A program made the position numbers and the translations under genes. A stretch of 64,000 nt of DNA from Polychytrium aggregatum. Taxonomy: Eukaryota; Chytridiomycota; Chytridiomycetes; Polychytriales. Shown piece after piece: positions 1-64,000 of the stretch. Numbering within the stretch: position 1 is the stretch's first letter; each line of letters starts with the position of its first letter. The notes under the pieces were generated by a model. The model worked only from the letters and a program-made list of their open reading frames with translations, was not told where the DNA came from and ran no database searches. The stretch spans positions 114,050 through 178,049 of the forward strand of contig NW_026516300.1 in NCBI RefSeq assembly GCF_025602895.1. Reading direction: 5' to 3'.

Positions 1-1
1 G

Positions 2-514
2 ATCGAGAGCCTGCATGATATGCCGCGATCCATGCCGGTGCTGGAGACGCTTTTGCTTCCGCCTCGGCTGCGGACCTTGGAGGGGTTCCCTGAAGGACTC
101 GACCGGCTCACATTACTGAACATGGAATATTGCTCGGAACTGACGACCCTGGCGGGATTGCCGTCGCTCAGCAGCCTGCGGGACATGACGGTCCCCCCAT
201 CGATCGAGACTCTCGAGGGCATGCCCGCCTCGTTGGAATCCCTGTGGAGACTCAACGCGGCCAAGAGCAGCAAGCTCAAGAGCCTGGTTGGTCTGACCCG
301 CAACGCCCCGCAGCTGAGCAACTTGGTGCTGCCTTTGTCGATCCAGAGTCTGGACGGTATCGACCCGGTATCCTATCCGAGGCTCAACTCCATCACGCTC
401 CCTGTTTCTCTGAGTCAGGAGCCTGTAGGGCTGGAGCTGGGGCGCTTGGCTCGGCGGTCTGGCCGGTATATTCATATCGAATTTGCCGCTCCGGACCACT
501 ACCAGTATAAATGA
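2..514 (+). CDS. Leucine-rich-repeat-like protein, 3' end only
   Basis: The reading frame is open from the left edge of the window to a stop at 512-514, so this is the C-terminal part (about 170 residues) of a longer protein. It shows irregular leucine-rich repeats with a recurring pattern of the type L-x-x-L-x-G-(L/M/F)-P followed by (V/L)-P-(P/L)-S-I, for example around 'LEGFPEGL', 'LAGLPSL' and 'LEGMPASL'. The repeats end in a basic then acidic-aromatic tail. LRR folds usually bind other proteins; no catalytic domain is visible in this piece. An internal Met at 20 is not evidence of a start, because the frame stays open upstream of it. Partner and function cannot be named. Confidence 0.6.
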   Translation: MESLHDMPRSMPVLETLLLPPRLRTLEGFPEGLDRLTLLNMEYCSELTTLAGLPSLSSLRDMTVPPSIETLEGMPASLESLWRLNAAKSSKLKSLVGLTRNAPQLSNLVLPLSIQSLDGIDPVSYPRLNSITLPVSLSQEPVGLELGRLARRSGRYIHIEFAAPDHYQYK

Positions 515-832
515 ATACCCCTCCCGCAGGCGAAGGCGGAGAGAGGGTTTGGTAGCCGGTGCCCCAAAGGCACTCCCGGAATGTGCAGATCGAATGCCTG
601 TGGTATCCGGAGAAGCCACAGCTGGCTGCTTGCTTGCTTGATTTGCTTGCGGGTTTGTTGTCATGAAGGCCGTGGCTGAAACAGTTGGTCACGCTGCGGA
701 CTGATACCGCGTGTCGAACAATTTAAAACCCTGCTCCTGGCCGCCCTGGCCTTGGACCGAATCCATTGCGAAAACAGTTCCACTCGACTGCCATTTCCGT
801 CACCTCATTCGCAAGCAGCAGCGAGTACATCT

Positions 833-3062
833 ATGGTAAGCGGGGTTGCATGGACCCGCCGGGAGAGCAGGCTCGGTCGTCGTTGGTCCGACAATCCCAC
901 CCAGTCGATGCTATTGCAGCAATCCCACCCAGCGGATACCACCGGATGGCTGCTATTGGATGCAGCAGCAGCTCTGTGCAGTGCCGTTGTGCATACCCAT
1001 CGCTCCCGGGGGCCCGCTGCTGAACCCGGGCGCATAGTCGCCAACGTCCCTGCGATTCGTCGCCTCCATGTCTCTGGCAATCCAACTCACGTATCCATCA
1101 GCTCTCCCTTTCAGCCCAAGTTGATGTCCTGACCGCACCAGCTACACCAGCTACGCCCCAAAACTGCACCAACATTCTGGTTCTGGGCGAGACCGGCGTT
1201 GGCAAGTCGACCCTTATCAACTCGCTTGCCAATTACCTGACCTTTGGGAGCCTCGACGCCGCCCTTGCCTCTCGCAATCCCATCACCTTGGTCCATTCCC
1301 GCTTTTCGACCGTCGATCTTGACACCTTTGAAGAAACTGTTATCGAAGCCAAGCCCCGGCACCTGAAAGACGCCGGCCCAGGTGAGCGCTCGATTAGCCT
1401 GGCCAGGCCATGAACAGAGCGACAGGGCATCAGCATCAGGGAATCGGTGACAGAGGAGCGGTCATGCAGACCCCCATGTCTCCATCGGCTTGGACAGAAG
1501 CCAGCAGCATCGTGGCGCTGATACCCTCTCTGACCTCGTTGTCTTTTGGGTGGGGGATAGATGTCTATGCCAACGAGCAGTTTGTCGATGGCCAGTCCAC
1601 AACGCAGTGCTGCCAGTCGTACATCTTCAACTTCCAAGACGACGACGGGCTCCCGGCCAAGATCCGAGTGATCGACACCCCCGGGATGGGCGATACAAGA
1701 GGCATTGCCCAGGACAAGAAGAACATGGCCAACATCATCAAGTACGCCACCAGCATCGGCGTGATCCACGCGATCGTCCTGGTCTTTCCGGTCAACGAGA
1801 GCAGGCTGACGGTCTGGCTCCGGTTCTGCATCCTCGAGCTCCTGCAGTGCTTTGACCGGGAGGCGGTCGAGAGGGCCATCTTCCTCTTCACCAAGGCCCG
1901 GTCGACGTTCTTCCAGGCGGGGGAGACCAAAACGCTGCTGAAGCGGCTGTTTGAGCAGATCAAACAGCAGTCCGGTGTCGATATCCCACTGCGCGGCGAC
2001 AACACCTTCCTGGTCGACAACGAGGCCTATCGTTTCCTGTTGACGGAGCAGGCCCGTGCCCGCACTGGCGAGGCGGAAGGGGCCTCCCAGGAGCCATCGG
2101 ATGACGCAGACGTGTCCCAGGATGCATGGGAAAAGTCAACGGCCCAGGAAGCATGGGAAAAGTCGTCCAAAGCCATCCGAAGACTTGTGAAGCTCGCCTG
2201 CTCCAACGAGCCACACGATCTCCGACTGGTATACAAGCTCCAGAGGCTGCGGATTCACATCGAGAAGCTGGCTCCACAACTCCGCGAGCTGCATGCCGAA
2301 AAGTTTGACCTGCAGAAGCGGATTGACGAATACGAACGTGCCGCCAGCAAGGAGCAATCGGGTGACTGCCAAAAGAATCGCAGCTTCCTCCAGTACTTTC
2401 TCAGCTATTATCCCGAAGGAGTCATGGTCTGTTCCCACCCAGACTGCTCCAAGAGGGCCAAGATCGATGGATGCTACTATCTAGTCAGGATGCCTAGCCA
2501 GCCGCACCCCACTGCCGGCTTCCAATGGGCTCGCAACAACGGAGCCTATCCCGAATGCGGACACTCATCCTTCTTTTGGGAGGAGGTCTGCTTTACTTTG
2601 GACTGCAAGAGCGCAACGACCGAGATCCTGACCCTGGATATCGGAGGGACCAAGCACGTCGCACTGCCAAAGAAACAGGAGAAAACCCGCCTTACAAAGC
2701 AGATGGGCGAGCTCGAAGAGCGCGAGAAACAAGTTATGGAGCAGATGGCCGCATGCAGCTACTACATTCAGAAGCACTCGGTGGTCATCCGAAACGAAAC
2801 GTTCTTGGACGGCACGGACTTTGAAGAGATCACACAGCAGGCATATGATGATCGGGGCGTTGTTGTGACCAAGATGCAGATGCTGCAGGCCCTCAAGGAC
2901 CAATACGCAGCGGTGAAGCTGGCGCTGGAGTCAAGCCAAGGCAAGGGCGATGCCGTGGAAAGTCTGGACGACCTGCTTGCCCGCATTGGGCCGGACGATG
3001 AAGGACCAGCAAGCGAGCCTGACGTTGTTGTCCACGACCTGGAGTGGGAACCGAGCCAATAG
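833..3062 (+). CDS. P-loop GTPase-like protein (AIG1/septin-like G domain), spliced
   Basis: The G domain starts with a Walker A motif GETGVGKST (exon 1102-1381). It continues after an intron (1382-1560, gtgagc...atag) into exon 1561-3062, where the G3 motif DTPGMGDT follows. The junction is in phase: phase 1, giving the residues AGP-D-VYANEQF. A G4-like segment FLFTKARST carries T-K but lacks the usual Asp. The C-terminal half has a charged, probably coiled-coil stretch and a Cys/His cluster (C-x4-C, then C-G-H and C) that could bind metal, then a second helical region. About 594 residues are predicted. The start is uncertain: no in-frame ATG precedes the P-loop exon. An ATG at 833 followed directly by a gtaagc donor, joined to the acceptor at 1101, would be in phase, but an alternative acceptor at 1114 also exists. 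The family assignment is by motif only. Confidence 0.6.
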
Positions 3063-3170
3063 TGCCGACGGGCCACCAGCGACGTCGAGCCTCATATCGA
3101 TTAGCGACGTAATATACTTGGGTGACTGAGACGCTGGGCATGGGCTGTGCAGGGGATGGGGGCGACTGAA

Positions 3171-3233
3171 TGTGTGAGTCCATGTGTGAGTCCATGTGTG
3201 AGTCCATGTGCGAGTCCATGTGTGAGTCCATGA
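3171..3233. repeat. 12-bp minisatellite (about five units)
   Basis: Tandem copies of a unit like tgtgtgagtcca, with one g-to-c variation in the fourth unit. They lie just downstream of the GTPase-like gene. Confidence 0.9.
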
Positions 3234-3717
3234 GCAAGGGTATCGAGGAACCCGTGATCAGCAAGGGCTCTCGTCTCTCCCACGCTTCTCGTCTCTCGCT
3301 GGCTGAGGAACGAGACGCGATGCGATTGGACATTTGGCGGTGAGACAGAGACAGGCTTGCCGCATCGCGATTGGCCGAGGCACGTCCAAATCAGGCAGGC
3401 AGCTGGCCCGCGACGAGCAAAGTGAAGCAGGACGTCGATTGGCTGGCCCGACGGGTCCAGTGCGACGCGCGGTCGTGCAGGTGTGACCGAGAGTAGCCTG
3501 GCAGCGAGGACACGGCGAGACGCAGCGAGGCCAGGGGCGACAGCGAGACAGCCGCGAGACGGCCACGAGACGGCCACGAGAAGGCAGCGAGAGCGGCTGC
3601 GGATCGGGGTCCGCGGCGCGGCGGGGGTGCGGCGGTGGGCGGGCGGGCGGCGGGCGAACAAAGGGCGGGCCAATCAGACGGTGGGGAGCGGGTGCGTGTG
3701 GCGTTGTCTTTGCGGCC

Positions 3718-3830
3718 GCGTCGCTGTTGCTGTTGCTGCTGTTGCTGCTGTTGCTGCTGTTGATGCTGTTGCTGCTGTTGCTGCTGTTTCTCTTGCTGTT
3801 GCTGCTGTTTCTCTTGCGCTCTTGGCAGCT
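3718..3830. repeat. GCTGTT/GCT triplet array
   Basis: Uninterrupted gctgtt and gctgct units with a few substitutions (gatgct, tttctctt). This is CAG/CAA-type triplet DNA on the opposite strand, in non-coding sequence. Confidence 0.9.
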
Positions 3831-3908
3831 CTGCATCGGCGAGTTTTGCTCTGCTCTACTCTACTCACTCTGCTCAACCCTACTCTACTGCAGCCCTGAA
3901 CTGGCAGG

Positions 3909-3948
3909 TATTATATATATAGATAGATATATATATATATATATATTT
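3909..3948. repeat. AT-rich microsatellite
   Basis: Run of tatata and tagata units, an AT island inside GC-rich sequence. Confidence 0.85.
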
Positions 3949-5054
3949 GCAGCTCTATATTTGCCATTATACATTTGCGTTTCTCTATTTGCAGTTTCTC
4001 GCACCACACTGCCTATCGACACACCCTCGATTCCCGTTCCGCATTCGACCCTGCAGCCAACGGCGTTGCTGCTGTTGGACCGCGACTCGCCCTCCCGTTG
4101 GCCGCAGCCCTGCCACAAGCGGCCTGGGCTTGTTCGCGTCGCTGAGCGCATTGCCCTCGATTTGAATTGGATTTGAATTGGACTCGCCTTGGGCTTGTTC
4201 GGTCGTGTTCTGTCCTGCCGTGTTCTGTCCTGCTGACTGCCGGCTTTGGTCTGCTGCCGCCCACGTTCTTTCCTTCGGGTTCTCTCCTGGCTCTCCCCCC
4301 AACAGACAGGTGTGTTTCTGAGCCAATGCTCACTTGCAGCTTTGGCTCGCCGCTTTGGCTTGGCATCGGCTTGCTTCTTTGACTCGCTTTCTTTGACTTG
4401 CTCCACTGGCCCGCATTGGGGATTGCTGCACTGGCCCCGCATTCTCGCTGCTGCATTCTCGCTCTCGCTGCTGCACTCTCGCTGCCCTCTCGCGCGCTCG
4501 TCCAGCACACTCGCACATCCTCGCCGCCCATCTCGCTCCCCATCTCGCCCCTCGCCCCCCCCCGCACCACAGCACAACGGCCGTCCTCGGCCCGGCCCGG
4601 TGCGTCCCTGTTGATCTGATATAAAGAACTGCTTCCCCTACAGCCGCTGCTGCTCTCTGCTGCAACTGCTGAAACGAACCGAAAGAAACGCTCCTTTGAG
4701 CACCCCCCCCCACAAACTCACTGCTCTCTCTGTAACCCGCACTCGTCGCTTGAGACCACCGCAACAAATCTTGGTCCTGCTCTCCCCATCCAGCTGCTGC
4801 CCTTCAAGACAATAAGTGCGCTGTTCGCTCCCTTGAACAAGTGCCCTCACTGAACTGCTCGGCCTTCTTTTTTTGTTCCCCGCCGCCTCTCACGCTCTGC
4901 CGGGAACTCGCCTGCCGTAGACCATGTACGTTTGCCTGTCCTGCGTCGTCTGCAGCCTGGATTGGGCGGGTCTGCGTTACGCTCATGGGCGGGGCCATGG
5001 CCTGCACGCACGCCAGTCAATGCGCACATTTCGCATTGCATACTGCGTACTATA

Positions 5055-5145
5055 CATTGCACATTGCACATCACATTGCACATGATATTGCACATGATAT
5101 TGCACATCATATTGCACATCATATTGCACATCATATTGCACACCA
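5055..5145. repeat. 12-bp minisatellite (cacatcatattg type)
   Basis: About seven tandem units alternating between cacatgatattg and cacatcatattg, preceded by related degenerate units. Confidence 0.9.
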
Positions 5146-5894
5146 CATACCTATCACTCGCCCACTCTTGCCCACTTGCTGCACTTGCACTTGCACTTGC
5201 CAGCCGGCTTCATCGACCATGATCGCCTCGATCGGTCGATCCTGCAGCTCGATTCTGATACTCATTGCCGACTAATCCAATCCACCGATCGCTCTTCCCC
5301 CTCCCGCATTTTACCATATCCCATCACGTCACATCCCATCGCATTCCCTTCCATCACATCCCACCACGACGATCGCCCCTCACAACCCGCGCCGCTCTCC
5401 CTCCGGACTTGTCGCTCCTCGGACCGGGCTTGTCGCTCGCCCTCTCGCTCTCGCTCTCGCTTCTCGGCGCGTCCCTCGCCCGTCCTCGCCCGTCCTCGCC
5501 CGTCCTCGCCCCCCTGGACGGCCTCCTCAAACTCATATACCCGACAACGCACCCGCGGCCCTCGCCGGGCGCAAAATACTGCTCTTCTTCGGCAACACCA
5601 AAACCCTGTGCCGCATCGCTCCCACTGCACTCACTGCATCCACTACATCAATTGCACAACCTTCTCGAACCCGTCACATCAACTGCGGCCCTCTGCATCG
5701 TGACTATCAAATAACATCTACACCATCCACACCACCCGCACTATCCAATACCACCCGCACCATCCAACACCACCCACGCCGCACTTCCACGATACAGCTC
5801 CATTCGGCAAAGTCCCCACAACTCGGCACCAACCTCCCTTTCGCCGCCCTCGGTCCCCCCACCCGTCAACCACCGACTCGGCCCGTCGCCCGTC

Positions 5895-8800
5895 ATGCAG
5901 CACCAGTCCTACGGCTCCCAGGCCACCCATCCCTCCAGCAACCAGGGCTACTCGTCCGCCTATCCCCAGGCCCATGCCTCGCAGCAACAGCAACAGCAGC
6001 AGCAACAGCAACAGCAACAGCAGAGCCAGGGCTACCACCATGCCCAGGATCCCAAGCACTACTATCCGTCCCAGCCCCACTATGAGTACAGCCGCATGGG
6101 CCAACAGCCCGGCAGCCTCGCCTGGGGTCATGTCTCCACCGGTCTCAGCAACCCGCAGCCCACCACTGCCTCGGGCGTCGTCGGCTCTGGCACCGCAAAC
6201 ACATCCTCGGCATCGGCTTCGATCGACCCTGCTGCCGCCGCGGCTCACTCCTCGGCTCTGCAGACCTCCCAGTTCATGAGCCACGATCCCAGCAAGATCC
6301 CCACCCACAACTCCCTGTCCTTCTCCAACCCGCAGGTCAACACCGCCCCGATGCACTACCGCCAGGGCCAAGATTCACACGCCTATCCCTCGCCCTACCA
6401 TCACCAGCACCAGTCGTCGCCCAGCCCCGCCACCCCGAACTTTATGCAACCGCCCGCCCACGCCTCGCAGTCGTACCCGCCGCACCCGTACCAGTCGTAC
6501 CTGCCTCCGTCCTATCCGCCCTACCACCACCCGTACTCGCATCCCTTTTCAAACTCGCAGCCTGGCCACCCCATGGTCCATCCCCTCGATCCTCGCCCGG
6601 ATCTGCTCAACAACTCGCCCACCCACATCCAGCCGCTTGCCCAGGCTCCCCATCCGCAACATCCTGCCGCCAACGTTCTGTCGCCCTCGTCCCAGGTCGG
6701 CTTCAACCCGCGCGGCACTGCCAATCCGCCTGTTGCTGCTGCCGCCGTTCAGGCTGCCTCGGCCACCGTTGCTCCAGCTACAGTCTCTGCTCCGCACGCC
6801 AGCTATCCAAGCCCAGCGCCTCCCACTACCCCGGCTGCAACCCCGACCAAGACGCCAAAGTCGAGGTCCAGGGGCTCCAAAGCTGCAGCCGCTGCAGCCG
6901 CCGCTGCTGCCAAGGCCGGCGAGTCTTCCAACGAGCCATCGTCGTCCATTTCGTCGCAGCCTGTGACTCCCAAGACGACCGGCGCTGCCGCAAACGGCAA
7001 GAATACCTCGCCAACCGACGATGCCGACAAGGTCAAGCGCCCGCCCAATGCGTTTTTCCTGTACTGCCAGACCCGCCGTCCGGAGCTGCACAAGCAGGAC
7101 ACACACATGTCGACGGCGGCCATGAGCTCGATCATGGGCAACGAGTGGGCCGCCATGGAGGAGGTAAGACCTGCGTTTTGTCGCTGTGCTCTGTCGCTGT
7201 GCGCGAGTCCGATAGATCCAATTGTGTGCGATGCCAGGCGGTGCGCCAGGCGGGTGTGCCTGGCGCTGCGGGGATGGGCGGTGCAGGCCCGGGTTGCCAT
7301 CGGCGTACAGATATCTGCATTGCCCCGTGTCGATCTGCCATATGTCCTCTGGTACTCATCCCTCTCGCATCGCCCGTGTGCCATGACCCTCCCTTTATCT
7401 CTGTCCAACGCAACTTTCACATTTCCCCCAGACGGCCAAGGAAAAGTGGAAGCTCAAGGCCACCCAGCTGCGCGACGAGTACAAGAGCATCATCGCCGCC
7501 AACCCCAACCGCCGCATCCGGAAAAAGTCCAAGCTCACACCGACCCAGGCCCAGACCGGCGGGCCAGGTGCGCCCGGATCCAAGTTCCACTCGGCTGTGG
7601 AGTCGCTCAAGCGGCCGCCCAACTCGTACATTCTCTTCAACAAGGACAAGCGCAGTGAGATCCAAGCCAACAACCCGCACCTCGGCGTCGGTGAGATCTC
7701 GCGGCTCACGGCTGATGCCTGGAAGCATGCCAGCGAGGATGACAGGATCAAGTACAACGACATGGCCAAGGAGATGAAGAAGGAGTGGAGCCAGATCCAG
7801 AAGACTGCCGGCGGAAAGAAGCGCAAGCGAATGGAGAAGGCAGCCATGGCGGGTGAGTGCGGCAGAGTGTGCGCGATGGAGCGTGAGAGCGTATCTCTAT
7901 CTGTGCATGTGTGTTTGTGCACGACAGAGTGTGAGCAACATCTGTGCATGTGTGCTTGCGCGAGTGGCTGCCGACTCGGCTGTTGTCATCCTGCCGTTAC
8001 TGACCCATCCATCCATCCAACCATACATCCATCCCCTGTCTCCACCCCCGCCGTGCAACGCATATTTTGCACTTTTGCAGGCCAGCTGGAAAAGCCCAAG
8101 CACCCCACCTCGGCCTTCATCTTCTACCTGCTCGAGGTCCGCAAGATCTACCACGCCCAGAACCCCAAAGATTCCATCGGCCAGATCTCCAAGCGCATCT
8201 CCGAGGCCTGGAAGGGCCTGGACGAAGCCGAGCGCCGCAAGTGGATGGACGTGGCCAAGAACGACCAGCTCCGGTATGCCAAGGAGATGGAGGCCTATCG
8301 CAAGAGCATGGGCGATGTCAAGGGCGCCCGCCACTTTAGCGCCAAGGTCCATGATTCGAGTGCGGCTCCGCTAGCGGCCGTCGCAGTCACTCAAACAGCG
8401 GCTGCAGTTGTGGCTGTTGCCGTTGCCCCCGACTCCTCGGACGATGCCCTTGACGAGAGCAAGCACATCGGCAACGGCGAGGCTGCGTCCTCTGCGGAGT
8501 CCCACACCAACGATCCCCAGGTGCCCGATACCGCGGATGTGGATGCGGATGCGGACGCGTCGGTCGATCCCTCGGAAGTCAAGCCCAAGCTCGAGTACGA
8601 GCTCGAGTTTGATTCCACCGGAGTCAACGACGAGAGTCTGCACATCCAGGCCGAAGCCGTGCTGAAGCACATCGAGGAGAACCCCGACTCGCTTGCCATG
8701 GAAGAAGACGACGAGGAAGAGGAGGAGGATGACGAGGACGAGGACGACCTCGACCACCACCATCACCACCACCACAGCCACAACCCCGACGACGAAGAGG

Positions 8801-9177
8801 ACGACGACAACCTCGACAAGTACGCTGCCACGCACGACTACGAGGAGGAGGACTCGTTCGAACAAGGTGCTCCCGTCGACGGCGGTCTCATCCTCTCTGG
8901 CGGTGACGTCCTCGGCAAGGAATCCTCGGCCGACCTCGAGCAGGACCCGCAGCCCGCTGCTGCCATGGCCGAGGACTCGCTCGAGCACGACGACGGCGAG
9001 GTTGGCGAGTCGTCCGCCGCCGAGGATGGTATGGGCGAGATCTCTCACGACAGCCACGTCGATGACGATGGCAGCGCCGCCGAAGACCACGCCATCGAGA
9101 ACAACCCGTCGGGGTCGTTAGACCTGGCCAACTCGCAGCCCGACGAGAGCAAGCCCTTGGACGGCGACAACTTTTAG
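5895..9177 (+). CDS. Three-HMG-box DNA-binding protein with polyQ and acidic tail
   Basis: Three exons (5895-7163, 7432-7852, 8081-9177) join in phase to about 928 residues. The introns have gtaaga...cccccag and gtgagt...ttgcag ends. The N-terminal 375 residues are Gln/Pro/Tyr/Ser-rich low complexity, with a polyQ run encoded at about 5982-6025 and a poly-Ala segment. Three HMG boxes follow. The first (VKRPPNAFFLY...) is split by intron 1. The second is LKRPPNSYILFN..., and the third, PKHPTSAFIFY..., starts right after intron 2. A basic KKRKR patch lies between boxes 2 and 3. The C-terminal 270 residues are very acidic (Asp/Glu runs) with a His-rich stretch near 8754-8776, as in HMGB-type acidic tails. 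HMG boxes bend DNA, so a nuclear architectural or transcriptional role is likely. No specific orthologue is claimed. Confidence 0.88.
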
Positions 9178-9217
9178 TCGGGACGGCCTCCCCACTCGAA
9201 GCCTCACAGCCGCTTGC

Positions 9218-9266
9218 TGTTGCTATTGCTGTTGCTATTGCTGTTGCTATTGCTGTTGCTGCTGCT
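9218..9266. repeat. GCTATT/GCTGTT microsatellite
   Basis: Alternating gctatt and gctgtt units just downstream of the HMG-box stop codon. Confidence 0.85.
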
Positions 9267-9735
9267 GCGGTCCGTTCGTGCTTCAGGCTCTTGCGATGTC
9301 CTTGCTTGCTGCACTTGTTCGTCCTTGCGGCGCTAGCTCGCCATTCTCTCTGCTACGCTTGTGGCAACGCTCATCTGCGTGTGGTTTGAGGAGGCCCTCT
9401 TCCTCCTTCTTGTAGTCTTCACATCATCACTGCTTTTGTTCTCCCATCCTTCCATCTTGCCGTATCTCCTCGCTTCTGCTCTGACTGCAGCTCCATTGTC
9501 TGCCCTGGATGCGCTATTCCCCTCTCCCTACTTTTTTACACACACATACGCACACATGCACACGCGATGAACACCCACGAATCCTCTCGCACCCTTGGTG
9601 AGGAGGAGGCAGACAGACGGTCTCGGCTTCCGTTGTGACGACCCAATGTTGATGCATTTGGTCTGTTCTGTGTCTCACTCTGCTCATATTCGTTCGCTGT
9701 TGTTCTGCTCTTTTCCTCTTTCTGCGTTTTGGGCT

Positions 9736-9829
9736 TTGCTATTGTTATTGCTATTGCTATTGCTATTTGTTATTTGTTACTGTTATTTGTTATTTGTTAT
9801 TGTTATTGCTATTGCTATTGTTATAGTTA
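9736..9829. repeat. ATTGCT/ATTTGTT simple repeat
   Basis: Runs of attgct, atttgtt and ttattg units. Confidence 0.85.
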
Positions 9830-10025
9830 CTGGATATCGATGTTGTGCTTCACTCTGTTCTTTGCCACCGTAGTTTGGTGGTGGTGTTCTCATTCCGCCG
9901 CTCTTGCCATTCCTGCTCTATCGCCCTTGCCAATCCCCCCGCATGCGTGTTGCGTGCAATCTAGCTGCTGTGAATACTATCCAAAAATCAAGCGAAACGA
10001 AACGATGCCATCCCTTCTCGAACGG

Positions 10026-10076
10026 CTGGATGGGTGGATGGGTGGATGGGTGGATGGGTGGATGGGTGATGGGTGG
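10026..10076. repeat. GGATGGGT octamer array
   Basis: About six tandem units of gatgggtg with a one-unit irregularity near the end. Confidence 0.9.
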
Positions 10077-10375
10077 ATAGCACTGCAGCACTGCAGCATC
10101 GCAGCACATTCATCATCTGCGGTGTGTGTGGTCGTACTCTGAAAGGTTCCATGATCACGATCGCCGTCACCGCCGTTCGGATTGTGGAGTGACGTGGAGG
10201 ATGCGTGTTGCCATAGCGCTCATGTGTTGATATCGATTCTTCCGACCCGATGATGTTCAGATGGCTGCTGGGAGTCGATGTGCCCTGCCATGCGCACCCC
10301 GGATGAAATGCAAATTGTCCGCATTTCCCGTTTGGTGACAAATGCGGGCTCGCTGCCAAGGCTCGCCTTTGTTTG

Positions 10376-10413
10376 CAATATATAGCAATATATAGCAATA
10401 TATAGCAATATAT
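10376..10413. repeat. AGCAATATAT array
   Basis: Three to four tandem 11-bp units of the type agcaatatat. Confidence 0.85.
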
Positions 10414-10741
10414 TGCATCGCTGCTGCCTCCGTCCCTGCTCCCATCGCTGCTTCCATCGCTGCTGCGATTGCTGCCACCGCCGTCGTCTAGGTCTGTTGA
10501 GCACTCTGTCCTGCCGCATCGCCATCCGCACCCAACCGTCGCCAGTTCCCAACCCAAGCATTGGCAATCGCAATCTGCAATCCACAGCCGCAATCACCAC
10601 CCTGCAATTCCCAACCCAGAACTCACACCACCGTCACCATCTGTATCGTTACCGGCATCATCTTCTTCCTCCCGTTCCATAGCCATTCGCAGGCACCTGG
10701 TCGCCCCCACTCTCTCGTTTCGCCGACGCCTTCGTGCAGCC

Positions 10742-13002
10742 ATGCTTGCCAGAGGCCTGCCCAACTACCCCGGTCCCTTCCGAGTCGCTGTCCAAGATGT
10801 CGAGACCGATCCTGTCGCCGTCGAGGGTGAATCGGGCTCGCCAGGCGAGCTCGCTCCTGGTCTGCTCTTCCGCATCTACTACCCCACCGACGACCTTCCC
10901 GAGCCCGGCCATCCCGAGCCTGTCCAGGCTTCGTGGCTGCCGGAGGGCCGACAGAACATCTATGCCAAAGCCATGGCGACCTTCTTGAAGCTGCCCAGCG
11001 TGCTGGGGTCGCTGGTGATCTATCCGACTCTCTGCTCTGTCAAGATGCCTGGGATTCTTGATCAACCGCTGCTCCACAAGCTCGCCCGCGAGACCAAGGC
11101 ACCGGACACCCAGTTCGGATCCAAGCCCGAATCCCAAGCGGAGTCCGAGGCCACTGCCAATACCACTCTCAATGCCACTCTCAATTCCAATGCCACTGCC
11201 AAGACTGAGACCGAGGCTACATCCCAATCGGTTTCGGCTGCCCTGGCTCGGTTCCCGGTCTGCATCTTTGCCCACGGCCTGGGCGGCACCCGAACAATGT
11301 ACTCGCATTACTGCGGCATCCTGGCCTCGCATGGCATCGTTACCTTTGCCATCGAGTTCGGTGACCAGAGCGCCCTCGTTTCCTATCGGACCAAGACCCC
11401 GGCCTCGGTCGTCGAGGCTCGGCTGCTGACCCCGGACTCTTTCTCGACGCCCGTCGCACCTCCGCCATCGAGCTCGTCCTCGTCCTCGTCCTCGTCGCTG
11501 CCGCCCATCACTGCCTTGATCCCGTACTTTGAGTACTGGAAGGCCAAGCCTCCAGCAGGCGTCGACGGCGACCAGTTCCTCCTTGGGAAGCGCAAGGTGC
11601 AAATGTCCCGCAAGCACGAGGAGATCGAGCGGCTGGTCCAGTGGATCCAGGACCTCCACCAAGGCACCAAGTCGGCTGGGACCTCGGAGCCAGCATCAGC
11701 CCCGTCGCTGGCACCATCGGCCACCTCGTCGTCGTCGTCGTCCTGGATGCACTGGCTTTCCAACGGCTCGTCCAAGAAAGAGAGCCCAAAGCGGCCCGGC
11801 GATTCGCTCGACGAGATCCGCAAGCGATTCCGGCAGCGGTTGGACTTGGACAACTTTATCCTGGCTGGGCACTCCTTTGGCGTGAGTTGTCCTCTGTCGT
11901 CCAAGCCGTTCGTTCGGGGGGGGGTGTCCGTCGTGTATCCGCTGACGCTGAAGCCATTGTCGCTGTGTCCTCGTTGCTGCATTGCTGTCGTGATCTCTCG
12001 TAGGCTGCCACCGTCATCAAGCACCTCCAAGGCAAGAGCTCCCAAAAGTTCCGATGCGCCATCATCCATGGTACGAATCGAGACCGAGCCGTGGCTGTAT
12101 CCAAGGGTCAATGCGCATGCAATCCCGACTCTCGCTTTGGACATCTGGATACATTTTTGTCTCGTCTCGGTGCCGACTCGCCTCCCATGATGTCTCTTGG
12201 GATAGTCACTGACCAACACCGTACTCGCCTTCCCTTCTTCCATGACGGTTACGACGTCGATTGCGTTCCATCATTCGCTCAGATCCCTGGATGCTTGCTG
12301 TCGACAATCTGCCTGTGGACAGCACCGTTCCGCTCCTGTCGATTCAGTCCGAGGTATGCTAGTCGAGACATTGCATTGCACCGGCCTGTGTGAGGTCGGC
12401 GCTGCTGAGCCTGCTGGACCCAGTCCACTCGTACCAAGCTCGGTTTCACACACTGCGGTGGACTCGTTTCGTTCAAGTTGATGCTGGATACTGACGCCAA
12501 GCTCCCATCCATCTGTGCTGCTCGTTCTTGGACTGGTTCCTCTCGCCTGGGCTCCCCTGGGCTTCCCTGCTTCGGAACGGCACTCACCCGTGGTCGCCAC
12601 CACCAGACCTTCCACTGGCGATCCAACATCACGGCTCTGCAAGCGATTTTCGAAAAGGCCAATGCATCGTCTCTGTTCGCCGTCATCCTCCAGACAGCGC
12701 ATCAGAACCTCTCGGACCTGCCGCTGATGTTCCCGTCCCTTTTGCGCAAGGTCAAGATGGCCGGCTCGGCGGACGAGCTGCAGGTCATGAAGGACTACGA
12801 AGGGCTCACGATTACATGGCTCAGCCAGGTGCTCGGCGCCGTCCGCGACGTCGATTTGCCCGTGAGCACCAACTACAACGGGCTCGAGGATCCGAGCCAT
12901 GTTCAGAGCGGTGTCTTGGTTGGACAGAAGGCGATCGACTGCATATACAAGTACATTGAGGAGCAAGAGCAAGAGCAAAAGAGCTCCAACAAGAGCAACT
13001 AG
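10742..13002 (+). CDS. Platelet-activating-factor acetylhydrolase-like lipase
   Basis: Four exons (10742-11881, 12004-12070, 12283-12353, 12607-13002) join in phase to about 557 residues. The protein has the PAF-acetylhydrolase/plasma PLA2 (group VII/VIII) layout. There is an oxyanion-side FAHGLGGTRTMYS motif, then the nucleophile elbow GHSFG, completed by AATVIKHLQG after intron 1. The acid-bearing DPWM segment follows in exon 3, and the catalytic-His region AHQNLSD is in exon 4. These enzymes hydrolyse short or oxidised sn-2 acyl groups of phospholipids. Insertions rich in Ser/Thr/Ala (residues about 115-165 and 240-360) are low complexity and lineage-specific. There is no obvious signal peptide, so it is probably cytosolic. 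The start is the first ATG after a pyrimidine-rich leader. The C-terminus ends in a Glu/Gln/Lys repeat. Confidence 0.87.
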
Positions 13003-13177
13003 AGCATGTCCGGCGCTGTCCTGCAGATCTTGAAAATATACGCATCTCCATCTCGTAAGTCCCGGAGCACACTCATCCACAGTGCTCCAGGCGGCCACCG
13101 CACACGGAGGTTGGTCGCATGTCATGGAAGCAATGTTCCTGCGAGGCAGATGCGGATGTGGACCCGTCGCCAGCAGA

Positions 13178-14590
13178 TCAGCTGGGCAGCGGGATGGATG
13201 CCAGTGAGCGATAGTACCCATCGGATTCCTTGGGGCCCATCATGATGGACAACTCGATCGAAGCGATTCGGGCCGATCCAAATTCGAAATCTGTGGCAAG
13301 GAGAAGGAGGAGGAGGGGCAGCCCATGTTACGATCGGGTCACGTATGCCCAATCGCCGGGGATCAGGACGCAGATACCCGACCGACAACAGACAACGCAT
13401 GTGCGGAATAGGGGCCATAGCGGAGCTGCGCCGAAGCGACCCGTGCCGTCCACAAGCGATCGAACGAACCCTGGAAGCGAGAGTATGCGGCATCCGGGAT
13501 GTGGTCGGGGATGGGGCCGCTGTTGCCGGTCCGCTTCAGCTTCATGAGGGTGCAATGTGGGGTGAATCGTGCTCGATCGGGGCTGGAATCGATCCATAGA
13601 AACGGCGAGTCCCTTGACTGCTTCGAGGCGAGGTGCAGCGACAGATCATCTGCATGTTGGCCAGAGAGCCGGCGGATGGGCCCAGCCCAGTTGGATCAGA
13701 GCCGTGCAAGAGCGAGGGCCGGTGTTCACGAAGCCACACCCAAGCGACTCGGAGCATCGCTGGCGGACGATCGGCAGAATCGACGGCACCAGGAGAAGGG
13801 AGTGCGTCTCGCTCACCAACAAAACTCGCCAGCTTCGACAGCGACGGCCCGGGCTTTGGATAGGTGTAGACGACTCTTGTTTTCTGTCCTGTCGACCAGT
13901 TGGACCGGAAGGTGTCTGGCGGAACGCTGGGGTGAGCGAGCGAGCCTGCTTCTGAGCCTGTTGGGCGAAGGACACTCACCGATTCCACCAAACTCCAGGT
14001 CCAGTAGATAGTCGGAAAAATGGCGCCTGACAACCTGACAGCATCAAAATGTGAGCCAAAGGGAGAAATCTGTGATCGTAAAGCGCTGCCGACAGGACCG
14101 GAGTGTCGACACCCACATGGCTGGCCTCGGCGAACGCCGCGATGGCACTGCTGGTATTGTGCTCATTGAGATGGAGCAAGGCCAGCGTCAGATGCATCTC
14201 GCTCGGCGGGATAATGTATGCTTGCAGCTCGGGAAACTCGGTCGTCACATGCTGGTAGAATGCTGCAAAGTGCTCCTGGCAGGGCCCTGCATTCAGGCGG
14301 ATGGAGACGAAATGGTTTGGCCGGGGAGAGCCGGACGATGGCCGACGAGGAGGCTGCTTTCTGGAATGTGAGAGGGCCCGATGGAAGGATCGCTGGGGCT
14401 GCGCCGACATGGAGAAATGGCAGATGGCCCTCGGGCTGTAGGCTGGGGGGAGATCAGGGCAGAGCTGCAGACCGAGAGCGAATGCAAGCGGTAAATAGCC
14501 GCGCGGCCAAAACGAACTGGGCATTGGTTTCCGAGTCAGGGTTGTCGCTTCTTTCTGAATCATGAACATGCACCGATCCACCATGACCAA
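13178..14590 (-). CDS. AKAP7-like 2H phosphoesterase (2'-5' RNA ligase-like fold)
   Basis: Five exons on the minus strand join in phase: 14590 (or 14410)-14117, 14034-13980, 13888-13817, 13649-13470 and 13290-13178. The two catalytic H-x-T motifs of 2H phosphoesterases are present: HLTL in exon 1 (after RPNHFVSIRLN) and HCTL in exon 4 (RFTPHCTLMKL). The last exon ends with GSARIASIEL...DGYY, as in the central domain of AKAP7. Members act on 2',5'- or cyclic phosphodiester bonds of RNA or nucleotides. The exon 4 donor is an atypical gttcgt, but the acceptor and the protein match support it. The start is unsure: the ATG at 14590 adds a hydrophobic or mitochondrial-like leader, while the ATG at 14410 (MSAQPQ) gives a 237-residue core protein. 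Confidence 0.75.
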
Positions 14591-14960
14591 CCAGTGCGTC
14601 CAAGGAGCCTGGTCTTGGGGTTGCCTTTGGGAATGTCTCGTGGAGGCAAGGGAGGGAGTATGCGTCTAGTCGATTTGGGCAGTTCCACCAGCACCAACAC
14701 CAGCACCACCACCACAGGAGATGCTCAAAGCACAGATCACGCAGCGAGCGATTGGTTCGGGTCGGCTTTGCTGACGTCGAGAACTACTCGTGTGCAGAGC
14801 TATCCAGGTGGTCGAGTGTATGTTATATCTCAATAATACTTCCAAAGCCACCCAAAGCCACTCGATTGCAAACAAAGATCGGGGTGCATTTCGCATAGCT
14901 GGTCCACTGCAGTCTACGGATCGCTGGGGGCAGTGGTTGATGTGGTTGAGGGGGAGGGCA

Positions 14961-15056
14961 CTCACAGATACACTGGCTCATTTCTTTCTAATCAAGCTGT
15001 GTGCCCCTCACAGATACACTGGCTCATTTCTTTCTAATCAAGCTGTGTGCCCCTCA
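14961..15056. repeat. 46-bp perfect tandem duplication
   Basis: Two head-to-tail copies (14961-15006 and 15007-15052) plus the first bases of a third. The unit starts ctcacagatacactggct. The repeat overlaps the 3' end and stop codon (15038-15040) of the DysF-domain gene. Confidence 0.92.
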
Positions 15057-16674
15057 AGACAGGCAGGGCTGATCTCCAGAACCTTGAGGAGCTCCTGTCC
15101 GCTCGCAAAGAATGCAAATCCATCCAGGACCATCTTGGCGAGCTCGATCCGGTCGCTGTTGTCCAGGCGCTTGCCTATGAGCATGGCTGCTTTGAGCTGG
15201 TATGCCTCGTGTTCAAAGGCCTGGATGATATGTGGGTACTGTCTTGCGCGAGCCAAGACGGATTCCAGGTTGGGAGCAGCAACACATTAATCAATCGGGG
15301 GGGGGCGGCCAAGGCGTGAGACTCCTATCGTCGTTTGCATTTGCTCCCTCCATTCCTCCTCCTCTCAACCACAGTCACGGAGACACTTGGATCTGGACTC
15401 ACATGTTCTTTGAGGATCCGGGTGCACTCCGGTGTGTCTGCAAGACCCTTGATGCACTCGAGCCGCTCTCGATCCAGCCGGGTACCCTGAAGTTTGCAGA
15501 AAAACTCAAACTGAGGCTCGCTCGTTGCGCTTGGGGGCAGAGCCGGCAGCGGCGGGAATCCCAGGGGAAATTGGCCGGGCTTGACGGGATGATGTAGATA
15601 TTGCATCGACCCGGCCTCGCCTTTGACTACCGCTTGGGCGGGGTCGGTGATGGTGCGGATGCGCTTCGTGCGAGTCCACTTGCGCTTGCGAACGTAGTGT
15701 ACGGTGCTGCAGGTGCCCTTCCAGCTGCCGCTTGCAAAGTGGGTGCTGTAGGCCCAGCCCTCCTGATCCACATCGCCGTTCTGCGGCCCAGGGTCGGGAG
15801 CGAGAGGCACATCAGCGAGCGCAGAGGACATGAAGGGGTGTGTGGGAAACGGCCCTCGTGTCCATGACACCGTCAATGCTCGTCCATCTCATCTTTTCAC
15901 GACGGCCCGCCCTCTCGGAACGTCCAGACGTTATATGCCTTACCATGTCGATCATCCAATCCGATATCCACTGTGGCGTATCTCATCCACATTAGCCAAG
16001 GGTTCAACTGAGATGTGCTCACCCTCGCTTGCGAACTCATCCCTGGCGCGCCGGTCGCTTCCGCTGGATGAATGATGCTGCAGACAAGAGTCAAGAGCCA
16101 AGAGTCGGCCACTTGGACAAGCTGATCTTACCTCCCAAGCAACGGGACAAGCAAATTGTGCCTTTGCCGGGCGATATCGTCCAGTCCCATCAGACCACGG
16201 AGGATAATCTGTCGGCAGCAGCGCCTTGGAGAGCCCGCCACAATCATCCGCACGAGCGAGGTAGATGCAGCCACGAGCGATATGGAAAGAAAGGGCCATG
16301 GTGAGCACTGGAATGCTGCCCTTGGAGCTTTGCCCTCCATTTTCGCAAGACTGTCCATCTATGGGGGCCAGTTGTGTTTTGCACGCCGCTCTCGCATCAT
16401 CTGGAGGCCAGTGGCAAAAGATGCGACCTCACCTTCTTGGTGAACTTGAGCGAGTCGGCAAGGCGCCATCTAGCCATGGCCATTTTGTATATTTTTGGGT
16501 CAGATCACCAAGTCATCGTTATCATTTCGTGTGTCCGGAGGGGGTATGTATCGAGATGCCTCAGGCTCGGGTGGCATACCCGCGCTCGTTCTCGATCAAT
16601 ACTTCTTTCACCACCTCAGGCGTCACCGGCCGAGAAGTCAGCGACCGGGGCGATATTGTTGGTCGGAGAGACAT
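15038..16674 (-). CDS. DysF (dysferlin/peroxin) domain protein
   Basis: Minus-strand spliced gene. The likely start is the ATG at 16674 (exon to 16580, containing VKEVLIENERG). A further exon ends at 16132 and carries LLPTDYPPWSDGTG, the DysF-N signature. The next exon, 16007-15944 (NPWLMWMRYATVDIG), completes DysF-N. The exon starting near 15854 holds DysF-C (EGWAYSTHFASGSW then VRKRKWTR) and ends with a gtgagt donor after ILKEH. The last exon, from about 15256 to 15038, is helical (YPHIIQAFEHEAYQLK). DysF domains occur in fungal peroxins of the Pex23/30 group and in Spo73/Mug65-like sporulation proteins, so a membrane-associated role is plausible. The acceptor of exon 2 and the 15943/15855 intron are uncertain. 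No transmembrane segment is evident in the exons seen. Confidence 0.65.
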
Positions 16675-19056
16675 TGCAGGAGCCAGAGCAGTCGAGGGCA
16701 CAGATTGCGGGTTTGCGAGTCGTGGGAGGTCGATATGCAAACCGACAACCGCCGGCGAAAGTTTACTCTCGATACAGGATCCAATCGGGCCGCAATCAGG
16801 ATCGGCGATGTGGAACCCACCCCATTGCTCTTCGTGCCCGTTCAGTGACTCCCTTTCTCGCACTCAGGGAATGCAGCCGGAAAACGTATATCCGAGACAC
16901 GCATGATCGAGCATTCATTTCAACTGGAGGTGCAAGTCGAGTAACAACAGCACCAGCCATCAAGATGCATCGAGAGCAACCACGCCAACAGAGGCAGATT
17001 CAAAGCAGCAAGCAGAAGGAGGGTCGGGGGAAGGCCGGATGAGCAGAGAGCAAACGAGAAGCCAGCGAGCGGGAGAGCCAAGGGCGCCACCGTACAGCAT
17101 GGTAGACAACAAGTCAGTCGACAAGACACGCAAGGGAGGAAGGAAAGACAGGCCATTGGATGCAGATCGATCATCGAGCAGGTTAGATACACGGGAGCGA
17201 GCTGGCTCTGTCAATGATCACACGCCGGCCGATAGCAGACAGCAGTCGCCGTCGGGGCAATAGCACCAGCGCAACGCATTGCGGCATGACGCAAAAATGT
17301 GTGTGTGGAGGGAGGGGGGAGAGGGATCGATCAGGAAAGGGAAATGAGAAAAGATATGTACATCAGCAAGGGACAACAGCAGTGAGGGGATGTTCATGTA
17401 TACTACAGCTGCATGACAGGTCAAAGGCAAATGTGTCCATTAGTGGAGGAGATACGAATCGGGAAAGGGAGCAAAGGCGGAGAATAAAAGAGGAAGAATG
17501 AAGCAGATCGATTCCCATCTCCAGGTTTCAAGGAGGGGGGGGTTGGGTGACCAAGAGGCTGCCGTCCATGCAAGGTAGAATGTGGAGAGTGGGTCGTGAC
17601 ACACTCCGACCGCAGATGGTTTCATCGCTTCGCGGCTCGACCAGGGCGACCCAGAAGACCAAGTGTCTGTTCGAGCCGGATTCGCTTGTTGATGGGGTTG
17701 GTAGTTTCGTAGAGCGTGTCTCTTCATATCCAAAGCAGCAACCGAATTAATCAACCGAGATTGGAGCAGGCCAGAACCACAGGCAAGGTCGGGCCGAGAC
17801 GCCGTTCACGATTCGGAAGATCGGGGCTGCCCTTGATTATTTTTTTGGGGGGAGGTTTCATTTTGAGGGCGGGGATTGCGGCTCCGAAGCGCTGTCCGGG
17901 TCCAAGTTTGGGGGAGGCAAGACTTGAACGTAACCGCCGGACAGCCGCACTACTTGGTCAGTGCGTGTATCTTGGGCAAACCGCAGAGGGGAAGGAGGTG
18001 CTGACACCACGTCCAACACCGATGAGAGAATATCGACATCATCACCGTCAAACACCAGCAATCACAGCTAAGAAAAAAAAAACCAAGCACCAAAGGCAAA
18101 GGGAAAATACGACCAAAGTGTCGTTCCAACTAGAAGGCCGTACGAAGAAGCAAATCGAAATAACATGAATCAAGCATCAAGCACCAAAGGGGACATGGCC
18201 AAACATCCAAGCACGGCAAGTCCGGCCAAACAAGAAGGCCCAAAACAACAAGCGGGGAAGGCAAATAACACCAGAGTCCAAGATCAGGCAGAGTAGAACG
18301 AGATCGGCCGGGCTCCACGCAACCTCAGACTGACTTGTCCAGTCATCGGACACAGAGAGCCACGGCGAAGAAGCTGTCGAGCAGAGTTGGCTGCGAAGCC
18401 GTCTCGCAAATAAATAGCGGGGTACGTTCTCGCAATCGGAAGCAGAGCCACTGTAGCACCACAGTACCGAAGGGAGAGGGGCCGCCCAGACGTGACGGGC
18501 TGGAGGGCAGGCGGTGGTGCCAAGGCGATCGGCACAAAGGGAATGTGGATTGAAGAGCATGAAAAGGGAAGGGGATAGGAAGCAACCGGGACAAGCGAGT
18601 GCAACGGTTGCCGAAAATGCCATTAAAACGAAAGCAGAGTGCGCAGAGGAAATGGATGACACAAAGGGCGTTGGCGGCAAAGGCAGCGCAACAGGCAGTG
18701 TGTCAGCCAATGACTCGACAGCGATGCAGCGACGAAGCTACTTCGGTGACGAGACAGAGGAGTGCTCGTGGATATCAGAGCGAATGGAAAGGATGGAAAA
18801 TAGAAGAGACAATGGCGGGCAGCAAGCAAAGCGGATCAAAGCAGGGAAGGAGAAGAGAGGAGAGATAAAACACCGTTCAGTCATCATGCGCGGCTGCGCT
18901 GGCATTGACCAAGTCAACGACGGCACACCGGCCATAAACACAAAGAGAACCAGGTCGCAGCGGCAGGCTTACCACCGACATCCCCGACGCCATGGAATGC
19001 GGTAGACCGTCCCCAAAGGAGCGGGTTTTGTGTTGTGCTGCTCCAGAGCGAGTCGC
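16675..19056. other. Spacer between DysF gene and DHH1
   Basis: About 2.4 kb without a recognisable exon. Both flanking genes are on the minus strand, so it holds the upstream region of the DysF gene and the 3' flank of DHH1. The composition is purine-rich on the plus strand (gaga, aaag, ggga runs), which explains several long but low-complexity Arg/Lys-rich frames. No RNA gene was recognised. Confidence 0.45.
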
Positions 19057-21356
19057 TTAGGGCGCGACGTAGAGGGTTTTGTCGATGACCGGGGGAATGG
19101 GAGCGATCTCGGTACCGAGCTCTTGTTCGATCTTGTAGAGATTGAATCGGTCCTCGTAGGTGATGAGATTGATGGCCAGACCCAGGTGGCCGAATCGTCC
19201 GGATCGACCGATACGATGCAGATAGGTCTCGGCATTTTTGGGAAAGTCAAAGTTGATGACGACGTTGACAGCCTGGATATCGATACCACGAGTCAAAAGA
19301 TCTGCACAGTAGAGGCGCAGTGGACAGAGCGGAGAGGTCAGCAACTGGAATCGCATGGTTCACCGGCTGGGATGGCATGGTTCACCAGCTGGGATAGCAT
19401 GATTCACCACTAGCACTCAAACACACATGCATTGGGTCGTCTGTCATTTGGCCGCGGGACTTGCGAGGCCAGGACCCAGGCGAGTGCAGCCGCGATTACG
19501 ACAGAGCGCCACATCGCCACGCTGATATGGCGAGATCCTTACCAGAGCAGACAAGGTGGCGGGTCTTGCCGTTTCGGAAGTCGTGGAAGACGCGGTTGCG
19601 GTGTGCCTGAAGCATCCTGGCGTGGATATAGAAGCAGGAGTAACCAAGCTCGGTGATTTTTTTGGCCAAAAGCTCTACTCTACTGGTTGAGTTGCAGAAG
19701 ATGATGGATTGGTTGATTTGAAGCTGGAGGGCAAGTAGGAGCACGGCGCGTCAGTGTGTGAAACAGAGGACGATGCCGGAAACCGGCAGAGGGTGCTGTG
19801 GACGAGGGACCCGCTGCACTGTGGGCAAGGGAGCCACTGAACACTGGAGCGAGTTACGCAGTGACTGGTGGGTGCAGCAGAGCCAGACGTGCTACGAGTA
19901 GAACCAGACGTGCTACGAGTAGAGCCATACTCACCTTGGAGAACAGGGTGTTCAGACAGTGGACTTTTTGGCGCTCCTCGACGTAGGCATAGTACTGGGT
20001 GACACCCTTCAAGGTCAGTTCGTCCATGAGATTGATTTCGTAAGGGCGGTTCAGGTGCTTGTCCTTGAAGCTTTTCACAATCATCGGGAAGGTGGCAGAG
20101 TACAACAGGATTTGTCGGTTGGACGGGAAGAAGGAAATGAGCTGTTCGATGATGGGGTGGAATTCGGAAGACAGGAGCTTGTCGGCTTCGTCCATGACCA
20201 GGACCGAGCAGGTGCTCAGGTCGGCGATGCCTTTGCTGGCCAGATCGAGAACACGGCCTGGTGTACCAACCAGAATGTGGACTGGGTGCACAGAAAATAG
20301 AGCGCGGGCGCCAGTGAGGTTCAGTCATGGAGCCAATACGTGCATTGTGGCTATGTAGAGAGGTGGCATGACCAGTGGTTGCGCATCGAGCGATAGTGGT
20401 ATTGGGAGCTGAGGGGCGCTGGCATCCTCTGTGTCGGATGCAGCGGCCGCGGATATCATACCGCTTTGTCCCAAACGGAGGATATCGTCCTTCAGACCCG
20501 TTCCACCTGTGGTCACCATGACCTGGATGTTCATGTGCTTGCCAAGGTTTTTGCAGACCTGGGAAGTTTGCAGCGCCAGTTCACGCGTTGGGACGATGAT
20601 GAGGGCTGGAGGTGACAGAGGGAGGGGGCAGAGGTGGATGGAGTGAGGTGTTAGTGAAGGCACGGCGCCGATGAAACTTGGGCTAAGAATGGGAGACGAC
20701 AATTGGGTACCTTGGAGCGAGTTTTTGGTGACAACGATCTTCTCCAGGACGGGAATGATGAAGGCAGCGGTCTTTCCTGTGCCGTTCTTGGCTCTGGCCA
20801 AGATGTCTCTGCCGGTGAGGGCGATCGGGATGGATTCTTCTTGGATGGGCGAGGGGCGCTCAAAGCCAGCCTCGAAGATGCCCATGAGCAGCTCGCGTTT
20901 CAAAAAGTAGTCTTCAAACTCGTTTCCTTTCGTGGCGGTAACATCCTCGGTCTTTGGACGGCTGTCTCTGACCGGTAGTGAGAGCTGACTCTTCCAGTCA
21001 TTGGTATCACTGCGAGGATGGGCAGCAGAAAGTAGAGTTTAGGGCGCTGGGCTGAACGCTGGGGAGGCAAGCACGCCAGGGGCGTGTAAGGGACGGTTCA
21101 ATGTCGAAACGAAAGGGGTGGCTTCCTGGGCAATTAGATCCCTCAGATGGCTGTGGATAGATCGCGGAAGGCAGCAACCCAAATGGACTGCCGTGACCAA
21201 GATCGGGACCGCCGAGAGACGATCAAGTGGACACAGGAGAGCCATGCAAAATCAAAGCAACGCAGACGAATACGGCGGAGCGACACTTTACTTGCTGGCA
21301 CCGGCCGAGGAGATGTGGGTGGATTGCAGTTGGTTGGCAAGGGTTCTGTCGGCCAT
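19057..21356 (-). CDS. DHH1: DEAD-box RNA helicase Dhh1/DDX6
   Basis: Six exons (21356-21292, 21009-20711, 20605-20462, 20281-19935, 19723-19543, 19301-19057) join in phase to 426 residues. All helicase motifs are visible: FERPSPIQ (Q motif), AKNGTGKT (I), PTRELA (Ia), GTPGR (Ib), DEAD (II), SAT (III), FCNST (IV), DLLTRGID (V) and [10 protein letters not shown] (VI). An N-terminal WKSQL segment and the [19 protein letters not shown] lead-in are diagnostic of the Dhh1/Me31B/DDX6 branch. The protein represses translation and activates decapping in processing bodies, in partnership with Pat1/Edc3/Dcp complexes. There is no long Gln-rich tail, so it is shorter than yeast Dhh1 and close to the minimal core. 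The start [10 protein letters not shown] is joined to DTNDWK across a gtaaag intron. Confidence 0.95.
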
Positions 21357-22953
21357 CTTTAGCGAAATCGGGCGAGCGCGAATGCAGGTACAGAGATGTC
21401 GGTTGGATCAAGCGGAAATCGGATCGAAAGGTCGATATCGGAGGGCGAGACGTAGAGATAGGCGTGTGGCGCTTTCAGATCGCAGCGGAGTCGGATCGAG
21501 CGGCAGAAGGAGGGCAGAGCAGACGGGGCTCTCGGAGAGAGGAGGGTCAAGGGCGGCGGGCGGTGACTACAGGACCGGACGGCGAGAATGCAAATCGCCA
21601 GTAGCGAGAGGAGGCGAGTGACACGATGCCGACACGACAGTGATGGAGATTGGTGATCGTTGTCGAGGGCTCGATACAGCAAGGGACAGAGATGGCGGCC
21701 TGAGTGCAGACAGTTTGTCCAGAGACCAGGGTGCGGGGGGAAAGCCGGTCAAGGGGATGCGATGGCGGGTCAAAGGCAGAGACGGGCAGAGGCTATGGTG
21801 TGGACGATAAAAGCAGAGATGCAGCCGAGCGAGGCAGAGGTGTGGCCAAAGGAGGTGGCGGCTGGAGGAGTCTCGAGCAAAGAACAGCGAGCGGGAGATG
21901 ACGCAGAGACGAGGGGAGATGAAGGCGAACCGAACAAACGGCGAACGGAACGGCGACGACGACCGATCGGTTTGGCGGCGTGTCACGGGAGCACGGTCAG
22001 GTGCCGGTCACGCGGACATGCGCCACAGATGTCCAGCCGGGCCAAGTGCGGGTCGAGTGCGGGTCGAGTGCGGGTCGAGTGCGGAATCGCATTGTGGGAA
22101 TCGCATCGTGGGATGGGCCCCGTTTGTCTTGGGCTTGGCCTTTCCTCTGTCCGCCAGACAGAGAGCCGCTGACGGCTTCGGCATATTTTTTTTCCTGCTG
22201 TGGGCTGGCGTCTGGGCTGGCGGACTCATTGCCGGCAAGCATGCCTTTGCTCCAACAAGGAGCCTCGTCGTGGGCCTGGTGCTTCGAGAACCCGGAGAGC
22301 CGCTCGGAGTACACCGTGCTCCTGTTTCAGGGAGCTTCAAGAGTCTGTGCTCACCTGATGGCTGGCGTGCCGTGCACACCGTCGATATGGGCTTTGTTGA
22401 CGTGCACGCACCTTTGTTGGGGCTCGTCAAGCCAACACCCGCCGCTCTCGATAAACGCAAGAACAACGTGAAACTCTGCTTCATGCGGCTGCTCTAACGA
22501 GTAGTCTACCAGCCTCCACTGCACGCCAACGACCAAGCCATCCATTGTCGTGCACTGCCGCGCTCCGTCGTGCTCTCGGCAAAACGCATCCAACTTTGTT
22601 ATTTGTCAAGCGGTGCTAAAGCAATTCAGCGCTGCGACTACCGCTGTTGATTGTCAATGCTGCTTGGTCGAATACCTTGTGCGTCTTGCGCACGGTGTCG
22701 TCGAAGAAGCTTTCTTTGGTGTCGCTCTGTCGCTTCCCACTTGCCACATTTGTCGCCACATCCGTCGCCCCTTTCACATGGACGATACACTCCCCACGCC
22801 ACTCGCCTTACATGCCGCCAGAGCAAGCCACTTGTATTGATCAGCGGCAGTGCCTTTTTTTTTGCTGCTCTCGGATAAATACTTGCAAATGTCCCCATCA
22901 CTCATCCTTCCCATCCCTGTCGAGCAGCCAAAAACGCCCTCATAACAAAAAAA
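21357..22953. other. Divergent spacer between DHH1 and the PQ-loop gene
   Basis: The two flanking genes diverge, so this 1.6 kb should hold both promoters. No exon with a recognisable motif was found; the longest frame (21898-22497, plus) has no family features and overlaps a tandem repeat. Pyrimidine-rich DNA and an A-rich run (about 22946-22953) sit just before the PQ-loop ATG. Confidence 0.5.
22044..22085. repeat. 11-bp tandem repeat (gtgcgggtcga)
   Basis: Three perfect units plus partial flanking copies, within the divergent spacer. Confidence 0.88.
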
Positions 22954-24765
22954 ATGGACTTTGACAGCGACTTTATGGCAACCTGCCCAATGGTAGAAAA
23001 TCGGGTCAAGGCCATATTCAACGGAATCATGTCCGCCGGTCTGTTTGTGTCATATCTGCCTCAGGTACTCAGCAGCCCACACAGAGTCCTGGTCCTGCTC
23101 CTGTGACCCATGAGCTTCATTGTCGTGCCGTCCGACGTATCCTTACTATCCTTACACAGCCCAGCATCCCCTCTCGGTTCTTGCCTCTGTGGTTCCCCGC
23201 TTCGTAGTAGTTGGGGCATGTGCCTCACTCGCCAGCTTGCGTTGCTGGGCCCAGTCCTCACCCGTTCCGATGGTGTCTGTTTCCAGTTTGTCAAAATCCT
23301 CCGCACAAAGTCTTGCGATGGCATCTCCCTGTGGTCCATCAATCTTGGCTGCATTGGCGCTGTGGCGGCAATGTCGAACATCTTCTTGTTTGAGTTTCGG
23401 TTGCTCCGGTGCTGCTATGGCCCAGTAAGTTGATCTCGGAAACCGGCTATGCTTTCTTTAGCGTTGATGTTGGCTCGTGCGGGACACTCGAGAAAGTCGG
23501 TCGATGGCGGCCATTTCGATCGGCATTCGAGCTATAGGATGTCGGTTTAATGCGGCGTCACCGAGCCCACAAGCCAGATCAAGCTGACCTGGCTACTTCC
23601 ATGACACTCTCTACTCCCTTCCCAGTGGACAACTTCTATGTGTGTTGAAAATTCGCTCTCGCTCGTTCAGAATGTCATAGGCTGGATGTGCATCGTTACT
23701 GTGTACGTACTCGATACTTCCGCAACAGACCCATCACCATGAACAGGTGGTGCCGCTGTCTCCTGTATTCCAAGTGCTGACATCCTTGCTCGCTTGTCTC
23801 CCTAACTCGACCATCGGGGGCGGGGAACATCCAGCTTTATTCTCTACTTTGTCTTCCCGCCGGTACGCCAAAACGGAGGCCAAGTCCAGGACCGGGATCC
23901 GGCGGGCAAGTTGAATGAGGCCAAGCGCGGGGTCGCCTCCTTCCTGTCGTTCTCCAAAAGAGCAGCCACCACAAGCAACACCTTGGGCACCGTCCTCCAC
24001 CTCGGATTCACCTTTGTTGGCATCGTTCTGTCGGTGATTCTGCTGGCGACACAATCTTGGGATGGCGCAAACTCCCTCGGCAACACCATGGGTATCATTT
24101 GTTTGGCCACGACCTTCATTCAGTTCATACCGCAAATTATTGAGACATGGATGCTGAAGGTAAGTCGATGTACCCTTCATGGCCAGTGCACAGCCGTCGA
24201 TTTGCAGGCAATGGCGAGCGCTGGCGAATAATCGCGAGCGTATCATACTGATCTTGGGTTCTGGTTCACGTTTCATCCAGCGCGTCGGCTCGCTCAGCGT
24301 GACCACCAATCTGATGCACAGCTGGGGTGAGTACTTGCGCTGCCGTGATGCAGATCGGCACTCGTGCACTGATAAAGCTCCAACCTGGCGTGAGATCATT
24401 CTCCGGCACAGGGCAGTGCATATTGGCCACCTGGCATCGGACCTGGGATGAACATATCGTAAGTCGACTGACCACAGCGCTGTACCTGTCTCTGGATTTC
24501 CTCCCTTCAACCTCCACCCTTAGGCTCGTTCGTGGTAGCGTATCTGCAATATCTGCAGCCCTCGACCAACTGGACAACCTGGGTTCCGTATGTGGCAACG
24601 GGCACCTTCCAGATCACCATTGTACTGCTGTGCGTGTACTTTATGGTCAAGGAATGGCGAGCAAAGAGGACCAGGACAAGGACTGAGGATGGCGAGAGGG
24701 ATGATGATATTGTTCACTTGCCCCACGAAGAATCCAAGTCAAAGTCGTCCGAGTCGTTGCCTTGA
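22954..24765 (+). CDS. PQ-loop repeat membrane protein (lysosomal/vacuolar transporter type)
   Basis: Six exons (22954-23064, 23287-23424, 23626-23702, 23835-24159, 24281-24326, 24524-24765) join in phase to 312 residues. The two PQ motifs are seen: SYLPQ followed by KILRTKSCDGISLW in exons 1-2, and FIPQIIETW in exon 4 followed by RVGSLSV. The hydrophobic segments add up to about seven membrane helices. Family members export amino acids or cystine from vacuoles or lysosomes, or act in related roles. The loop between helices 3 and 4 (QVQDRDPAGKLNEAKRG) is charged. The C-terminal tail is acidic then Lys/Ser-rich and probably cytosolic. The substrate cannot be predicted. Confidence 0.85.
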
Positions 24766-24833
24766 ACGATACCATCAGGAGAGAGGCTCAATGTGTGTGA
24801 GTGCGAGTAATTGTGTTGGTGGGTGCATCCATT

Positions 24834-24897
24834 CTGTCGTTCCATGTCGTTCCATGTCGTTCCATGTCGTTCTATGTCGTTCAATGTCGTTCTATAT
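24834..24897. repeat. 10-bp tandem repeat (ttccatgtcg)
   Basis: About six units with c/t/a variation at one position, in the 3' flank of the PQ-loop gene. Confidence 0.88.
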
Positions 24898-25032
24898 TCA
24901 TGCACACCTACTTGTGCATTATCTACATTAATTTCGGATTCTATGATTGCACTACTAAAGAGCCTCATGAGAAAATAAACGGCCAGCATCATCCAAAACC
25001 ATCAGCACTTCCAAACTCGTCAGAGCGGTACT

Positions 25033-26466
25033 TTATTGACAGAGAGTAAACCAACTCCTGTTCGCAAACACAGACACCATGTCGTCCCATTCTACTTGGA
25101 CAACCACTCGAAACGGCCTCCACCGGAGCTGTGCGCCGTTTACACATAGAGTGTAGGATGTGCTGGCCAGACCGTGACCAAGCGCTTGACATTGGATTTG
25201 TCGAGGCTCAGATGTCGGTAAACTCTCATCGATGGTCGTCTGGGCTGGCCTTTGCCGTTGGCTGGCCAGTAATACAGGGCTTTCGAGCCACTCCCCCATC
25301 TTGTTCTTCATTGATTCGGAACCAGGGCTTGCCGGAGTCTTACTGTCCTCCTGCCGGCCGCCTTGGCTGGTGATGTTCTTGAATAGTGTCTGGGGTTCTT
25401 CGAGCTTCCACTCTACCGACGCCAGTCTCGACTCGATACCCGTGGGGATGCCGATCTTGTCCGGGATGTCGTCCTTCAGGAATGCGCCAAGGGAGACGCC
25501 TGCTGCAATGTCGACGACTCGGACGTTGTCTTGCATAGCGCATATCTGGCAACCGATGATGTCTTGCGTCTGGATCATGTCCCGGACAATGGCCCGGAGC
25601 CTCTCATCCAGCGGGCTGGGCGAGCACAGCGACGGCCGCGACAGGTTTGCGTAAAGCGCCGTCTCAGAGTCCAGCTTCATTTCGATGTGGCGCTTCGCAA
25701 ACGGAACCATGATGTCCATGTAGTTTTGATTCGAGTCCATTGTAATGGACAGTCCTCGAAGGAGCTGGATGACCCTGGCGAAAAACACCATCACGCCAGG
25801 AAAGGCTTGCAGGCCGAGGTTCTGATGGCGCCTCCTTCTGCGTCGCCGCTTGAGCTTCCATGAAGAACCAAACCGCTTCTTGGCCTTCTTTCCGTTTGGA
25901 ATAAGACTCTCACGCGAGCTTTGATTTTGAAGCTCGTGGACGTCCGCGCTTTCTTGTGTAGGACGCTTTCGGTATCGTGGCTTCGGAGACTCAGTCGCCC
26001 AGCCATTGTCGTCTGAATTGCGGAAGATGTACTAGATGCAGGGATTGGGTTAGCAGGCGTATGCTATGAAACTGGTGATGAGCGTGCGCTGTGAAACAGT
26101 GAAAGTATCGCCAAGCCAGAGTGCCCGTTGCGCAGAGCCATATTGCGGATACCTACTCGGACAGCCTCCATGGCGCCTTCCGGATCGTCGATCGAGAAAC
26201 GGAACCCCAGTTCTTGCAGACCAGAGAGCAGGCTTGAAAAGTCCATATTTCCGGCCGAAAGGAGAATTCGAGATAAAGCCATGACCTCCTTCTCTGTCGC
26301 TCGCTGTTGAGGGGGGGAGAAAGAGGGTTACAAAAGAGTCAAACACTTTGTCGATAAAGTATTGCGACTCTGTCGAAGCTGGTGCCGAGCAGCTTGCCTT
26401 GGTCAAACCAAAGTCTAGCAGAGTAGGGACATAGCGCCCGTCGACTTGTGTGACGAGAAAATTGTC
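25033..26466 (-). pseudogene. ABC1/ADCK kinase-beta-lactamase fusion, truncated and internally deleted
   Basis: Minus-strand exons 26466-26398, 26303-26153 and 26012-25033 join in phase. They start at the catalytic-loop end of an ABC1 (UbiB/ADCK) atypical kinase: DNFLV, then DFGLTK, the metal-binding DFG. They continue through ARVIQLLRGLSITM and VPFAKRHI, typical of the ABC1 C-terminus, into a beta-lactamase-like segment (IGCQICAMQDN...DIAAG) known from ABC1-beta-lactamase fusions. The beta-lactamase part jumps directly from AAGVSLG to FLKDDIPDKIGIPTG, so the Ser-x-x-Lys catalytic segment is missing. The N-terminal half of the kinase (Ala-rich loop, KxGQ) is absent, because the next gene starts only about 470 bp upstream. 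The intron 26304-26397 would be GC-AG. This is either a decayed gene or one with an undetected 5' part. Confidence 0.6.
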
Positions 26467-26938
26467 CTGGAAAACCCAGCATGGGTGAGTGTCGTGAACA
26501 GGGGTTGCTCATGTGCGATGCAAGGTTCAGGGACGACGGTACTCGGCTGCTGCATCATACCGGATGTGGGTCTGGACAGAGTCAGGTGGTGAGAGGAACC
26601 AGTATGATAGAAAAGGGACCAAGCGACAGCATGGATGGCTGTGAGCGACAGGCAGCACACCACGCGAGTATGCATTCGAGGGAATTGGAGCGACGGGGCT
26701 GTTCCGACAAACGGGGAGTCGAACGTGAGCCGCACACAAGAGGGTGACGGTGACACAGGATCGAGACCAGGTGCGACATTGGTGCAACGTTCTGTGGTAC
26801 AGCGAATTCTGGCCAATCACATCGCGCGGCCTGCCACAGCACAGCCACATCCCCCCTGCCTTTCGCCATTCTGCTCCATTTCCTCCTCGCCACCACTCCT
26901 CTTCCTGCCAAGTTGCATATCGCCAGCCGAATCGCCTC

Positions 26939-28118
26939 ATGTCGAAACAGCCAAGAGCAATATTCGTGGCTCGTCTCCTCTGCTTTGTGGCCGCGACGGG
27001 CTACTCAATGGCCTTGCCCGTCGCCCATGGACTCGAGAAGCGGCAAACCAGCTCCAGTGACATCTGGCCATCCCCTATCACATTGTTTTGGGGAGGTTTC
27101 TGTCTCATTACCTTCTTCATATTGCTCGCGCGCTCTTGCACAGGCCCAAATCAAAACACATCTTCCGGCTTGACTGGCTCCTCCGTCACAGGAGGCGATA
27201 TCCTGAACGAATCCAGCAGCATTGCCAGAGAGTTTCAGCGCACCAAGCCGCCGCCCACAAACGAGCTCCCGACACCCGCCCAGCGAGCCCAGATCGAGCA
27301 GGAGAGCATCATCGACTCGTACAAGTTTGTTCCATCCGCCAGCTACGGAGGCGTCGCCACCGACGGCAATCTCGTCGTCCGGTTTACGACGCAAGCTCTC
27401 ACCCGCTCGTGTCTCAGCAAGCATCCGCTGATTCCACCTCCGGGCCAGCCGCTGTGCTATTTCGAGGCAGAGATTGTCTCCCCACAAACCCTCTTGGACA
27501 GCGTCCAGGTTTCGATCGGTCTTGCAACCAATCCGTATCCGCCCATGAGACATGTCGGCGTGGACAAGTTCTCGGTCGGGCTCACAAGGTAAGCGATTGA
27601 CCAAGGCGATTGCACTCACCCCGCTTCGAGGATCGCCCGTTGTCTGGCCCCCGCATGCCACATTGCCGCTGCTCTGACCGCTCACTGCAATCCGATACCG
27701 CAGGAATGGCCAAGCATTGATCGATGGTGTTGCTGTTGGAGGCGACTTGGGCAGCTACACCCTCAACTCGGTGGTCGGCTGCGGATACTATCCAGAGTCT
27801 GGCCAAGGTGAGTGCGAGCAAATGGGTTGGCAGCAAGCGATGTGGAATCATAGTGACTCTGGTGTGTTGAACCCTGCTTGTCGATGCTGCGCTGCTGACG
27901 CAAAGACGCCTGCAACAGTCTTTTTCACGCTCAATGGCCAGTTGATTGCCCAATATTCCTGCCACAAGCGGGCTTACCATGCGGCTGTGTCGGCCAGTTC
28001 CCAGTGCAGAATCCGAGTCAATCTCGGGCTTGATGAGTTCCTCTACAGCCACAGCGCCGGTTTGCAACGAACGGACACTGAGGAACTGCCAAGTTACGAG
28101 GTGGCCGTGTCCTCGTAG
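26939..28118 (+). CDS. SPRY-domain single-pass membrane protein (Ssh4/Ear1-like)
   Basis: Three exons (26939-27588, 27704-27807, 27919-28118) join in phase to 317 residues. There is an N-terminal hydrophobic start (MSKQPRAIFVARLLCF), then one strong membrane segment (ITLFWGGFCLITFFILLA). After a proline-rich linker comes an SPRY domain with CYFEAEIVS, IGLATNPYPPMRHVG, GCGYYPESG and VFFTLNG motifs. This is the arrangement of the yeast Rsp5 ubiquitin-ligase adaptors Ssh4 and Ear1, which act in endosomal sorting of membrane proteins. A C-terminal LPSY matches the LPxY/PPxY type of WW-domain ligand, supporting that role. The start at 26939 was chosen because it begins the hydrophobic leader; the frame is open further upstream without motif. 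Confidence 0.8.
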
Positions 28119-28739
28119 CGGCCCAGAGCGCATCGGCCGACTCGCTCAGCGAGCACCGAGCCTTACTGGATATCCACTGCCTACTATTGAAATACGTTTC
28201 CTCTACAATTGCTCTACTATTCGTCTATGATCGCTTTTCGGTGCCCCGTCCTCTCATCCTCTATGTATTCCTCGCTGAACCTCCTGGTGTGCCAACGTGC
28301 TTTTGTAATCATATTTCGAGTGAACGATGTGATCCCAAGTTGCGTTCTGTGCCTGTCTCAGTGTCGATCAGGCATGCGCATCATCAGATTGGGTGCCGAG
28401 AGCCGTGTGGCGAAAGTGATCCGGATCGTGCAAGTACATTCAGCCAAACATGGTTCAGATCGAGAGCTGAGTATCAAGAAACCGTGTCGGAGCTGCGCTA
28501 TCGGTTGACACAAATCGTCATTGATGGGATAGCATCATTTTATATATTTCGATATGTCGGATATCAGGTACAAGGCTTCCGAAAGCTATCGGCTCATCAC
28601 TACCACAAGGCAGGCTCACAGGAACCTGGCTCTTGGGTGTTTGGTATGAGTACGGAGGGCGAGGGTAGTTTCGCTTTGTGTTCTCACTGACTTGTGCCCA
28701 CATGGTTGTCAGGGGTCACCATCCAAGAGAAGCCTGGGA
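28119..28739. other. Convergent 3' spacer
   Basis: Lies between the 3' ends of the SPRY gene and the kinase-Sel1 gene. No coding exon, RNA gene or notable repeat was recognised. Confidence 0.5.
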
Positions 28740-30821
28740 TCAGAGTCTCTTGTTCAAGTCTCCAAGGCTGTCGATTGCAGCATCATGACCCTGTTCAGCA
28801 GATTTACGGAACCAGTAGAGGGCGGTTCCAATGTTCTCGGTCACTCCGCAGCCTCTTCGGTAGCAGTAACCAAGATCGTTCTGCCCATATCGATTGCCCT
28901 GTTCAGCTGACTTGTGGAGCCACTCAACTGCCTTAGGAAGGTCCTGAGTAACTCCAAACCCACCGAGATAACTCACACCTACCCACCACTGTCCGTATGA
29001 ATTGCCCAAGTCTGCCGACTTGCCGAACCACTCTGCGGCCTTCGATCTGTCCTGCGATACTCCACCGCCGCAACAATAGCACATTCCAATCCAAAACTGA
29101 CTGTCGCTATGACCATCGTTGGCAAGCTCTTCGAATATGCGAGCGGCCTTGGTTCGGTCTTGCATGGTTCCGAATCCGTAGAGCAGACATACGGCCATAA
29201 GGTGTCTGCATAGCCAGTCTTGTTGTGATCCCAGCAGACAAAATTCGAAGAACTTCTGGGATGCAGTGGAATCTGAATTGGCGCCACTGAAGACAGCCAA
29301 GCAGTTGTCTTCACCGAGCCGGAAAGTGAACGATTTGTTATCCCGGATGATCTTGACGCCTTTTTGCACATCCTGGACAGTGCCACGACCAAGGTAGTAC
29401 ATCCACCCGACCATGTGGGTGGCGATGGACTTGATGACAGGGTCAGTTGACTTGGTGCTGACTTCCTGCCAGTGGCTGAATGCGTTGTTGTCGTTCTGGA
29501 CGACACCTTCGCCAGTGAGCTGGAGCCAGGCCAGCCGGAAGGACGCTTCGAGGTTGCCGCGGTCTGAGGCGGCCTTGCAGAGCTGGCCGGCGAGCTTCCA
29601 ATCTTGGTGGCGGGCAGGGAGACCCTCCGAGATCAAGTTGGCGGCATCGAGACAGGCATCAGGGTTGCCTTGCTTGGCGCGAGTCAAAAGAGAGTCAGGG
29701 AGACGGGTAGCCGAATTGATACCATCGAACTTGAGCTCGTCGTGTTGATCAGCCAGGGATGGTGGCTGACTGTTTATACTGAGAACGCTCAGCTGGCTGG
29801 CGACCTGGTCGATAGTAGAGAGTTCAATAGAGGAGGGTGCTGCAACAACGATTGGGGCGGGACAGTCGTATGGTTGGAGAGCGACAAGGATCTCGGCAAA
29901 AGAAGGACGGTCCGAGGGGCTCTGAGCCCAGCAGCGCTCGATGAGATCCCAGATATCATCGGGGATGCCATCGAAGCGTTTGGGGCGTTTCCCGCTGCAG
30001 ATCTGAAAACCAATCTGAAAGGGCTGCATGGGAGTATTGTCCTTGGTGATCCACACCTTGCCGTTATTGATAACTTCGTAGATGGTAACAGCAAAGGCAA
30101 AAACGTCGGTCAGCTTCGAGTTGCCTGCTGGCTCATCGCCATCGAGCATCTCGGGTGCCATGTAACCTTGAGTTCCCCCTTCGAAAGCGCTGGTCCTGGC
30201 ACGAGCCGCTGACTCAGAGGTGCGCTTGGTTCGGGAGAGGCCAAAATCGGTCAGAACCGCGTTGAAAGAGGAGTCCAAGAGAACATTGGCGGCTTTGAGG
30301 TCAGCATGGATGATGCTGTTTCCGTGGAGATACGCCACACCGGCAGCAACCTGGTAGAGCAGACGTAGTTTTTCCTCGGTGGACCGAGGGTTGTTTGGAT
30401 CCGAGACGTACTTGAGCAAGGTTCCGTTGGGCATGAACGGCGAGACCATGAAGGGGCGGATGAATTTACCCCTGGTGTCCTTGTCGCAGGCACCAAGGAG
30501 AGGGAGGATATACGGGTGGCTCAGGCGATGCCAGACTCCGATTTCACGGGCAAAGTACGTGAGGGCATCGTCATCGAAATGAGCATGGAGACGCTTCACA
30601 GCAACTTTAGAGCCATAGTAGAAAGCAGTAAAGACTTCGCCATAGCCACCGACCGCAACGTGTTCTTGGGACCAGTCGGTGACGGCGTCGTCAGGGATGA
30701 ACCAGGAAGGGCGCTCGGGAGCTGGACGGACTGTTGCTCTGCTGGTCATATTGCGGGACAGGAAAATGGTTTCTGACAAAGGGTGCCAGATAGAGACGGT
30801 GAAGGGGTATGAGCGTAGCAA
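28740..30821 (-). CDS. Tyrosine-kinase-like protein kinase with C-terminal Sel1 repeats
   Basis: Intronless minus-strand frame of 693 residues; the more likely start is the second Met (30749, MTSRATVRP), giving 669. Kinase motifs are present: GGYGEVF (glycine loop), VAVKRL (ATP lysine), HADLKAAN (catalytic loop, with Ala instead of Arg in HRD), DFGLSR (metal site), APEM and a DVFAFAVTIYE helix. A linker is followed by about six Sel1-like repeats (for example YGFGTMQDRTKAARIFEELA and YGQWWVGVSYLGGFGVTQDL). Sel1 repeats are helical adaptors for protein complexes. The C-terminal Sel1 block is closely related to the stand-alone Sel1 protein at 60160-61728. Substrates are unknown; a cytosolic signalling role is inferred. 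Confidence 0.88.
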   Translation of the reverse strand: MLRSYPFTVSIWHPLSETIFLSRNMTSRATVRPAPERPSWFIPDDAVTDWSQEHVAVGGYGEVFTAFYYGSKVAVKRLHAHFDDDALTYFAREIGVWHRLSHPYILPLLGACDKDTRGKFIRPFMVSPFMPNGTLLKYVSDPNNPRSTEEKLRLLYQVAAGVAYLHGNSIIHADLKAANVLLDSSFNAVLTDFGLSRTKRTSESAARARTSAFEGGTQGYMAPEMLDGDEPAGNSKLTDVFAFAVTIYEVINNGKVWITKDNTPMQPFQIGFQICSGKRPKRFDGIPDDIWDLIERCWAQSPSDRPSFAEILVALQPYDCPAPIVVAAPSSIELSTIDQVASQLSVLSINSQPPSLADQHDELKFDGINSATRLPDSLLTRAKQGNPDACLDAANLISEGLPARHQDWKLAGQLCKAASDRGNLEASFRLAWLQLTGEGVVQNDNNAFSHWQEVSTKSTDPVIKSIATHMVGWMYYLGRGTVQDVQKGVKIIRDNKSFTFRLGEDNCLAVFSGANSDSTASQKFFEFCLLGSQQDWLCRHLMAVCLLYGFGTMQDRTKAARIFEELANDGHSDSQFWIGMCYCCGGGVSQDRSKAAEWFGKSADLGNSYGQWWVGVSYLGGFGVTQDLPKAVEWLHKSAEQGNRYGQNDLGYCYRRGCGVTENIGTALYWFRKSAEQGHDAAIDSLGDLNKRL

Positions 30822-31698
30822 TGAAGCAAACGGAACAAACGAAGCAAAGGGAGAAAATGAAGAAAATAAACAAATGAAGAAAATAAAAAAATGGAACGGG
30901 CGAGGTGAGGGTGTGAGGCTAAAAAAAAAAATCTCTGGCTACTAAGCCACGTCGCCTGATACCATCATGTGGAAGGGGGGATATCCCAGGCACGCTACAC
31001 GACGCGTCCAAATCAGGTGGATGAAGGCAAAATTGCAGTTGATGACTCGTGTTTCAGATCGCTTTGTTTGGGTGTGCGCAGCATCAGTTTGATGATGAGT
31101 CAATAATCAACGCCGATTGTCTAAATGAGTGCTTTCCAGACGGTTCGAAATCAAATTGTTGCCAAATCTCTTGTCATTTTGCTATATCTGGCACAGAATG
31201 TTCAAAAGTCAAAGGCTGCGCCATCGTTACTCCTCAATTTCGGCACGCAAGTCATGGAAATCACATCCTTAATGGACAGATTTCGGTTTCGATGACAACA
31301 ACATATATAGCTGCAATTGTTAGAGCGACTCCGTTACTAGCGATTCTTCCTGATCAGTCCCGGTCGAGGTAGGAACTCGCTATGAAGGACCAAAGTGCAT
31401 AGCCACTTCTTGCAACAAATCTGTGTTGGTCGAGTTCCTTGCTTGATATGTATTGAGTGATATTCCAGCTCCAGCGTTTAAGGACTCATTCGAATACTCT
31501 GATGTCTGGCAAACCATCCATCACTGGGATCACCAAAGGAAGCAACAGACAGGAAAAGGAAACGGGAGACACGGCACATCTGGAAGAAAAGGTAGAGACG
31601 ACAGATCCAAATAGAACAAGAGACACGAAACACGGGATATTATCAAGATTATGAGGCATTCAGAGTCTCTAATCCACATCGCCGTCATGCATCGGACC
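30822..31698. other. AT-richer spacer
   Basis: No coding exon recognised. It holds an A-rich gaagaaaataaa stretch (30850-30935) upstream of the kinase gene, and about 700 bp of relatively AT-rich sequence before the 3' end of the reductase gene. Confidence 0.45.
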
Positions 31699-34600
31699 TT
31701 AGTTGCGGCCGGTGCGGGTGACCACGCTGGTCTCGGGATACTTGATCTTGAAGGACGAAGACGGGTCCAGGGGATCGTCCAAGAAGCGAACGTGGTGCAG
31801 ATAGTTGAGACACTTCTCGACGACCTCCTCCAGCGAGGGACACGGCGCCGGGTAGATCGAGCGGGTGTTGGCGTTGTCGATCTTGAAGGACATGTCCATC
31901 ATGATGTGCATGAGCGGGAACAGGGCGTTGCTCTCGACGGCGGGATGGGAGTGGAATGCCTCTTTGAACTGCTCGCGGGTCTCGAACAGGATCGGCCAGC
32001 CATGGTTCCTGACAATCTCAAACAGCCGGGTCTCAGTGAGGACACTGTGGCGAGTGAGTGAGTGAGTGAGTGAGTGAGTAATCAGAGTCGGGATCCACCA
32101 TCTACACCACATCGCACTTCACACCACATCACACATTCCTCACCTGTGCTCCGAGTCGCTGACGTGGAACACAAACTTGGACAGGGACTCCTCCGAGCCG
32201 GCAATCTCGGCAACCACCTTGGCAACATGGTCGACGGGATCCATGGTCATCGTGACAAGAGTGGCGTGCGAGGGAGCAACACCGAGTTGGATGCATCCCT
32301 TGACATATCGCCAGATGTAGTCATCAGAGTTGGACACTGGAGCAATGGAGGGTGTGAAGGTGTCAGTTGGTGTCAGTTGGTGGATGAGTACCACTTGACA
32401 ATCGAGACCATCGATTCATGGCCAGTTCATATGAGCGAATGAGGCATCTCCATCACATCACACCACACCACACTCGACTCACCTCCGTACTGGCTGTCGC
32501 CAGCAATGACGGCTGGGCGAATGATCGTCGCAGGTACTCCCCTCGATCGTGCCTTGTTGACCAGCTGCTCAGAGACCCACTTGGTCTGGCCATACCCGCC
32601 AGAGATGTTCCAGGCCGAGTAGATCGTCTCCTCGAGCGGCTTGTCTGCCTTCTTGGCCATCGGGATCGTGCCGATGGTCGAGATGTAGTGCAGCGGCTTC
32701 AGGTGGTGGGTTGTGGCCAGTCTCAGGGCCGTCGCCGTACTGAGGACGTTGGGTCCCCTGAGTCTGTCATAGTCAAACAGCCAGTGGACCTCGGCGCCGT
32801 TGTGGACAATTATGTCGGTCTCCTCGCTGATCTCCTTCCATCGCTCGTCCGAGAGTCCCCACTTGTTCTTCGACAGGTTGCCGCACAGTCCAACGAGTCG
32901 AGACTTGAGGCTGTGGTCAAGGAAGGCTCTCTGGCTCGGATCGAGGACCAACTTCTGAGCCGTGCTGATGATGCGCTCGACAGCCACCTGCTCGGTCGGG
33001 GCTCGGACCAGGCAGTTGATCTTGGCCCGAGGGAACTTGTGTGCCAGCTCAAAGACCAGGAAGGCACCGAGGAAGCCAGTGGCACCGGTCAGAACGATGC
33101 CGCGAGGGTCCTTGGGATAGACAAACGGAGGAAGACCCTCGGCCGTCACACTCGTATCGTCGAGCTTGGCGGCCTCGGCAGCCAGATGGACGGTCGGGGG
33201 AATCATCGGTCTGTCGTCGAGGATGTCGACAACCAACTGGGCGACATCAGTCGGTGTCATTCCGTTCGACAGGAGGATCAGAGGCGATATCTCGACATTG
33301 AACTCGTCCTTGATGGCGAGGGCCAGGCGGCCGACACTCAGCGAGTCAAAGCCGACGCCGCCGATGTAGTAGTTGCGGCCGTCGAGGGCGGGGTTGTCGA
33401 TGATCTGGCTGCCAAGTGTGGATATCTTGGCGGCAGTGCGGGACAGGGGAGTGTTGGCGAGTTTTAGGGGAGGGTACTCGACCGACTTGCCGTACTGATC
33501 GGCATCCTCGGCGATGCGCCTGAGCTTCTTGAGGTCGCGCTTGCCCGAGTCGTTGAAGGGAAACTCGTCGAGCTCGAAGCAGTTGTGGATCGGGAACTTG
33601 GCGACGTTTGTCAGCGCAAACATGTCCTCGGTCAGCTGCAGAAGCTCGGCAGGAGTGGGGTTGACCTCAGAGCCCCTTCTGCGGACAAAGAGCATCACGA
33701 TCTTCTTCTCGGAGGTCTGGATGAAGGCACAGTCCGAGATGATCTTGGACATGTTTTCGTTGGCCAGCTCCTCGAGGGCGTTGAGGTCAACATAGACGCC
33801 GTTGACCTTGATCTTCTGGTCGAATCTGGAGTGATGGTGTGGAGTGAGGGAGTGGATGGCGTGAGTACTCGGGATGCAGGAGTGGGATGTGTCCTCAGGG
33901 TACCGGATGTGCATTCGCCATCAATGAGATGCAACACCCGGCCATTGATCTCACCTTCCAACCACAGTGAACTGCTTCTCGCCAACCATCTCGACCCAGT
34001 CCATGGTGCAGACACGGGGCGAGCCATCCTCAAGGAAGCCGAACGAGGCGAGCTTGTCATTCGGATCGGCGTTGACAAAGTTGGGGTGGTTCTTGATGGG
34101 ATGATCCTTGTCGACGGCAAAGACGAGGATTCCTTCCTTGGTTTGGTGTTGGTCAACAATGTTGCCTTCCTCGTCAAAAAGGAGAGAACGGATATCAGGC
34201 TTCATCAGCTTGTAAACCAGTTTGCCTGTTTTCAGAATCTCGTTGGCTGGGAGGCGGCAAACGGAGGTTGCGCCAATGAGGAGCGACTGAGGTTCATAGT
34301 GGGGTGAGAAAATGGCTTTGATTCAAGTACTCCATATCAGCTTCGACTCGGCGCCTGTTACTTACTTCACTCGATCCATATACTATTCCCAATACAGCAT
34401 TTGGGAAGATACGTTTGGTGCCATTCACGGTACTTGGAGGCACCAACTCCGAGCCCAAGGCAATTGTCTTGGTTTTCTCCCACTTGATATCGGGATTCTG
34501 TGACTGGGCCACACTGATGATCACCTTCATGTAAGAAGGGGTCTGACGGCAGAGTTCAACAGGGCAGCATCGTGCGTTAGCATCCATATCGCGAACAACT

Positions 34601-36032
34601 CCTCCGGGACAGACTCGACAGCTCACCAGGTAGAGGTACGATACGCCATCGTCCAGCATTCTGATCATGCTCTTGACTTTGTCGACGGTGTTGGGCGTGG
34701 GCTTAGGAATCCAAACTGATCCTCTAATGTTTGCAACGCACAACAAACTGCCAATTGTGACCACAAATGAGGGCAGCTATCGACGAACAGAGATTAATGA
34801 TCACGAACCCATCGCTGAGAAGCGCCACAACGATTCGGCTCAAACCTGGCTTAGTCCGACGCTCAAGTATGGGGTGCCAACGGAATTTCTGGAAGCCATA
34901 GCGCTCTTGTGAGACGAGATGTAGCTACATAAACATGGATAATGACAGGCATGTAAGAGATTATATGGATAGGTACGGTGGGCTGGACGATAGCGACATT
35001 GTCGAGCCACTTACGACTTGGGGACGCCTGGGATTGATCAAGAGTCGGTGTTGTGGACAGCACACGATCGTCAGAACAAGTCATTCTGGCCCATCATCAC
35101 ATCGCCACTGCTCCATGTCCTTCAACCATCGAGTTGTGCACCTTAACCTTCCACCATTTGCATCACCCGTGCCACATACCTGTCGTTCCGGAGGTGCACT
35201 GAAAGGTCACAAACTCATCGAGAGGCTCACAGACTTCGAGGGACGGAGATGGAATGCTTTCGATCACAGGGAAGGCGGCGGCATCGACCAGGGTCACACC
35301 CTCGATGCGACCAGGCTTGGTGTGGTGGTAGAGAATGTACTTGATCGCATGTCTGTCGGTTGATGGTGATGTGAGTGTCAGATCGGGATCGGGCATAGCT
35401 GACTCGATTCAAACCCCGGACCAGCCTGCTCATCCTCACGACAACATGGCAGGGACATACCTCTCGCACAGGGCCTTGCGGGCTGCAGGAGGCAGGTTGA
35501 GGGCAAAGTTGAGTGTTTTCCTGGATGGAGTTCAAAGGACAGGTGAGACTCGACCCTTGTCATGGCACGGAACAAGGGTTGAACGTGTCCCTTGCTTGAA
35601 TTGATGTTCACAACTCACATCAAAACATCACACCGCACCAATAGCGGATACTCACTTGCCCAGCATCCACACGGCGAAGGAGTAGATCACCCAGCTGGCT
35701 TCAGCCTCGCAGAATGTGCCGATGACGTCGTGGCCGTCGTCGCTCCAGCCAGGAAGCGCCTTGAGGGCCTGGGCGATCAAGTAAGCTCTTCTCCACACCT
35801 GGAGATAGCTGAAGCGCTCCGAGTCGCCGTTCTCGTATGTATTAATCAAGAGGGCATCGGGCTCGTCGCGGGCAGTGTTGACGAGACACTCGACGGGATG
35901 GAACCAGGGACCAAAGGGATCGGGCTGTGGAGGGAACTTTGGCTGTTGGGAGACAGGGGTCTGCGAGGGGACATCTCGGTCCTTGGGTGGGGCTGCGAGT
36001 CCTCCGAAACAGCAGGAGAAGGCTCTGAGCAT
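31699..36032 (-). CDS. Adenylate-forming reductase (A-T-R, NRPS-like)
   Basis: Eleven exons (36032-35656, 35520-35461, 35352-35180, 35027-35015, 34903-34846, 34776-34627, 34542-34366, 34286-33955, 33825-32483, 32336-32144, 32044-31699) join in phase to 1,073 residues. The adenylation core TSGTTGVPKSAM is spread over three exons, one only 13 nt long. The A domain continues through YGSSE to KIKVNGVYVDL. A carrier domain follows with GFDSL, where Ser is the phosphopantetheine site. A thioester-reductase Rossmann domain has GIVLTGATGFLGAFL and the YGQTKWVSE Tyr/Lys pair. Such enzymes activate a carboxylic acid as AMP ester, load it on the carrier and release it as aldehyde with NADPH. It is shorter than Lys2 and lacks Lys2's extra N-terminal region, so a lysine-pathway role is not assumed. 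It may share a locus with the NRPS downstream. Confidence 0.85.
32052..32079. repeat. GTGA microsatellite inside a reductase-gene intron
   Basis: About six gtga units lie in the intron 32045-32143 of the reductase gene. On the coding strand they form the cactcact tract just before the acceptor. Confidence 0.85.
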
Positions 36033-39000
36033 GGCAGAGAGATGGGATGAGGAAAGACAGGAGGCAGCAATCGACGATGTGCAGACGAGGCCAGGAGAGC
36101 GGCGACGAAGTCGAAGGAGCGAAATGAGAGAGCGACGAGGGGGGGGCAGAACGGAAAGGCCAGATGCTTTCCCCCTGTCGGGCTGGCGAGCCAGGAGACG
36201 ACGCCCCAAACAGCATACACTTCAATTCTATTCAATGCTATGTTGTTCAGCAGTGCAACACCGCTGACGGGGCTGAGATAATGCATTTTCACTGAGCAGA
36301 GTGGCGTCGAATCTCACTCGTTGTTCACACATTTCAACACACCAATTGCTCGCCTTGCTCTCACTCCCATGACAGTCTTAACCACAGTTTGCGCCTGCTA
36401 TGCGGCCCATCTGCACAAAGCAAAGACAGAGGTGTCCCGGCGCAACGACAGCCATCTCAAGACAAAGTCCCGCCATGCCGTTTCTGTCGACTTGGTTGTC
36501 AGCCGAATCTGTTTGGATGTCGTGACGAGGGGTGCTGCAGCATCGCCGATCGTCCTCGCTCCAAGCCAAGAAGCCATGCTCTGGTCTCTGCTGCCCGCCG
36601 GGGCGTGATTTGAGTGTCTTGCTCCTCCAAGGATGAAACTGCTGCTGCGTTGGTCGCCTGGAGGGAGCCAGGGTACCGCAACCGCTCATGAACCCAGGCC
36701 AGCCCAAGACGCCGATCGCCATCCTCGCTTCCAGGTCCGGCTCGGGCCTGGCCCGCCTTCGCTCCAGTCCACCGCCATTGAATCGCATCGGCTGCTGCTG
36801 CCCCGCCTTCCATTCGCCCCTCATTCCGACTCTCCTCGCGCCGGCGTTGTCGTTTCTGGCCATATCTCGTCGCTGCCGTTAGCGTTCGGCACAAACGCAC
36901 AACCAAAGTGACTCCAGACGAAAGACCTTGCTCTGGAGATGTGAGATCGTATTCGAGACTTGCCGGAAAGCCGCGGCCAGCTTAAAGTGCAATTCTACGC
37001 CCAAGGAGATCTTCGGTTTCGATCGGACAAGTCCACAGCCAAGACGACAATAGGACGATTGTTCGGATATGCTCAACTCCACCATCGCTACAAACCCGCA
37101 CAGTCAGGCTCAGCGGCGAGACCACAGGAGAGGATGACCTTCCACGAACCAAGACGGATGAAACGGCCCGGAACACTCCACTCGGACTCAATCGCACAAC
37201 GATCGACAAAGACCGTCTCTATGTCGTCGTGACGGGCGGTCCTGGAACTCGTCGTAGCGATATGGTCGATCGAAGACACACTCTCTCGTCCAGCTCAGTG
37301 CTATGATCTACAGGCCCAGGCAAGCACAGAGGCTGCTTGACATCTGCGAACAGCACAGCATCGAGAACAGGTACAAGCTGTCGCCCAAATGCGAGGCGAT
37401 CCTCTCCGAGGGCAACCCAGAACGAGCCACCGGCCACCGACTCTGTGGCCAGTTGCTGCCCATGGCAAAGGAGTTCAAGTACCTCGGAGCCACCTTCGAT
37501 GTCAGCGGCTTCCAGATGGACCGCCAGATCCAGCGGATGACGACGATGGCCCAAGCAGTGACCCAACAGATCGCAAAGCAAGGATGCGCCATGTATACCA
37601 ACTGCGGGCTCATCTCAAAGTCGGGCCATCACAATCGTCATCGTCTTGGACCTCAAGGCTCGAGAGCTGTTCATCGATCGGGCCGATGCGGCACAAACAG
37701 AAATCGCGACCGTGCCCAACGGAAGGGCTCCGATCTCTGATGCGGATGGCTGACGCTCGATGACTGGTGAATACACACTGCTTCTCACCTTTGCGATCGT
37801 CCGCTATGAGCTGTCTACCTTTTCATGCATGGACAGGACCACCGCAGTTGGCTGCCGCTGGAAGAGAGATGTGGAGGAGATGTAGTGGAGCGATATCGGG
37901 GCTCTCCTTTGGATTCAAGCACTTCGAGATCTTTCGCCCCGCCCTGCCCTGTCCGAGTCCGGGGCACTGATGCAAGTACGCCTGCTCCCATCCTTATACC
38001 CGAACAATGCTGCCCAAGCTGATATTGCGCTTCATGCGGGGTGCTGTTCGAGTTGGCCTGTCCTTCCTTCCGGAGGGTGCCCAACGATCCCGAACAACAA
38101 GCCAGCCAACTTTGCGGCTCATTTGCCTTGTGTGTTACGCGGCTATGCAGTCTCAAGGGATGGAGCAAACATGGCAGGCAAGGGCAAAGAGGAACGGCGG
38201 CCAACACAAGGCGCTTGGCGGCGGGGCGTGGTCTGAGTCCACGGCTGGTCCTGCACGGCCATCGCCTGACTCTCTCCTGCACTCCATCGCCACCAGAGCG
38301 GGCGAATCACCGCGGCCAAGGGGCAGCGACCGAAGGAACAGCAGGCCGAAAGGAGAGGGACATGAGAGGCGGTGCAAGCCGGCGATCTCGCCAAGAGTCA
38401 CGGGATGTGCCGTTGTCAACAACCGAGCAGGCCGGCAGACCCACCCGCCCGAGCGATTCGCTTCTGTGCCGACTGTGCCTTGTCGGCCGAGGTGCTGCGC
38501 AGGCCGACAAGGCAGCATTGGCAGCTATGGCAACTGCAGTGACTGTGATGGCTCTCGTGACTGTGGCAGCAGTAGCGGCTGTATCGACTGTGGCAACTGT
38601 GACAACTGTGGCGGTTGACTGGTTGGCATCTGTGCAACCACACCGCCAGAACGCGCTCGGCAGCCAGGACCCCGCCCTTGTGAGGCTGGCTTGATGGACC
38701 TCGATGGACCCACGATTGGCCCTCGGCTTGTTGTGGCTGCACCGCGACTTCGGCCTGCTACTGTTTGGAGAGTGACAGCGTGATCGAGAGTTTGTGTGCA
38801 GCCCCCGTTTTTTTTTTCCTTCGCACACGGAGCTTGTGCCTGTTCCCTTCTGACCACCGCGGATCCACCCAAGGCCCCGTCCTGCTGGTCTTGGTGCTCC
38901 TGTGCTCAGTAGCAAGCCACCTGGCTGCTGCGCTGGCCAGTCCAGCTGAACGTGCGCCTCGGTCGTCCCAGTCTCGGGGTAGGAGGAGCAAGAGCCCTTT

Positions 39001-39309
39001 GAGATGCTCTTGTGTGGATGAGTCGCATGTGGTTGATGACCAACTCAGGACAACAAACACAGTAGACTATGGGGAGAAAGCGCAAGTGATCACAGAGCCC
39101 CCCACTCTGCTCAGCCTGGAAGACCATCAAGGACGCTGGCACATCACCGACGGAATCCGCACGGCGAATGAGGGGGCGTTGGACAGGCCCAAGGCGGCCC
39201 GCTCCGGCAAATATATGAACATCGCTCGCCCGGGAAGTGGTCAGTGCCCCCCTCGGCAAGACACATCGGTCGACTCTCACCTCATTGACAAACTCTTGAC
39301 AACTGCCTC
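36033..39309. other. Divergent spacer between reductase and NRPS genes
   Basis: The reductase and NRPS are transcribed away from each other, and this 3.3 kb lies between them. It contains a degenerate non-LTR reverse-transcriptase piece (37303-37740) and a short degenerate actgtgg-type array (38535-38620). Otherwise no convincing exon was found. It could carry a bidirectional promoter, but no specific element can be named. Confidence 0.5.
37303..37740 (+). pseudogene. Non-LTR retrotransposon reverse-transcriptase fragment
   Basis: The translation contains QAQRLLDICEQHS, then RYKLSPKCEAIL and FKYLGATFDVSG. These match the region just after the YADD box in LINE-type reverse transcriptases (line-up of 'LLxxCExHSxxxxYxLxPxKCE' and 'KYLGxxF'). 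The catalytic YADD block and the rest of the polymerase are not recognisable upstream, and after about 37615 the frame turns non-homologous. It is a short, dead remnant. Confidence 0.6.
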
Positions 39310-40258
39310 ATGACTGCAGCGCCGACCCAACCAGCAAATGCAGGCCCGACTTGGAGAAAGGTGAGTGACCGTCCGTCTTGCCTGGATGTGGTCATTGCCA
39401 CCTCTATACATGTATTGACTCTGCCCCTTTCTGCAACGACGACATGTTGGTCGAACACCCCTCAAGGCCGACTTTGCTGCTCGAGCCTTCTTCGCAACCA
39501 AGTCCGGGCCATGGTACATCATATTCGCCTCTGCCGTTTTCGCCACCGTAGCCTATATTCCCTTTGGTGTGCTGTTTGTGATGCACGGAGCAACCGTCGC
39601 AGGGTATCCGTGGCTCCACTCACCTCAGGGCATGCTGGTGGGGAGCGTGCTCGCTCTGTTCCTCGTTCTCGACCTCATAATGGGTTTAAGATACTATCGC
39701 CGCCAGCTTGGAGTTGTTGGCGCTATACATCATGTTTCCTACCTTGCGATCATAGTTGCTTCCATGTTCGTCAGCGCCGAAGGCATCGGCGCGCTGCTTG
39801 GACTCATGGAAGCGTCGACATTGGTACTGACCCTCGGGATCATCTTCCCGCGTTTGCGAAACGACTGGCTTCTGGGAGCCACCACCCTAATCGTCCGTGT
39901 CATGTATGCGACCTATATAATCGCATCGACCTATCAAGCGTTTCCCAAGTGCTCGTTCTCGCCGAGTCTTCAGTGCCCGCATGGCTCCGAGGTCTTCTGG
40001 ATCTACGTTTTTACGCTGCCCCTGAACTACTTTTTCTTCTATGGCTGGATAATTCAACAAATCCGCAATTACAAACGAACCCGAGTGACAATTAATCAAA
40101 CTGCTGCCGATGTTGACGCCAAGAGCGGAAGCAGACGCAAACTCGAACATTCCCTACAAAAAATCGCCTCCACGACGCTGGGTGTTGAGCATGTCGACAT
40201 CCATCTTACTTTCTTTGATATGGGAGGCGACTCCATCAAGGCGATCACATTTATTTCA

Positions 40259-43200
40259 GAGGCACAGAAGGCAGGAATTGAGTTCTCGGTCAAGGATCTG
40301 TTCGAGCACCCGACCATCGCCGACCTGGCTCTCTTCATCGATCAACGATCTCCGCTCATCGACGAGGACCCTCTCGATCTGGACTCGGTCGAGCTCATCG
40401 ACACCGAGCTCAAGACCACCATCCTCGAGCACCACGGACTCACCCTCGACGATGTCGACGATGTGCTCCCAGTCACGTTCATGCAAGAGGCGATGCTGGT
40501 GTCCACCCTCAAGGATCCCCACGGATCGGTGTATTTCGCATCGTCGAGCTGGGAGATCAGAGGGCTCGACGAGAAGCACATCCGAGATTCGTGGAAGATC
40601 CTCCTCGGAATCTATCCCGTGTTGCGCACTCGCTTCGTGGTTGCCGACGGCCACATCTACCAGGTGAGGGTGTGAGTGATTGTGTGGTGATTGTGAGGTG
40701 ATTGTGAGGTGATTGTGATCTGTGGGTGAGCAGCACAGAGGCAGTGATGGTGAGCAGGAGTCGGTGTGATGGCTGCAGCAGTGATTGAACTGTCAGCATG
40801 ACAGTCGATGTCCACTGTGGATGGCCAATCTCTGCTTCCAGCCCACTTGTCCGCCATCTGTTCAGCGTTCCCTTCCTCATCATGCCTTGCTCGTCGCCAT
40901 TGTCGTTGTTGTTGCCTCAGATTGTCGTCAAGAAACAAGACTCGATCTCGATCTCGGACCTCCAGGCATCGCTCACCGACGTGAACCACAATCGCATTCC
41001 CCTCGTGTCCTTCGATGTGCGGCCATCGGCCTCTGCCTCGACGTCACTCGTCGATGGCGATGGTGTCCCTGCATCCGTTGCCATCCAAGGCTCGGCCAGA
41101 GACCCTGCCACTGTCATCGACATCGATGCCGACACTGACCGTGATGCTGTCGCCACGACCATCGGCAACAGCACCACCCTTGTTGTCACCATCACGGCCC
41201 ACCACGCCGTCTACGACGGATGGTCTGTTCCCCTGATCGTCAAAGATCTCTTTGCCATCCTCTCGGGCCACGTTCCTCGACCTGCGCCGTCGTCGCGACC
41301 GTTCCTCCAGTTCCTTGCTGCTGTGGATCCGCTTGCCACCGAGGAGTACTGGACTGGCTCTCTGACGGCAATCAAGTTGTCGGAGCGAGGATTCCTCCCA
41401 TCGATCTCACACCCGAGCGCCACTGATGGTGCACTGTCAACCGGACCGGCCTTCAAGGATCTGACTGTGGCGATTGCACCGTCGCTCACGGACATCAAGC
41501 GTGCGGCCCACGGTTTTGGAGTGACGCCGGCGACGATGGCCAAGGCAGCATGGGCGATGGTTCTCCACAAGTTCACACGTGTCGACGATGTTGTGTTTGG
41601 CTGGGTTGTGTCGGGACGCCAGGTGCCAGTGCGTGGCATCGAGAGGTGAGTGTCCAAGATCGTGTGGTGTGCAGTGGGGTTGTGGCCGAGAGCAGTTGGA
41701 TGGAGTGTGAGCCAGGGACATCGGAAACACAGAGTGGGAGCCAGAGACATCGGAGACACAGGGAGTCGATCGCCATGAGGTCGCTGTGAAGCAAGCACAT
41801 TGACTGTGTTCCTCTATCACCAACCACCCATCACCCACCACCTACATCCACAGAATGGCCGGTGCCTTCGTCAACACCGTTCCTGCTCCGTTCTCAATCA
41901 ACCCATCGCTGGCCCTTGCCTCGTTCCTCAAGACCACACATGCAAGCCACATCGACTCGCTCCCACACTCCCACGTGTCCATGTCCAACATCCTCAAGTG
42001 GCTCAACAAACAGACCTCGGATCAGCTGATGGACAGTCTGTTGGTCTTCCAGAACAACGAAAGTGTCCCGGACACAGTCACCACCGACTCGTTCAGCGTG
42101 CGCTGGATCGACAGGAGCGGCAACATCTCGGACTATCCACTCACTGTCGAGGTTGTCTTTGCCAACGACTCGAGTGCCTCGATCAGTCTTGCGTACAAGG
42201 CGACAATGTTCAGCGACGAGATCGTGGCCAGCATCGGCGACTGTCTGGCCTCCACCATCGCTCGCATGTGTGACTCGGCTTCCACGAACCTCATGCTTGG
42301 CGACCTCGTTGGTCTCAGCGAGAGCGAGATGGCGGCAGTGGTTGCTCTCGGCACCGGCCCATCCGTCCCTCTCGATCCAAACACACTCCTCCAACACCGA
42401 TTCGAGCACCACGCCGCCACGACGCCAGACAGCATTGCCATTGAGTGCGGCGACAACCGGATCACCTACGGCGAGGCAAACCGACGAGCCAATGTGCTGG
42501 CCCACCAACTGCGGTCGCTCGGGGTCACACGCAATGTCCCAGTTGCGATCCTGACCAGTCGGTCGGTCGAGATGATCGTGGGTCTGCTTGCGATCCTCAA
42601 AGCCGATGGCGTGTATGTGCCAATCGATGCAAGCTATCCGGTTCATCGGATCGAGTCGATGATTGCCGATGTCTCGCCGCTTGCCATCATCCACACTGTT
42701 CCGGCGACGCCACTGGAGGCAAGCATCAGTGCAAGCATCCGCCAAGTGTTCATGAACCAGACCGACGATGGATCCCATGACGGCTCCGCTGCACCACAGT
42801 CCACAAACGACGGCACAGCACTGGCGTACATCCTGTTCACATCGGGATCGACAGGAAAGCCAAAGGGTGTGACGATCACACACGGCGGTGCTGTGAACAC
42901 CATCGACCATGTCTCGCGCGATATTGCTGCTGCGGCAGCACACAGCAAACGGTATCTCCTCTCGTCGGCGATGACATTCGACTACAGCATGATCCAGATC
43001 TTCCCCTGCTTTGATGTCGGCGGCTGTCTGGTTGTTCCGCCAGAACTCAACTTTGATGCCTTCAAGCACTGCGACGTGGCGATGACGACTCCGTCGCTGA
43101 TCAACTCCATGGGTGCACCAGACGACTACACCAACATCAGGTTCCTGATGTCGGCAGGCGAGCGAATCACCAACTCGACGATCCAGCTGTGGAGAACGCG

Positions 43201-44333
43201 ATCGAGGCTGTACAACGGGTACGTGGGGGTGGCATTGGCGCTGTGACGAGGCTCTCACCCAGCGTCGTCGAGACTGCCATCGAGATCGGTGTTGATATCG
43301 GTGTTGGTATCGGTGTTGACATGAGCCTTGGCACTGCCGTTACCATTGGGATTGACATTGGCACTGACGTGAGATTGGCGTTGGAATCGGGGAATGCATC
43401 GACCTTGGAATTGGCACGGGAGAATGGCAAGGACAGTGTCGTCGCGACTGTCATTCACATCTGGCACTGGCAGATGGATCGACACTGGTGGCAACATCGA
43501 TGATGGCTTCGAGCTGATGAGTCAGCATGGCCGTCTCGACTCCAACTAACCGCATTTGGCGTTGTCCTCGATTCAGTTACGGTCCGACCGAAACAGCAAT
43601 TGTGATCACCACGAAGCTGTTCAACGACGATGTTCCGACCATCGGAAAGCCGATCCAGAACGGGTTCGTCATGATCATGGACAAGAGCGGCCGACCTGTG
43701 CCAGTCGGAGTCGCCGGCGAGCTCTGGATCGGCGGTGTCGGTGTCTCTCCCGGATACGTGAGCCGACCCGATCTCACGGCCGAGCGATTCACCATCAATC
43801 CGTTCTTCGACAACATGAGGATGTATCGATCCGGAGATCTGGTCCGATGGACTGCCAACGGCGAGCTCGAGTGCTTTGGCCGAATTGATCACCAGGTCAA
43901 GATCCGTGGCATCCGGATTGAGCTCGATGAGATCACCTCGACCCTCGACACCCACATGGCACAGGTGTCGGCATCGTGCGCGACAGTCAAGTCTGACCGC
44001 ATCGTTGTGTTTGTGTCTCCCGCCTCGGTCGATATCCGAGCGGTTCGCAGCACGATCGAGAGCCATCTCCCAGCGCACATGTGGCCGACGCTGATTGTAC
44101 CGCTTGAACAACTGCCAATCAACAACAACGGCAAGATCGATCGACTGGCTCTCGACGCTATCGAGGTCAGCTTTGAAACGAACGAGACGATCCAGCCGGC
44201 CGAGACCGAGACTGAGATGCGTCTGGTTGACACTTGGAGCCGTGTGCTTGGAGTCGAGGTGGCCAAGATCGGAACCAACCACACGTTCTTCGAGGCTGGC
44301 GGCGACTCTCTCAAAGCGATCGCAGTTGTATCT
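40259..44333 (+). repeat. NRPS module duplication, copy 1 (4,075 bp)
   Basis: Starts in the carrier domain at gaggcacagaag and covers C, A and half of the next T domain, including three introns. Copy 2 is almost identical base for base. Exons of 725 and 1,365 nt have exactly the same lengths in both copies. Confidence 0.92.
40677..40723. repeat. gtgattgtgag minisatellite in NRPS intron (copy 1)
   Basis: Three to four tandem units of gtgattgtgag(g) right after the donor of the intron 40664-40920. Confidence 0.85.
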
Positions 44334-44751
44334 GAGGCACAGAAGGCAGGAATTGAGTTCTCGGTCAAGGATCTGTTCGAGCACCCGACCATCGCCGACC
44401 TGGCTCTCTTCATCGATCAACGATCTCCGCTCATCGACGAGGACCCTCTCGATCTGGACTCGGTCGAGCTCATCGACACCGAGCTCAAGACCACCATCCT
44501 CGAGCACCACGGACTCACCCCCGACGATGTCGACGATGTGCTCCCAGTCACGTTCATGCAAGAGGCGATGCTGGTGTCCACCCTCAAGGATCCCCACGGA
44601 TCGGTGTATTTCGCATCGTCGAGCTGGGAGATCAGAGGGCTCGACGAGAAGCACATCCGAGATTCGTGGAAGATCCTCCTCGGAATCTATCCCGTGTTGC
44701 GCACTCGCTTCGTGGTTGCCGACGGCCACATCTACCAGGTGAGGGTGTGAG

Positions 44752-44809
44752 TGATTGTGTGGTGATTGTGAGGCGATTGTGAGGTGATTGTGAGGTGATT
44801 GTGATCTGT
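44752..44809. repeat. gtgattgtgag minisatellite in NRPS intron (copy 2)
   Basis: Same array as in copy 1 but one unit longer. It accounts for the 11-bp length difference between the duplicated introns. Confidence 0.85.
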
Positions 44810-45224
44810 GGGTGAGCAGCACAGAGGCAGTGATGGCGAGCAGGAGTCGGTGTGATGGCTGCAGCAGTGATTGAACTGTCAGCATGACAGTCGATGTCCA
44901 CTGTGGATGGCCAATCTCTGCTTCCAGCCCACTTGTCCGCCATCTGTTCAGCGTTCCCTTCCTCATCATGCCTTGCTCGTCGCCATTGTCGTTGTTGTTG
45001 CCTCAGATTGTCGTCAAGAAACAAGACTCGATCTCGACCTCGGATCTCCAGGCATCGCTCACCGACGTGAACCACAATCGCATTCCCCTCGTGTCCTTCG
45101 ATGTGCGGCCATCGGTTTCTGCCTCGACGTCACTCGTCGATGGCGATGGTGTCCGTGCATCCGTTGCCATCCAAGGCTCGGCCAGAGACCCTGCCACTGT
45201 CATCGACATCGATGCCGACACTGA

Positions 45225-45229
45225 CCGTG
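45225..45229. repeat. Target-site duplication, left (ccgtg)
   Basis: ccgtg precedes the 5' LTR and is repeated at 51305-51309 after the 3' LTR. In the uninterrupted module copy 1 the same place reads a single gaccgtgatgct. A 5-bp duplication is typical of Ty3/gypsy integration. Confidence 0.95.
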
Positions 45230-45648
45230 TGTGATGACCAGCATCACAACGGACCAATGAGATTGTCCCGCATGCTCTCGCCCTCCGCACCAATCATGAG
45301 TCCCCACGTGTTTGTTTGCCCCCATGCATGAGCACGCGCCGTTGCCACCCGCGTCTACTGGTTTCCTGCCTCCCCCACCGCTCGGCACATGTCCCCGGGC
45401 TGTGCCAAGCCTCTCTCGCTTGCACACCAGCCACTCTCGCACCCCCTTCTCGCTTCTCTGTGATGCTCCACCCTTCTCGCCCACTTTTGCCCCTCGACCT
45501 TCTCCCGGTCTATAAATAGCCCTGCATGTCTGAGCCTATGTTGAACACCAGTTCGAACAAAACTTGTTCTTTGGTGTTCGGGGCTAAAAGCTAATAAAGC
45601 TCATACCAAGCACTTGGTCTTCGTCCTTGCGCTTGTTCACTCCTTACA
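45230..45648 (+). repeat. 5' LTR
   Basis: 419 bp, tgtgatgacc...cttaca. It contains a TATA-like box tataaata (45511-45518), a putative transcript start region near 45551, and an aataaa polyadenylation-type signal (45593-45598). Confidence 0.95.
45511..45561 (+). promoter_or_regulatory. LTR core promoter and probable RNA 5' end
   Basis: TATA-like tataaata lies at 45511-45518. About 40 bp downstream is gttcgaacaaa (45551-45561), which is exactly complementary to the primer-binding site after the LTR. In self-priming Tf1/sushi elements the first 11 nt of the RNA pair with the primer-binding site, so the transcript start is inferred at or near 45551. Confidence 0.55.
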
Positions 45649-45649
45649 C

Positions 45650-45660
45650 TTTGTTCGAAC
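45650..45660 (+). other. Primer-binding site, likely self-primed
   Basis: tttgttcgaac begins one base after the 5' LTR and is the exact reverse complement of LTR bases 45551-45561. It does not begin with the tgg expected for pairing with a tRNA CCA end. Eight of the 11 bases form a palindrome (gttcgaac), which lowers the weight of the match. Confidence 0.55.
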
Positions 45661-45825
45661 TCTCTTCTACTGATACCACCTGCTTGGTATCTTCCGCTCC
45701 TAGCCCCGCCCCTTTCCTAGTCCTGTCCGAACCTCAAGCACACTTGTGTCTGAGCCCTCTTCGCTCTCCTGTTCTTGAACCTCCTCGCTTTTTTTTTTTT
45801 TCCCAGTCCCAGTCCCAGTCCCGCC

Positions 45826-46803
45826 ATGGATCCTGCCCTCGTGGACCGCCTCCGTGCCTTGGAGGCCGAGCTCGCCGAGCTCCGGACAGCTCGCGATGCT
45901 CCTGCCGCTGGGTACAGCGTGCAGATGCCGGACCGTTACGACGGTAACCGGCAAGGGTTCCGGGCATTCGTAAATCAGTGCAAACTGTATATACGAATGC
46001 AGCCCCACCGGTTCCCTGCTGACCCGATTAAGGTCGGATTCGTCATTAGTCTGCTCACTGGACCGGCTCTCCAGTGGGCGACTCCGATGCTTGAGATGGG
46101 TGATCCCCGACTCAACTCTTTTGGCGATTTCCTAGAACGCTTTTCCAAAGTGTTTGACGACCCTGATCGGGCCAGGACTGCCGAGTCAGTGATCACCACA
46201 CTGTCTCAGGGCAACCGCCCGTGCGCAGTCTATGCATCCGAGTTCCTTCGTATTGCCGCCGATACGACTTGGAACGACGGTGCAAAGATCTCGTTCTTCC
46301 GACTTGGCTTGTCGGATGATGTCAGAGACGAACTTTCGCGAGTTCGCCCTCTGCCACGAGATCTGGAGGAGTACATCGAGCTTTGTAACGAGCTCGATGC
46401 ACGAATCCGCGAGCGCCGTCAAGAGCGCCGAAGCACGCCTGCCCGCTACCGGTCTTCCCAGTTCGCCTTTGGTTCCGCCTCCGCTGCCGTTCCCGCCATC
46501 GCTCCCGCGCCCGTCCTCGCTCCGCCGCACCCCTCCTACATTGTTTCCGAGCCCATGCAAGTGGACTCTGCCGTCTCTGGACCCCTGACCGCCGAGGAGA
46601 AACAACGCCGCCGCCGCTTTGGACTCTGCCTGTACTGTGGCAAGAAGGGCCACTTGGTACGAAACTGCCCCGTCAAGTTTGGATCTACCAGAGCTACCGG
46701 ACCGCCCCCTGGACCTCCCGGCCCGAGGATCATCCGCACCATCGTTTACGAAGATGGAGAAGTGCAAGACTTCAGTTCGGGAAACGACCAGGCCCGGTTC
46801 TAA
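45826..46803 (+). CDS. gag: Retrotransposon Gag protein
   Basis: 325 residues from the first ATG after a long T run and a ccagtcccagt tract. It begins with a Leu/Glu coiled-coil-like segment (LVDRLRALEAELAELR). A retrotransposon capsid domain follows (region YDGNRQGFRAFVNQC to LFNELDARI-like helices), then a Pro/Ala-rich linker and one CCHC zinc knuckle, CLYCGKKGHLVRNC, which binds nucleic acid. The protein packages element RNA into particles in the cytoplasm. It ends in taa at 46801-46803 and is followed by pol in a different frame. No internal stops are seen. Confidence 0.93.
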   Translation: MDPALVDRLRALEAELAELRTARDAPAAGYSVQMPDRYDGNRQGFRAFVNQCKLYIRMQPHRFPADPIKVGFVISLLTGPALQWATPMLEMGDPRLNSFGDFLERFSKVFDDPDRARTAESVITTLSQGNRPCAVYASEFLRIAADTTWNDGAKISFFRLGLSDDVRDELSRVRPLPRDLEEYIELCNELDARIRERRQERRSTPARYRSSQFAFGSASAAVPAIAPAPVLAPPHPSYIVSEPMQVDSAVSGPLTAEEKQRRRRFGLCLYCGKKGHLVRNCPVKFGSTRATGPPPGPPGPRIIRTIVYEDGEVQDFSSGNDQARF

Positions 46804-46862
46804 GTGAAGGCCTTGAACCGGAGCCGTGCCCACCGCCTTCCGAAAGTGAAGACATTGGTAAG

Positions 46863-49800
46863 GTGCCTTTGGTAAGTACTGGGGAAGCAGTGATGTGCGG
46901 ACAGCTTCGCCTTGCCTCTGGACCGGCGGACACTCTCAGCTCTGGCATAGTACCCGTGGCACCTCTGGTGTCACTGGGAACTGCACCTCATCCACAGGTG
47001 CAAATACCTGAGCTGTCCTGCCAACCCTCGGCAAAGTTAACTGTCTGTGCTAGCCGCAACCCTGGTGCCGAAGCTGGTACCGAACCAAAGTCTTGTGTTT
47101 CGTCTGTTCGTCGTTGCTCGTTGGTTGTTCCCGTCGCTGTTCGTCTTCCTTCTGGTGATTCTCTGTCGTGCGAAGGACTTGTCGATTCTGGTGCCTCTGG
47201 CAACTTTATCGACGAGGACTTTGTTGCTCGACACTCTGTCCCCACCTGCTCCAAGGCTTCGCCCTTGGCAGTGGAAGGCGTGGATGGTAAGCCGCTGTCG
47301 TCTGGCCCCATCCTCCGCGAGACTGCTCCACTCGAGGTGATTCTCGGGGACGTCTCGCAACGCCTTCGGTTCGATGTGATCAGGTCTCCACATCAACCAC
47401 TTATCCTTGGCTTTCCTTGGTTGCGCACCGCCGAGCCCAAGATTGTCTGGTCTCGCGGTCTTCTTTGTCTCCCTCCTTCTGTTGATTCCGACCCCTCTCC
47501 ATGCACTACTTCTCTTTCGTCTTGCTCCACTTCCTCCAATGTCACTCCCCTTCTTGATGATTCCACTCCTTTGATTGATCTAAGCTCCTCTCCTACGCTC
47601 CCACCTTCGTCTTCCCCTTCTTGTCTTGTTCCTCCCGAACCCCTTCGCTCTTCCCAAACCCCTTCTTCTGTTGTCAGTTCTCTTTCCCTCCTTGATGTAC
47701 CTCCTCCTGTTGTTTGTTCTTCGGACATTGTTCAGAATAAAGTAACCGTCGAACATTATTCTGACCTTGTCCACGCCCCTCCTCTCAGCTCGGACGCTCC
47801 TCTCCGCGTCTGCAGCATTGATTACCGCTCGATGCGCGAGTCTTTGGATGCATGCAGGCATGGAACGCAACCCCTGACCATCTTTCAGGTCCATGTCCTG
47901 CCCACTGACGAGCCGAGCACTGCGACTGTCGAAGTGCCTGCGGAGTACAAGGACTTCCTGTCTGTTTTCTCTAAACAGGAAGCTGACTCCTTGCCTCCGC
48001 ATCGCCCTTATGACTGCCCCATTGACTTGGAGCCGGGCAAGTCGCCAAAGTTCGGGCCTCTGTACTCACTGTCCGAGCCCGAACTTCACGCTCTGCGTGA
48101 CTATCTCGACGAGAATCTTGCCAAGGGATTCGTTCGTCCTTCGTCGTCCCCAGCAGGCTCACCAATCCTCTTCGTCAAGAAGAAGGACGGCTCACTTCGT
48201 CTTTGCGTTGACTACCGCGCACTGAACGGTATCACGGTAAAGAACCGTTACCCTTTACCGCTGATCGGCGAGCTGCTGGACCGACTTCGAGGCGCGAAGG
48301 TGTTCACTAAGCTGGACCTTCGTGGAGCCTACAATCTGCTGCGCATCCGCTCCGGGGACGAGTGGAAGACAGCTTTCCGTACTCGATATGGGCACTTCGA
48401 GTACTTGGTGATGCCCTTTGGGCTCACCAACGCGCCAGCGACGTTCCAGCACTTCATCAACGACGTCCTGCGCACCGAGTTGGACCAGTTCGCAATTGCG
48501 TATCTTGACGATATCTTGATCTACAGTGCTGATCCGTCGCAGCATGTAGAGCACGTCAAGCAGGTCCTCTCGAAGCTCCGAGCTGCAAAGCTGTATTGCA
48601 AGCTGGAGAAGTGCGAGTTCTCCAAAACCTCGGTCTCGTTCCTTGGTTTCATGGTCTCGCCCGAGGGCATCGGTATGGAGCGATCCAAGCTCTCTGCGAT
48701 CTTGGATTGGCCCATACCGCGCAACATCTCGGATCTTCGATCCTTTGTCGGGTTTGCGAACTTCTATCGACGCTTCATCGATGGATACGCAAAGATCGCG
48801 GGGCCCATGACTCGGCTCTTCCGGAAGACGCATGGCTTCCAGTGGTCCCGCGAAGCCGATAAAGCATTCAGATCCTTGAAGGATGCCTTCGTTTCGGAGC
48901 CCGTTCTGGTGCATCCGGACCCATCCAAGCCGTTCGTCGTAGAGTCAGATGCGTCGGACTTTGCGCTTGGATGCGTGCTCTCCCAGCGGGGTGCTGATGA
49001 TCGCCTTCATCCTTGCTCGTTCCATTCGCGGACACTCTCGAATGCTGAACGTAACTACAGCATATACGAGAAAGAGCTGTTGGCGATCAAGGAGGCTTTC
49101 GAGGCGTGGCGACACTACCTCGAAGGCGCCCAGCATCCCGTTGCCGTTCTGACCGATCACAAGAACTTGGAGTACCTGGCAACGGCTCGCATCCTAAACC
49201 AGCGTCATGCACGGTGGTCCCAGTTCTTGTCTCGGTTCGACATCCGCATCCAGTACCGTCCTGGTGCGAGGAACGGCAAGGCCGATGCCCTGTCTCGTCG
49301 CTCGGACTACATCCCTTCGTCGGCCTCCGTGTCGAGGGATCCGCCTCTGCTTCTCGATCCTGCCGCGGTGATACGCGTGCTCCGAAGCAGAGACGCCCGC
49401 TCTTCGGTTGCAAGTCGCAGTGACCCTGTGGATTTGCTGCAGCTCATAGCCGAAGAGCAGGCTCGGGATCCCGGTCTAGACAAATACCGTCGTGACCCGA
49501 AGTTCGTCTGGAATGGCCAGTACCTCACCTTCCAGAACAGGATTGTGGTCCCAGAGTCGTGCCGAGTTCCGGCGCTCAAGTCGTGCCATGACCCAGTCGC
49601 TGTGGGTCATCCAGGCATCCGACGGACTCTGGCTCTGGTATCGCGACAGTTTTGGTGGCAAACCTATCGGAAAGATGTCAAAGAGTACGTCTCGACGTGC
49701 GACACCTGTGCACGCTCGAAAGCTCCGCGACACAAGCCGTTTGGGTTCCTGTTGCCACTCCAGACAGCCGATCGACCCTGGGGGACACTGACCATGGACT

Positions 49801-50885
49801 TTATCACTGATCTGCCAAAGTCCAAGGGTCACACCTGCATCTTTGTGGTGGTATGCAGCCTCACAAAGATGGCACACTTTATGTCCTGGCGTTCACTGCC
49901 GTCGGCGGAGGAGACTGCGTCACTGTTCCTCGACAATGTCTTTCGTCTCCATGGCCTCCCCGACACAGTGGTTTCAGACCGAGGAAGTCAGTTCACCTCT
50001 CGGTTCTGGAAGGCACTCTGCACGCAGCTCGGGATCCAAACCAGTCTGTCCACGGCCTTCCATCCCCAGACCGATGGACAGACTGAGAGGGTCAACCAGG
50101 TCATCAACCAATACCTGCGCTGTTACACGTCGTATCAGCAAGATGACTGGGCCGAGCTGCTGCCGTTGGCCGAGTTCTCTTACAATAACCTCGAGAACTC
50201 GTCAACACATGCCTCGCCATTCTTGGCAACCTATGGGTTCCACCCAAGGTTCGAAGTCCCCGTTGTCGCTGGCGGCCCTGATGTTCCCTCTGCCACGGAG
50301 AGGGTTGAACATCTCCAGCGGAACCTGGCACTGTTGAAGGAGAATCTTGAGAAGGCAAAGTCTGACTACAAGCACTTCTCAGATCTCCGGAGGTCCCAGG
50401 CTCCCGACTTGCGTCCGGGCGATCAAGTCTGGGTGCTGACTCGTAACATCAGCACCACTCGCCCAAGCAAGAAGCTGGATTACCAGAGGATTGGACCATT
50501 CACCATCCTCGAGGCCGTCGGGACATTGGCTTTCCGCCTGGACTTGCCAAAGGACATAAAGGTGCACCCGGTGTTCCATGTGTCTCTTCTTGAGCCCTAC
50601 AAGAAGAACTCGCTTCCGGGTCGGGTGCAAGCGCCGCCCCCTGCGGTGGTCATCGATGGGAACTTGGAGTGGGAGGTCGAAGAGATCTTAGACTCCAAGT
50701 TCGTGCGCGGAAAGCTGCACTATCTCATCGATTGGAAAGGCTACCCGGTCACCGATCGAAGTTGGGAGCCCGCCGACATTGTCTTTGCCCCAACGGTGGC
50801 CGCGGAGTACCACCGACGCTACCCAGACAAGCCTGGCCCCAGGAGAACTCAAGATGGAACACGCCGTAGTTTAAGGAGGAGATAG
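46863..50885 (+). CDS. pol: Retrotransposon Pol polyprotein (PR-RT-RH-IN-chromodomain)
   Basis: An open frame of 1,340 residues from the first possible start (GTG at 46863). The frame is open further upstream and overlaps gag in the -1 frame, so expression by ribosomal frameshifting or reinitiation is inferred. Domains in order: aspartic protease with VDSGASGNF; reverse transcriptase with KLDLRGAYN, MPFGLTNAP and YLDD; RNase H with ESDASDFALG; integrase with an H-H-C-C zinc region (CHDPVAVGHPG...CDTCA); DFITDLP and SDRGSQFTS with the downstream catalytic Glu region; a GPF-type C-terminal motif (RIGPFTIL...VHPVFHVS); and a chromodomain (EVEEILDSK...YLIDWKGYP...SWEP) that directs integration through histone marks. 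It ends next to the polypurine tract. No stop or frameshift is seen. Confidence 0.95.
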   Translation: MPLVSTGEAVMCGQLRLASGPADTLSSGIVPVAPLVSLGTAPHPQVQIPELSCQPSAKLTVCASRNPGAEAGTEPKSCVSSVRRCSLVVPVAVRLPSGDSLSCEGLVDSGASGNFIDEDFVARHSVPTCSKASPLAVEGVDGKPLSSGPILRETAPLEVILGDVSQRLRFDVIRSPHQPLILGFPWLRTAEPKIVWSRGLLCLPPSVDSDPSPCTTSLSSCSTSSNVTPLLDDSTPLIDLSSSPTLPPSSSPSCLVPPEPLRSSQTPSSVVSSLSLLDVPPPVVCSSDIVQNKVTVEHYSDLVHAPPLSSDAPLRVCSIDYRSMRESLDACRHGTQPLTIFQVHVLPTDEPSTATVEVPAEYKDFLSVFSKQEADSLPPHRPYDCPIDLEPGKSPKFGPLYSLSEPELHALRDYLDENLAKGFVRPSSSPAGSPILFVKKKDGSLRLCVDYRALNGITVKNRYPLPLIGELLDRLRGAKVFTKLDLRGAYNLLRIRSGDEWKTAFRTRYGHFEYLVMPFGLTNAPATFQHFINDVLRTELDQFAIAYLDDILIYSADPSQHVEHVKQVLSKLRAAKLYCKLEKCEFSKTSVSFLGFMVSPEGIGMERSKLSAILDWPIPRNISDLRSFVGFANFYRRFIDGYAKIAGPMTRLFRKTHGFQWSREADKAFRSLKDAFVSEPVLVHPDPSKPFVVESDASDFALGCVLSQRGADDRLHPCSFHSRTLSNAERNYSIYEKELLAIKEAFEAWRHYLEGAQHPVAVLTDHKNLEYLATARILNQRHARWSQFLSRFDIRIQYRPGARNGKADALSRRSDYIPSSASVSRDPPLLLDPAAVIRVLRSRDARSSVASRSDPVDLLQLIAEEQARDPGLDKYRRDPKFVWNGQYLTFQNRIVVPESCRVPALKSCHDPVAVGHPGIRRTLALVSRQFWWQTYRKDVKEYVSTCDTCARSKAPRHKPFGFLLPLQTADRPWGTLTMDFITDLPKSKGHTCIFVVVCSLTKMAHFMSWRSLPSAEETASLFLDNVFRLHGLPDTVVSDRGSQFTSRFWKALCTQLGIQTSLSTAFHPQTDGQTERVNQVINQYLRCYTSYQQDDWAELLPLAEFSYNNLENSSTHASPFLATYGFHPRFEVPVVAGGPDVPSATERVEHLQRNLALLKENLEKAKSDYKHFSDLRRSQAPDLRPGDQVWVLTRNISTTRPSKKLDYQRIGPFTILEAVGTLAFRLDLPKDIKVHPVFHVSLLEPYKKNSLPGRVQAPPPAVVIDGNLEWEVEEILDSKFVRGKLHYLIDWKGYPVTDRSWEPADIVFAPTVAAEYHRRYPDKPGPRRTQDGTRRSLRRR
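50871..50885 (+). other. Polypurine tract
   Basis: taaggaggagatag lies directly before the 3' LTR, where plus-strand DNA synthesis would be primed. Confidence 0.8.
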
Positions 50886-51304
50886 TGTGATGACCAGCAT
50901 CACAACGGACCAATGAGATTGTCCCGCATGCTCTCGCCCTCCGCACCAATCATGAGTCCCCACGTGTTTGTTTGCCCCCATGCATGAGCACGCGCCGTTG
51001 CCACCCGCGTCTACTGGTTTCCTGCCTCCCCCACCGCTCGGCACATGTCCCCGGGCTGTGCCAAGCCTCTCTCGCTTGCACACCAGCCACTCTCGCACCC
51101 CCTTCTCGCTTCTCTGTGATGCTCCACCCTTCTCGCCCACTTTTGCCCCTCGACCTTCTCCCGGTCTATAAATAGCCCTGCATGTCTGAGCCTATGTTGA
51201 ACACCAGTTCGAACAAAACTTGTTCTTTGGTGTTCGGGGCTAAAAGCTAATAAAGCTCATACCAAGCACTTGGTCTTCGTCCTTGCGCTTGTTCACTCCT
51301 TACA
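50886..51304 (+). repeat. 3' LTR
   Basis: 419 bp, no difference from the 5' LTR (45230-45648) noticed on visual comparison. It is followed by the target duplication ccgtg (51305-51309), after which the NRPS exon resumes. Confidence 0.95.
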
Positions 51305-54300
51305 CCGTGATGCTGTCGCCACGACCATCGGCAACAGCACCACCCTTGTTGTCACCATCACGGCCCACCACGCCGTCTACGACGGATGGTCTGTTCCCCT
51401 GATCGTCAAAGACCTCTTTGCCATCCTCTCGGGCCACGTTCCTCGACCTGCGCCGTCGTCGCGACCGTTCCTCCAGTTCCTTGCTGCTGTGGATCCGCTT
51501 GCCACCGAGGTGTACTGGACTGGCTCTCTGACGGCAATCAAGTCGTCGGAGCGAGGATTCCTCCCATCGATCTCACACCCGAGCGCCACTGATGGTGCAC
51601 TGTCAACCGGACCAGCCTTCAAGGATCTGACTGTGGCGATTGCACCGTCGCTCACGGACATTAAGCGTGCGGCCCACGGCTTTGGGGTGACACCGGCGAC
51701 GATGGCCAAGGCAGCATGGGCGATGGTTCTCCACAAGTTCACACGTGTCGACGATGTTGTGTTTGGCTGGGTTGTGTCGGGACGCCAGGTGCCAGTGCGT
51801 GGCATCGAGAGGTGAGTGTCCAAGATCGTGTGGTGTGCAGTGGGGTTGTGGCCGAGAGCAGTTGGATGGAGTGTGAGCCAGGGACATCGGAAACACAGAG
51901 TGTGAGCCAGAGACATCGGAGACACAGGCAGTCGATCGCCATGAGGTCGCTGTGAAGCAAGCACATTGACTGTGTTCCTCTATCACCAACCACCCATCAC
52001 CCACCACCTACCTCCACAGAATGGCCGGTGCCTTCGTCAACACCGTTCCTGCTCCGTTCTCAATCAACCCATCGCTGGCCCTTGCCTCGTTCCTCAAGAC
52101 CACACATGCAAGCCACATCGACTCGCTCCCACACTCCCACGTGTCCATGTCCAACATCCTCAAGTGGCTCAACAAACAGACCTCGGATCAGCTGATGGAC
52201 AGTCTGTTGGTCTTCCAGAACAACGAAAGTGTCCCGGACACAGTCACCACCGACTCGTTCAGCGTGCGCTGGATCGACAGGAGCGGCAACATCTCGGACT
52301 ATCCACTCACTGTCGAGGTTGTCTTTGCCAACGACTCGAGCGCCTCGGTCAGTCTTGCGTACAAGGCGACAATGTTCAGCGACGAGATCGTGGCCAGCAT
52401 CGGCGAGTGTCTGGCCTCCACCATCGCTCGCATGTGTGACTCGGCTTCCACGAACCTCATGCTTGGCGACCTCGTTGGTCTCAGCGAGAGCGAGATGGCG
52501 GCAGTGGTTGCTCTCGGCACCGGCCCATCCGTCCCTCTCGATCCAAACACACTCCTCCAACACCGATTCGAGCACCACGCCGCCACGACGCCAGACAGCA
52601 TTGCCATTGAGTGCGGCGACAACCAGATCACTTACGGCGAGGCAAACCGACGAGCCAATGTGCTGGCCCACCAACTGCGGTCGCTCGGGGTCACACGCAA
52701 TGTCCCAGTTGCGATCCTGACCAGTCGGTCGGTCGAGATGATCGTGGGTCTGCTTGCGATCCTCAAAGCCGATGGCGTGTATGTGCCAATCGATGCAAGC
52801 TATCCGGTTCATCGAATCGAGTCGATGATTGCCGATGTCTCGCCGCTTGCCATCATCCACACTGTTCCGGCGACGCCACTGGAGGCAAGCATCAGTGCAA
52901 GCATCCGCCAAGTGTTCATGAACCAGACCGACGATGGATCCCATGACGGCTCCGCTGCACCACAGTCCACAAACGACGGCACAGCACTGGCGTACATCCT
53001 GTTCACATCGGGATCGACAGGAAAGCCAAAGGGTGTGACGATCACACACGGCGGTGCTGTGAACACCATCGACCATGTCTCGCGCGATATTGCTGCTGCG
53101 GCAGCACACAGCAAACGGTATCTCCTCTCGTCGGCGATGACATTCGACTACAGCATGATCCAGATCTTCCCCTGCTTTGATGTCGGCGGCTGTCTGGTTG
53201 TTCCGCCAGAACTCAACTTTGATGCCTTCAAGCACTGCGACGTGGCGATGACGACTCCGTCGCTGATCAACTCCATGGGTGCACCAGACGACTACACCAA
53301 CATCAGGTTCCTGATGTCGGCAGGCGAGCGAATCACCAACTCGACGATCCAGCTGTGGAGAACGCGATCGAGGCTGTACAACGGGTACGTGGGGTGGCAT
53401 TGGCACTGTGACGAGGCTCTCACCCAGCGTCGTCGAGACTGCCATCGAGATCGGTGTTGATATCGGTGTTGATATCGCGGCTGACATGAGCCTTGGCACT
53501 GCCGTTACCATTGGGATTGACATTGGCACTGACGTGAGATTGGCGTTGGAATCGGGGAATGCATCGACCTTGGAATTGGCACGGGAGAATGGCAAGGACA
53601 GTGTCGTCGCGACTGTCATTCACATCTGGCACTGGCAGATGGATCGACACTGGTGGCAACATCGATGATGGCTTCGAGCTGATGAGTCAGCATGGCCGTC
53701 TCGACTCCAACTAACCGCATTTGGCGTTGTCCTCGATTCAGTTACGGTCCGACCGAAACAGCAATTGTGATCACCACGAAGCTGTTCAACGACGATGTTC
53801 CGACCATCGGAAAGCCGATCCAGAACGGGTTCGTCATGATCATGGACAAGAGCGGCCGACCTGTGCCAGTCGGAGTCGCCGGCGAGCTCTGGATCGGCGG
53901 TGTCGGTGTCTCTCCCGGATACGTGAGCCGACCCGATCTCACGGCCGAGCGATTCACCATCAATCCGTTCTTCGACAACATGAGGATGTATCGATCCGGA
54001 GATCTGGTCCGATGGACTGCCAACGGCGAGCTCGAGTGCTTTGGCCGAATTGATCACCAGGTCAAGATCCGTGGCATCCGGATTGAGCTCGATGAGATCA
54101 CCTCGACCCTCGACACCCACATGGCACAGGTGTCGGCATCGTGCGCGACAGTCAAGTCTGACCGCATCGTTGTGTTTGTGTCTCCCGCCTCGGTCGATAT
54201 CCGAGCGGTTCGCAGCACGATCGAGAGCCATCTCCCAGCGCACATGTGGCCGACGCTGATTGTACCGCTTGAACAACTGCCAATCAACAACAACGGCAAG

Positions 54301-56908
54301 ATCGATCGACTGGCTCTCGACGCTATCGAGGTCAGCTTTGAAACGAACGAGACGATCCAGCCGGCCGAGACCGAGACTGAGATGCGTCTGGTTGACACTT
54401 GGAGCCGTGTACTTGGAGTCGAGGTGGCCAAGATCGGAACCAACCACACGTTCTTCGAGGCTGGCGGCGACTCTCTCAAAGCGATCGCAGTTGTATCCGA
54501 GGCACAGAAGGCAGGAATTGAGTTCTCGGTCAAGGATCTGTTCGAGCACCCGACCATCGCCGACCTTGCCTCTGCAATCGACGGCGATTCTCTGTCAAAG
54601 CCGAAGCTGAAACAACCATCAGCACTCGTGTCCAATTCTGAGCTTGCTGCTGTTGAAGCCAGGCTCAAACACTTTGATATTGCGGCAGAAGAGGTTGAGA
54701 ACATTCTTCCTGCCACTCCCCTGCAGCAAGTGTTGCTTGAGTGGGTCAAATCGCAACCGCACGCCTTTGGTGCCACAGACGTCTTTGAAGTCCGAAATGT
54801 CTCGCTGGATCAAATCACAGACTCCTGGAAGCGGCTCTCTGATCTCTACGAAACCATCCGAACCCGTTTCGTCTCGACTGAATATGGCGTATTCCAGGTA
54901 TGTCGTTCCCCTGCGCCCGTGACGTTGCTCCCTGTGCTGCTTGTTTGCTTGTCCACACACGGTCTACTGCAACAGCCATTCATTCCAACCGGATTGAGGA
55001 CCCACACCCTCTATTATTGTACTTTTTCTCATGCGTCGGCTTCACCATTTCCTCTTCATCCTTCGTGACCTCTCACAATATCATTGGCCCATCCGATTTC
55101 TTTGATCCCCCAGGTCATCTTGTCCCCTGACTCTACACATTGCGAGAAGCCCATACTTCTCTCTGATCCTTCGCTCCTGGAAAACATCTCCAAGCCGTCG
55201 TTCCTGGAAACTCCAGACAGCTCATACATCGAGAATCGTGCATTCATGTCCCTCTATGTGGCTGAATGCTACGACTCTGAACAAACCCTGAGAGTCGTGA
55301 TCACAAATCACCACGCTATCTATGACGGAACATGTGCCAGCTTCCCTTTCTTGGACTTTTACAAGTTGTTCAGCGGAGAATCGCCTCAGAAGCGCCCATC
55401 CCAGCGAGGTCTCTTTGAATATGTCTCCTCGCTCGACAAGGTCGCCACGGCAAAGTATTGGCAGGGGCTCCTCCATGATCATGGGGATTTTGCCCGTATA
55501 CCATCTATTCAAGTTCCAGGAATGGAGACGCGGAAACATCTGCGATACATCCCCACAGCCCACGCCAAGCGGTCCCTCGAAACGGATCTCCAGCATATGA
55601 CAAGCGTAGCCCGAAAGCGCGGAGCAACTATTGGTGATCTAGCCCAGGCGGCGTGGGGCCTCACGCTGTCGTCCATATGTGGCAAACCAAAGATTGCATT
55701 CGGATCGTTGCTGTCGCGGCGCAACGCCCCAGTTCCGAACTTTGACCGGTATGTTATCGATTGAATACGGCGGCGACTGTTCATCACTCGAGGCGGTGGA
55801 TGTGATGTTTATGGATATCCTCAGAGGATCAAGTCTCGATAGGGTGACGCTCTTGACGGCAGAAGTTCAATTGCATTAACATACCCTGAATGAACATATT
55901 GCACCGAATGACCCTTTAAATTTCGTTTTCCTTCCTCAGCACCATGGGAGCATTCACCAACATCATCCCCGTGGTCCTCAACTGTGGTCCTGGGTCCTCT
56001 GTGGACAACCTGCTTCGAGCCATCCAAGATCAACGTGTTCATTCGTTTGACCATATGCATGTGACATTCACCGAGCTCACCAGCTATGCACAAGCAGCGG
56101 ACATTGTCGACGTTATCGAGACCATGTTGCTGGTGCAAATTAACCCCGAGAATAGCTCACTCCAGAGCATTGCTGTCACTGACGCTCCAGGCGTACCCAA
56201 CATCAAGCATCTCGGATCCATACATCCGGACTATGAATGTATGGATCAACCTCTGGAATGCGTCCTCGAGTTTGAAGGCGGACAGCCGACATTCAATTTC
56301 TACTATGCTGCAAAGATTTACGACACCTCCGTTATTCAGCGCTTGGCCGATACCTTTGCCTCGCACTTGCTCGACATCTTCTCTGATGACAACGTGGCGG
56401 ACCCAGCCCAGTGTTGAATCTATTCCGGGTGGGGATAACGATACGGAAGACATTTGATTTGCTTTTGTCACGCTGTAGTCTTTGCGCATGAGAAGGGGGA
56501 CACCCCGATTCGAGCCAGGACAGCTGTTCTTTGCTGGAGCCTGAATACACCTACCTACCCACCCCACTCATTGCAACCTTGGCCAAACAGTATGTCTAAG
56601 GAGACTGAGGAGGTGATTGCCTTTGGAAATGCCTCCAGGAAGCAAGGGAAGGGAGTGCATCCAGTCCACAGAGACTCCGGTTTGCTCGGTATTTCGAGCA
56701 GTTCATCCACCACCAGAGACGTCCAGGTGTGCTCTCGAACATCGAACGCGCAGGGCCAACCGAGTTTCACTGCGCGGCCCACCCAGCACCGCCCCCGTTT
56801 CCACCGCCCTCGTTGCCCATTCCTTCGCTTCTGCTTTTGCCGTCGATCCCATCTGCCCCTGGCCCCGGCTGCCTCCCGCCAGCCCGCCTCCACCCCTCGC
56901 TTCCCGCC

Positions 56909-64000: not shown

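Follow-up and report, generated by a model that had tools for sequence, protein, structure and literature searches.

The 64,000-nucleotide stretch of Polychytrium aggregatum DNA analysed here, the window, carries a gene whose N-terminal domain, as read from its sequence, is a six-helix barrel of the TLC type; the barrel comes from a fungal family of stand-alone proteins and is joined to a carrier domain in one reading frame. The carrier domain belongs to a nonribosomal peptide synthetase (NRPS), and the locus is best explained as an integral-membrane peptide synthetase with the domain order TLC-T1-C1-A1-T2-C2-A2-T3-C3 (Table 1). We tentatively favour, as the explanation of the whole, that the TLC barrel loads T1 in a membrane-anchored synthetase and thereby starts the assembly of a lipopeptide. 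From the predicted topology and the usual site of TLC proteins, the synthetase would be located in an internal membrane, probably that of the ER.

Table 1. Features of the TLC-NRPS locus and its neighbours, in positions of the window
Feature	Position	Strand	Remarks
NRPS-like A-T-reductase gene, divergent neighbour	31702..36050 (approximate)	-	PF07993 1.3e-51; PF00550 2.6e-4; TIGR01746 4.3e-64
Exon 1	39310..39360	+	51 nt, 17 residues; in-frame ATG, the likely start codon; GTGAGT donor, phase 0
Exon 2	39467-40663	+	TLC-like domain, full T1 and start of C1
TLC-like membrane domain, six predicted helices	39467..40087	+	Exon 2 residues 1-207
H88/H89	39728-39733	+	His pair of the TLC-like domain
E115	39809-39811	+	In the TLC-like domain
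R144	39896-39898	+	Arg-containing helix of the TLC-like domain
T1 carrier domain	40154..40336	+	PF00550 E 8.5e-15, profile 3-66 of 67; exon 2 residues 230-290
Tandem-duplicated unit, copy 1	40223..44297	+	4,075 bp; copy 2 runs from 44298, resumes after the element and ends at 54581
T1 phosphopantetheine serine (GGDS) codon	40232-40234	+	
Start of C1	40457..40663	+	PF00668 profile 2-73, E 4.5e-6
Intron	40664-40920	+	Directly 3' of exon 2
Exon 3	40921..41645	+	C1, HHxxxDG motif HHAVYDG; gene model; PF00668 in own-genome search
Exon 4	41854..43218	+	Encodes the last stretch of C1 and the beginning of A1; gene model
Exon 5	43577..44738	+	End of A1, T2 (GGDSLKAI at 44298), start of C2; gene model
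Exon 6	45007..45229	+	C2 fragment, cut at 45229 by the retrotransposon
Ty3-type LTR retrotransposon	45230..51304	+	Inserted in C2; LTRs 100% identical to each other; target site duplicated over 5 bp (CCGTG)
gag of the Ty3-type element	45754-46800		
pol of the Ty3-type element	46389-50882		With chromodomain
Rest of synthetase	51305..56417	+	Remainder of C2, A2, T3 (GGDSLKAI at 54463), terminal C3; Pfam; deposited partial model P0005
UDP-glycosyltransferase-like gene, immediately 3' of the synthetase	56900..59110 (approximate)	+	PF06722 4.8e-17

A first-pass annotation of this DNA had proposed that two hydrophobic exons read without a break into a carrier domain and then into condensation domains, and the open frame and the matches to PF00550 and PF00668 bear this out. 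In our gene model exons 1 and 2 join in frame behind a consensus donor. Exon 2 has no stop codon in its own frame, against 11 and 5 in the other two. The probability that 399 codons remain open by chance at its base composition is about 4e-7, and any of the three frames was open in 1 of 3000 Markov simulations of the exon. The last of the membrane helices runs to about residue 207 (to 211 in the AF2 model), and T1 starts at residue 230. The gap of about 20 residues between them holds neither a stop codon nor a methionine, and the sequence of exon 2 contains no frameshift between TLC and T1. At the level of DNA, the proposed TLC-carrier fusion is supported. It was seen in one genome. A separate upstream membrane gene, which the same annotation had named as the finding that would speak against it, is disfavoured because T1 is complete only if it is read from the membrane exon.

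An assembly artefact was considered as the source of the TLC/T1 join and is likewise disfavoured, because the join lies outside the tandem-duplicated unit and in sequence that was found once in the genome. The duplicated module begins within T1, at 40223, and the join is therefore upstream of the unit. The genome holds one high-identity copy of the TLC part, and an 89-residue piece bearing T1 was found at three places, all on the same contig, which are the piece itself, T2 and T3. GC content at third positions is 0.64 in the TLC part and 0.47 in the linker and 5' half of T1, and 0.69-0.78 in the 3' half of T1 with C1, in exon 3 and in exon 5; the samples are small and exon 4 was left out. The lower values hint that the pairing of TLC and T1 is the older one.

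Until RNA is seen, the deposited gene models count against the fusion. The only public models of the locus returned by our searches were BJ171DRAFT_466684 (P0002) and P0005, and both lack the TLC part. P0002 starts at 40220, at the methionine of MGGDSIKAI in the middle of T1. Compared by eye with our exon model, it misses parts of C1 that are encoded in the open frame, and at its end it runs on into an intron. P0005 is marked partial, and its first codons match the end of the LTR, again as compared by eye. We read both as unaided predictions; P0002 looks like one because of its start in mid-T, its missing C residues and its intron read-through. The fusion could be genomic only, with its parts expressed apart or not at all, or the gene could be a pseudogene decaying after the retrotransposon insertion. 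That the deposited models divide the locus and omit the TLC part would agree with this, as would the fresh LTR element in C2. We nevertheless consider it unlikely, given the character of P0002, the absence of any stop, frameshift or in-frame methionine between TLC and T1, and an exon model that is open throughout up to the element.

Behind T1, the C, A and T domains of an NRPS follow in modular order with intact GGDS and HHxxxDG motifs (PF00550, PF00668, PF00501). The start of C1, at residue 331, scores 26.1 bits for the exon 2 fragment, under the Pfam cut-off of 30.6. Among PDB sequences, linear gramicidin synthase subunit A matches the A domain best. In the sequenced copy the assembly line is interrupted by the LTR element in C2, an insertion that is very recent. 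Because the element splits the gene at 45229/51305, this copy may make only the first half of the synthetase and not the full product. The two copies of the duplicated unit are 97.1% identical between 40223-41143 and 44298-45229, and 99.1% between 41138-44416 and 51304-54581. From this repeat we suggest that an ancestral TLC-T-C-A-T-C probably became TLC-T-C-A-T-C-A-T-C. The duplication comprises a whole NRPS module with its introns, 97-99% identical and with copy borders inside T domains, and is a fresh example of module gain.

The N-terminal part was predicted in the first pass to form several membrane helices, with a double-His motif and an Arg-containing helix, and we recovered each of these. 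At a threshold of 1.3, a hydropathy scan marked five regions (residues 18-36, 50-74, 83-111, 102-127 and 135-153, some windows overlapping) and left the sixth helix unmarked. Six long helices are seen in the AF2 model, namely H14-44, H53-76, H78-102, H105-126, H133-158 and H173-211. With helix limits set by hand, the counts of K and R along the loops are 2, 0, 2, 0, 2, 1 and 5, an alternation that follows the positive-inside pattern. As expected from this charge alternation, the N-terminus would be cytosolic, followed by six helices and a cytosolic C-terminus. With the C-terminus of the barrel in the cytosol, T1 would sit at the barrel mouth. The predicted structure has the six-helix barrel fold of the TLC domain (PF03798), and its best alignments, by VIA Z, are to ceramide synthases. 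Foldseek placed a yeast CerS first (E 3.0) and CerS6 third (E 5.3) for the fused domain, and Slo1 first and CerS6 18th for a stand-alone paralogue, none of them significant. Since the Foldseek scores are not significant on their own, the case for the fold rests on VIA Z together with the sequence links below. In its model the stand-alone paralogue starts with an additional helix, which is missing from the model of the fused domain.

The membrane domain itself gave no match to PF03798, at E up to 1 or up to 10. A search of its own genome gave seven places at E <= 10. These are the domain itself, three paralogues (3.0e-14, 1.8e-12 and 2.9e-12) and three weak matches (0.55-1.2). Of the three paralogues, the first scores 22.3 bits against PF03798 (1.4e-4), below the cut-off of 24.6, and the second 25.2 bits (1.8e-5), just above it; the third gave no match to this profile. 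In the family as a whole, four of seven members match PF03798 at E up to 1. Homology to PF03798 is thus found through intermediates and not by a direct profile match. Of the suggested resemblance to TLC domains, the paralogue links and the ceramide-synthase-like predicted fold stood, and a direct PF03798 match did not. The PF03798 profile seems to miss much of the fungal TLC-like branch.

A profile built from six homologues without the window scored the membrane domain at 105.3 bits, whereas shuffled versions reached at best 10.4 (2000 full shuffles) and 8.5 (500 block shuffles). A profile of four family members, used to score the 7997 candidates sharing most words, gave four proteins at E <= 0.01. 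These are P0064 from Polychytrium (the own paralogue), P0065 from Phlyctochytrium bullatum, P0066 from Chytridium lagenaria and P0067 from Podila humilis, which together with two genes on contig C290 we call the uncharacterised fungal TLC-like family. The fused domain is 25-31% identical to this family and has its invariant residues in common with it; the four database proteins stand alone (270-395 aa), whereas the fused domain is part of an NRPS. Invariant in 7/7 sequences are D69, G73, Y77, G85, H88, H89, E115, T118, L123, G124, R131, D133, G137, R144, P185, F191, Q197, Q198 and R200. The two C290 genes (L010 and L011) are adjoining stand-alone TLC-like genes that score near the PF03798 cut-off.

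A search of PDB sequences with the four-member profile found no ceramide synthase, and neither ELOVL7 nor TMEM120A gave a sequence match; we know of no link of these two proteins to an NRPS. Five PsaK sequences (E 0.98-1.7) in this search were taken as chance. Alignment of the family by hhalign with single ceramide-synthase and TLCD-like fragments of the own genome gave no significant score. With a TLCD-like fragment HH, E and R fall in register; the score is not significant and the alignment serves as illustration only.

Ceramide synthases (CerS6, Lag1/Lac1) and the fused domain have in common a six-helix barrel, a His pair on a barrel helix and a conserved Arg two helices later. They differ in that the fused domain carries a carrier domain and that the PDB search linked the two by no sequence match. 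The HH pair of the Lag1 motif is kept, as H88 and H89. The two Lag1 aspartates of ceramide synthases (Asp239 and Asp242 in CerS6) are absent from the fused domain, which has E and T near those places. The distance from the second His is 26 residues for E115 and 29 for T118, compared with 27 and 30 for the aspartates in CerS6; the places are equated by spacing and not by structure overlay. Because the Lag1 aspartates are not kept, the fused domain is not a ceramide synthase. In CerS6, as described in PMC11919693, the acyl group is carried on the first His of the pair, the second His is essential, and the cavity opens to the cytoplasm, the side on which CoA is placed.

No adenylation domain lies ahead of T1, which must therefore be loaded by something else. 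The phosphopantetheine arm of a carrier domain is chemically the same as the arm of CoA. We suggest that the barrel may plausibly supply an acyl starter to the synthetase. What we describe is anatomy, and we infer every chemical step. In brief, acyl-CoA would enter the barrel from the cytosol, the His pair would take up the acyl group in the manner of a ceramide synthase, the phosphopantetheine thiol of T1 would accept it from the His, and C1 would join it to the amino acid on T2. A1 and A2 are nearly identical to each other, so each would add the same residue. It is possible, and in our judgement somewhat doubtful, that a TLC-fold enzyme acts as an in-cis acyl-CoA:carrier-protein S-acyltransferase, via an acyl-histidine inside the membrane, onto the phosphopantetheine of the fused carrier. 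Against the loading proposal stand the missing Lag1 aspartates and the fact that no catalytic activity is established here for the fungal TLC-like family; we also know of no TLC protein that transfers an acyl group to a carrier thiol.

The lack of the aspartates and of a function shown for the family would equally suit a barrel that is a non-catalytic membrane anchor or lipid sensor, with T1 loaded in trans by A1 or A2, by the neighbouring A-T-reductase or by a free acyl ligase. Some 3 kb upstream, the A-T-reductase gene runs in the opposite direction. Membrane parts have also been described for NRPS-like proteins of fungi, namely ChNPS12, an A domain with a ferric-reductase-type membrane domain (PMC2823734), and TmpL (PMC2766074). 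However, the polar set HH/E/T/R is invariant in 7/7 sequences, which would be needless for a plain anchor. We regard such an anchor or sensor as a serious possibility, without expecting it to be the answer.

It is very unlikely that the barrel works at the other end of the chemistry and transfers a carrier-bound acyl or peptidyl group to an amine or alcohol of a membrane lipid. Ceramide synthase does hand its acyl group to a long-chain base (PMC11919693), and at the far end a C domain is the final one identified, with no thioesterase detected by Pfam in the stretches scanned after it. Yet T1 stands before C1, as its donor site, and loading fits this position better than release. The fumonisin cluster's own ceramide synthases have been proposed to protect the producer. 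By analogy, a ceramide-synthase relative in a biosynthetic locus could resist a product that targets sphingolipids. In PMC9134587, Fum17, Fum18 and Cer1 are described from the perinuclear ER, and fumonisin steps as kept away from ceramide synthases to avoid self-toxicity. As the domain here is covalently joined to the synthetase, in front of T1, and has none of the Lag1 aspartates that mark a ceramide synthase, we hold self-protection to be highly improbable.

We found no paper describing a TLC-NRPS, or an N-terminal or integral fusion of membrane and condensation domains, in the open-licence PMC literature, and within it the architecture looks undescribed. A phmmer search with residues 1-225 of the 402-aa piece gave nothing at E <= 1. 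The first 330 residues of the 1500-aa piece gave 62 proteins at E <= 1. Two of these are the deposited models of the fusion locus, and the other 60 are taken, from coverage and names, as T-domain matches. Four of the latter with higher coverage (P0035, P0051, P0053 and P0056) showed by eye no N-terminal membrane domain. The absence of the fusion elsewhere is weak evidence, because candidates were confined to proteins about 825-2625 aa long that had 5-residue words in common with the query.

Known lipopeptide synthetases begin with either a soluble ligase or a special condensation domain, and those of the PvdL type have an N-terminal soluble AMP-forming acyl ligase before T and C. Acyl loading is N-terminal there, as we propose here, but the loading enzyme is a soluble ligase and not a membrane barrel. 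With a covalent TLC-carrier fusion, loading would gain a membrane-embedded step, and peptide synthesis would take place at a membrane. If loading by the barrel is true, starter units would be loaded by a new route, and the TLC superfamily would gain an activity new to it. If the fused TLC acylates the phosphopantetheine thiol, reactions of a similar kind, with CoA or carrier proteins, may also be carried out by its stand-alone relatives, and the fusion would offer a way into those TLC proteins for which no reaction is known.

Other membrane-bound systems differ in layout. The synthetases of epsilon-poly-lysine and delta-poly-ornithine (Pls, PosA) are also membrane-bound NRPSs; their membrane part is described as C-terminal, with three helix pairs around soluble domains, involved in polymerisation, and is not a TLC barrel (PMC10522769). 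Proteins of the TmpL and ChNPS12 types, like the fusion, combine an NRPS-type A domain with membrane helices, whereas the descriptions in PMC2766074 and PMC2823734 report no C domain and tie the membrane part to a redox module. Another chytrid NRPS that starts with T is BDEG_03514.1 of B. dendrobatidis (T-C-T-A-T-FSH1), for which, unlike the fusion, the account in PMC2823734 mentions no membrane domain. NRPSs were scarce in Chytridiomycota in that survey of 2010 (PMC2823734), and gut fungi were later reported to have many more than other chytrids (PMC8106346).

The A-T-reductase and UDP-glycosyltransferase-like genes may form a cluster with the synthetase, a guess from position. The former matches PF00501 at 3.8e-4 and the latter PF03033 at 2.8e-5, both under the cut-off. 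Several genes of this genome occur twice on different contigs (such as C42/C201, C93/C375 and C33/C408), as if alleles or recent copies had been kept apart, whereas a single place, on C417, was found for the TLC-NRPS locus.
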